Below, one piece after another: positions 1 to 64,000 of a DNA stretch of 64,000 nt. Position numbers and translations under genes: made by a program. Origin of the DNA: Membranipora membranacea. Its lineage: Eukaryota > Bryozoa > Gymnolaemata > Cheilostomatida > Membraniporidae. The notes under the pieces were generated by a model, which searched no databases, had not been told where the DNA came from, and was given only the letters and a program-made list of their open reading frames with translations. The stretch lies in NCBI GenBank assembly GCA_914767715.1, contig OU612065.1, positions 8,372,001-8,436,000 on the forward strand. Reading direction: 5' to 3'. Positions within the stretch are counted from its first letter, which is position 1; the number at the start of each line of letters is the position of its first letter.

Positions 1-1022
1 AAACATTCTCTGCCTATCAGTTAACCAGTATGGTTTGAAATTCTGTGATTTAGAAAAACAGAAGCCAGATAAGAATTTCGAAATTCTAATAGAAAAAACT
101 CTTACCTATCGAGTCTACTGACAAAAAAGGGATGGAGCACCTCCAGTTCAATACTGGCAAAGTCGTTTTCAAACTCTTAGTGTAAATTTATGATGCAAAA
201 CACCAAAGCTGATCAATGACTGACGATACGACAAATAGATCATCCGCCAGCTGGATTAAAGAGTTATTCAGCAAGTTTCTTGTAACTAAGGTAAGATATA
301 ACGGAAATAGTTGGGAGTGATAACGATGGCGTGAAGGCATCCGTAAAATAAGGTCATTGACATGCAAATGTGAAACGCATACTCCAGGATGTGAAGTACT
401 GTAAAAACAATAATGAGATATCACCAAAATTTGTGATCACAACTTCTGAAAAGGGAATGAAGTATAGTACATTTTCACGGCACGAAATAATCCCAACAGT
501 AAGTTCTGGTGCATCAAAGTTTATTAATTAATGTGCGGAGGAGTGCCAGCAATGTACTTAGTGAAATATGTTTAACACTCAACAATTTTTTAACGCGAAA
601 CATTTTATTTTCGCACAGAGGGCTATGCAAAATGGATTTTGATGACAACACTTAAAACTATGAATACAAAAATACTTATTTCACATGCTGATGCATAAAA
701 CGAAGCATAGCCCCAGGCGATGCTTTTATCAAATAACACCAGTGGGCTATATTTTCAGGCAAGAGCATATCGAGTTTTCCATAATGAATAGGGCACGTGG
801 GGATCATACTTTCCGTTCGTATGATTTATTGATATTACCACGTAGTTTTAACACAGTAGGCCTTGAATATCTCAATCAATTAACAGTTTGCACAAAAGGT
901 AGCAAAACTGTTTATAAATCAGTCCAAACTAGTGGCTCATTTTGAGAGGACATAGATATTATTTTGGAAATTGTGGAAACCAGTAATAATACCAATAGGC
1001 ACTGAAAGAAAAGGCTAGAGAC
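1..1022. other. No gene recognised at left end
   Basis: I see no convincing coding exon, RNA gene or repeat here. The open frames are short, low in typical coding composition and match no family I know. The stretch just upstream of 1023 could be the promoter or 5' UTR of the orphan exon that starts there. Confidence 0.4.
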
Positions 1023-4000
1023 ATGGATTTAATGAGCTGCAGTGTGGGTGAGCTGGCATTTGAGCAGATGCTCAACCCTAAAGAAGCTAAAAAAGTAAGT
1101 TTATACGAAAATTAGAAGAGCCAGTTTTCTGCTTCGGTTGTTTTCATGCAAAAATTTACAGTAACCATTTTCATACAATGCTGGACACTGTAGGTGATAG
1201 CTCTCATTATTGACCCTGTAACCATTCTGGTCAAACCTATCTTAGTAACAATATCAGGACAGCTAGAGGTGTAAAGTCTGCTCAGTAAGGTAGTCAAAAT
1301 TTGAATACTAGGCATCTAATTTTATAGGTTAGGTAGGAATTTATGAAATAACGGTGTTTTCAGTTGAAAATAGGAACTCTCATTCATTTTTCGGATTGAC
1401 AGCTTCTGCATAGCCAATAAAAAAGGGGAAAATTGAGAGAATATCATCAAAATTGCGCTTTAGTTTTGAAGATGAGAACTCTAGTAATGTAATAGATGAG
1501 CTTTCCAAGGTTATAGATAAACAGGTTAATTTTTTTGGTCTCTCTTTACAAATTTGTGTCTGTCTAAATCGCAATTGATTTAACACATTTCACAGTTAAT
1601 TGCAAAATATCAGACAGTAGAAAGAGAGATTCTGTAACACAGTCTTGAAATTCAGTTGAATGAGTTAATACAAATAAAATTGTATGGTTTTTGTCATGAC
1701 AATAACAATGACAATAACAATGACAATAAAAGTATATATAAGGCAGAAAAATTTTATGAGGTACAAATTGGAACTTAAACACATGATATTGATATCGCAG
1801 AATTCATTTTTTGGGAGCTATGTAATCAGATTATTCAATAAGCCCAAAAACTCTGAATTTACAACAATATTTACTACATGGCAATCTTTTTAATTTAGTT
1901 TAGGTTTTATATTATTTATCAAATCACATATTATAAAGTTGAAAAATCCCAAAATTTAAAAGAATGTTACCATTCGAAGAGAACAACTGGGAAAATTTAA
2001 CCAAAAAAATCTCACACTACATGTCATGAAATCTTATTTCCAAAGTCATGGCCATGGAGAAAGATTAGCTGTAAAAAATGAGGTCGAAGCAACAAAAGTT
2101 AAATCAATAGGTAGAAGGTTGCATCAACACGGTTTCAGGTATGGCTTGAGGGCAGCGGCCTCAGGTGCTCGGTAATTACATGGTTTGGGTTATAATGACC
2201 TCAAGCTAAGTCATTGGTACGTGACTAAACAATACTTGCAGATTTATTTGACAGTCAGCCCCAAGGGTATAATATTTAATAATGAAACCAAGTTTTCATC
2301 AATACAGGAGACAACAATAGTGTACAGCTTGTTATTTTAACCACTTAAACTCTGATAATATTGGACCACAATAATTGGATCACAGAATGTAAAAGATTCC
2401 ACATGATTTTGAAATTACTGCAACTGACCATCAATTACAACCTGGCTTTTACTACTATTTATTAAGTTTATAACATAAAGACTGTATGGTCAACTACAGA
2501 AGGTAGGGCGGATGGACGAGCAAAATCAAAATTTAGCTCACGCCATTTTGATATCAGTAAAAAAATGACCTCAGCTTTACTGAAGAAATACAAGAATATA
2601 AATACATCTCTGAGATCCCTAGAATTTATAACTGTCAGAGTTGCCTAGTTGTCATCCTTACTATTCGGATGGGGTTTTTATGACATGAGGTAGATACTTT
2701 GGGTTCTGGTCTTTGTTGTTGACATGCTCCAGATATGTACAAGTTAGTTTCATTTGAGCACCATTATCCACTACATGATCGAAGGCTCTGTATGCCAGAA
2801 CTTTGGCTATTCCACTGCCACGAAAGGAGGGAGGGGTAAATGTGTGATGTAAGTCATACACATTGTCCTTCAAAGTATACTGCAACATTGCCCTATAAAA
2901 AGTTTTGAAAAACTGAAAAGTCAACAGTGATGAACACATGTTATGAAAGTATCCCAGTAGCTAGATTTGAGATTCTACACTGTATAAAACCATGACTTTA
3001 TATGCTCTATTACAGTATATGAATGGCTTTTTTTTGCATCGTTGATTTGAAATAAGTAAAATATCTGAACAGATTATCAACTCACTTTTCGCCTGCCATC
3101 TCTATGTAGAACTCTTGTTGTTCTTCATTGTGTAGCACCTGCTCAGGCTTGTACTGGCTAGACATTTTACAGTACTGGTTTATGACTCGATTAGCCGAAT
3201 GCAAAATGGGGAGTTGTTTCCTTGCAACAAACAGCGGAATTTTGTGAAAAGAGAGAACACAATTCCTGATGGAATTCATAAGTTGATGTTATTCGTGCGG
3301 GACTCTCTGGTTGGTATTCTGCTTCGGAGCTGACTGGTTCCTGCAATGAGGAAAATGAGTACATGTCAAATCATCTAAAGTAAAATTGCAGTACAATTTA
3401 TCTACCTAATGAATTACATCAAGCTTCTCTAAAAATTCGCTAATGGAATTAAACATAGCTCATTCTATATTTCTATGTTAATTGGCATTGTAATCCTCAG
3501 TGGTTATTTAATTAAATCCACACAGATTTATAGTAATCTGTAAGCTACCTAAGGCAGTCTTAGCTACATAAACCCGCAATAACAACACAGCGCTGCATTA
3601 GAGCGAAGCTGGTCCTTGTGCACAACTCTTCCTGCAATTTTCACCACCATCAACAGTAAAATAAAAGTGATAATTACGTTTGCCTAAGTCAACATAGTCA
3701 ACAGCCCGGTCTATAATAACTCTACCACAGGAGTCAGCCTCCTGACCAACATATCAGAAGCGTAAAGCTGCCTACATGAGGTTATACTAGGTTATTGAAC
3801 AATAATACATTATTAATTACAAGCCTATAGATTTCAGCACTTTGATTGCATCTCAGAAGTCAGACAATTCAATTTCTGCTCTTTTGACATGGTGTTTCCT
3901 GTGTATGAGAGGGAAATAATGTGATAATCGAGAGCCAATTAGCCGATTGAAATCTTGAGGTGTCATATAATCGCTTTAATATAGTCAGCATAGTTTGGTA

Positions 4001-4222
4001 TATTGGCTGTCAGCTAAAGACACACTTGATATTGATATACACAGCTCTATGCTTGTATTGTATGCACATAACTAACTCTTGATAATACTAAGGCAGGCAG
4101 CTGCTCACGACTAAATCAAATACTAGAATTACAGTTTGGTTGTTTGGCACGGCTGCATTCAATCGACACTCATGATGATAAAAAGTTTGACTGTGCCATT
4201 CATGAGTTGTACACCATCGAAG
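1023..4222 (+). CDS. Two orphan coding exons of an unrecognised gene (partial)
   Basis: Two short exon-like stretches fit together. Exon 1 (1023-1094) starts with ATG, reads MDLMSCSVGELAFEQMLNPK and four more residues, and ends in phase 0 at a GTAAGT donor. Exon 2 (4135-4222) follows a TACAG acceptor in phase 0, reads FGCLARLHSIDTHDDKKFDC and nine more residues, and ends in phase 1 at GTAAGC. The strong splice sites, matching phase and coding-like composition are what I see; that they belong to one gene is inference. The 3-kb gap would hold the oppositely transcribed NATD1-like gene. I find no convincing next exon before 7 kb and do not recognise the protein. The two exons could belong to different genes or be chance. 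Confidence 0.33.
1684..1728. repeat. Short tandem repeat, TGACAATAACAA unit
   Basis: About two and a half copies of a 12-bp unit (TGACAATAACAA) lie in tandem inside the putative long intron of the orphan gene. Nothing suggests a function. Confidence 0.6.
2661..3279 (-). CDS. NATD1: NATD1-like GNAT family N-acetyltransferase
   Basis: Two exons, 3086-3279 and 2661-2892 on the minus strand, join at GTGAGT/TATAG to give 141 residues. The C-terminal ~95 residues match the small NATD1 (GTLF3B) family: a short beta-rich start, YTLKDNVYDLHHTFTPPSFR, then the acetyl-CoA loop FRGSGIAKVL (R-G-x-G-x-A signature) and the LTCTYLEHV strand. These proteins are about 110 residues long and their substrate is unknown. 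Here about 40 extra N-terminal residues precede an internal Met (residue 39). This leader has several Arg and Lys and no acidic residues, so it may be a mitochondrial presequence; the internal Met would give a family-sized protein. A possible 5' UTR acceptor (TTGCAG) lies near 3341. A minus-strand AATAAA falls at 2458-2463. Confidence 0.82.
3280..4134. other. Upstream region of the NATD1-like gene
   Basis: I see no coding exon here. The part next to 3280 should contain the NATD1-like 5' UTR and promoter, read leftward. The rest would be intron if the two orphan plus-strand exons belong to one gene. Confidence 0.4.
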
Positions 4223-7025
4223 GTAAGCTCTTACAACAATCTTTTATGCAGGTTTTGAACCAATTTTTCTCATTAAATTTTAGTTTATAGCATTCTCCTT
4301 ACCACTACATACTAACTAAGCTTGTTCAATTCAGATGTTGCTGAACTATTGCAACATTTTTGTCAATGATATGTTCAGAAAGGCCATGGAGATAATAAGT
4401 CACATCTTTCAATTTTAGACTTATTGTATAATGTTCAGAATTTTATGAAAGACATAATATTTGTGGAATACGAGATTACAGTAGGTTTATGAGTTTCTAG
4501 ATTGAACTTATCTCAATTCCTGGGAGTCACACCCTCTAAAAACAAGCTTAACTTGGATTCCATTGCGCTGCTTTGATGGGATCTCAAGTTTGGGCTCAGA
4601 AGAAGAAGCAGTTAAATCACTGATCAGCTTCCAATCAATAAATTTGCTTCCTACACTTGTTAACAATCCTTTACATGAAAAGAACATATCTTATCTTTCA
4701 CAATCCTTTACATAAAAACAATATTCATGACGGAACCAGCTAAGCTTGATCACAATGAGTGACATATGTTTTTAATGAAAATAGACCATTACGAAATATG
4801 CTTATGAAATCATATCTCCCTATGCAAGTTTTGTGAGCGAATGTCAGCAAGGGTTGACATTGATGAGCAAAATTTTCAGTTCTTATGGAGTTGTTCTTAG
4901 GAATCACCGCTGATGTGTTCAACCTTATACCAATGAACTAAACCTGGTTTAGTTCATTGCTTATACCGATTTAAGCTCATACAGGGAAATATATAAATTT
5001 GTAGTTGTGTTCCCATTAGGGTTAGGCAGACAATTCAGGACCTTCAGTGTACGTACATGTTATCCGTACACTTTGAACTCAAACTTTGCCTGGGTCGCTG
5101 GTTGTGGAATCCATACACCACCCTTGGGGATGGATAAACCTTGGCAATGTATAAGCACCTCATTGGGAAGATATTATCTTTTTATTCAAAGTTATAGGAT
5201 TCTAAAGTGTTTTAGACGATGGCTAAATTAAGTCATAAAAGCAATCGGTGTAATGACAGGACATATTTTGCATAATTTAATACTTATCATTACTCTATTT
5301 GTTATCGCGAGAAGCTAGGAAAAAAATTCGCGATAATTCTGCTGTTATTTTCCCAATGAGGTGGGTGAATGTGCTCAAGAAAATTAGCTTATTTTCAGGC
5401 GCATGGAGAATTATTACTGCAAAAAGTCACCATATCACATTATGGCCCGGGGAAATAATGCACTGCAGGACATGTACTAAAATAGTTATTGGGGTTAATG
5501 CTCATCTTAATTTAATTTCGTCTGCCAGGTCCCATTGCCTTTTACTAGTCTCAACTCCATAATTATTAACTTAATACAACCAGAGACTTACCTCAGCGTG
5601 ATAGGAGGATAATAAGACTATAGGGCGGTGACAGCTTCAATCGCAGCTGTAAATATAATATAGAGCTTGATTAGATTCAACACAAACTGTCATTAGCACA
5701 CATAGTGGGTGGTCCTATCTCCTTTGCACAAAGCTGAGGATGGGGCCGGCACCGGTCCAGTCACTTTGCCACATATAATGTATGTTCTGTTTGGTTATTA
5801 TATACACACAGCAACCTGTTCCAGTAGCGACCACCAAGGCCTTTTCTCTATAGATATAAAGCCTTGACCACCGGGTTACCCTCAACTTGCACACTAGAAG
5901 CAAGGAGTTCTAGAAGCAGCGGGTTGGCCTGGTGTGCCGACTCCATCACTAGCCTGTGAAATGTAGCTTATCCAGTGCAGATACTACTAGCTTATTTATA
6001 TTATCTATTAACTATGTGTCATGAGAATACAATACAGACAGGTCAATCATGTGTATGGTAGTTCTCTTGCTCACATAATACTTGTGTTCCGAATCCCTGT
6101 AATCATGTTGACTACACTCAATGCAACAACTGTAACCAAGAAGTTACTCTTAACTGTTACAGTACCACTGTTCTTAGAAACTTGACATTTAGGTACAGAT
6201 TCAAATGTATCATTTTTACATAGTATGTGCTTGAGTAGTGCCCGCTCTCCCTGGTGCCAGAGAGAAATAGGATTTGTTGTTAGTATTGAAGGCTACTATA
6301 ATATTAGTATTGAAGGCTTGGCATAGGTTGGGCACTGTTGGTGTCATGTCACAGACACTGTGTATAACCAGTGTATGTATATATTTTTTCACAATTGTCT
6401 TTGCTTGTCACATACATTCAGTCTCAAACCAATGAAAACTTCTTGCACAAATATTGTGCATGAATGATTCTCACCTTTGCTCGAACTCCACAGATTAACC
6501 TTGACACCAGTATACAATGTATTATCCAATTATATTGCACATCTGAATTAATTGACCAATTGTAATTGTGTATATTGATGACATATTTCCCACATAATGT
6601 ATCACATGGAACCAATAACAGAAGGCAGGTGCCCTGTCTATAATACGGTGACACTGTTCATTGTGGTATAGTTAGGAAAAAATGCATGGCCATACATGTA
6701 GAGAAATCACAAGTTTTTACATTGGGCCACTGACAACTTAGATTCCTGTAAAACACTGCAAAGACGATTAGCTATATAGACTGTGTATATTCTAAAGGGA
6801 TTATCAGCTCGTTCTCGGAATTATTTCTTGTTTGCTGGTTTGTTTGCCGCATTTTCGGTTTAAAGAGCTGCCTTCTACGACAGGTAATTTTTTTGCATAC
6901 ATGTCTTTGATTTTTACATTGGTGACACTCTTGCAACTCACTTTATACCAAAAAGTGAAAAATGCTGAAAATGTTGTCCAATACAGATTCAGATATTTCT
7001 TATATTCATGATTTATTAATTACAG
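4223..7025. other. Mostly non-coding stretch before SYD-1, with its likely 5' UTR exon
   Basis: I find no gene. One micro-palindrome lies at 4932-4959 (listed separately). Near the right end, a probable non-coding first exon of SYD-1 ends at a CAG/GTAATT donor after 6883. The next acceptor is TACAG, with the exon opening at 7026, 30 bases before the SYD-1 ATG. Confidence 0.45.
4932..4959. mobile_element. 28-bp micro-palindrome with 8-bp target duplication
   Basis: An almost perfect palindrome (AATGAACTAAACC, one T, GGTTTAGTTCATT, G) is bounded by direct repeats CTTATACC at 4924-4931 and 4960-4967. A related palindrome sits at about 22780-22832. Palindrome plus 8-bp duplication suggests a minimal DNA-transposon insertion in which only the terminal inverted repeats remain. 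Confidence 0.55.
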
Positions 7026-7055
7026 AAGACTAGATCACAAAGCAAAGATAAAGGA

Positions 7056-10000
7056 ATGTCATTACGGCGGAAGAAGAAGTCAAAACAGTCCGGAGCCAGT
7101 GAGAACGATGAGTATCTCTCTGATGCCACGGCCTCAGCCCCTCCTCTCTCAGAATCGCTTGGCAGAATAAAAATCGGCAACGAGAGCCCAAGTAGCTCAC
7201 TCAGCAGAAAGTCGATAACTTCTGATCACAGCAGCTCTCCATCACTCAGTCGTAAAGGACGCAGGAAGAAAGGAGATGAAATAGAGATGGGTATAAAAAA
7301 TGTAGAGGTTTTAAAGGATAATTCAACCCTTCACACTGTTGAGGTTTTGAAAAGACCAGGACAGACTCTTGGATTTTACATCAGGGAAGGCAATGGAAAG
7401 AACCAAAAACGTGGAGTATATATCTCACGTATAGCGGAAGGCAGCATCGTGCAGAGAAATGGTCTCCTCAAAGTTGGTGATGAAATACAGGCCATTAATT
7501 CTGTAAATGTGACAAAAACAAATCTGGATGATGTTGTTGTGCTTATGTCTATCCCCAAAAAACTCATCTTGACAATCAAAACTAATCGTCAGCATAATTC
7601 CCCGAAACAACCTGGACAGGGCTACACTGATGCCAAACCAGTCTATATCAACAAACAGAACTCTGTTGAAGTTGACTCAATGCGCAACTATCGTATGCCT
7701 ATAGATTTGAATACTGAAGATTCCAATGACAGCGGTTTATCTAGTGAACATTCACTTAAAGGCGCTGAGTTACATCCCGCTTCCCAGTTTGATTCTGTAC
7801 CTCCTGCCGTATCTAATCAAACCTATGCTGTCGTATCTCACAACAGGCTACCACCACCAGCAGAGCCGTCCTATGTCACACCCAAACCCCGGCCACCTCC
7901 GCGAACCGACTTATATGTGTCAGACGGAGAGCATGAATATAATCCAGTCGCTAGACAGGGTACCAGAAATGCAATGCCTCGTAAAGAAGTATTCCGTAAA
8001 CCCTCTTCCAACACAGATGCCTACAATTCTGACTCTGAGCTGTTACCCAAGTACCTGTCTGCTTGTCATCAGCAGTTAAACCATTCAGGACAGCTCCGCC
8101 CCAAACCAGGTAACAACAATAATGGAGAAGGAAGCTATGCCACCTTACAACCTCCTGGTTTTTCTTCTGAAATGCAGCACTGGCTGAGGAAGTTTGATCA
8201 TATGTCGCAGGAGTTCAAGATCGGCACAGCGGCTAGCAGTACAGGTCAGTGATAGTAAAATTTGTGTATTTTTCTAAAACCTCCAATTTTTTTGTCCCTG
8301 AAAACTCAATTCCATACCGATCCCAGAAACAAAAAGGACAAGAACCCCTATAGTTGAAAGGTCAGGATACTTTTGTCTACTTGAAAGTAAAATATTAAAG
8401 CTGTCTTTGTAATGATAGGTCAATTTCGCAAAAAAAAATAGTTTGAGGTTCCCACATTTAGCCAACCAATGCACAGATTCCGGACATTATAACAGCAAGT
8501 TAAATAATTAATTGGATAAGTGGTATTATTGCTCTTGATAGATAGAAAATTATCGGAAAAAGTTATCACAGCAGCACTAATGGATTTAATCATGCAGTGC
8601 TAATAGAACTTCATCAGGGTATGGTGTGACCAACGCAGTTAACAGTGTCACACACGTAATACTATTACCAAATAAATAGCTAGCCTGGAATTTCTTAATG
8701 CCAAAAGCGTTTCTGAAGGTGTTGAATGGAAAATGTTTTATATAAGTTTTTATCAATACAAATTCGCTTTTTATCAGTACAATAAATAATAACAACATTT
8801 ATAAATGAAAGTGATACCAGGGCTGGGATCTATGGCTTCATATTACCCTCATTGTGACAACGCTCTAGGAATTGCTATTGATCTTTGTCACCTTACACAA
8901 TACTTTGTTTCCATTTCAAAATCTGTCATCACAAAAAAGCTGTAACAATCGCAAGCATTACGGCATCAGTACATAAAAGTCAATGTTTACTTTGCTTGTT
9001 CCAATGAGACCTAATGTTGATTGCACGCTGACGCTTTACTTTGGCATTGCATTGATTACTTCACCATCAAATATCAGGGTGCAGTGTTTTCCTGGTGATA
9101 ATGCAGGTTTTTGGCCATCGTAAAGCATATTGCTGAAGAGCGTCATACCATACCTATATGGTTGAAAAGAGTGTTGGTGTGTCAACATTCGTCAGGTTTT
9201 TCAACTCTGCTGCTCTGAGCCAGCATCAGTTTTATTCTAGTATATGTGTGGTTCTCTCCTGTTTTGACTGGGACCTGACGTCTAGTTAGGCTCGACAGCT
9301 TGGAATCAATTTGTATAATTAACAGTTGAGAGGAATTACTAATTGTGTACTACGTGTATCTGGTGAAGGCTGATATTGATTGATTTCAAGTTGACATCTT
9401 GCATCTACTACAAAGGTGTACCACACGCAAACAGGCTTACCAAACAGGCTTACGTCCCAGGTCTGGGTATTTAGAGAATGCTGGTCTGTTGGACTGTAAC
9501 AGTAGATTTAGAGATTATGATAGGAATTCATTCTGGTGTTATGATATTATCACTATCATAGAAAATTCAACTGATAAGAATACTGAGCCCTGCATATATC
9601 TTATATCATGAATTTAGGAGAAAACCTTGCAAAACAGTACAATGGGCCGCAAGAAAGGTAAAATTTATCATAAAATTACCAGTTTTTATAAAATCTTATG
9701 GTTTTGCAACCAACATATAAAGAATCTAATCATTTGTAGGTCCTATGTACCCCCAGAAGGATAGCTTTGTCTAGTTGCAAACTATGCACTACTACTATTT
9801 TTTTGTTTACAATATTGATCCATACCAAATATAAATGAGCTTCCATTTGGGTATCATTTATAAAAACATGCACCATGTGTATGTGCCATGGCAAATACAA
9901 TCACATATACAACAAGTCGTTCAAATTATGATCTGTTTCCTTTCTGGCAGACATACTGCTGTGGCCTGCTGTGGCCTGCTGTGCTACGCTGTACTGTTGA

Positions 10001-13000
10001 CCCTATGTCGTACATTATTTATGTATTGATTTGGTTTTTTTCCCAAGTTTTTGTCTTCCAAACCATTTTAATTCCGATGTTTCTAAAGCTAGCTTCAAAT
10101 ATCCTACAATCTGATAATAGTTTTTATGCACCCCTATGTATTTGAAAATTATCCGTTTGAGACTGTGTAAGCTCACAGTCAAGGCCCATAAACTCAATAA
10201 TTGAATTAATCCTTGGGAAAAAATGGTACCATTAGTCAATATTCTACCTTTCGAAAGCAGCAGCAACCACTGACTGGTCGACTGGCTGCCTGCCAATTTG
10301 TGTCACAACCACACAAACTATTTCTATGTACTTATCCTTCTTTTAGATTCGTTGAGCACAGCCCAGGAGCTGGATGGATACAGAAATGAGCTGTGGCGAC
10401 AGGAAAAACTACTGAATGATGCCATCCATAATATGGAGTCAGCTTTGAGTGTGGATGCAATGCTACAGCAGTCAACACACCCCTCTATGTCAGAGGGAAC
10501 TCACTCATTGGACAGACAGACACCGCTATCAAGTCACACAGCCAATCAGACATCTTCAGCCTACACATACCTCCGCGACCTGCCACTACTCATTCGTACT
10601 CCTATGAAAGTCAAAATTGAAGACTTCAAACTGTACAGGCCTGACTATGAGCGGATTATTCCTACCGACCTCATGTCAGCAGGTACTATGAAAGTAAAGT
10701 TGTATTGCGGGCATGGTCTTAAATCATCACGGACGTCACTAAGGGACTTATACTGTGTGTTCCAACTGGACAACGTAAAACAAGCCAAGACCATGATAAG
10801 AACTGGTGCTATCAATTTTGATTGGGATGAGACATTTGATATGGTGATAGGAGAATCGACGGGTAATCTGGTCTGCATGATTTACCACTGGGATCCAAAC
10901 ATTCGTCATCGACTTTGCTTCACTGGCACTGTAAGACTTGCCAATGTTCTGGACAAGGCTGCATTCGGCCCTCAAAATCAGAAATGTGCTCTGAAGCTGG
11001 AGCCTCGCGGTATCCTGTATCTTGAAATTAGCTACTGTAGAAATGAGGGAAAAGGGGAAAACAACTCTACACTGTTTGGCAGACCTTTGAGGGAAGTGCT
11101 AGCTAAAGATGGACTAGGAGTGACCGTGCCAACAATAGTTAGCAAATGTGTGAATGAGGTCTACAACCGAGGAATGCAGGTGGTCGGTATCTACAGGCTA
11201 TGTGGAGCTGCTAAGAAGAAACAACAGCTTAGGCAGGAATTTGAGAGACATCCACTTCTGGTCGACTTGTCTCCTGGCAATGTTCCAGAGATTCACGCTA
11301 TAACAGGTGAGTCAGCAACTATTCAATGATAGATTTTATTACTGAGTATTAATAGGAAATACAGTGAGTGAAACGCTACTCTTGTCATGTTCTCAGTAGG
11401 TCGGTGGTAAAAGCTGGTGAGAATTACAGGAAATTGAACAGTTAAATGAACTGTATTATGAGAGGCATGTTGCAAGGTTGGGATTTGGCTTCCATTTCAG
11501 TCACATAATAATTATATTGAAATTCACTTTAGACATAATATTGGCACACATTTTCCAAATATTGATTGTCACCGCAAGTTATTACTTTTCTGAATGCAAA
11601 TTTGCTGCTTTCCAATTTCATTCGGGCACAGATTAGGTTTCTGTGTACTTCATTGCATTTCTGCACTCTATATCAAAACTGCTTTCCAATTGTTACCAGT
11701 GAGACAGCTTGTTTGCTGTTTTGTGTCCTCAATACATATTTTTTGGATCGGCCACAAGAATCCAAACTTGGTATTGGTTGTAAAATACAATTTGATTCCC
11801 AAAGGAGTAATAAATAAGCGCTAAGGTAAAATCAATAATAATATCTTCATGTATGATTGTACGGTACATCTACAGGCATATTACAGCAAAGTGGTTCGTA
11901 CTCATCCAGCCAGAAAAAAGCAACTGTAAAGTTTAAAAAAAATCAACACTGCTCATATTAACTTGATATCCGTTTCGGGCCTCTTTCGGATTATGTATAT
12001 ATTACTTTTGGCACGCCTGATCAGAAAACTGAAGCTTTTCTGCAGTACTCATGCAAACATCGATATACTGGTCTTCAAACCAATATCAGATAATATCTCA
12101 AAGAATGTGGGAGTAAGGTGTGGCGGAAATGCACTGAAAAATCATGTTAGCAAGATTTATCAAATAATGTGAATATAGTTTAAAAGAAAAGTTGTAAATG
12201 GCAGCATGCGATTGCGATGGAATAGATTCTAAATAGACCAGTTTGATGGCCATACCCCCACCAGTAGTTGTGTGACCAAAAATGATGTTGTCCCATCTTC
12301 TCCTGATACATAACACAGCAATGGGAAAATTCCTGGGCTGCTGGTATAGCATGGCAAATTTTTGCTGGTATTATATAATGGTGAAGGAAGCTGAATTAAT
12401 CAGTCTCCAAGTTCTTACAGCTGCAGCAGGGACGTTTACCAAAATGCAAGATGTGGTTTTGTGGTGAGAAAACTCAGCCAGTTCTAATGATAGATAATTT
12501 GTAGGGCAATTTATTTTCTAAAAATTAGGAAAATATTTATATGACATAAGTTATCCCTCATTGCTATTGTTTGTTCTACTACTTGTAGGGTTATTGAAGG
12601 ATTATTTGAGGGAGCTGCCGGAGTGCCTTCTGACAAGCCAGGCCTATCAGGTTGCAGAAAGAGCTCTCACTAAAGATACGACTCAAGATGCTGACTTGGA
12701 CAGCATGGAAGTCGTGAATGAGTTTGTGGCTAAGCTACAACCAAGACAACAGGTATGGTGCATAGCCTACTATATCAGTAAGTCTGTAACTAGGTCAGGA
12801 GCCATGTTCCCTGGATTTCTATATAAATATTCTCAAAATCAGATTCAAGCTGCTTCAATATTTGTATTACATGCTTTATTCAAGCTGATGTTTGGGTCTC
12901 AAGATCCAACATGGTCAGAACTGAGCGATCACTTCATGTGAATATAACACATCTCTCGCCCTTATTTTCACTCCTAGCATGTATAACATGTACTCCCAGC

Positions 13001-13385
13001 GTGCACTCCCAGCATGTACTATCATTCATCCTTGACAAGGAAGGTGTAAGGCACTCTATACATTTTCATATTTTAGGTAATAATGCAGTTAGTCTGACAT
13101 CATTTCTAAAACCTTGTATAATAATATGCATGATCTATTCCTCAGGGTACAGTAGTATTCATACTGAATCACCTGAAGCAGGTGGCCTTACATCAAGCCG
13201 AGAACAAAATGACGGCAGCAAACCTAGCTGTGTGCTTCGGGCCAATATTTGTACCCCCACATCATTCAGATGCCCAAGAGAAAGATACTGAGGCTACCAG
13301 CATGAGGCTTCACATAGAGACAATAAAGTATCTATTGGATATTTGGCCTCAAGAGTTCAATACCAACAACAACATTGTTATCTGA
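7056..13385 (+). CDS. syd-1: SYD-1/SYDE Rho GTPase-activating protein (PDZ-C2-RhoGAP)
   Basis: Coding exons 7056-8244, 10347-11306, 12589-12752 and 13146-13385 join in phase to 850 residues. Residues 1-90 are basic and Ser-rich. A PDZ domain spans about 93-178 with carboxylate loop QTLGFYI. A C2 domain starts near 511 (MKVKLYCGHG). RhoGAP spans about 641-840, with arginine finger GIYRLCG (Arg near 680), LKDYLRELP and NKMTAANLAVCFGP, so the catalytic Arg, Lys and Asn are all present. SYD-1 organises presynaptic active zones in nematodes and flies. Vertebrate SYDE proteins lack the PDZ, so this is the invertebrate architecture. The arginine finger predicts an active GAP, whereas nematode SYD-1 is reported to lack that residue. 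Near 7904 a Pro-rich stretch KPRPPPR could bind SH3 domains. The upstream frame is open to the acceptor at 7026, but I see no earlier ATG. AATAAA is at 13752. Confidence 0.93.
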
Positions 13386-13751
13386 CATGGCTTCCGAAAT
13401 CACAGACTTCAGTGAGATCAGGATACGGCAAGTCCGGCTGTCACTTATTGCGTACACAAACAGCTACGATCAAGTTGTATTAGCAACTGTGTATTTATGT
13501 ACACTCACAGCTTAGTGTCAATACTGTGGTGCGAATATCATGTTCTAAGCCGGACGTGGGAAATTGATTTTCGCCTTCAATATCTGTTCAATCCTATTAC
13601 TTTATATTGTTTTGAAATATGAGCTGACTTGATATTTTTACCAATACAAGCAATGATCTCCGCAATGTCATCTTAGGTTTAGAATGGTGCAAAAGACAAA
13701 AGGTATTACATGAAAATGTTAAAATTGGTTGGTCTTCTCAATCTTATGTAC

Positions 13752-13757
13752 AATAAA
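13752..13757 (+). terminator. Poly(A) signal for SYD-1
   Basis: AATAAA lies about 370 bases after the SYD-1 stop codon on the same strand. It is the first canonical signal I see there. Confidence 0.55.
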
Positions 13758-14384
13758 TATACATTGTGCAGCATTCAGCCTATTTGTTGAGTAGTGTAAA
13801 TAATCAACAGAAACAACTCACAGCAAAATTAGCTAAGCTTGAGCTGTTGTCTTTAAGTTCCAATTTCCACAATTTAACAATACGTGTTCATTATTATTGT
13901 GCGTCAGGATATCATAAGATATTGTATCTTGATAATTCTTTGCTACCTCATTCCCCAACCTCATTATGTCATACAAAATGAACTATGAAATGGTGACTAA
14001 AATATTGTAGTAATGACACGGCTGGGATCACAGACAAGGTTATGGCAAATTGCACTGAATGTTTTTTATTGATTACGTATGTGGCAAGGATGCGCTCTAT
14101 TTTAATTTCTTGTTCAATGAAATGTCACTCATGAAGTCAAGATTATTTATATCATTTGCCTCTGTCAGGTGAGGTTTAGACATATAAATGCTATTTTTAG
14201 GGATGAAGAATATCTGTTTTTAGGCAGTTATGCTCTGGGTTATAAAATGGATGTTCGAATACACACTATATGAGCCTATGGTCTCTTTTAATCTGACGTA
14301 TCTGACCGGTGAAAGTGTGTGGCCTGTGAGCTCTTATTTTTGTACAGATTTATCAAAAGACAATGATTGGCTATAGCCTAATTA

Positions 14385-14404
14385 CATATATATATATATA
14401 TATA
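14385..14404. repeat. (TA)n microsatellite
   Basis: An uninterrupted run of about ten TA units in intergenic DNA. Confidence 0.9.
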
Positions 14405-14898
14405 CATTTTTATTGCAACAACCATCATCCGAAGATGTTCTCCCTGATGTGCAAAGAAAACAAAAAACAAAAAAAATCGAAATAAAATCATGAATGAACA
14501 AAATATTCTTTATGAAATTATTTGGTTGGATAATAAATAAGAATGCGCAGCTACAAAAATCTTCATATCATGGTTAGGATTCAGACAGAAAATAAGCAAA
14601 TAACAAGCTGAATGACCAACATTCTTATTTAGAGCTATTTCTCATAATTGATCTGGTGAATAAGTCTTCGAGCTTTGGACAAACTCGCTGGTTTTCTCGG
14701 GGAGGGCGGGATTCCAACTCCCACCCATCCTGGTGTATTTACCAGAATAAACTAGGAGTCAGTCTGAGTTATGGCACCTTTGCTAAAAAGTGGATAACTC
14801 CTTTATCAAAACTAAATATTTCAAAACATACCAATTAGCTAACAAGGGTTTGAGCAGGGAGAATTCTCCCTGGTTTGAGTCATTACAGATGTAGTCGT

Positions 14899-14962
14899 AG
14901 TGCTCAGATGACTCCAATGCGAGTTAGTGGCTAACAACTCGCGTTGGAGCAGTCTGAGCACT
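14899..14962. repeat. Imperfect 27-bp-arm hairpin
   Basis: The left arm at about 14899-14925 (AGTGCTCAGATGACTCCAAT...) and the right arm ending near 14962 are inverted copies with a few mismatches around a short loop. Flanking sequence is also duplicated imperfectly (ATTACAGATGTAGTC and ATTGCAGATGCTAGTC), so this is probably an old foldback insertion. Confidence 0.5.
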
Positions 14963-15153
14963 TAGACTATTGCAGATGCTAGTCCAAGCTGTAAATTTTT
15001 TTAGCACAGCAACTCAAATCTATGTGCTAGTTGGAAACCAAACCTGGCATTGTCCACCTCCTCTTTCTTTAGTATAACCGCCCTAATGATTAATAAAATT
15101 TTAACTTGAATCTGATCATTCACAAAGCGTCACAAACACACACAATAGTATTA

Positions 15154-15192
<39 letters not shown>
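15154..15192. repeat. (GATT)n microsatellite
   Basis: About ten tandem GATT units lie in intergenic DNA. Confidence 0.92.
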
Positions 15193-15196
<4 letters not shown>

Positions 15197-15677
15197 TATT
15201 TGTCACTCGCATACAAGTATGTTGCGAAATTCGGTGTTTGATACACTGCTGTTCAAATGGAGCAAAGAGAAAAAAAAAAGTACATGAAGAAAAACTGACA
15301 TCTCATCGTGGATTGGGTTTAAATAATATTATTGAGGGATAAAATCATGTTGCGTAAAAAACTGTCTCTCCCCCAAGAAGACCTATATTTTATTGTCCTG
15401 TATCTTCCTCATATTAAGATGTTTATGTGATCACGTTCGGGTTTCCAGTGGTGCTAAAGTGCAATTTGTCACACTGATGTATTACTGAACATCGTTATCA
15501 CAGAAATGGTGGAATAGCGCAAAACAAAAATTCTGATCTCAAATTTTGACATGGCAGGTACAAAATACAGACCTCGGAACTACGGAGCTAGATTTGAATT
15601 TATCATATAATTATCATCTATAACTCAATAGGTAGAGGCGCTGGCGTTGCATGTGAGTCGGCAGATTAAATACCATG

Positions 15678-15923
15678 AGTGATGCTTTTTAAAGCAAATT
15701 ATCAATATCACTCCGCACAATTATCACTCATTTGGTCTTTCACTTAGACAAATTCGTTCTCAGTTTGTTCACTCAGAGAATATTTATAGTTTCATCAATG
15801 AGTGAGCAATTGAAGAGCAGGGCCCCGGGCCGGTCATGCCAATGACTCCACGGTCTTGCTCACTCACTGATTGATCAGGTAGTGTCGTAGTGATTTCTGC
15901 TGTGTTGAATTGAAAGACCCTCC
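15678..15923. mobile_element. MITE family copy 1 (GGTCTTTCAATTAGA type)
   Basis: This stretch aligns by eye along most of its length with 17124-17385: AGTGAT..TTTAAAGCAA, ATTATCACTCA, GGTCTTTCA, TCACTCAGAGAAT, then TTGAATTGAAAGACCC at the right end. The left terminal inverted repeat has decayed. No coding potential. Confidence 0.6.
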
Positions 15924-16621
15924 AGTGTTGCCATTGTTCTAAGAAGCTGGTCATTTTGCAATTATTTAGCTCAATCCATCCTTGCATCTTGAGTTATCTT
16001 TCCATCCTGTTTTATTTTATGGGAGCACAACTTCCTCACTTTTAATTAAAATAGCTGAATATCAATACCAGCAATAGTTAACTTGTTTGGGACTCACAAA
16101 TATTAACCCAAACATGTCAACTTCCGGAACTTTGGATATCAGCCTAATAAGAATGAGTCACAAGTGTGGGATTTAAAAGAAACATTTATTTACTCACAAA
16201 CTCTTGTGATTACAATGATACAATGATGTGGAAGTTGAAAGTTTATTAGTGTACAAAGTCGAAACTGCCTAACATTAAAACAACATAGTGGGAATACTGT
16301 GAGGTTCTGCCTTCAACAAAGTGAGTAACGTACAACAACACATTTGGCTCTACATCAGATTTGTAGTTGTGTGAGACTTAGTTTCCTTCCGAGGACAATC
16401 AGGGACACCAAGGGTACCACAAGTTAAATCCAAAGACAGCATCTAGCTGGAAATAAAGTGATGACTGACAACACTAAACAGCATACAGCTGTAACCCCCG
16501 TTAACCATTAAACACACTGTTAATCATGAGGCACTCCTTTAACTTTTAGTTCCTGAGTGTACGAAGTCTTCAAAGGTATTCAAAGGTAAAAGTCCTGCTC
16601 AGCTGGAGACTGGAGTTCATT

Positions 16622-16673
16622 TAGCCTGTCTTGACAAGCTCTCCCCGAAACAAAGCTTGTCAAGACAGGCTAG
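16622..16673. mobile_element. 52-bp hairpin with 8-bp direct repeats
   Basis: Perfect 19-bp arms (TAGCCTGTCTTGACAAGCT and its inverse) enclose a 13-bp loop. The insert is flanked by AGTTCATT at 16614-16621 and 16674-16681. This looks like a minimal foldback transposon insertion. Confidence 0.6.
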
Positions 16674-17123
16674 AGTTCATTGGGCTTTGGCTGGACTCAG
16701 TCAGAGGAAAAATTAAAATAGTTAGAAACACTCTCATCAACCACTCAACCACCCCTTGCATAAACCAACTTACCTTCTCAGATGATACTCTTATCTGAAT
16801 AGTTAGTTGATTTGTTGGATGAAGGTAATGATATAACTTTGCTGCAAAGGTTTTACCAACCAAAGCAAGGTGCAAGATGTTTTAATTTGGATAGTTCCAT
16901 TCTCCCTGGGCCAACCACATGAGGTTATATGTGTAAAGCAAAGTATTGAAGTCCCACAAAGTTCTATCTCCCAGTCAATCTGAATCTACACTATCATTAC
17001 TACTTACCTACTCCCACCACATATGGTCGTATGTATCAATGTGAATCTGCAGAAGTGCAGTTCGCTGATAGTGATAGAAAACCTGCCATCTAACGGATGT
17101 GTGAAATAGAGTTTAGGCCCACT

Positions 17124-17385
17124 CTGGGGGGTCTTTCAATTAGAAAGAGTGATCCTTTACTAAAGCAAGTTATCACTATCACATCACTATCACATCGCTC
17201 AAAATTATCACTCACTTGGTGTTTCAATTAGAGAAGATCGCTCCCAAATCGCTCACTCAGAATGTATATAGTTCCATCAAGTGACTGAGCGATCTGAAAG
17301 CGAGACCCCTAGCAGGTATCGCTCACTCAGTGAGTGAGCGATAATATTGCGATTTTGGCTGTTTCTAATTGAAAGACCCCCCCAG
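17124..17385. mobile_element. MITE family copy 2, most complete
   Basis: Terminal inverted repeats of about 22 bp (CTGGGGGGTCTTTCAATTAG at the left, its inverse at the right) bound about 260 bp without coding potential. The interior repeats short motifs such as TCGCTCACTCA in both orientations. Related copies lie at 15678-15923 and 22359-22484, so this is a dispersed non-autonomous DNA transposon family. Confidence 0.7.
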
Positions 17386-17757
17386 AATCACCCACGCTAC
17401 AGCCAACCTAACTGTAAAATTAGTAAATTTGGCAAGGACTTAGGCATGCATTGCAAATGATCGCAACAGTGAGAAATGAAAGCATCCTGATATACTCTCC
17501 CGATTGGTGGTGTAATCAGGATGGCTGTACATGGACAAATATGTCAATAACGAACATTGATGAACAATTCATTAGGACTTCTTTGTCATTTTGATATGCC
17601 AAGTAAAGTAAGGATATTTTCCATGTCATTTCATGACCTCATTATTCTCTGACCGTTTGGCTAACAAGGACACTCTATCATTTTGTATCCTAGTGATCTG
17701 ATAACACTCAGTAGTATTTATTGTGATATCTTTTGTTTGACAGCACAAGACACAGTC

Positions 17758-18981
17758 ATGTCTGGATCGTTCCGGAGCTCGGTTTGGGATCCATCATTAA
17801 TAATCTCACAGATAATATGTATGCAGGCAGTCTATTATATATCTCTTGGAGCCTGGATTATAATACTAGATCTCATTCTTCATTCAGATCTTACTTTAGG
17901 ACAAATTTATAATTTTGAAGTGAGTATTATCAGAAACTAATTAATTAGGCTACATATTGAAAAGAAGAGGGAACATCTGATTCTGCTAGCCTAGCGACTC
18001 ATAAATGAGCAGTGAATGACTTTGTAACTCTTACCAACTATCTTTTACCTTTCATATACAATCATGTACTCCACACTGTCCATAATCACAGCCACATAAC
18101 GATGGTCCCATATTTAGTCATTCCGAATGTATTTCTTTATCACTGATCTATTGTTGTGCTAGAACGCCCACAGAGAGCTCTTCAAATTTACATGGTTTTC
18201 AAAGCTTAGACGAGAATACTTCTCTGCACTAAGTAGTGTACATGATTGACTGTTTTAACATCATTGTCATTTATGTTTTATTCAGAGCTTTCAGCTTAAA
18301 AATGGAATAACAGTTCTATGTGCGTATATACTCAATGCTATAACTGGGTAAGCAAGATTTTCAGTATATAATTTAAACCAGTGAAAACATAATTGACCCT
18401 TAAACTGATTGTTGCCCAGTAGGAAGTGTCCAGCTAGAGTGATACTGGGTTTTCCTTTCCGCTGTAAATTGATAACTGACAAGCTTGCAACCACATAAAG
18501 ATTGAACTGGCAATGACTGAAGTTCACCTACCTGCTTTGAGATCGAGCTTGACTGAAAAGTTATGAGTTCACACATCTGTCAAGAAAACACTGATGTAAA
18601 GTTCAAATGGTCATTTTACACCGTAGCATAACCGTGCATTGTCGCAGCTGGACATAACCTAAAGATATCATACGAGCAGGCTGCTGCTTAATCCGATGGA
18701 GTCAAGATTTCCGCTGATATTATTCTCTCTTGTTTTGCAGGGCTCTTGGGCTATGGTATATAATCAAAAGAACAAAGCAGTGCTTAGATTTCACATTGAC
18801 TGTTTATTTAATACACTTCACTGTCTGCTGTTTATATAACGGGAGGATCCCATCGTCGATATCCTGGTGGCTCAGTAACATTGTGGTGATCGTTATAATG
18901 ACTGTGTTAGGGGAGTTCTTATGTATGCGGACAGAAATGAAGGAGATACCTCTGGGTACCTCCAGCAGGGTAGATTTGTAG
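17758..18981 (+). CDS. SYS1: SYS1 Golgi membrane protein
   Basis: Three coding exons, 17758-17919, 18286-18347 and 18741-18981, join in phase to 154 residues; human SYS1 has 156. The start MSGSFRSSVWDPSLIISQI, the central KRTKQCLDFTLTVYLIHF and the end GEFLCMRTEMKEIPLGTSS are diagnostic. Four hydrophobic segments fit the family's polytopic topology. SYS1 is an integral membrane protein of the trans-Golgi that recruits the ARL3/ARFRP1 GTPase and so acts in endosome-to-Golgi trafficking. The ATG follows a TTGACAG acceptor by 14 bases, so a non-coding first exon lies upstream. AATAAA lies at 19001-19006. The gene is tail to tail with BOP1. Confidence 0.95.
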
Positions 18982-19000
18982 CACATAATTATATAATCTG

Positions 19001-19006
19001 AATAAA
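19001..19006 (+). terminator. Poly(A) signal for SYS1
   Basis: AATAAA begins 20 bases after the SYS1 stop codon. Confidence 0.7.
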
Positions 19007-19457
19007 GGATGTTTGGAGTGTGAAAAATGCTGGCACTCGAATGTAGGGGACATATTCCTAATTTATACACCTCTTATACCTATACCACCAATAGTCAATA
19101 TGGTGTTGTGATTTGTATGGACCATGTATACCTCCATTTTGCTGGTCAACAGGTTTTCACCTCATTTTGAAAATTTTTCCTTGCTGCCGATTGCTTCGTT
19201 TGTTCTTATACTGACGGATTTATCTTCTGATGAACCATTATTACCATTTTATCCGTAGTCTTGTTTGGTGCTCAGTTTCGTTGTCGATGGTAATTGTTCA
19301 TCAACCAATGGGTGCAAAGTTTACTCAAACTTCACATGAAATTTTCGGTTGTATAATCTCAAGAATGTGATTTATTTATGATAATATAAAACTGTAACAA
19401 AAAAGCTCTAGAAATGTGCATAGCCAGGATAACAGCTGCATTCCTTGTGGATTTTAA

Positions 19458-19463
19458 TTTATT
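19458..19463 (-). terminator. Poly(A) signal for BOP1
   Basis: AATAAA on the minus strand, about 95 bases downstream of the BOP1 stop codon. Confidence 0.6.
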
Positions 19464-19557
19464 TTGAGTTTCCTATAAGTAAGGATGGAAGCTACTGTAC
19501 TATAGTAAATCATCGCCATCGCCCCTCGGACTGATAGATATTCATAATACTAGACTA

Positions 19558-22500
19558 TCAGGAGAATAATCTTATGGTGTTGTCTGCACCACTTGTTAGT
19601 AACCAAGGCTGTGTCGGATGGAATTGACAGTCTATAGCACTTAGTCCATTCGCTGTCTTGTGTCCTCTCAATACTTTCACTGGTACGATCAGTGGATTTT
19701 GCATCAGATCACTGTGAATATAAAATAATGGTTGTTGAAATCACAGGGGAATCATCATTTTGACACCACAACACAGAAATCGACCAATATGTACATAGCG
19801 GATAGGTGATGACTTTCTTGGCTGATGGTAACTTATAAATGAAGTAAAACACAAGCAGTTTGTTCTTGTACTTGTAGTTATTGCAACCCTTTGTACTTCA
19901 ATAAGACAGCTTGAATTAACAGTATCAGTATCTTTTATGTACCAGTCTAGTCACAATCTTCATTTGGAGTAAACATATATAACTTACTTATATACCATTC
20001 CGTGACACACCACCACACTACCATCATCTGATGTGGAGGCAAACAGAGGGTACTTCTTGTGAAAAGCTACATTCCTAATAGCCTTCTTTTGATGCCTAAA
20101 AAAATCCACATGGCATATATTACATGGTGAGAATGGACTATTTATAAGCGCAGTCACAGTTTGATGCACTTCTCACAAACATCAACAACAACAGAAATAC
20201 TCACTTGAGTGTTTGATATGGTTTTGTAGATAGATCCATATCGAACCAGTGTAGTCTGCAGTCATAACTTCCAGTAATGACATTATCTCCACCTGGATGA
20301 ATAGCCATACTTGATATCCATTTACAATTGGCCTGTAGTTTTCGCGCCATTTCTTGTTTGAGTAGGTTATATACTCGGATATATCTCTGGGTCTGTTGAG
20401 AAAGAGAAAATGGTTTACAGTGTGATGAAATAGTTATTTTGTCTGAGGAGTTATCTGCTCCGCGTGCAGCATCAGATAACTCCTCAATCTCAGGATATTC
20501 CTAGCACCCTTAGCCATCATAATACAGAATGGTGACTTTGATTACATAATTTCCTGATGACACTTTACTTTGTGAAATTAGGAATGTTCCCTACACAGAT
20601 TCAAAAAGCAACCAACATCACAAGATATAAAGCGAGATTTTAAACAGCCATTTTTAATCAACCAGTTTTCATGTCCAAGAGGTTGACGTGTTTTGTATTT
20701 AATTGTTTTATTTAATGTGCAAAACCAATAGACTTAATAATTATATTATACATGATTCACAGGCAAAACCCTAACATGATAACCAATAAACTTACCGCAA
20801 CAAACAGGAAAGGTTTGTTGGGATGGAAGAGAGTACATTGCACCAGCCCCTTAGGTTTACTGAATGGACACTGTGACCTGCGTTTAGATATCTGATGTAT
20901 TATCACAGACTGATTACCCGCGTCGTTCAATGTGACAGCAAAATAATCTCCCTTCACATGCCAGGTGACTTGTGATACCATCTAAAATTAATAAAAGATA
21001 AAGATCGCTAATGAATTTCCATTAATCGGTTCATGGAAAGATTGTGGAAAGTAGAGACTTGAGGATGGAAAGAAATGAGAAGAGGGTTTTTAAAAAAAAA
21101 AACAGAGATAAACTTGCTCAATTGGTTTGATAACAAAAAATGGTTATCTTTAGTAGCAAATGTATTTTATTTGACCAGAACCAGTAAATAAATAACTTGT
21201 GTTATATGTACACTGTAGTTGAATATAAATACCTCTATGACTTCATGTAATAATGCCGCAGATGCGTGGGTTTCAGAAGGACACCCTACTAAATGCTTGT
21301 ATAAGCATAAATTTCATGTTTCAATTACCTCATCATCTACTTGCGACATTCAATCTTATTCTGGTCTTTCCTGATGTGGGGAGGGGTAAGCAATGGATTA
21401 GAAGACAACTGGGCTGATTGTCAGCAGTCTTACCTTGTTGTGAGTGATAGTCATTCTGGTACAGTTATCTACATACTCCTGACTGCTGCTATCCGTACAT
21501 TCATTCCACTGAGCTACAGATCCTGCAAAATCAATTGTGTCATACAAAAATAAAATTCTATCATCCACATTTTTATCCAAGCAGATCTCTAAATCTTAGT
21601 CAGCAATGTGCTTCATGTGGTGAAAGTTGGCTGTGCCCCTGACACAATCCATTATTCTTTCTTTTGTTGTCATGTGTATGATAAGTTGTTGAAAGTCTGT
21701 TATTTGCTGCACGTCTGTTGTTTGGTTGCATATCCGCTTGGGCATAAACGGAATGAAACAAGAAAACTTGGCCTTACTTACATCACAGCATGATAGTTAT
21801 AGAAGAGGCACGGCAAGATCACATGCAGCACATTAAGATTATATCTGCCAACAAGTAATGAAGACATCCCTTAGGTAAGACCAATAAATGCATCATCATT
21901 CTTATTTAATTGGTTGTGTTCAACACTTTACCTGATGCCCTCTCCAGGTTCTCGTTTTCTGTTATCAGTTCATCTGTTCGGCCGATCACAAGCTTGTCTC
22001 CTAGCTGAGGATTGATAAGTACCACACTCTGCCCACTGCAAGGGAAATATTTCAACTTTAATATCATGTTCACGCCGTGAAATTTACCATGGAAATCTAC
22101 CATACAAAGATGAGTAATTTCCAGCCAGCAGTATGGTAACAAAGGTTACAACAGTTAGTTATAACTCAATAATGACACACCTACATTTATTGATATACGG
22201 AAATCAACTATGGAAAGGCGCTTGGCTAATAACGTCTTTGCTTTCACAAACATGTTGACAGTCAGAAACCTAAAGCCTGGTTCCCACCATTATCCTAACA
22301 TCTCACAAAACATTTAGAATAAGCAAGTCTTCAATAAAGCCAATTATCAGATTGGTGTTGGTCTTTCAATTAGACAAATTAATTCCCAAATCGCTCACTC
22401 TGAATGTACATAGTTCCACCAATGAGTAGGTAATTTGTGAGATGACGATTTTGGCTGTTTTTAGTTGAAAGTTGAAAGACCCCACTGGATCATAAGCCAA

Positions 22501-25500
22501 TTAAACCGCAGTTGATCCTCTCAGAAAAGTTGGCAAGTTTAAGGAGTTTTGCAATACAAGCAACAGAGGAGTATGTATGTTGGATGATGCGTGTTCCAAT
22601 TTGGTACCATCAAGAAAGATTTTAATATTCATTTTGTACCACAGGAAAAGTTATATGATGTTTGAAAACTTTTGTAACAGCAGAGAGTAGAGAGTAGGAA
22701 GAAGAGCCATGTGTGGTATGTATCAGTCATTCACTAACCTACTTTCTGTTAGAACCAAGCTACAGCAGTCTCGCACCAATGAACTAAACCTCAATGAACT
22801 AAACACCAATGAACTAAAGGTTTAGTTCATTGCTCTCACCTTCATTATCAAGTGCTGATCTTGCGCGTTATGTTAAAATGTTGTGCCAAAATTGCTATGT
22901 ACAAGAACCTTACGAAATGCAGTACTATGCTGCGCTCTGCTAAGATTGGCAAGATGATAATGGAAACCAGGCTTAACACAAAGTGGGAAATTTCCACCCT
23001 TATTATTCCATGTGGGCATAAATACTTTACCCTTCCACATACATATTTTTCCAGATTTGTGTGTTCAAGGTAAACAGCGGCTTCACTGAGGACAAGCCAC
23101 TCATTTAGCAGGTTATTACATGGCCTTATATGCAATTATCATTTCATACCTGATATAAGCCCTCTTTCAATACAATGCGATTTAACAGAACAAGAAACAG
23201 ATCAGCTAGGTAAATGCCACATTTTTAGAGATGAACTTTTCAGATCCCGGAGTTTACCTATGAGAAAGGTGCAAACTGACCCTAGATAAAATTTTACCTT
23301 CTTTCCTTATTCCTATTAACGCAAGATTCAAACATGGTAATGCCTCCGCATTGGTGGTTGCTGTCCATATATAGTTTGTAACCGTACAGCTGACATAAAT
23401 TTACATAACGAGGGTCAATGATGTGCATGCGCAGCACTGAGGCAAAGATGACCCTCAGCATTCGAAAGCAAGATATTCAACTGTCTGCTGTTGGTGGTCT
23501 AGTTATCTTCTCATGAGCATATCTAGCCATTTTTACTCATTTTTACATGTTAATCGAGCACCGGTTTTTGCTTGTTCCCTATGGCACATTTCTACCTCTT
23601 CCTGCAGTTATCGAAAACCAAAGTTTGCCTCTCCCATGCACATATGTGTTGAAAAGTTACTTGTAAGTTACATGTGGTCCCTACATCATCTGATATGTGG
23701 GTCATAAATAAAATAACGACTCTAAGAAGCTCCTGAGTCATCATTTTGTCAAAATTGAAAGAAGATGCCTCCCTGCATCCTGGCCAGTTGAGACCTCTGA
23801 CACAGATTTTTTTTCAGTTTTGCAGGCCTAAGTGTTCGTTTCTCAATGTTAGAAAGGGGTTTTCAAAATAGGTAAGGCTAATATATATAGACATGTGTAC
23901 TAAGAATACTTGCGCCTACGCATATTTATAGTTCCATCTATTTGTAATTCCTAACTGCTAACTTCCCACCACTAGGAATATATTTAACAATCACACGTGC
24001 ATGTGGGCATAGGAAAGTCATGAGGGCATTGATATACTCACGTGGCTATAGCTGCTAGTGATAAGCTCGAGTTGGGACACCAAGCGACACACTTCACTTT
24101 GTCTGTGAATGTCAAGGTCTTCATACATCGTCCGGTCTGCACCTCCCACAATTTAGCTGTCTTATCATCAGAGCCTTAGAATATTCAACAGGACAAAATA
24201 TGTAAAGTTCTGTAGCTTACTCTACCATGTTCTCCCTTAACCTTTTGACACATTGAGGTTACTTATAGCTGATATCTCATCATCATTGGTGACACATATA
24301 CTTAGAAACAAAGTCTCAAGCATTGCTTGAAAGCAACCAATACTTTTCTATGGAACATAGGTTGAAAAACCTTTGAAATAAGTTAAAGTTTGAAAACGAA
24401 AATTCAAACTTATAGTAGGTCAAACCATGGATACATGTTGATGAAACAAACTTGCTGATAACCAAAAGTGTGTGAGTTATCATGAAGGACTTACCTGAGA
24501 TCATCCATTGACCAGAGGGGTCTACAGAAATCTTTCGTACCAGGTCTGTGTGTCCAGTGAACACCTAAGGTAAAATATGACATTGCTAGTATATGGATGT
24601 TACTAGTCACAAAAAACATGCAGAAAGTTGTCTGCTGGCAACACCGACAAAGTGAGCTAGATGACCTGACCCACGTAAAAATTGGGAAAATTTTTCTCCG
24701 GACAAAATAGGAAACAGCTTGAATAAGACTAAAATTCTTTGGGCTTCCTTTCCAAAAAATTTCCGTTAACTGGTTCAACAGCTATTGATTGGGTACGAGA
24801 TGGAAATAAAACACATTAAAAAGTTTTGGGGAACTTGCTATTTAGACCAAAGTTTGTTGCTGTCAAGCCTAAGGTGATAGGTCATCAATAATGACAACAT
24901 ATTGTGTAGAAGTAAGATCAATCACCGACAGGCCATCTCCAAATATAAACATTATTATAAGTCATGTGACACGGATTGTGTCTTGTCAATATTAACTTAC
25001 AATAGCTTCAGTTGTTGGGAACGGCTGTAAATCTTTAGGCTGTGGCAGTTTTGGCACCAAATCTTCAGGATTGACATTCATCTGAAAACAAAAGAAACAA
25101 TATTTGAGAACAGGACAATTCCGATATGTAATGCTCAGTCACAGACATTGCATGTTCATCTTCAGGGTAATATACAAGACTACCAATATATCATAAACTT
25201 AGAGGAGCACAAAAATCACCATAACCGCTGTAAGTATAAGAACATAATGTCATCCTTAATCAATAATAATACATTTTATTGGTATCAATTGCAATGGTTT
25301 TTTTGAGGAAAACTCCTTTTTTTTCGGGCAACGTCATTTTGTCCGAATCACTTTTTGAGACATGTCGACTGCTCAGGTTAAGATAACAAAAAATGTCAGA
25401 GCGTAAAACTTCAACAAATTGTCCTTTTTATGGCATTCATAATTTGGAATTTACATATTTTATCATTCGTATCTAGAATAGTTCGAGGTAACCCCTAGCC

Positions 25501-28500
25501 TTGGCACACGGCCATTTTAAAAAAAAGTGGCCACTTGACAAGGCTAGGTAACGCCTTTTGTGCAATTCAAGCCCAATTCTTTGATGAATTTCATTCACAA
25601 TAGCTTACCCTCATTTTCTGTTGTCGAGGACACAAATACAAGTCGAGACATCTTTCAAACCTCTCATTGATATATCTTTTATAGGCAGGAACAGCTCTCA
25701 TCGACGAGTATTTCTTTGGTATAAAATTCTGTCTCCTATCTTCGGTTTCTGTATCCTGCCATTTATCGAGCTCTTGTTTGGAGAAGAGATACTCAGCTGG
25801 AGGGTTATAGGACTCAGCGTGACCTGGTAATACCATCTTAGGCGCTGGTATATGCATCTTCAGTCTGAATCTATCGTGCTGGTAAAAAATGTGGAAAAAG
25901 TGAGAAGTTTGTAGAATTAAGACGATCAAAGTAAATAGTAAATAAAACTACAGGGAAAGCCTTGATAAACAACTTGTAATTTCGTTATTGTGGAGCGACA
26001 CTTTCTTATCTTGATGAGTACGAAAAACGTCATACTGATTGTGAGATTGTAAGATAACAAGTTGTCATATTGATGGTGTTAACAGTTTCTTCTCCTAGCA
26101 AGTGTTTAATAGTTTACATGTGTCAGGTGGGAAGTCAATCTTACCATACCATGTTTCATTCTCAAATAAATATATCGTTGTGTGAACAAAGAAATATAAG
26201 AGCGGACACTATATTATTGACAAGCATTCCAGGTGTTACTGTGCACGTGACATTCAAGATCTCGTCACCTTCAACTCGGTGTGGTTTCAGAAAAATCAGA
26301 CACCAATCCAATCACCGCACATTGAAACAAAAATAAAAATGAATTTTGGTGCTTTGCTCTGACTGTGATGAGTATTTTGAAGAACAAGGTAAGCAATCAT
26401 TTGACTGCTAGAATACCTCATTGCTATAACCATTACTTGCCGCTTAGACCTCAGAAAATGGAGATTCTCATCGCTTTCACACTTTTTTACTAATGGGTGC
26501 AACTATCACATAACACAAAAAAGAAGAAGTGAGCCTACAATCGCTCCCGTCCATGCTGCAGTCATGAGCTGATAATCCACTTTATAGTATCCAAATCAAC
26601 GTGAACAAATTGAGAGGAATCAAATCCGGAATCGAATCTCTGTACTGCATGATTCGTTGGTTAGATAATTTAATATGCTCAGCAAAAGTATTCTGTATAT
26701 GACTGGCATACTGCAGGTGAGCCTTCAGCAATCAGTGAGCAGAGAAATCACAGTACAGAAACATGCAATAGGAACTAAAAAATTTGTTGAAACACACCTC
26801 ATCCTCGTTTGTCCAGATATCATAATAGACCTGATCGTCCTTCTGTGCATCTTCTAACTCCTTATTTCTCTGTGAGGGTGTCTTCATCCATCCCATCTTC
26901 ATACTGTGGACCATCTTACCAACCTGTCAGTCAGTAAAGATCAACACAAATTTGAGTCACAATGTTTGTGTTCCAGTAGAATTCCATCAGACCACTCACT
27001 CACATCGATTAATTATGTTGACAAACTTCAATATTTTGTCAACCTAGTCAAAATCAGACTGGCAGTAAGTCAAAAACGAAAATTTCGGTCAAAACAAGTT
27101 TATCTGGATATGATCTATTATTTTACCTTCAATCTTTCCCAGTTGGAAGGTATGAAGCTACGTTTACTCTCGGGTCGATTGCTGAGTGGATGTATCATGG
27201 TATCCTTCTCAAACGCTGCTGGCCAGTCTTCCATAAAGGGGTTCACATCTCCGTCAGCAAATTTGCCTTCTTTGAGTCGTTGAATAACAGCACAGTCCTC
27301 TCGAGATAATACAATATTCTGTCCAGTCTGTGGGTCTTTCACTGTGCGCCTACAAAGTCGACAATATCACTGAAAAGTACTGAGGGGAAAAGGTTGTTCG
27401 AAAATTGTCCTCAGTTATTTAAGATAATATAAATGTGTTCCTGAAAGTCCAATAACAATGACTCGCATAACGGCATAGAAATAGACATAGGACTCATAGC
27501 ATTGATTTCATCTGTTTTCTCGATTCTTACCAGTAATCAGGGTTTTCAGACTTCTCAATTAGGTTGTCTAACTCATCCCCAGTTTTTGGCTTGAGGATCT
27601 TTTTACCCGAGAGATCGTATCCTATATGTGGATACTCCTCATACCACTCCTTGGGTACATTTCCAACTGTGTTTCTCAAGTCCTGGGTGAATAGAGAAAA
27701 TGATGTTATCAATAAAAACTAGTATTATAGCTAGCTAAAAGCAAACAGGGGGCACTGAACCATCTGTCACATTGTCTGACTATCATACCGTGACATGAAA
27801 CCAAAACAGCTTTTTGTTTTATGTATAAACTGACCTCTTCATCAGATGAATCATACTCATACTCGTTAATTTTCGGCAGAGTAGCGATGTTTTCTTTTGA
27901 AGCACCATCCTGAAAAGTAATAATGACATATTGTTATTGGTACAAATTCTTACATTGTTACATCGCACATTTCTTTTAACTGGATAAATATTTACTGGAT
28001 TAACTCTCTGAATTCAGCAAAATATTGACAGGCGGTAAAACCTTAGCTCAGTTATTGATAACAGTTGAATCACACATGGATTTGACTTAATTCGTTTGTT
28101 GAATTAATTGGGCAATTAATGAATGCATGTCATCATGGTGCCTATTTGTAGATAAGGTTTGCATGTTGCTCATCGTACTCCTTGTTGTTAGGAAGTCAGA
28201 TCACTGACCCCAGTGGATGCCAACAGGTTTGTCTCCGCACATATGCTCGTAATGACAAGCTTACTTGAACACACCTGGTTCTGATTATTTTCTCCTTCAT
28301 CGCTGTCTGATAACCAATCACTATCTTCTTCCTCGTCTTCATCATCCTCAGAGAGTCCAGAGAATTCGCTGCCACCACTCTCTTCTACTTCACTATCTGT
28401 ACTATCACCATCTCCGCTTACATCATCAGAATCAGGCTGTGTATCAGCGAGAAATAAGGGATCCTCTTCTTTTTCAGCATCCTACAAGCATAAAATGGTG

Positions 28501-29066
28501 GAGATTGAGTGTTCCAGTGAGAACCAGTTTTATGCACATAATATTAAGCCCTAGTGAATTAATAAAAATAGTATATACATATATATATATATATATATAT
28601 TTCTCTCTTCACTATCTATCTGTTACTGTGTGTACTGTATTTGACCATGGATATATATAGTAGAGACTATAACTCCTTGATTAATCTATATTGTCAAAAC
28701 AAGGAGTTTATCAAAAATACGTGTTGCATTGCTGTAGTATATAAAGAAATACCAGATAGGCAGACCCATAGGGCAGACTTAGTCTTGACGCAGAGTGTGA
28801 CAACATGGCTCAACTTAACTGGAGGCATGTTAAAATTTATTATTCTATATATATATATTGTTGTGCCAATCCAGCCACAGTGAGCAATGATGAATTAATG
28901 GCCACTGGCGCCAAGTTACGGACAGGGTTTCATGATGGATACTGGGTAGAGCCTATTAAAAAGAGATATGTCATATTACCTTGGTTTTCTCAGGGGCTGG
29001 ATGGGTTTCTGAGGTGGGTTTCTTTTCAGAAGAAGGCCTCTCACGTTTTCTACTGGAGGCTGCCAT
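19558..29066 (-). CDS. BOP1: BOP1 ribosome biogenesis WD-repeat protein
   Basis: Sixteen coding exons join in phase to 750 residues (human has 746): 28980-29066, 28275-28481, 27835-27909, 27531-27682, 27127-27349, 26798-26923, 25609-25878, 25001-25081, 24495-24564, 24042-24174, 21932-22035, 21434-21522, 20796-20981, 20205-20392, 19988-20095, 19558-19711. The N-terminus is charged with an Asp/Glu/Ser tract. The BOP1NT domain follows ([27 protein letters not shown]-like [44 protein letters not shown]). The C-terminal half is a WD40 propeller ([40 protein letters not shown] at the end). BOP1 (yeast Erb1) forms the PeBoW complex with PES1 and WDR12 in the nucleolus, needed for 28S/5.8S rRNA processing and 60S maturation. 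It shares a short intergenic region with HSF1. Confidence 0.97.
20727..20746. repeat. Partial copy of the AGACTTAATAAT palindrome
   Basis: ATAGACTTAATAATTAT in a BOP1 intron matches half of the palindromes at 42958-42994 and 57896-57928. It is short and may be coincidental in AT-rich DNA. Confidence 0.25.
21262..21345 (-). ncRNA. Weak C/D-box snoRNA-like candidate in a BOP1 intron
   Basis: On the minus strand inside the intron between coding exons 11 and 12, GATGATGA (a box C match) is followed about 65-70 bases later by CTGA (a box D match). Introns of ribosome-biogenesis genes often host such RNAs. The terminal stem is poor and I see no clear guide stretch, so this is only a candidate. Confidence 0.12.
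22359..22484. mobile_element. MITE family copy 3, internally deleted
   Basis: In a BOP1 intron, TTGGTCTTTCAATTAGACAA at the left and an inverted TTAGTTGAAAG..GAAAGACCCCA at the right bound sequence that matches the centre and right part of 17124-17385 (CCCAAATCGCTCACTC, GATTTTGGCTGTTT). It is about half the length of that copy. Confidence 0.6.
22780..22832. mobile_element. AATGAACTAAAC palindrome cluster
   Basis: Three direct copies of CAATGAACTAAA and one inverted TTTAGTTCATTG lie together in a BOP1 intron. The flanks CTCGCACC and CTCTCACC differ by one base, like a decayed 8-bp target duplication. The arm sequence is the same as in the palindrome at 4932-4959. Confidence 0.5.
25494..25548. 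repeat. 55-bp hairpin in a BOP1 intron
   Basis: Arms CCTAGCCTTG and CAAGGCTAGG enclose a second inverted pair (GGCCA..TGGCC) and an A-run. AGGTAAC occurs at both edges, which could be a target duplication. Probably another foldback insertion. Confidence 0.45.
28572..28600. repeat. (TA)n microsatellite in BOP1 intron 1
   Basis: A run of TA units with one interruption lies between the first two BOP1 coding exons. Confidence 0.88.
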
Positions 29067-29275
29067 TTTGGTTGTAGACAAAGATCCTACTGGATAAAAA
29101 CAAGAACAATCCGGGCGCACATACAAAACTACCCTCCGATAAAATTCACAATTTTCATATTTGATTTAGGTTCCTAAGCAATGTCATGCGCATAAGCACA
29201 GTTCCGATCAATCATACAATTAGTGAGTGTGAGACTAAAAAACTTTGTTACACAAAAAGAACAATAACTTTGAAA
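29067..29275. promoter_or_regulatory. Shared BOP1/HSF1 bidirectional promoter region
   Basis: Only 209 bases separate the BOP1 start codon (minus) and the HSF1 start codon (plus), so both 5' UTRs and promoters must be here unless upstream exons exist. I see no TATA box at a convincing distance and no well-formed heat shock element (alternating nGAAn). A more upstream in-frame HSF1 ATG at 29186 exists inside this gap. Mammalian BOP1 and HSF1 are also divergent neighbours. Confidence 0.7.
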
Positions 29276-32200
29276 ATGGATGGGAAGAGAGTGAAACCTA
29301 TTGAGCACCCTTCAATATTTGTGCAACCTGGAACTATTCCTGCTTTTCTCCTGAAGCTGAGGAATTTGCTAGACGATCCTGATTGCGACCATCTTATTTC
29401 ATGGGACCCAGTAAGTGCAGTTAGATCATGATACTCATGTTGATACCTAATCCTAACCTAATACCTAATCCTAACGAAGTCGAGTGTATTCACATAACTT
29501 AGCCTTACTAACTAGTTGTAAATAAGCACTGTATGAATCGATTGGTGAAAAATTGTCTTCACCCAGGGATCTATTAATTAGGCCTCCTTGCTGCTGAATA
29601 GCTAGCTTGCTTGGTTTATTGCATCAAACAATTTTATACCTTGATAGGCTAAGACATATTCATATATGGTAGAATGCTCACACTCTGTACAGTCATGTTT
29701 CCTTTCAAAACGGCAGCGTACATGACTACATTGGGTCCTTATTGACCTATACTAGGCCTGCAACAGGTTCTGTAGACATTAACAGCTTTATTAAAGGCAT
29801 GTTCCGATAAACTGTTGTTGGGTGGAGCAGCGTTTTACATTGTTAGTAATGCTCTTGGACGCCATTTCACCTAAACTCATAACCCAGCACACTCTTAGCT
29901 GACACAGATGAGGCACACAGCCTCTCTTCCTGGTGATGCTGACAACTTACTTGTTGTAAGAGTTAGTTGACAAATATTCCATATTCCATCCTTCATGATC
30001 TGATTTTTTTCAGGATGGCAGCAGCTTTCACCTGTATGACCAGACATTATTTGCAAAAGAGATTTTACCACAGTACTTCAAACACAACAATCTGGCTAGC
30101 TTTATACGACAGCTCAATATGTGTGAGTATGAGCGCAAGAAGACACGAGGGAGTGCTCTCAGAGGAGAGAAATAAGACATGCTAGGCATCAATCTCCTCT
30201 CTTTTATTCTTGCATTAAAACTTTTTCACTTGTGGATATCGCTGTTACACGTTAATCCTAGAAGTTGACACACTCAGCAAACAAGAGTATCAATAACATA
30301 AGTTTCAATAATCTGGTTCATATATTGGTGATTCATAGGGCTAGAAAAAAAACAGCACATAAAAAGTTACATGATTGACTGCAAATCGTCATTAATAGGC
30401 TGCGTTGAGATTCAAGTCTGTGCATATATAACCTGACATGCATCATTTAATGCATTCAGATGGCTTTAAGAAGATCTCGACTATAGAACATGGTGGACTG
30501 CACTCAAAGGATGACATGGAGTTCCAAAATCCATATTTTGTCCGAGATGAAGCTGGACTGATGGCCAACATAAAAAGAAAGGTAACCAATTAAAACCTGA
30601 CTGTTTTAACAGGCTGGGAAAGTAAAGAACTTTGTTTTTTCATCTGAAAATGACAATATGAGTGATACACCAAAACCCTGGACATCCTGTCGCAAGTGCG
30701 CCAAGCGTCTGTCTGAAATGATTGTTACTCTCACCACAAACATTGGTATTCACAACAGGGCCTAGTAACCCAAATATTGTAATTACTCTAATCCTGGCCA
30801 TAAAACATACCCATGAGAGTGGCTAGTGACCCTGAGAGTACAAATATTGCTCTAATCCTTACACTGACAACAAAATTACAAACAAGTTCCCTGTATTAGC
30901 GTACCATAACCCCACCATTACCCCGGTACCATAACCCCAGTACTATTACCCCATAGTAATACATAAAGATGCAGTGTATCATATTGAAAAAATTCATATG
31001 CAATGAGGTTATAATAAAATATTAAATGTATAGATAAATATAAGGACTCTTATTTGCATCATAATATATGACATAGGCCTACATTCATCTTCTTAACATG
31101 ACTATGTATGCAGAACATTGCAGGTGAAAGATGAATATAGATTAATCGATGTCGATGACTTGCTTTTGATTCACCTTTTATCCTTTTTTGAGCCGTGTCA
31201 GATAATGTCTCATTTTGTATCTCTGATCATTTCATAAGTAACACATCATAAGAAGAGAAAGTTTTCAAACGGCATTCAGCATTGCCATTTGACCAGGGTC
31301 AATTTATCATATCGTTCTTGATATTTGTGTGTCATAGGCATGCTTTAGGTGTTACCAGTCAACACCTGACTTAATTTTAGGTTTTGTATTAAGCAAGCAT
31401 GAAGATGCTGAAGGTGTTTAGACCAGTTGTACCTTCAGGTTCCTTTCTATTACATGACCAATTTGTACCAAAGCTCTATTCTTTTAGAATCCAAGAGCTG
31501 AAAGAACAATTAGCGTGAGTAGACAATGGTTCACAGTATATTCCCTGGCAATCACTGAGTGAAAAATCGTTACCATAGCTAAATAAGTTCTTTCATCTCA
31601 GGTCTTTGTTCATCTCAAACAATTACTGCTTTGAAAGAATGTCTAGCACACTTTCAAAGCTCCATGGTGATTGTCTGATAATAATGGAATTACTTAAATT
31701 GTAACCCCATTTTCTAGGTTTGTTTGTGTGCAGGGCTTTATCACCTCAAGAGTGGTGGTTCCAACAAAGTCTCTATAATGTTTTAATTATTACCTAATCC
31801 ATTGACAATGACAATAAGAGCAGGTGTGAATCAATATGAGGTACAGGCACTTCTATGTCTAGCTCATGGCCACCATTATACCCTGGCGCATCATTACTCC
31901 TGTAGGCAGCTGCAATAATAAGCCTTTGCCCTGTCTCAATACTGTCCTTGATTTAAATAAACTCAGGAAAATTTAAAAGATACCAATGTCCAATCTATAC
32001 TTGATTAATTTCACATTCCTAAGACCTCAACTGAGATGGCATATCATATTTCCAAACTTATTTCAGGTAGTTTGAAGGCCATTGAGTTGATGATAGTTTT
32101 CGTAATTTGGCAATTCCTTTAACACCTTGTTTGTACTTTATCGTGTTTAGCAAGGGTCTCAAAGTATACGAGATAAGCTAACTGAATATGGAGCTCTTCA

Positions 32201-35200
32201 GCCTACCCAAGTCGGCGAAGTATTGGTTGATGTTAAAGACTTAAAACATACACAGGACAATATGAGTGAACAGCTGGACGTCATGAAGAGAGAAAACAGT
32301 GCACTATGGAGGGAGATTGCTTCCCTGAGACAAAAACATACACAGCAGCAGCATATTATCAATAAGGTTAGTGGTGGGGACCTGCTGTGAGCTTCTGGCA
32401 GCAATATTAAAAACTAGATGTACCTTATGTACTTTTTTAATCACATATTCCTAAGGACTATTGATTTCTTATCTGGTCAACCAAGCCTGCCTGGTAATTA
32501 TCAGAAATTGATCACACAGTTTCGTTTTGATGTGATGACTCATGTAACAGTGTCGATAGCTTGGAAACTAGGTGATGCTTGTGGTGTATCAAAAATTCTT
32601 TTGTGATACAGTTGATACAATTTATGATGACTATGGCAAGTAATAGCCGTAACATGAAAAGGTCTTTACCCATGATTGAAGTCGGGCCTTCGTCAAAGTC
32701 AAGACGTCCTGAACCTCCCAACTACTCTACATCTGACTCAGGCGGCAGTGACCAGATACAGCAGGTATTTTATTGAATACATAAAACTCTTTCTGGTCAG
32801 GTTATGAAATGACAAAGCAAATTTAGATTTGGGTGGTGGAAATATATTTGGTTACATGTCCTAACAGCTGCTCATTATGTAACCATGTCTGCTTCACAGT
32901 TGTGGTATTCAATTAATTAACTCCAAGTAAAGAAATCTGTACTATGTGACCGATGAGCAAACAGTGAGAGGGTTTAACACAAACACTCTCATTGTTCACT
33001 TGGTAACGATCGAGGTTGTCTAGTGGTCTCTGAAGACTGTGGTTGTCCATCTGTGATCTGGAGAGTATGGTCTCATACAACTACCCTCCCCACACTGTAG
33101 ACAAATCTTTTTGCCGTATAACACAGAAAACATTAGTCTCATGACTTTGTTAGGTGACTACCTCTTATGTGATATGAAAAAGCTGCTTTATTCTACTCTT
33201 CAATCCATTCGCATTAGAATTTTCTTGTAATAATTATGTTGGAAATTTGTTGGACATCATTCCTCATCTTTTTACCACCATGATTGCTTTATTCACATGA
33301 AATATAAGCAGTACATAAAATGCATGTTTGGCTTTACAATCTCCCATTATATAGAGTAATATATTGTCTGGATCAGGGCACAGTGTCGGCTCATCGACAG
33401 GTCATGGTATTACAATCAGAGACATAACTGACGATGATGAACTTATCTCACCCGATCTTCACAATAACCCAGCAATCGAGCCATCAGTGAGTGCTGGAAT
33501 ACAATTGGCAACATCTCTCCATAATTAATACAAATAACCCTCCATTCCTCCTGTAAATTATGTGGGGCATGAACTTCCTCATTCACCAAATATTGCTGAG
33601 CAACTTTCATTTCTAAAAACACCACACTTGTTTGGTTTCATCCTGTGAATTGATAGATACCATTATCCAGAAAATCACATTGGCAGTTTTGCCAATGCTC
33701 AACCTTACATTTCAAGAACACCACTGTTTCTTTAGTCTCTCTTCGTGTTTTATCACAAAGGCTTGCTTTTGAAAATGTTCAATGACTAAGCAAGCAGGCA
33801 TGTCCTGGCATCAAGTTGGGACCAAATGATAATCCTTCCCAGTTTCTTCTGTCAAGCATCTGTTGTCACTTCTAGTAGCATTAATAAAAGAGACCGCATT
33901 GATGCGTTTTAAATGTGTTGAATCCTCAAACCAGCAAAATTTGATCCTATCTGTGCTACGAATGTGTCATATTGGATTTCGCTCAACTAAATTCCAATTG
34001 GCATCGACACCGTCGTTCATCTGATCTTCAGATTTTGCCATTCAGTGCATGTATGTTAATTTGTCATTCAGGATTTGCTGGTCGCGATAGATGATGCCCC
34101 TGTACCCACTACAGTGAATGATATCCCAGTGATGTCAGGGCTGGACTGCAGCTCAACTTCTGGACCGCTGGTTGCTAGAAGTCCTGGCTCATCGTTCAAC
34201 GCTGGTCTCGTCAAAACTCAGCTATCTGAGAATGTACACGAAGTACAGACAGACATAGATATACTTAGGGAACTGTTTAGCACCGACTCACTGAATGTCC
34301 CACAAGACACATTTATGGATGTAAGTGATGCTGGTCAAGGTTTTGGAGTTTAACAACAGTGCTCTATACATAAATATAGTCAGCATCCGCATCAATATTT
34401 GTTGATGGTATTACTAGCTTGAATTACTCAACTGTTTTGATTGGGGATACCAACCAATGTAGACTAGTTGGTACCACTACTGTAAAGACTTGTGTAAGTT
34501 ATGGCATTGCTCTCATAGCAGGCAGAAAAGAGACACTCTCAAATATACATCTTATCAGATAAAAGTATCTACCGCTGTAATCCTAAACAAACATTCACAC
34601 AGGACTACCTTGACGCATTCATCTATCACTTTACTTTCAGATTTTTGATCAGCCTAGCAGCGGCGCAAATTACCAGCTCACACCTAGCTCTGTAAGTAAG
34701 ATATTGATTTAAAATGACTCCTAAGGTGTGCGCTTGTAATGTGTAATTGCTGTAACAAGAGGAGCATCAGCACCTACCATATTATTAGCCCCCATCCATA
34801 TTGTGTTCAACCTTGTCACTCCTGCATGATGTCATTCATCACATATATTTGAAGACATGCTCTTTGTGATCTAAAGCTTCTGACAGGTAAATCATTTGTG
34901 TTTTGTAATAAAGGGTTGTGTAGTTCAGAGCCGGTAACCCAAGTTGTTGTGCTGTTACAATCTGAGCAGGGCCTAATTGAGATTTAGTCATCTTGTTGGG
35001 ATGATGATCTCACGCATGCACATATGTTGTTCTTTGCTTCTAGAATTTACCAATACTGGATCTGGATGAATTGATGAAACAAGACAGCAGTAGTGAGAAA
35101 AATGGAAATAAAAGTAAAAATCAGCAGTTATCTGAACTTATGTCCCCAACCACTGACTTAGATGGTCTGATTGGAGGCATGATTACTGTACACGGAGGTC

Positions 35201-35989
35201 AGCATAACACTGTTCCAAATTTATTTCTTTCAAAGACTCAGAAAAGGGTTTAAACATAACAGTAACTCACATGTATACAATTTAGCTGATATCATCCAGC
35301 ACCTTAGGCTTTTCGCTGCTGTTTATTTGATATTTGGAGCCCAGTGTTTGCACATTGTGTGCCCTTTGAGCTATTCGATACACTGACTGAGGTCAAGTTC
35401 ATGCAAATGTTGTGATAATGTTCAACCCACCATTACCTTCGAAGTTGTTGTATTTGTTGGACAATGGAAGCGCATCCTTAAATATCTAACGCCCATGTCC
35501 GCTCTTACAGAGAAAACAAGTCCCTGACTGGTGAATTACCAAGACACAACCTGCTCATAGTTTAGAGCCAAAGACTTAGTAAGGAAAGACTTTTTTTTTC
35601 TTGTTTGTAGCAAAGATACAAAACTTTACTTAGGCCTCATGCTAAGGCAGTATCAAAAATTCCATTACGGAGTATGCAATGAAGGAATTGAGGTGGGATG
35701 GCTCAATATTGAAACCTTATAAAGTACCAAAGAACTGCATCAAGCCAACGGTTCTTTATCACACACTTTCATAGTGTCATGGTTATAACGACCTCACTAC
35801 CCTCTATTGAACTAAGGATTTCAGGTCTTTAGAATATAATTACTGAACTTATTAATGTTGTCTTTCTATTTCCTTACAGATGATGATCTAGATGGGGCTC
35901 TGAAAGATTTGATAGAACCTATTGGCCAATCTGCTAGCAGTGAGGCAGCTATTTCATCTCAGATTATCTCCAGTAATGACCTTGATTGA
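29276..35989 (+). CDS. HSF1: Heat shock transcription factor (HSF1-like)
   Basis: Eleven coding exons join in phase to 485 residues: 29276-29410, 30014-30122, 30460-30581, 31488-31514, 32151-32366, 32612-32764, 33355-33486, 34072-34320, 34641-34691, 35044-35197, 35880-35989. The winged-helix DNA-binding domain covers about residues 18-120 ([31 protein letters not shown]). The HR-A/B coiled coil that drives trimerisation covers about 140-215 ([30 protein letters not shown]). The C-terminal half is Ser/Asp-rich with acidic and hydrophobic clusters ([38 protein letters not shown]), as expected for regulatory and activation regions. HSFs trimerise on stress and activate chaperone genes through heat shock elements. 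I chose the ATG at 29276; an in-frame ATG at 29186 would add 30 residues. Exon 4 is only 27 nt. Confidence 0.95.
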
Positions 35990-37762
35990 TCCACTCTCTA
36001 TTTGTGGTGGATGAGAATTTGAAGATGGATGTGACAGATCCTGCCAAGCTGGTGGGGACAATAAGGTTTTGCTCCGACTAAGCTGTGAAAGTTGCGAGAG
36101 ACATCAAAATAAGTTAGCTATGGGGAGACTGATATTCTAACTTACTCAATTTAACATGCACTCAGAAGAATAGTAAAGTTTCACATTCTGTTCCCATAAT
36201 TGGCCCATCACTGCAGGTCAGGTTATATGTGGGTATGTAACTATCCCTCCTAAAGCTCCATGTCAAATGGAGTAAATAATTAACTTCCCATTTTCTGTTG
36301 ATAAATTTCTTACACTATTTCTTTTTAATCAAATCTGAGCATTCATGTTCTGCCATATTCATTTTCTCAAATGTGAATGTCTCTAGTACTTACCATAGGA
36401 TAGCATATTTAAAAAAAAAGATTAATTCTTTGTTAGAGACTTAGATAGGCCCATCCGAGGTTATCCAAAAATAGGTTGTTGATAAACTTTTCTGTCTACA
36501 AAGAAGGGAACACATCTGTGGGTACAATCACAGAGTTTGGCTGTATGTGGCTGCAGTGGCTGGTGGTAAAAAGCTTCCCATTCAATCTTATCCCTGTGAA
36601 CACCAGGAAACTCTACAATAAGAAGGAGCTGTGTAATTATTTTGTATATTGACTGTAATATACTTTGATCATCATTATTATTATATCGACAGGTATTGCA
36701 ATATTATGTACGAGTCTGAAATTTGATATTTTTCTATCCTGATTTGAAACTTTGTGTGTAATTTTGCTTTGAGACTATTATCAGTGATTTTGAGTTCTAT
36801 TTTTAATAGAAATACTGTGCATGCCATGCTAACTCTGCCTGTGTGTTGTGTTTTGAATATATATTTGAGTTATCATCCTGTATTCGTGGTAACACTTGCT
36901 CAGTTAATTTGGGTGGTTGGTACTCCTAATTGAGTTTTTCCTGCACAACTAGTACTGGCCAGATATACCATTGTGCTCAAATTATGATTTCATGTGGGTT
37001 ATCACATCCAGTCATTGTAATGCAATGAAGGGTGAAAAGTGGTCAGCTTATGACAGCCAGAAGTCTTATTATATATTCCATCTGTTAGATCAAATCAGTA
37101 TGTTAAGCTGCAGCTGTTCTCTGTCTAAGGATACAAGACTTACTGCTAAATGACTTGGTTGTGACACTTGGTTTGCACAATGATTTACACCTCGGAAGGT
37201 CTCTGCTCTCCTCTAGCACCTATGTGTGACATGCCAATACAGCTTTCACAGCTTTTTGATGGAAATTTCTTTTGAATTTACCATTCTCTGTAATAGCCTC
37301 AGTTCTCATTGTATGACGTTTTGGATGGGTACGGTAATGCAGGGCTCCTACTAATATTGTTGAAATCAAGATTGAGGGCTATGGATATGTTGATGAGCTT
37401 TGATACGGTATCGCATGTCACTGGGAGAGCTCCTTATTCGGCTTAGTCCTCTGGAGTGTCTGGATGTTCGCTGACAAACTCCACAAAGTTCTTAGAAGTG
37501 TAAGTAGTCTGACTTATAAGGAGTCAGGTTTTTGTGTGTGTTGAATTGGTTTATTGTGGTTTATCCAACTGCGAAATTAGAAATCTTTTGAGATTGATTC
37601 TGCAAGGCTTGCAGGGCACTTGGTACTCCTAAGGCTGCAGAGTAATTGCATAGCTTTTGGGAGGCACATTATTTTGCAATTGTGAACCAGAATCAATTAC
37701 TAATATTGGTCCTCTCTCAATTGTATCCTTGAATACTACGTATATCAATGTGTGTCTTTCAG
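35990..37762. other. HSF1 3' region and upstream region of the HSF paralogue
   Basis: I searched this interval for the missing DNA-binding domain of the downstream paralogue (RQLNMYGF-like or KHNN-like coding) and found none in any frame. It should contain the HSF1 3' UTR and the paralogue's promoter. The TTTCAG acceptor before 37763 implies an upstream exon for the paralogue. Confidence 0.5.
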
Positions 37763-37792
37763 AAAATATTACAAATTATTAGGGCGGACATC

Positions 37793-40700
37793 ATGGCTGA
37801 TCATGTCAACTCCAATCATCAGAAAAACTCGGAGCCACCAACCTCGAACTCAACAAAACCACCAACAAACGACATGGAGATTATTGTTGAGACTAAAGCT
37901 GAAGATGATGTCAGAAGTGTTGGGTCAAGTGGCAAGAGCAAAAGAGTCAAGGTATGTATGAATAAAACTGGATAAATAATTCTGTCCCTCTTATTTCGAA
38001 AATTTAGAATACCTTATGGTTGGAATTGTTTTGCTGAGAAAAGGCTTCATCAATTCATTTAATCCAACAGGTTTAATAAACAGAAAGGCTGGTAAGTTTT
38101 GCCTGAATGCTTACAAATTCATACTTATCATCTTGTTTCACTTTCAAAAATAAAGTTGTGCCACTTATGCCAATGCATTGAGGTGGCCTTTTCATTTACA
38201 AGTTTGAACATATTGAAAATGTAAGAACCTCAGGGTCGCCTTCAGCGCTGGATCTGGTTATTTCCATGTATGGAAAGCTAAATGGAATATTTATTTGCCA
38301 TCAATCCACAACAACATCTTTACCCATCACCGCTCGCGTACTCTGGTATGGAAATTTCCCCAACACCAATACAAAGACTCTACATACTATTGTCCATCAA
38401 AACCCTCCGAGCTCATCTTTGTAAATAGGCATAGAAACATGACTGAGAGTTTGCCGTTTTCCGGAAAAGTTCCATGAGGCTGGAAAAATCAGCTCAAATC
38501 ACAACAGAGAATTATGTTATGGCAGTTTCTAATAATTGATTTGTGACACAAAGTGTTATTTTAGTCAGCAATTGGCAAAAAGTTGCTACCCAGTGTGTGT
38601 GGCCATGTAGTTTGCATTTAACGCTACCAAACATTCTGTCACTCTTAAATTGATGGTATCACTTGACCTATAATTACTCACATTATAATATACTTATTCA
38701 ATCCATTAATAAAAATTCAAAATGTTTGAATTAAGTCTAGATTGTACTAGAGCTAAGGAAAGGGATGTGTATCGACTATCGATGTGTATCGATCAAGATT
38801 TATTGCTATTGTAGATTCAAAGTTTGGCTAAGTCAGCAAAGGCGGGTGATGCAATGAGCTTGACTGAAAAGGCCCGGGAGGTCATTCATGATGTGAAAGA
38901 TATTAAGGAAGCTCAAGCTCTCATCACCAACCAGCTTGAGAACATCCGAAAAGAGAACACACATCTCTATGGCGACATGTCTTATGTTCGAGAGAAAATA
39001 GGCCAACAGGCCATCATTGTTGATAAGGTTAATACTTGTTATATGTGTCACATTTCCCATCTTTCTATTTCTGCTCAGATGCCAGCGTATGAATACGATG
39101 AACATAACCCCCAACAGTGTCCTTGTATCGCATACAGCATGTGAGCCTTCAAGAGAGGGCAAATCCTAATTTCTATTATTATTGTAAAATCGAAAGAAGG
39201 CCTACAATATGAACTCACAGATTGCAGGTCTTCTTCTGATTTTTCCACGATAACATAATATTATTTGATCATATCAGGCCATAATAGCATCAAGGTCAGC
39301 CATCGTCTAATAGCAGTAAGTGTTAATATAATATTTGTGTGAAATCACAATTATGGATGGTTGTAGCTCTCCAGCAAACAACAATTGAACTTTTTCCTAC
39401 CGTCATTGAATAAATTAAAAAAACGTAATGGCATCATAATACAAAAAGTTTATGTGATAATTCCCACCATTTGAAATTCTACGATATTTTTTTATGATGT
39501 TGGTCAGGTCAGTGCTGGTAGATATTTATCATTTCTCATTTTGACTCCGACAGTCAGTACTGATATTCTTCTGCTGAAATATTGCTGTTATATCAGCATC
39601 CGATGCTCATGTTATCTAAGTAGTTTTAGTTGACAAGAATATGCTCAATGACTCTGTATATGGAAACAAACGTAATGTATTAGCTTCGGTCACTTTTACC
39701 ACATTTACTTGGTAAATTTAGCAAGTAGCTACTCTGTGCTGATGCTTATTGTTGCGGCGTATGGCTGCTGAGCGCACCTACTGGCTGTAAATTTCAATGT
39801 TGTTAAAAAGTTGTGAGCCAATAAGCAATTGACTGGTTTTGGAATACTTTATAATAGACCTGTAGGAGGAATAGTTTGCCTTTTCATAAATACGTGAAAT
39901 AGTGAAACCTACCTGCTAACGATTATATATATCATATTTTTACTTGATATAAACTCCCACCTATGCTTGCTATAAAATTAGTGCTACTGCTAGCTAAAAG
40001 CTAAAACAATCTCTAGCTAATATATTCTTGTCTGGGTACTTTTCTATAATTAATATTAAGGATAACAACTGGGAAAAAGAGAAGATATTTTGGCCTCTTA
40101 TAAATTATTAAAAAATGTCAGATCATTAAAATTTTGATGGGAGTGACACTTCTTAGCCATACCTCTTTGTTTTATAGAATATAAGGTTGGAAAATTAGGC
40201 AACATTAATTTATTAACTTCATCGTAGATGGTGATTGTTTCACATAACCTATGCCCTGACACCAAGCTCTTTTGACATTTTCCAGCTTCTTCACTTCTTG
40301 ATGACTATGATTGGTGGAAGGCGAACATTTCTGAAGAGATCTTATCCATATCTGCTTGAAGATGACTGCCTCATTGAACAAAAAGCCAACGCTCTGCAAT
40401 ATGTTCAAGTCACTGAGTCAGCAACGAAAATTGTAATTTTTTTTTTAACACTTTTATTGGCAGTCTATCTCATTCCAGTAGCGGAATGTTTTCCGAATAG
40501 TGCCGAAAAAAAAAGGAAATGGAAATGAAGGAAAAAATAAGGAAAGCTTGAGAATGAAGATGAGTTAAAATAATTCAATATAATATATATCAAAAAAAGT
40601 TGAATACTCAACATGGTACCATGGTATTGACATTTTGGTTTTGGGAAATAAAATTGCAAATTTCAGTTAAATAATTATTGGCCAACTTCAAAAGTGTATG

Positions 40701-43700
40701 GTGTCACTTGCAAAGCTACATGAGTCAAAGTTTTATTGAAGTTGCTGTGCAAACCACCATCAAACTTTGCTAAATTGCTATCGTAGGTCAGTATATTTAA
40801 GTATAATAATACATTAAAAGCTTGTGTTTGTTTTGACAAAGAGGTCTTTTTTTCTGTTTTAGGGAGATCAGGTATCCTTTGTGGCTAATCCAACTTCCAC
40901 ACTCGCTATAACGGATGAGCCAGATCTAAACGAGGTAAGAGTCTTTCTCATTTATCCAGGAAGGCATAGTCTAGTTTGCTCTGCTCGAATTTTGTCATTA
41001 CGCCTATGAGTTTGGGTATGTATGCACATAATTAACTATAAATTTCTGTCTTTTGTCAGCCTCTTGTGGTTGAGCCCGTTCTCCCCTCAGCTATCGGCGA
41101 ATTGACAAAAAAATCGGAACAGAACAGAAATGACAAGTTGGAAAAGACATCTTCTTCCTCAAAGGCGTCTGCAGCTGAGATAACAATGGTTGCTGATGAG
41201 ATCGGAGATGATATCAATGCTCTGAAGGACATATTGAAGGCCAAGACTGGTATGCACTTGCCTAAATACATCGTCGAAAAGGTAAGAACAACGTCAGAGG
41301 AGGACCACCTCCCGCAGACTCTTATTTAATGTGTGCAAGGGTGTGTGTGATTTTACATAAGTATGGTTCACACTATCGATGCTGGGTGTCAAAGTATTAC
41401 CACACTGTGTGTTTTGATACACTGATTACACGTTGAACAATAGTGGCAGACAGTGTGCTGATAATATGTCCCATCACCTAGATCATGGGTGGGCAACCTT
41501 TTCTTGAAAAAGGCCACATCTTACGCCGGCTCAACTCGAAAGGCCGCAACATATCTTTCAGGGATAAAATTGGAACTGGAGTAGCAATTTTGGCACTTCC
41601 TGTTTTGTAAAAACTAAAACAGATTTATTTCTAAAAACTGCAGTATGTTGCAAAAACCATCAACTCAGCGGAAATACTGGTTTATCTAATCTTCTTGAGT
41701 TTTGTGATGTCATTTTACCTCATGATTTGATTGTGTACATGTCTGTATCCCCATGTTTCATGTGTATGAAAAAAGCGCAGGGTAGGTGCGGGAGGGGTGC
41801 TGTAGCGCCTTCCCAGGGGTTAAAGTGTAAATAAAGTTCATACAGGACTGTTTTGATGGAGAAGGAAGTATTTCCGCGGAGCGAAATTTTTTTTTTAAAA
41901 ACTTTGTTCGTGTCCTGTCAAAGTTTTCCCCTCACAGCTCCCGCCCTTTCTCAAAGGAGGGAAATTTTTGCAAATGATTGTGAAATGAAGAATTCAATAT
42001 GGAACATTTCAGCCATAATGCAGGAGCACTTGTCACAAAGGGAATTTTTGCCCACAGAGGCTGTTATGCAAAAAAATAAAAATTACTATAATGTTAGAGA
42101 AACTTGTAATTTTAACATTCAAAGGTCACTGTTTTGTGTTATTTCGAAAGGACAACTTGAAAAAGTAGTAAGAGTGGCTGGGAAGCTAACTACATGCATA
42201 ACACAGATTGGCCACTATTTAGAAATATCTTGAGCTTACAGAGCGCTATGCATACTTGGTTCTCCACATAAAAAAGGGGAATCAAAATTAATGTATGAAA
42301 AGTTTTACAGGCATAAGGCCACAATTAGGCCGCAAAAGATTACCCATTAGGCCGCACTGGCAAAAAGGCCGCAGGTTGCCCACAGCTGACCTAGATGATA
42401 CGGACAAACTGGGAATCATTATGAAATCTTGTAGAGTGTTACGAAAGGGCTTGGAATGGTGTGACATTGTGTCAATGTCTATCCATATTCCACAAACAGT
42501 AATGATGGTAAATGCTGCTTGAATCAAGAAGTAAAACTAAACTTGTCAATGGATAACATGACTTGTTGCGGTATAACAAATTGTTGCTATAGTGGTTCTT
42601 ATATTACAGATATTTGATAATTATGACACAATGGTGCCTGCTGTACCCACGGCTCATCTGGTATCTGGATCAACTGGCCCTTCAGGTTCTACTTCAGAGA
42701 AAGCTGGATCTATGTCTATATCTTCCGTTACTGGTATGTATTATCTCTTGAACTCCTTGCTGCTGGTGATAAGATAGTCAGCACAGATTCCCATTGATGA
42801 ATTTATGTGCGGTTACATGACATCTTTGCATTGCAATAGAATATGCCAGAAAAATTAACATACCAAATCTATTTTTGATACAATAACAAGCCAGCGAGCA
42901 CATCTTTCATCTTCATATCAAAGTCATCATTGTCACAGATATAGAATGGATATTACCATGACTAAATAATAATAATAATTATTATTAAGTCTATGGATAT
43001 TACCCATAATTTGTCACTCACAATAAATATACGCTCAGCCACCTAACAACAGGGAGCTTTAGTATATTTTGGAGTTGTTCTCTCAAAAAAACCCAGCTAA
43101 GCCCTAATAAGAAAAACATCAATGCTAATACCCCTAGATCAACCGGTCCAGGTATTGTGACAAGACAAGTTAGGCCTCAGCTGTGCATGATTTAACTAAT
43201 GGAGGGCATATGTGTATACCATCTGAATTCAGGATCAAGGTCAACCTCTGCGCTCTTGGATAAAGTTAAATTTGGCAATACCAAGATTGTCAGTTCCAGC
43301 AATCTCAGTTTTAGCCTTGTAGCTCTGTGTCAATGTAAAAAAGACATACCTAGCTGAAGTAATGAAAAAATACATATCACCAACTTAATCAGCCATGGAA
43401 GGTCTGCCAACATCTTGATTTCATTTCCTGTTTCCATTGGTAAAATTTCTTCTCTAGCTATTAATACCCTGTTAATAATTTGTATTATTTTTATAGCGCA
43501 TGTTCTGGAAGATCTGCAAATTACACAGCAAGAGTTAATCGACGTCGCAGCCCAGACACAGAGCGATAAGTTTCAAGAGAGGTCCAAAATACCTATTAGT
43601 GTTAAAAAGGTACAAGTGCTGCTTGCTGAGGAAATACCACCAAATGCTGTTGAGATGCCTCCTCCCAGACTCAACATTGATAAAGGTAAAGAGCAAGGGA

Positions 43701-43750
43701 CCGGGTCTAGTGGTGGGGGATCCAAATCTAAAGAAAATAACTCTTCATAA
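37793..43750 (+). CDS. Tandem HSF paralogue without a DNA-binding domain
   Basis: Seven coding exons join in phase to 396 residues: 37793-37951, 38815-39027, 40286-40432, 40863-40934, 41060-41281, 42610-42733, 43497-43750. The first 53 residues are polar and end in a basic KSKRVK. Residues ~74-124 (EVIHDVKDIKEAQALITNQL onward) align without gaps to HSF1 HR-A/B, with the same intron position before L-L/I-x-F-L/M-M-T-M. Later, IVEKIFDNYD matches HSF1 FMDIFDQP, again with an intron just before IFD. No winged-helix sequence exists in it or in the interval up to HSF1. HR-A/B trimerises HSFs, so this protein could form mixed trimers with HSF1. The upstream frame is open to the acceptor at 37763 (KILQIIRADI), so an upstream coding exon is possible. 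Poly(A) signals: 44628 and 44689. Confidence 0.85.
41484..42388. mobile_element. Non-autonomous hAT-like DNA transposon
   Basis: A 905-bp element in intron 5 of the DBD-less HSF gene. Ends are CATGGGTGGGCAACC and the inverse of CAGCTGTGGGCAACC, resembling the CAGNGGTGGGCAAC termini of Charlie-type hAT elements. A perfect 8-bp duplication, ACCTAGAT, flanks it at 41476-41483 and 42389-42396. Subterminal GGCCGCA motifs repeat near both ends. An open frame at 41853-42233 matches no transposase I recognise, so it is probably dependent on transposase made elsewhere. Confidence 0.85.
42958..42994. mobile_element. 37-bp AT-rich micro-palindrome with 10-bp duplication
   Basis: AATAATAATAATTATTATTAAGTCTAT-type palindrome in intron 6 of the HSF paralogue, flanked by GGATATTACC at 42948-42957 and 42995-43004. 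The same arm sequence recurs at 57896-57928. Confidence 0.55.
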
Positions 43751-45380
43751 TGCTACTACATCTATTTGCAAGATTTATATAAAGTTTGTATCTCTGCTAG
43801 AACTTTGAGCTCTGTCACCATTACCAGGTTTTGTTATGTAAGTAGTCAGATTATGAGCATGCATCCCTAAATATATGATATCTTGTAAAATGAGCAAGTT
43901 TTATTATAGTCACTGTAACCTATGCCATGTTTGGTGTGTACCAGATTTATGACTTAGCTACTGTAATAATCACCCTTGATTTAGACATCCAATCATCTCA
44001 CAGCTAGTTGGTATCTGTATTGAGTCTCCCCCATCCTTATCATAAACGTCAATATTTTACATTTTAGATTTCATGTTGCAACATTATTCTTCTTTGTTTT
44101 GTATTGTGGTGACTTTTATCATTGATTGAGAAAATTTGATGGGGTAAAAAAAGAGGCATAAATTTATGAGTGATGGGCTATTTGAATATTATGGTCGCTG
44201 TTGGAATTGTATTGTTTTTATGTGCTACCTTTTAATTAATAATGTAGGCTAGGGCAGTAAACACTCACAGTCAATTGGTATGAACACTAGTATTAAACGT
44301 TCTGACTGATGAATTTACTTTCGGTGTTGTGTAGCATTGATGTATTCCACTTTAAAATTTTTTTCTTGCATCTTTGTGGGTGTAAACTTAAGACTGTACC
44401 ACAGATTTGACAAGTGCTTGAATATTCTAGCAAGCCAGACGGTGGAGATACTGGCTATAACAAACTAATACAACACAACCATTCACATATTAATGTTTAT
44501 TGTAAGGCTACTTTTGGTCTTTATTGCTACAGCCTATGTCTATTTATAGTGTTATGTTGTAAATTATAATGAACTTTTAGTCTTTATTGTGTGGCTACAG
44601 AAAGGAAAAAATGCCTACATGTAAAACAATAAAAACACTGTGAGCAAATTAGACAGCACAATTATAATGATAATAATATATTCCAAGCAATAAAATGTTA
44701 TACACTATTGATTTGGAAGTTTCCATTACTATCATTATAGGGAAAAAAGACACTCTTGAGCAAATATAGAAATTTCCCTTTAAAGTCTTTGTGGTCAAAG
44801 AGAGATTGCAGAGAGGAATTCATTTAACAACAATGGTAAATACAACAAAAAGTGAGGTCCTCAACATGAAAAAACTCAGCAGATCATTATTTAGATCCCA
44901 TAGCTCCCACACTCACACAGTTAACAGCCTGAGGTGGGTTAAGATCGTAAACACGTTAATGTTTATCGAGTTTGATCCAATCTACCTTGTATTTGGAGTT
45001 CCACCCTTTATCCAGTGATAGATTACTGATGGCCTACTTTTAGGACATTGGTGACTCAAATAGCAGGCAAATTGGAATAAACTTGATCTAAGGATCAGGT
45101 AGGTTTATGTTGTAGCAGATGAGTCTCTGTGTAATAGTTTGAGCAAGGTATAACAGCTTTGATACTCAAAGTCATCAATATGGCGAGCAGTAAAGGATTT
45201 CGAAAAACTAGAATTAGGATTTAAAATCCCATTTGGTGCTGGCAGGTATGAACCAAAAAATACCAAGTCATTTTGGAAGTAGAACAAAAAACTTTCATCT
45301 ACTCTGCACTATGTAACTATTTATTAAAAATTCTGCACAAATTTATTTATCTGTCTTTTTCCGCAATACTTAGTTCCGTT
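43751..45380. other. Convergent 3' regions
   Basis: This holds the 3' UTR of the HSF paralogue (AATAAA at 44628-44633 and 44689-44694) and of the minus-strand gene that ends at 45381 (minus AATAAA at 45343-45348 and 45321-45326). I see no other gene. Confidence 0.55.
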
Positions 45381-47046
45381 TTACATGTGAAAGGAATGGT
45401 TGGCATAAGGTGGCCTGTATGGCGCTGTAGAAACACTGGCAGCAGATCTAGAATGGACATCTCTGTGCCTGTTGCTGTAAAAATATCAGAAACACAATGT
45501 AAAATACCTCTAAAACTCGCTCTAGCAAGCAGCTCTTACAAGATTCGAATTTTGGGCTAATGATTGTAGATCCCTAAATAACTGATTAGTTTAGCACATG
45601 GATACAACTTACAGGATACTTGCTGGAGTTGGGCGCTGTCCATGTTGATCGATTCCTGGCTCTTGTCTCAATGTATACCTCCATTTAGATGTTACATCAG
45701 GTTTCAAATATCTCATAGCATATCCAGTAAATGGGGTGTCTGCAAGAGAAAAATTTTCTTGGTTCATATTTTTTTATCAATGAATATTTTGTGTGAGGTA
45801 ACAATTACGTGGATTAGGCATGTGTGATTATAGTAATCATTACATAGCCACATCAAATTCAATTACCAACTTTTTGTTCTAATATATAATATATAGATAT
45901 ATAATTATGTGTTTGGTGTTAATTTCTCAATATTGCTTTGTGCAACATAATTTAACTTGAATAGATGGCTCTACTGACTTGCAGTGTCTGGATGCTCAGT
46001 CAATCTTATATTGAACCTTTCTGGACATCTGTTCAAGAAATCCGACCAATCCCTCCTTGCGTTTCTACAACAAGAAAGAACATGTCAAATATTGTTCTAC
46101 GCACATGGGAGTGATAAAAATGACAAAGATATATAATTTGTGCATTTCCATTTTTCTCAAAGTCATTAGATACACACATACAATACAATCTTAATTCAAG
46201 TGCTAAGTACAAATACAACAATTGTTGATGGACCACTTACTTCAGCTCAATCGGTGAGTACTGGTATCGGATATCTTTTCCTTCATTTTCTGGGTTCTTT
46301 AACTGGAACAAAATAGGTGCAGTGTCATGGCAACAAATATGTTCCTGTTGTATATATACTGCTCAGCTACACTCTCATTCATGGTGAAATGGATTGAACA
46401 AGACAGCTTTGCTATTGCGAATGATCGTTTCCATAAATACTGTAATTATTGCCATCTACATACCATATGCCTTGTCCTTAGGGCTGCAGGGTCCACAGTT
46501 GATGCTCTTTTGAAGTCAGCTAAAAGATAACATGGAATCGTTGGAAAATTGATAACAGAACGCTTGTGTCTGTTTCTTGAGTAAGTATGTATATAGTTTT
46601 AATTGGGAAATAAAACTCTCCAAATGAAAAGCTCTATACAATGCTATGGAAATCTTGCATAGCCAGTGAGTTATCCAGCTCCGGCCTTAATTCAATAAAA
46701 TTTGCTGTGTGATCAATTAGCTCCAGTAACTATTATATAAACATTAAGACTAAGAGTAGTATATTGCTAATAGTAATAGTTAACATAAGTCAGGTGGCAA
46801 CTCACCAAATTCTTCCTCTTGGCCTTCCAGAGTAGGCAGAGATGTTCTGCTATGCTCATCAGGGAGCTTATGTAAAACCTGGTCTCTATCTAACTGCCTT
46901 ATAGTTGGTAGTCTAGGATGAAAGATACCTTCTTTTACTGACACAAGTTGAACCCTCCTGCCTGCTGGAAATTGGTAAGAATATGAAGGCACACACATGT
47001 CCTTGGGATTGTCATGCCTGTAAGTTGATACATCTATCGTTGTCAT
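45381..47046 (-). CDS. Uncharacterised protein, probably ciliary or sperm-associated
   Basis: Six exons join in phase to 221 residues: 46806-47046, 46464-46519, 46241-46302, 45979-46064, 45613-45739, 45381-45474. Every junction has a GT-AG pair and consistent phase, so the gene model is well supported. The protein has no signal peptide, membrane span or enzyme motif. It is rich in Pro, Arg and aromatic residues and contains PTIRQLDRDQVLHKLPDEH, NARRDWSDFLNRCPERF, GYAMRYLKPDVTSKWRYTL and a C-terminal RPTPASILNRHRDVHSRSAA. Small, extended, aromatic-rich proteins like this often line or decorate ciliary microtubules (CFAP/SPMIP group, for example TEPP-like). That assignment is inference from style, not a recognised family match. 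Confidence 0.72.
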
Positions 47047-47654
47047 ATCTCCTTCTGATTTAAGAAATTAGCAATAGTTGAGATAACTACAATAGCCTAC
47101 TGATATACAGAGCAATGCTATCCTAGTCTAACTTCTCTTGGATGTATCTCAAGTCTTCACTAGTTTCACTCTGCCTAGCAACCAAGGAAGTGACATCATG
47201 AAAATAATTGACCTTTTCATATAATGAACCTCACAGAAGTAACACATTATATGTTGTCTATTGTTTTATTAATAACATAATATTTGCTTTTTAATATAAT
47301 CTTAATAAAACAATATAATATTAGTTTTGAATGACAAAAAAAGAAAGGTTCTTAAATTAATTAAAAACTTTGTATTGTTAAAAACACCCTTTTAAAATTT
47401 AAACTTTAATTTTTACTAACCCAGTTTGGAGCCGGAAAACGTGAAGAAAGAAGAAGTTTCCTTTTATTATTACAGTCATTACCTGGTTAGTTTTAAAGCT
47501 ATTAGTTGGTTATATACTGCCCAAACCCCACTGTGTAAGCAGCAAGCATACTATATGGGAAGGAACCTGGACCTCAAGCCAATCAAGATTGTATTTCAGG
47601 TTTCATGGTCTCAAAAAAGTCATCAGAAATCTAAAAAGAAAATAGCCAAGCCGC

Positions 47655-47707
47655 CCAAGCCATGAATAATAATAATAATAATTATTGTTATTATTATTAT
47701 GGCTTGG
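47655..47707. repeat. ATT/AAT-rich hairpin
   Basis: CCAAGCCAT and ATGGCTTGG enclose an AAT/ATT microsatellite that is itself self-complementary, giving a 53-bp near palindrome. More AAT units follow on the right. Confidence 0.6.
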
Positions 47708-48151
47708 CAATAATAATAATAAAATAATAATAATATAAATATTATAATAATGAATTCAGAAAGGCCTATGATGATACGATTGTAATATGTCATACCATTG
47801 TTATAACTATATTATTATGAATCTATGTTTTGTTAAATCTTATTTCACTTACTTACTTTACACTATTATAGCAGAGGTGAACCTAACTCTGTGGCCACAA
47901 ACAAAAGTGTTTACCACGCCAGTTTCCTGCCTCGGACAATCCGTGAGATGAGAGGGCAGAAAACCGCCCAACCCTAAACAGCGCCATGCTGTTAAAACCA
48001 CATTCCCTGGTCCTAACATTTAGAGGCATCCCTAAACCGATTTCTTCGACAAATCAATAGGATGTGCTACCTCATCTGAGGTAAGGAATGGAATGGGCTG
48101 CTTTCTTTGTTTTGTGGGTACTCACTCTCTCAGTCAGTCAGTGACTTCAAT

Positions 48152-48197
48152 AGAAAAGCCTAAGGAGACTGAGTCAGTCTCTTTAGTTAGGCTTTTC
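48152..48197. repeat. 46-bp hairpin
   Basis: AGAAAAGCCTAA and the inverse TTAGGCTTTTCT enclose GAGACTGA/TCAGTCTC. I see no flanking duplication. Confidence 0.5.
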
Positions 48198-48287
48198 TTT
48201 TGCAGAAATCTTTTTAGTAAAAAATATAGTAATCAAATATACATCAAACCATGGAGTAACAAGTTATGCAAATCTATGCATTGCATG

Positions 48288-48686
48288 GACAGACAGCAGG
48301 TCACTGACAGTTGATTTGATGAGTTGCAGCCTTGTGTGTGTGTGTGGTTTGTGTTTGTTGTGGTGAAGATGTGAAGCTGCGCATGAACCAAGTTATCACG
48401 GCTGCGCAGATTCTGTACCTGCCAATTGCGTTGCTCAGATGAGTCACTTCTCTCTCATTGGTCAGAATATTAATATTCTGACCAATGACTCACTTCTCTC
48501 TCATTGGTCAGAATATTAATATTCTGACCAATGAGAGAGAAGTGACGCAATTGGCGGGTACAAAAGCTGCGCAGCCGTGATAACTTGGTTCATGCGCAGC
48601 TTCACATCTTCACCACAACAAACACAAACCACACACACACAAGACTGCAACTCATCAAATCAACTGTCAGTGACCTGCTGTCTGTG
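48288..48686. mobile_element. 399-bp foldback element with nested palindrome
   Basis: Long inverted arms start ACAGACAGCAGGTCACTGAC and run more than 120 bp, including a shared GCTGCGCATGAACCAAGTTA segment. The centre carries two copies of a second palindrome built on ATTGGTCAGAATATTAATAT. An 8-bp direct repeat ATTGCATG flanks it at 48280-48287 and 48687-48694. Long near-perfect arms plus an 8-bp duplication point to a foldback element of hAT-like or similar transposition chemistry. No coding potential. Confidence 0.8.
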
Positions 48687-49419
48687 ATTGCATGTTGAGC
48701 ATACATGTAACATACATGACAATAATACTAAATAGCCCTATTTATTTGGTAGGATAACACCAGATATTTGGACTGATACCCTTAATATGAGACCAGATGA
48801 CCTTAGGGCCTATACAACCACCCCACTCCGTGACTTATTTATTACCTTTGACGACATTATTATGAACCTAAAAGCTTGGGCATTAGTGAAGTCTTGTTTG
48901 CTTTGTCCGCTGTCATGAGGTATAGTCTTCAACCAAACCAACTTATCATGTATGATGATGTTGAGCATAACAATTAAGTAGAAATGACGACCTGTAGTAT
49001 TAGATTTATGATTAACAATATGATTAATAATATCTGGACAAAAAGAGACATTTTCACACAGATTTTGCACAGAATCCAGTGGGAACTATTTTCTTACATT
49101 CCCTCTCCATTTTTCTTCTTTTCAACACTGCACTACAGACAGTCTTTGCCTAATATAGTACCCTACCCTCATTCACTCACTGTGAGTAAGAAGTAACAAC
49201 AATGAACAATCTAACTCAACACGAGCATCATATAAATATCTCTCAACCTAGCAATTTGATGCCGTCCAGTCTGTCGCCAGGGAGAGTGTGTTGTGTTAAA
49301 AATGTGTCCGCTAAATGGCAATTCGCAACACATCTGTGTAAAGGGGCCATCCGCTATGACGAATACTCACCCGACAGTGCTTGTATCAATCTCAATGCGA
49401 GACTGTCACGAACTACTCT

Positions 49420-49469
49420 GGATGCCTATTTAGCCACGCGTACATCTAGTTGTTGCCAAATAGGCATCC
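49420..49469. repeat. 12-bp-arm hairpin
   Basis: GGATGCCTATTT and its exact inverse AAATAGGCATCC are separated by 26 bases. No flanking duplication is evident. Confidence 0.45.
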
Positions 49470-50420
49470 GGAGGGGTTCTTAGCGCAGCAGAACGTCCCG
49501 TCCTCCCTAGTGTCACTTGGTCTAGACCTGCCTGCCAGTGATATAATATGCTTGCTAGGAGGAATTTGGTTTGATAACTTTTATTATATGTGTGATAAGA
49601 GAAGACTACAGGCTTGTTTGGTACTGCTAGAAAAGAAAATCAATTTAGATTATTCTTTAAAATCCGACTCAAACCATTGCAAAAACTTGGATGAGTCGAA
49701 AAGGCAGTGTCTTGGACATGCTAAATCTGTCATATAGTTGGCCGCTAGTGGTAGAATTAACTTCAAATCATGTCAAGACACAAGAGCGCTCTGGTAGGTT
49801 CATCATTGCAAGACTACTCTCCAAACAATCTACATCTAGCATGAACCATCATCATTGTATGGGATTTGCCATATTTTTTACATGCCAGGTTATCTTTGAA
49901 GCCCTTATGTGTAACTCTGGCTTAAATGAGATGTTCACTAAAGAGTTGCCTCGATTCTCAAAAGAAGACAACTCAAAAATCAACATTCCGATGAAAGTCC
50001 AGCATGCTCTTTGTCTGGTTTCCTTATCTGTGCAGTTCGTCTTAATAGTGTCAGCCAAATGACCCTCCCCATAGAATTTGTCATAATATATATTCACTAG
50101 TTACCATGTCACATTATCCATGCTGGGAACCTAGATTAGACACCATCGTTGCACTTTTGCTATGACACCAGAAGAAAATAGCAAAAATGTACAGGGTATC
50201 TTATTTTTGAATAAATATAAGGTTTGGTTACACCGAAAGGAATTCGATGACCACTATCAAGTTATACATAAAATAACCCCATTCCCTGCGAGAAAATCAC
50301 ATTATTCTACGTTGCACAAGTAGGCTACATGGTCCAGTTGTACCTCGCAGATATTTGACAAATACATTGATTATTTTTTATGTATATTTTTACGATATAT
50401 TTCAGATCAATCCTGTGAAG

Positions 50421-53400
50421 ATGGGTGATGATGGTTATGGAGATTATGGAAACGGTAAGTGGTGCCCAATCTATTGGCTAGGGTGGTTGCCGTGAAACTG
50501 CTATACTCTTCACAACTTCTGTGCTTAATTATACAGTTTGCTTATCAGGGAGAAATTATTTTCCATGAGCAAAGAGTTGTGCCCTCATGATCTTGCAGAG
50601 CAGTTGGATTTGTTTGACAATAGCTTATCAGTTTGTTATGACCTGAATGCTAACTCATGGCAACTTGGTGATGTTGGTGTTGTCTCAGCTTACCAAATTT
50701 TAGTTATTAACCATGTGAATTCTAAATGTATCTTGTTCCCGGTTCCTTCACTTTTTTGGGGTCAGGAAAATGAGCATCCATGCAGCCCATTAAACTGATT
50801 TTATTGATCATATGAATGCTGATATACACTCACAGCCTGTCCGTATGAAGTGATAAACTGACATTATTTGTGTCTAACATCCAAATTCAACTGTGAAAGT
50901 TCTCCAAATATATGTGTTATTTATTTGTAAGCATAATATCCCACTGTAGCAGCGTTCAGGACTTACCATAATACTAATGCTGTCTCAATAGCCACTTAAT
51001 AGTCCTGCTGTGGCATACGCAACATGTTCATGATAGCCTTATAGACAATGATTATAGAGATATTTCCCAGTAATTATTCTAATTGCCACATACAGTCTGT
51101 TCAAGTACAACCTAGTCAATTTAATAGGTCTTCTGTCCATAGACTCAAATCTGGAGTTTATTATTTTATAATTATCAGTTGATATTGACAGTAGAGTTGG
51201 CCTAAAGAACTCAAGCTAACATCCTATTGATCTAATAAACCTACTACGTGAAAATCAATACAAGTACCCTACACTGATGAATAATGACTTGAAATGTTGA
51301 TATAGACAGTCGGTTCAGTCAAAATACAAACTGATGCCATATGCTAGGCTAGTCTAGACTGCTGTAGTCATTTCATCTTAACACGCAAAGGAGGGTGCTT
51401 ATTTTTGGCGCTGTACGGACAGTTTTACTTTTTTTAAGGTGGTAAGCTGAATATTCTTGTTCTGTGGTGAGTATGCTTCAGCTGAGCAAGTTGAAGGCTA
51501 ATTTTGAAATACACACAGGCCTAGGTCAGGTTCCTAGATAATTTTTTTCATAAAAGGACAATCAAACAACAATGTTATACTGGATTTCTGAGCTGTTGTG
51601 TTAGTGTGAGGGGATCTGGTTTGTGCTCAATGTATGCTGTTAGAAATATATGGACATTGATTGTGATTTTGTAGGTGGTGGTATGAAAAGACCTGCTGAC
51701 GACGGTGGAATGGACAACGGTGGACCACCAAAGCGATTCTGTAATGGAGAAGGACCTACTATTGAGCTGCGAGTTCTCATTCAAAGCAAGGTATGTGTTG
51801 AAACTATGCATCACTGTTTGCTGATCATACATAAACTTATGCCATACCCTTGCGTCATAATTACAAATCACTTACAAAATTGTTCTTGTTTGTAGAATGC
51901 TGGAGCCATTATTGGAAAGGCTGGACAAAACATAAAAAGACTGAGAAGCACTGTGAGTGTTGTTTTCTGCCCTGTCAAACACCATTTAACCGGCCAATTG
52001 GGCTTTGACTGCTCCAGTTATTTATCCATACTAGAAATGATTATATATTCCAAGGGTAAATGTCACAATTAGAGCCGTGAATTCGCCATAATTACTGCCA
52101 TGTTTGTTTTTATAGTAAGACATATTCAGGAACATCCAAAACAACTTGTGCCAACTGAATGCAAAGCCCTTGAGAAAGCCTAACTGATAGAATGCCATCC
52201 ATTGCAACCATACGTCTGAATTAAACTCATGCCTTGTTCTTATTTTCCCTCCTTTTTATGCCAACTTGGAATTATCATTCAACTGATTGGTCGACATTCA
52301 TTCGCCAATCATGTTAACAATGAATGAAATGGCTGGTCCGGTCTGGTCCTCCACCGACGTTCTCTCTCTGGTATACTTGGGACCCGCCCACCGTCTTTCG
52401 TGCGTCGCCTGACCTGATGCTGAATGACCCTGGCTATACTATATCTTACACTATCTCTGTACTTGTAATAGTACAATGCAAGTGTGACAGTGCCCGACTC
52501 AAGCGGCCCCGAACGGTAACTCAATACATAAAAACCTGATACACACACCTACCTCAATTCCAAATTATAACAGTCTAGTAAAATTTGGCTGGCTGTGTGC
52601 CACAAGCTATTCTCACTTACGGCTGCTGAACAACAACCAGCAAAGACAGCTTGAATTTATCTCAAAACCTTGTGTCAAACCGTCGCTAACAGTGTTTGGT
52701 TTTGTAAGAAATTATCACACAAATTGAAAAATTTAACACTGCACAGGAAAAATCTTCTTTAATTTCTACAATCTCAATTTCAAAATTTACTATGCTGGCA
52801 GCTCTAAGTGAGATACTTGTGAGTTTTTGATTGTAAACCTGTTACTGTATCCTTACCATGGGAGCTATAACAGGGTCAGACTCCTAAGTTGGGTGTGGGG
52901 GTATGTATCCACAAAAAGGGGACTGGTTTGGGCAGTGAACATTAGTAGTTCTAGTTTCTCTGGCATTTCAATGGGAATAATTTTTAGAAACAATATTTAG
53001 TGAGAGGATACGGGGATTATGTGGTAGTGTAGATTACCCTAGTGGAATTATCACCTAGTTTGTGTTCTTGTTTTGAAATTCTTGTTTTGTCACCTTGTAA
53101 AAAATTTTGATGTGATGATTCTATAACTGTTACTGCTTTTATGTTGTAATATCCCCAAGATAACAGCTGTATGTTACTTGACATTATTTCCTATTTACAG
53201 AATTATGAGTATACATGCGCCGCTGGGAACCGTGTTGGAATGTTTACGTGAAGCTGTACCCTCATTCGAAGATGTAAGAGTTTTTTGAAAGAAATTTATA
53301 ATTTTTTAAGACCTTTACTTTTTCTAATTTGTTGGTTGCAGCAGTGGAATATATACATTGTCAGCGGAAAGTCATTAAGTTACTGTCTCAACTGTTTAGA

Positions 53401-56085
53401 ATAATATGCAAAAATTACATTGATTGATTTTTCCAAACAACAATCCCATTACTGTCTAGCTGAAAGTTTAGTTTGTTGATTGGATTTGCCAAGTTCCAAA
53501 GCTGTAACCATCATGATACGTGTTAAGCATGATATTTCTCTGGGCTACCCTCTAGGTGTGCTCACCCTTCTCAACTGTAAAACATGATATCCTCTTCACT
53601 TTGTTTCAGTACCAGCAACATGACCCTCAAGAGGAGTTTGAATGTGAACTTCACATACTGGTGCACCAGAGTCAAGCTGGATGTGTTATTGGGCGTGGAG
53701 GTACCAAAATAAAAGAACTGAGAGATGTAGGTTAACAACTCCACTAAAAATTAAGTTCTTTATCTCGAAAATTGCAATATTTCAATTAGATTAAAACATA
53801 CATGCCAATGGTTGCTGCTGCGCATATTTGATGTCGCAATCCCTTACAACCATCATACAGTGAGGTCGAATTGCTCCGCATGGGCACTTTCTAGGATAGA
53901 AACTTCCTGAGCGACTCTGTTCTGCCCAGACCAAGAGAGTCGAGTGTCTGCAAGACCCAAAATTATACCTCACAGACACAACACCACCAGACAAATTTTA
54001 ATGTTGATGACATAATATTACTACAGTAATTCTTATTGCTTTCAATCGTAATACCTACATTTACACTCCATATTATCCCAAAGTAACGATTAGTATTTGT
54101 ACATTGTTTTTGTAGAGCACCGGAAGTAACATAAAAGTATACACTGACTGCTGTCCTCGCTCTACTGACAGAGTCGTTCAAGTACAAGGAACTATAACTA
54201 AGGTCTGTTACATCACTAGTCTTCCATCTTTTTGCTTGATTTCCAATGTCAAAGCAGCTTCATGCTGCATGAGTTAGTGTCCCTTTATGGGTACTTGAGT
54301 GTCTGTACTGAGTCACCATTTGCCTTACAAGAAAAAAATTTTCAGAAGAACTTAAAAAATTCCAGTCATGATGAATTTGTTAAGTTTTGTGTAGGTGGTT
54401 TGAAATTTGTATGTCACTGAATTTGGATCATTTTGGGTATTGTCGCTTCTATGTGACAAAAGTGGAATAGCCAGAACAGTAGAGTAGTTTAACTTGAAAG
54501 CATTTGAATGCTCCTTGGTTGTTAGAAATCTATGGTGCTGGAAAACTAAGGTGCTACTCACTTACATATATGTGCAGACACGTAAGCTGGCTCATACATG
54601 TTGTTTGGAGTACTGTTATGTCTACATACTGATGATTGTGATACGATGATTTCACAGGAGATACCTTGTGGTTTTTTAGGTAATTCAAGCGGTCGGGGAG
54701 ATCTTTGACCTGCTACAGACAGCTCCTCCTAAAGGACCCATAAACAATTATGACCCTAATTATGCTGATGAGTTTAACTTCATGAGTTATGGAGGCTTTG
54801 GAGGAGGTCCTGGAGGACGAGGAGGTGGTCGAGGTGGATTCGGTGGTGGCCGGTATGTATTAATAACTTGTATATAGTCTTTGCAGAGGGCATTATTCAC
54901 TGATTGCAGTATGGATAGGCTAGGTTTCCCACCTTAAACCTGCATCCATTTCCAGCCTAGCATCTATGAGAAGTGGTCTTTGTAACTCTTATATGTATGT
55001 GATTGTAGAGGAGGCGGTAGAGACGGAGGAAGAGGAGGCGGACGGGGAGGACCTCGAGGAGGTGGAATGAGAGGTGGCGGAAGTAGGGGAGGATTTGGAG
55101 GTGATAGAGGATTTGATCGAGGGTTCAGCGGAGGACGCGGCGGTAGTAGAGGCGGAGGAGGAGGCTTCGGTGGTGGAAGAGATGGCGGTGGCTATGGAGG
55201 AGGTGGCGGTGGAAGAGATGGTGGATATGGTGGAGGAGGACGTGGAGGCGGTTATGATGGCGGTTATGGGGGAGGCGGTGGTGGTGATCAGGGAGGATAC
55301 GGAGGAGGTAACTCATCTGGAGGTGGTGGCGGACCTACCAGCAAATCCCAAGTCACCATTCCTAAAGATGTAAGTAAAGCCTGTCAAATCATGACACCTT
55401 AGACAGTCGAATAGACTTTCTTGTTAAGTTCCAGTATGGTTGACAATCAAAGGAATAGTGGAAACCGATATAAAGTAGTTGCAAAGACAAACATCTATGA
55501 AGGGTTGGAACACTGATATCTATTTTCAATAATAATAAATAACACCCGTAATGTTTAAAACTGAATCAATCCCTCTATTCTTTGTAGCTTGCCGGAGCTA
55601 TTATCGGCAAGGGAGGTACCAGAATTAAACAGATCCGACAACAGTCTAATGCACAGATACAGATAGATGAGGCCCTTCCAGGATCAAATGACAGAATTAT
55701 AACCATCAGTGGCACCCAGGAACAGATCCAAAATGCACAGTACCTGCTGCAGCTCAGGTTAAAAGAGTAATTATACATATCATACAATCGAACATCAATC
55801 AAACTATACTATCACACCTACAATCACATCTTACTAGGATGGATACATGGAGATGGCATTGTGATTGAGAATCAACATCTTAACTTTTACCTAATGATTG
55901 ATCATTTCAAATTATAGCTTCATTCACTGTACAAGCTGTTCATGCTGTCACTGGTTCTGGGCCAGGTTTCTGAGTATTATGTTTTACTGAAGGAATAATT
56001 CTAGAGTTGGTAATCTCAAATTCTTTTTCTTTGTTGCAGTGTAAAACAACATCAGTCCGGTGGTGGCGGCGGTGGTGGATACTAA
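50421..56085 (+). CDS. HNRNPK: hnRNP K, three-KH-domain RNA-binding protein
   Basis: Eleven coding exons join in phase to 425 residues: 50421-50454, 51675-51790, 51896-51952, 52472-52515, 53201-53273, 53610-53726, 54116-54202, 54680-54852, 55009-55369, 55588-55757, 56040-56085. KH1 starts at [20 protein letters not shown] and includes [15 protein letters not shown]2 starts at [22 protein letters not shown]3, at the C-terminus, includes [20 protein letters not shown] and [20 protein letters not shown]. Each has a GxxG loop (GKAG, GRGG, GKGG). Between KH2 and KH3 lies a long Gly/Arg-rich linker in place of the K-interactive region. The family binds C-rich RNA and DNA and acts in transcription, splicing and translation. 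KR..PPKR near the N-terminus may be a nuclear signal. The last exon adds a short HQSGGGG-type tail. AATAAA is at 56511. Confidence 0.96.
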
Positions 56086-57015
56086 ACTGTCAGTATCTCT
56101 GCTGCCTATCTGCTTAATTCTTACTGTATCAAAGGAGAGGACAAGCTGCTGTATCCGCTATACCCTCTACATAATACGATACACTGATCCAGCAGAATAA
56201 AATGTCGTCAAACGATCAATATTTTCAAAGTTGAGAAATAGATGCTTCTGCTACATTCTATCTTTTGTTTTATTAGGCTAAAGTCTATAATTCTCATCGC
56301 ATCGCGGGGTGACATCGAGTTTGTTATTTTGTACTTTGGTACAGCCATGAGGAAATAATATTTTATTACTTTTAATTGCTCCGAATGCTGCGGTTACTTT
56401 GTCTTTTATTGAATTGCTCTTGTACATATTCCATCTCCACTTTTTGTTTTTTCGGTAACCTGAATGTATCACTTCAAACTGCTGTATAATACTGTAGATT
56501 TAGCCATTCAAATAAAACAATTTTGTAAAATTACACATACTTATATTGACAGCAGCTATCTCATCCTTAGTTCTTCTTCATCACACTAGTCCTGATTCAT
56601 TTACCTGACATCTTTCACACATTAGGGAGAGAATCTGTCTGAACTTTGTTCCATGCCCATAATTGGTGTCCTGAGAAGTCTTGTGCAATATTGGTATTAG
56701 TGAACAGTCTAGCAAAAATCAATACAACACAGTAGTTTACCATGATTCCCTGAACATATTTGGCTCGGGTGTGGTACGAATAGGCCATGAGTTTGCTTAC
56801 TAAGTTGATCACTTTTTCCTGTATCTTTGGGTTGATATACATTTTGGGCATGTGACAGCACCTCATTTCTCTTGCTACCTAGTTTTTCGTGAAGACAAAA
56901 GAGAAGGTTGCTGTGAGATGAATAACTGGGCTGCTACAAAATATAAAGGCTCTAAATAGTAATGTGGTGTTGACAAGATCCTTCTGTAACAAAACCTTAT
57001 GTCAGGTGCAATAAC
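56086..57015. other. HNRNPK 3' region
   Basis: This holds the HNRNPK 3' UTR, ending near the AATAAA at 56511-56516. A minus-strand open frame at 56615-56866 has no recognisable domain or clear splice structure, and I do not call it. Confidence 0.5.
56511..56516 (+). terminator. Poly(A) signal for HNRNPK
   Basis: AATAAA lies about 425 bases after the HNRNPK stop codon on the same strand. Confidence 0.7.
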
Positions 57016-60000
57016 ATGGCAACGACAGAGATGACAAGAAAAACCTTGATAAGGGATTCTTCTCAAAGATTACTCAGGTTAGTGAAAAATGGTACTTATA
57101 AGATGCATTTGTTGCATGAAACTTCTGAGGCTGATGGCAGCCACGGTGTTGTAGTCTTGTTAGAACCAAGTCATGCATGTGCTATCAGCAGCAGGCATTA
57201 ATGGTATGCTTGTCCCCCCTCGGCATGCAAGCAAATATGACTGGAAACCTGTCACAGAACAAGTGTGTACAATGTATTAAACCCACATCCACAGAGGGAA
57301 CAAACTTGCTCTAGCTTTGGGTCAGAAACGGTCAGTGCCGCTCCGGGCTTACCCAGCTGCCTTGTTAGAAGTTAACTAAAATAGTTTTATGCCACCACCC
57401 CCAAGAGTTAATTCCACTGAAAGGCGAACGCCAAGATGTTATTCTCCTTATCATACTTTGATATTGTCCTGCCTAAAGGGTATGTTGGTTGCAATATTTT
57501 CAGCTCAATCAAATCAAATGGTTGATTTCACTATCCATGCTGTGAAAAACAAATGGTGAAATATTTGTACTTGAGAGCACTCAGCATCGAAATGGGTCAG
57601 GTTGGAGCACACCACTGACAAGCTCTTCAATCGATGATCTTCAAAACATGTGCGATATTCAGGCCATCCTCATGTAGGGAATGATAAGGAAGTGGTCGTG
57701 TGATGAAAAGACTGACATCTATTAACTTGGAAGTATTATTTTGTTGAAGCAGATAAAGCACCGAGATTAAACTTGTTCTCTATCGGTGCACAAGATGATG
57801 CTAGCTGGAAAGGTGAAATGAGAAGATTGACCTTGAAGTTTGGCTCCTCTTCTGTCGCACACTATTTCATATTGCGTGATTATCAGTATGTATCATAGAC
57901 TTAATAATAAATTATTATTAAGTCTATGGTATGTATCATTTCATATTTATTCCATTTATTTCATAATATGCCTATGAGAGTTGTCTTACATTTGACCCTT
58001 GCTCTGTTTACAAAAAGGAAGCTTTTCATTATAAATGTCCCCATAGTATGCTCATTTAGCCTGAGGAGGATGTGTCCTCCTTCACCCATCCACCACCGAC
58101 AGCCTGCCCAGGCTAATGCTCATAGGTGTAGTGTAGGCTAAACTAGTCATATATATATATATATATATGTCTAGCTAGGTGTTGGTATCTCAAGCTGATG
58201 TATATAACATTCAACATCAGTTCAGAAAGAAGTTTATTTCGATCTTACTCAAGTTCATGTGGAACGTTTCTACTACTGATGTTTAGGTTTGTCAATACAC
58301 AGTTGGAGAGAACAAAAGGTGATCATGTCACATAGCTAACTGCATGCTGCAACTAAGTTTTTATATTGCTGCTGCATAGTCACACGATATTATCATATCA
58401 AGCCTCTGTCGTATAACACAAGTATGTAAATACGAATTCAATAATACGCTTTCCGATTTAAAACTATACATTTTCTAAGGTTCTTGTTTTCAATTATCTA
58501 AATACCTGTAGTTTGTTAGCTAGCTGTTGCCTATCATTAGGTGGTGTTAGAGTAATAATCTCATTACTATCGTAACTGAGCATGTAAACATGCTCTCAGC
58601 TGACCGGTGGATAATATGTCAGTCAATAATTAAATAATTTTTTATTAATATAATATTTATATTCCAACTGTCTATTGAAGACTCGCTCTGTAACCCCGGG
58701 TGACAGGGCAGGTGACAGCACTGGCGAGCACGGCTGGAATGAATAATATGAGCATTTCCAGGGCCAGGATGGTTTCTCACTGTGCTAGTGTAAATAATGA
58801 TAACCTTTTTAGTTGCAACTTGAAACTAAACATTCAAAAATCAATGAATTTCTCTTGCCTCCATCCTCTTACACTTTAATTTAAATCAATAATGCTACCT
58901 TGACATGTTGATATGGCTAGCTGTTTTTATCCTCTCTCACACATGAAACGAAGATGTGTAATGTATTTTAAAATACTACCTTGATCCTATATTCTATCTG
59001 CCCCATGAGAACAAAGGGAGTAGCAGAAATGAAAGCCAATAGGCATCATTATTTTCTTGCCGGGAGAAATTATCTGGAAAATAAGATAAAAGGGTCAGGC
59101 CAACTTGCCAATCTAAAATAGACAAAATTTTAGTCTAATTTACAGCAGAAAATTTTATTGTAGCAAAATAGAGGGAATTTATACATATATTTGCGTGGAT
59201 AGCAGATGAGTTAAAATTTTATACCCAAAAATACTCGTATGTCTCGTATACATATTTGTATCTACTTTATAGTAAAATAAGTGTAAACTTTAAATTGGAT
59301 GAAAAAATAAGCTTATCAGCTATTTGATGTCTGATAGAAGTAATTAGCCAAGTTCAATTACTTGTCAATGATTATGATCATTTTGATAGATCTGCGATAA
59401 AAAACCTCCGACAATTTCTACCTAGCAATACCATGAATTATATTTAGAAACATATAAACGCCATAGCTGCAACATAGCTCTGATTGCATGAAAACTCTTG
59501 CAGCTGGCTCACTTTACGATCATTTTCCTCACTTTACCGAAAAATCAAATGTTAAACTCAAATCACCCCAAGGACAAGGGTGCATATATCATTTCTGCAT
59601 TACAATAGTTTGACAGATGCTAATGTTGGAGGGATGCGGTGAGTCAGCCCTGTCCAGAGAAACACTTATTATATTAGAAATTGGTAAATTTACCTGCTGT
59701 CCTGCCATCTTTAGCATTAAACCGTTATTTTTCCATATCATCTACAAATGCCTAGAAGGAAGGCGGGAATATCTGGTTTTATTTTTTTATACATAACAGC
59801 AAGGGTTAACTAGGCGCAACAGATCATGAGGACAGTTGGGTACACCTGATCCCTTCTTTCTCTTTGTATGTTGTGAGACATTCAGCAAAGCAACAATTAA
59901 GCCATCCCAGAGCAGCTGTTACTTTACATTAATTGAAATCAATGTTTGAACAGGCACCTTTGGAAAGCCCCATTGATTTTAATTTGCATCATGCGGCACA

Positions 60001-62145
60001 CTTTCATTGTCATCCTTTGTTTTTGAGAGGCTAAATTGAGCAATAATATGTTAGCTGTCAATGTGAGAACACAAAGATGAGACATTCCTGTATCGATATG
60101 AATAAATGATGCTCAGTAACATGTCTATAGTGATATAGATTATTCCAAAGAAAAGTAAAAAGGCAAGAACCAAGAGCCACGCTTTTGTATTGTCTTCTTA
60201 TTTGTATACACAACTGATAATTGAAACGAACAAAGTTTAGATGGTGAGAGTGGCATTGAAAGTTTAGCTTGGCTTGAACACCTAGGCATCCATTGTTTTA
60301 ATATTGATATTTTCGCTATTATGATGTATACATAATGGTATAATTACATGCGAGCTGTTTGCCTAGGTTTCATTCTCTGTATAGATATTGAGTACCTCAC
60401 TCTCTCCATCGCAGATATCAGCATAACTTTATTGGACTCGCGTGAAGCACACAAGTTTTTTATTCACTATCACTGTAGGAGAGATACTCGTGTGACGTTT
60501 TCATCAAGCCAAGGGAATCTCATGGGATTAAACATGTCGCATTCAACAGCGATGGTAAAGTCAAGCATCTAATATTAATAGAGTTAGTGTGTATTGTTTT
60601 AAAAACCGGATACAGTTTCATACAGCTGTTCGATAGTATACTATCTATGGTTTTGAGAGGTATTAATGTATTTGTTACTGGAGAATGAGTGGGCTTGAGG
60701 GAGTAGTAGTGTTATTGATTTGTGGATTTGATGAATAGATGGTTATATTCATTAGCTGGCTAGATTAGCTACTATTTAGTTCATCACCTCTAATCAGCCC
60801 GGCTTTTTTCTCCGTGATTTTTACTTGACTATTGCTTCTGTATTGATTTGATGTGTTAGTAACCTATATTTTAAACTTTTACCTTGTACGACTTATTTCA
60901 GTAAGGCAGCTGACTCGATGATAGATGAGCGACCTCAGTACCAGGTTTTGTCTCATCGTTATATCATGTACAACCTTACAAGTGAGTAATACTGAGCTTC
61001 CGAGCAAATTCACATTTTCCATTCTTTTTTTTAGAATATAGTAGAAATAAAATGCTTTAGAAAGTATGCTACACACTGATTTTATGTGGCGAGGTCTTCG
61101 TTAAGGACTTCAAATCTCTTTTCTTGTTCTCTATAGTTTAAGGTCACATTAAATTTCATACTTTCTGGGGGCTATTACTATATTCATAGTCCCTTTTCAG
61201 AATAATTATATTTCATAAAGCTGTTTTATAAGCTTTATTTTTAACGCTTATGATGGTGGCTTAATTTCTGGTCTGGTGAGTGATCACCAAAGTTTATAAC
61301 ACATTAATAGCTTTGAAACATGTTGTGAGTGAGGTGTGAGTGATGCTGTGTAATGGATTTTTTGGCTGGGATTTTAGTGGCAGCTCAAATCTTTTAGCAT
61401 AACCAGCTTAACAAAGTTGTCAGCTGTCACATCAACAGAGAGAGCTTTTGACTCATGCATGTGGATACCAGATGTTTCACAACTGTTTGCTAGTACACCC
61501 TGGAAGACTAGTGATTTTGTTGTTCTTAGCTCAGTAACGCGAAATCCCTATCTTCCCCGATGTCCAAGCCTAATAACAACCAGTGTCTGCCCTCTAAAGA
61601 CGTAAATGTTGGGAAAGCATTTCATTAATAATTCAAGCCAACATCATAAACTAACAATACTGCATGCTGTCTTAACTACTAGCTAAGATTGTTTCCATGT
61701 CTGACTAGCTAGTTACGTTCGGCAATGTGAAGCTAATGATGTTGAGTGAGAGTTATATTGAGCTACACTCCTCGTAAGTTTAGTGTGATCTGTATGACCC
61801 TGTGGATGCTCGGGTTGCTCAACAATGTGTGAGGGACCTGACAGCTATGCATATATCTAGCTGTCACAACCCCTAGCTGCCTGATGACAGAATAAACCGT
61901 TTAATTTAGAATCAATAAATCCGTGTCAGCTTGGTAGATATATTGAGCGTTTTGAGGCTATATGTATTGCATATTTATTTATTTCATCGAGTTATATCTC
62001 TAAGCTGACAGAAAGTAAAAATATATTACATCTATTTTCGTGTGCTTTCTTTAGTTTTATTTTCCAGATACTCGATTAAGTAATCTCAATACACAGCTAC
62101 AATATTCACCAGCGAGTTCATTATTTTTACTGCATGCACCATCAG
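57016..62145 (+). CDS. Possible exons of an unrecognised gene (partial)
   Basis: Exon a (57016-57077) starts MATTEMTRKTLIRDSSQRLL and ends in phase 2 at CAG/GTTAGT. Exon c (60902-60981) follows TTATTTCAG with exactly the one base needed, reads KAADSMIDERPQYQVLSHRY and six more residues, and ends in phase 1 at GTGAGT. A weaker exon d (62068-62145) follows TTTTCCAG in the matching phase and reads NTRLSNLNTQLQYSPASSLF before a CAG/GTGATT donor. Phase agreement across two large introns and coding-like exon c support a gene; I do not recognise it, and exon d may be chance. The gene would run past the window's right end. Confidence 0.3.
57896..57928. mobile_element. 33-bp AT-rich micro-palindrome with 10-bp duplication
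   Basis: TAGACTTAATAATAA and its inverse form a palindrome, flanked by GTATGTATCA at 57886-57895 and 57929-57938. It shares its arms with the insertion at 42958-42994. Confidence 0.6.
58148..58168. repeat. (TA)n microsatellite
   Basis: An uninterrupted run of about ten TA units. Confidence 0.9.
58169..60901. other. No gene recognised
   Basis: AT-rich sequence without a convincing exon. An open stretch near 60404-60557 after a TCGCAG acceptor (SREAHKFFIHYHCRRDTRVT) looks mildly coding, but its phase does not join to the exon candidates on either side. If the flanking exons are real, this is intron. Confidence 0.35.
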
Positions 62146-64000
62146 GTGATTGTCATAGGATATATGTCATGATTTACGGAACGAATCCAAGACAGGGCCA
62201 GAGAACCCATGGTGTATATAACTAGCCTCAGTACATACCATCATGGTATAAGCAGCACAAGCGTAACTTAATGTGATATTCTGGTCGCATGATACATAAG
62301 TGATATATTTATTAATTATGGATGCAGTAATGCTGATAAAACGCAGGTAAAAATGTCTCCTGTGTATTGATTGTTAGCTCCGAAGCTTTGCTATTGATTG
62401 CGTTGTGTATGAACACCTGATGTCAGTGTATTGATTTCAAGCTTACCGTTGTTTGGTTATAATGTTTTCTTTCATCTAAATCTACATTCAATGATGCCCC
62501 CTTGTGAGTTTCTCCTTTCATTGTCAAGGCTGTGAAACTTTCCATTTTTGCCATCTATATTATTCTAACCACTTATTGATTAAGATCAAAGCATCTCCTA
62601 GCGAGCTCTTTCAAACTTTTGACAGTCTCAACTTTTTTAGCTTTTTTGATCAGATTCATCTATCAGTAGATAATATATACAAGAAATCAGAGAGTCGTTC
62701 TATTTTTGATCTACCGCTATGGCTATTTATTTACCAGGATGTGTCTTCATGATAATGCAAAATTTTATTGCCCAAAATTGGAATGGAATAAAACCTGGCA
62801 CTTCGAGCTAATCAATATGATCAGCTGCATACTATATGCATGTTAAATTTTTGAGTAAGTTAGATTTAGCTTTTTCCTGTATGTCATTTTTCTTGCAAAA
62901 AAATGTGTTGGACAATGGTGATACCAAGGAGAGTACTGATCTCTTGGGTGGAATGTTTTTAACATTAAAATATTTGATAAATTAGAGCGTTACATCAATG
63001 TTTTGCAATCGCTATCTCCTCCATAGATTTATCCCTTTTTATTTAATTTCTGCGACCTAGTTAATGTCCTCTTTGAGCCAATCATGGCGGTTGAACATAT
63101 TCAATACTTATCAGTTACGTAGTACATGGAACCAGGGAGATGGAACGTACCTTCATATGCTAAGTTTTGAGAATCTGAGCTTTCTCCAAACTTGTAATTT
63201 GAATGCTTTAGCTTTATTGCACATTTTTCCAATGGCTTCTAGATTATAGTGTACTAGAAATGTAAGGATAAAAGAGGGTGGTTGATGTTCCTGTACAATC
63301 AATGAGTACGTCCTGACACGGCTGAATGAAAATTAGTATATAATGGAACGCTGGTTGCTGCGAAGAGATCTTTCTTTGGCAGGGCAGAAATCCTTGAAAA
63401 TGAGATAATGATCTTCATACTTCATTAAAATCTTGAATTCTGATTTTTGTGTTCAGTCGCAAACAAAAGTCTAATGCGTTGTTCAGTTCAGTAGCAGTCA
63501 AAGAAATGTTTTAGGTTGACATGACATTAAGCCTAATCTTGAATCTTCGCTGAAATCAGAGGGATTGAATTCAAGTAGTTTGGAAACTCTTAGCTGAATC
63601 CACCGAACTCAAAATAATCGACAATTCAATGAAAGCATCCTATAATAATGAAGAGTTGTCCCCCTACGTTGTAGGTAAAGACAATAACCCATTGTAAGGT
63701 TAACCTTGAGGAGTTGTGTTGGCACACAAATATAACAGCATTATGATTGGCTAATTACAGCAGTATTTGATTGGGCTATTGAGATTTAGCTGGGATTCCA
63801 CCCTCTGTAATGGATACGCCCCTCAATAAAACAAGGTGGCACTCATGCAATTTCATTTCCTGTGAAACAATCTTTCAAGCAAAGATTGGACCAAGAAGTA
63901 ATCTCTTGATTGGACTAATAATGCAGTAACATTTTTAACTATTGCTCTTTGACATGTGACAAGGGAAATTAGGCTACTCAACACTCCATCTAGGACTGTT
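62146..64000. other. No gene recognised at right end
   Basis: I see only short open frames without recognisable domains, and no repeats worth listing. It may be intron of a gene that extends past the window. Confidence 0.35.

Follow-up and report, generated by a model that had tools for sequence, protein, structure and literature searches.

A tandem HSF1 paralogue without a DNA-binding domain, its counterpart on a second contig, and their possible role as subunits of HSF1 trimers

Results

Genes of the window

The window, the whole 64-kb stretch of DNA analysed here, corresponds to C1:8372001-8436000 of an assembly with 339,339,785 bases in 18 contigs. It contains a heat shock factor gene (HSF1), the exons of which are listed in Table 1 together with those of the two copies described below. 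A full HSF_DNA-bind domain (PF00447) was detected by Pfam in HSF1, with 110.4 bits and profile positions 1-100 of 100, and the part of the gene that encodes this DNA-binding domain (DBD) closes with NIKRK in phase 0. The acidic-hydrophobic character of HSF1 exon 10 is typical of activation domains. BOP1 (BOP1NT pieces; about 20200-29080, minus strand) is located head to head with the start of HSF1 (29276, plus strand), as in vertebrates, which would suggest old linkage. The window neighbours found by Pfam (among 7020-13385, 2661-2960, 46780-47067, and 51644 onward) include pieces of a SYDE-type RhoGAP with PDZ and C2 on the plus strand, and also a GCN5-related acetyltransferase and an SPMIP8-like gene, both on the minus strand; the start of an hnRNP K-like gene (plus strand), which Pfam did not match, was recognised only by eye. 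Elsewhere in the assembly, contig C18 (14,741 bases) is mitochondrial, and its COX1 read sensibly when AAA was taken as Lys and AGA as Ser, in accordance with the invertebrate code and against that of echinoderms.

Table 1. Positions of the exons of HSF1 and of the two copies (HSF1 and gene 2, positions in the window; C4 copy, positions on contig C4)
Feature	Position	Strand	Remarks
HSF1, gene model	29276-35989	+	eleven exons
HSF1 exons 1-3	29276-29410, 30014-30122, 30460-30581	+	complete winged-helix DBD (PF00447)
HSF1 exon 4	31488-31514	+	small
HSF1 exon 5	32151-32366	+	HR-A/B, 72 aa; phase-0 introns on both sides
HSF1 exon 6	32612-32747	+	donor uncertain; alternative donor after 32764
HSF1 exon 7	33377-33486	+	
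HSF1 exon 8	34072-34320	+	HR-C
HSF1 exon 9	34641-34691	+	IFDQ exon
HSF1 exon 10	35044-35197	+	activation-type (ILDLDELM ... DLDGLIGG)
HSF1 exon 11	35880-35989	+	last exon
Gene 2	37793-43750	+	seven exons, 396 aa; ATG at 37793, stop ending 43750
Gene 2 exon 1	37793-37951	+	53 codons, rich in Ser and acidic residues before a basic SGKSKRVK; phase 0 at its end
Gene 2 exon 2	38815-39027	+	HR-A/B coiled coil, 71 aa; corresponds to HSF1 exon 5; phase-0 flanks
Gene 2 exon 3	40286-40432	+	end of HR-B (LLHFLMTM) and a basic segment (LKRS); corresponds to HSF1 exon 6
Gene 2 exon 4	40863-40934	+	linker; no HSF1 counterpart established
Gene 2 exon 5	41060-41281	+	HR-C-like segment DDINALKDILKAKTGMHLPKYIVEK; assigned to the position of HSF1 exon 8
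Gene 2 exon 6	42610-42733	+	IFDNYD after phase-0 intron, like IFDQ of HSF1 exon 9; ends in phase 1
Gene 2 exon 7	43497-43750	+	last exon, with stop; preceded by a phase-1 intron like those of HSF1 and the C4 copy
C4 copy	24426120-24422953	-	six exons, 311 aa
C4 copy exon 1	24426120-24425974	-	
C4 copy exon 2	24425616-24425416	-	
C4 copy exon 3	24425253-24425065	-	
C4 copy exon 4	24424610-24424410	-	
C4 copy exon 5	24423299-24423203	-	
C4 copy exon 6	24423053-24422953	-	

Gene structure and coding status of gene 2

An earlier note on this DNA had proposed, directly downstream of HSF1, a gene with intact, in-phase, and stop-free exons, encoding the trimerisation region of HSF and the following LLHFLMTM segment. 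This gene (gene 2) was found as described: all introns are GT-AG, the summed exons are divisible by three, and no internal stop occurs in the open frame, while exons 2 and 3 match exons 5 and 6 of HSF1. The alignment score of gene 2 against the window HSF1 was 157, which was reached by none of 1000 shuffles (maximum of 77), and homology starts at HR-A/B and extends in the 3' direction. The gene structure is also common to HSF1 and the copies: an HR-A/B exon with phase-0 flanks; a K/LL or K/LI junction; FD after a phase-0 intron; a last intron in phase 1.

Codon scores, trained on the HSF1, SYDE, and BOP1 exons from the window, were compared with overlapping stop-free background stretches (19 to 1235 per exon). 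Six of the seven exons scored above every stretch tried, and the score of exon 1 was reached by none of 163; that of exon 3 was reached by 7.5% of 214 stretches. The donor after exon 3 (gtaatt) is weak and non-consensus, and the end of this exon is therefore less certain. The start ATG carries A at -3 and G at +4. Simulated neutral substitution at 0.1 per site left the frame of gene 2 intact in 22 of 2000 runs, and at 0.2 per site in 2 of 2000. A chance open reading frame was ruled out by the alignment with HSF1 against shuffles and by the coding scores. No relation of exon 1 to the DBD was detectable, nor was homology between the first exons of gene 2 and the C4 copy (the score was reached by 1251 of 2000 shuffles). 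Judged from its sequence, gene 2 is a true paralogue of HSF1 by descent, and in evolutionary terms belongs to the HSF family.

A second copy on contig C4

When the HR-A/B exon of gene 2 was compared with the assembly (E up to 0.001), two places were found: gene 2 itself and C4:24425425-24425607 (minus strand; E of 1.8e-5). The gene model at the latter place (referred to as the C4 copy) is open and has an ATG exon of its own, and its intron phases are 0, 0, 0, 0, and 1. All five pieces scored exceeded every stop-free background stretch tried, and neutral substitution kept the frame open in 35 (0.1 per site) and 2 (0.2 per site) of 2000 runs. The best Pfam match of the protein was to a coiled-coil family (E of 0.0007), but falls short of the family cut-off. 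The HR-A/B exons of HSF1 and the C4 copy, used as queries with E up to 10, each led to HSF1, gene 2, and the C4 copy and to no other place, and of these three exons only that of HSF1 was seen beside a DBD. That a gene of this kind also exists on contig C4 lends further weight to the view of gene 2 as an intact HSF paralogue under selection, with no DBD found and with a largely conserved coiled-coil core.

Absence of a DNA-binding domain

The DBD of the window HSF1, the human DBD, and the three DBD exons singly were used as queries in tblastn with a word size of 2 over the 64 kb. These queries recovered the three DBD exons of HSF1. No DBD was found in the window outside HSF1 (best other match, E of 0.099), and a missed DBD exon in the introns of gene 2 or in front of it was rejected by the same search; neither was any relic of a DBD found in the interval between HSF1 and gene 2 (35990-37762). 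Similarity of the DBD to the gene 2 and C4 copy proteins was at the level of shuffles (353 and 450 of 500, respectively, reached the score), and no HSF domain was detected by Pfam in either protein. No winged-helix DBD of the HSF type was thus found in either copy, and by this defining domain they are not HSFs. For gene 2, tblastn, Pfam, and the shuffle tests all agree with the earlier note, which had reported no winged-helix domain in the product and no missing domain in the introns or the preceding 1.8 kb. The note had also described the domain as lost: its absence stands, while loss is indistinguishable from an origin in which only the 3' exons were duplicated and a new first exon was gained.

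In the 28 kb around the C4 copy, the best match to the DBD had an E of 0.22, and a DBD beside this copy was accordingly rejected for the stretch searched, which extends about 17 kb before the gene and 8 kb beyond it. A search of the assembly with the HSF_DNA-bind family (E up to 10) returned four places, none of them on contig C4: two are HSF1 exons, and the other two are domains within a single further locus on C1. Since the short first DBD exon of HSF1 was not picked up in this search, isolated short DBD exons elsewhere could escape it too. The other locus, the only further one with an HSF DBD found in the assembly, is a single open frame of 358 codons with two tandem HSF-type DBDs (C1:7181717-7182415, minus strand), where HR-A/B was not found. 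As far as found, the assembly therefore contains one gene with both DBD and HR-A/B, two with HR-A/B and without DBD, and one two-DBD frame without HR-A/B.

Coiled coil and C-terminal regions

By homology to HSF1, both copies possess the HR-A/B trimerisation coiled coil. The heptad register was chosen as the one that maximises the hydrophobic fraction, and it was the same for all six sequences compared. In this register, HSF1 and each copy were similar at 15 of the 16 core positions, and the three polar, buried core positions (Q, N, and Q) were identical in all six. Core positions were more alike than the others when the two copies were compared with each other (p = 0.010), and when human HSF1 was compared with gene 2 (p = 0.010) or with the C4 copy (p = 0.005). 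Against the window HSF1, no significant excess at the core was observed (p = 0.12 for gene 2 and 0.06 for the C4 copy); pairing with HSF1 is therefore not proven by this comparison, and homotrimers would need the same core. The identity between gene 2 and the window HSF1 was 39% over 61 HR-A/B columns, and the HR-A/B exon of gene 2 was modelled by AlphaFold2 (three-sequence alignment) as one helix at residues 2-70, with a mean pLDDT of 88.9. These comparisons support the view that the coiled-coil core expected for entry into HSF1 trimers is largely conserved in gene 2. Conserved residues of HR-B are changed in both copies, from LWRE to LYGD or LYRD, and these shared changes could reflect a pairing preference of their own.

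In the C-terminal part, the score between the C4 copy and HSF1 was reached by 1 of 2000 shuffles, and that between gene 2 and the C4 copy by none of 2000. Similarity between gene 2 and HSF1 was weak (83 of 2000), in an alignment that does not pair HR-C with HR-C, and human HR-C matched gene 2 without significance (1268 of 2000; 32 of 2000 for the C4 copy). The assignment of HR-C in gene 2 consequently depends on the C4 copy and the shared intron position. The earlier note had mentioned C-terminal HSF-like motifs in gene 2; the IFD exon and the intron phases agree with HSF1, and the HR-C-like match to HSF1 gains support only through the C4 copy. By inspection, no evident counterpart of the activation-type exon 10 of HSF1 was present in either copy.

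Age, selection, and relationships

Over 61 codons of HR-A/B, HSF1 gave pS/pN values of 0.86/0.36 with gene 2 and 0.78/0.38 with the C4 copy, and the two copies gave 0.81/0.32 with each other. Saturation is thus seen at synonymous sites and not for replacements, indicating that purifying selection has acted. At the DNA level, blastn between the loci detected nothing beyond matches of 19-25 bases with an E of 0.28 or worse, which indicates that the duplications are old and speaks against a recent one. In a FastTree analysis of 61 columns and six sequences (three of them human: HSF1, HSF2, and HSF4), gene 2 and the C4 copy were joined with a support of 0.998 next to the window HSF1, and the human proteins were outside. 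Eight HR-A/B residues in these columns are common to both copies and absent from the four HSFs compared; as a counter-signal, gene 2 shares six residues with the window HSF1 alone, and the C4 copy shares three. Should the two be sisters, the simplest reading is that their common ancestor already had no DBD, and selection between them would have acted on DBD-less proteins.

No relative of gene 2 was found at E up to 10 among 5377 candidates from a large protein set that is suspected to be poor in animal proteins, and the solved structures searched included no matching HSF entry.

Discussion

Proposed role in HSF1 trimers

Human HSF1 mutants impaired in DNA binding trimerise with endogenous HSF1 without binding to heat shock elements, and K80Q HSF1 is dominant negative, according to one report (PMC3704536), in which three DBDs are also suggested to be necessary for recruitment to stress bodies and DBD-less HSF2 is cited as impairing the relocation of HSF1 and HSF2 to these bodies. 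Furthermore, HSF1 and HSF2, which are about 50% identical in HR-A/B, form heterotrimers (PMC12366260). Considering these mutants and heterotrimers, a natural DBD-less protein with HR-A/B would most simply be a subunit that lowers the number of DBDs per trimer. We slightly favour, with a probability of just over one half, that gene 2 and the C4 copy are DBD-less paralogues entering HSF1 trimers as a dominant-negative brake or a dose-dependent tuner. The brake or tuner suggested for gene 2 in the earlier note is in part supported.

The copies would be HSF1 paralogues cut down to a regulatory core: HR-A/B, the basic segment, and the HR-C-like region. Their predicted products would most probably join HSF1 via HR-A/B, giving mixed trimers with one or two DBDs that would bind poorly to tandem heat shock elements, and fewer DBDs and activation regions per trimer would act as a brake on, or a dose-dependent tuning of, the heat shock response. 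Provided that the HR-C-like region functions as it does in HSF1, entry of the copies into trimers would itself be stress-controlled. For both gene 2 and the C4 copy, we infer expression, a protein product, mixed trimers, and inhibition. Perfect three-unit heat shock elements were absent from the window and from the 28 kb around the C4 copy. The chances appear evenly balanced that the copies represent a small natural family of DBD-less HSFs at at least two loci on two contigs, which derived from HSF1, lost or never received the DBD and activation exons, and have long served as trans-inhibitory or tuning subunits.

Other interpretations

It is rather unlikely that the copies are real proteins functioning outside HSF1 trimers: as homotrimers, as scaffolds for chaperones or partners of HSF (decoys freeing or holding HSF1 indirectly), or as a tissue-specific coiled coil, for example of the germ line. 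The copy-specific residues at 8 of 61 HR-A/B positions are as expected of a pairing specificity of their own, and retention of the HR-C-like region and basic segment is consistent with such a role. The core layers are nevertheless still HSF-like, the tandem copy adjoins HSF1, and Pfam names no domain above the cut-off for another function.

It is improbable that gene 2 serves HSF1 as an alternative 3' module, in which case read-through transcripts would join HSF1 exon 3 or 4 to exon 2 of gene 2 or to an acceptor at 37763. The product would be a complete HSF that differs from HSF1 in HR-A/B and C-terminus, and the DBD-less form would then be one isoform or none. HSF1 exons 3 and 4 both end in phase 0, in frame with exon 2 of gene 2; an uninterrupted frame runs from 37733 through the ATG of gene 2, and hence from the plausible acceptor at 37762/37763. 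No AATAAA or ATTAAA occurs on the plus strand in 35990-37762, a lack shared by 108 of 2000 equally long random windows, although variant signals, such as AGTAAA, do occur there. Moreover, gene 2 has an ATG exon of its own with coding-like codons, and the C4 copy, with the same plan, lies on a contig where no DBD was found. Ordinary cis-splicing could not supply the DBD of HSF1 to a copy on another contig, and the ATG exon of this copy argues for a stand-alone DBD-less form.

Given the lack of AATAAA and ATTAAA before gene 2, HSF1 itself may use a variant polyadenylation-type signal or be read through.

A functionless, decaying remnant of a duplicated HSF gene, with which the missing N-terminal domain, the one weak donor, and the one exon of weak coding score would be compatible, is highly improbable for gene 2, because its 396-codon frame is open despite saturated synonymous divergence, six of the seven exons have coding-like codons, and a second intact copy exists. 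With neither stops nor frameshifts and with selection evident, a pseudogene was ruled out by pS/pN, the coding scores, and the neutral simulation, and the earlier description of gene 2 as functional and not decayed accords with the intact frame, purifying selection, and codon usage.

Comparison with known systems

Id/extramacrochaetae and plant microProteins are relatives of transcription factors that keep the oligomerisation domain, do not have the DNA-binding part, and act as dominant negatives, but belong to other folds (HLH and others) and not to HSF trimers. HSBP1, a coiled-coil protein, binds to HR-A/B of HSF1 and lowers its activity; it is small and, unlike gene 2 and the C4 copy, is not an HSF paralogue. 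The copies resemble animal HSF1 and HSF2 in HR-A/B, the basic segment, and the HR-C-like region, with intron positions of the 3' half as in the window HSF1, whereas known members carry a DBD and the copies have neither this domain nor, by inspection, an activation-type exon. HSF5 without HR domains and HSF4 without HR-C, as described in two reviews (PMC12366260, PMC13072094), are also members in which a module is missing; however, they keep the DBD and have no such regulatory parts, the reverse of the copies. Comparable too are the laboratory mutants of HSF1 (DBD deletion and K80Q) and DBD-deleted HSF2, which have HR-A/B without DNA binding and trimerise with normal HSF1 (PMC3704536). Those proteins were engineered, whereas gene 2 and the C4 copy are natural genes of old divergence at two loci.

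No natural DBD-less animal HSF was found among the literature matches listed (titles and abstract openings) or in passages of the two reviews (PMC12366260, PMC13072094), and the evidence for novelty is weak. One HSF is the number usually given for invertebrates (PMC13072094), and exceptions exist (PMC12366260).

One full HSF, two DBD-less relatives, and a two-DBD frame would mean that the functions of DNA binding and trimerisation are split among genes, and surveys based on the DBD would miss genes such as gene 2 and the C4 copy. If the proposed role in HSF1 trimers is true, a natural dominant-negative HSF would be available for study, the gain of the heat shock response would be settable by subunit stoichiometry, and DBD-less HSFs would stand to heat shock factors as Id proteins do to bHLH factors.
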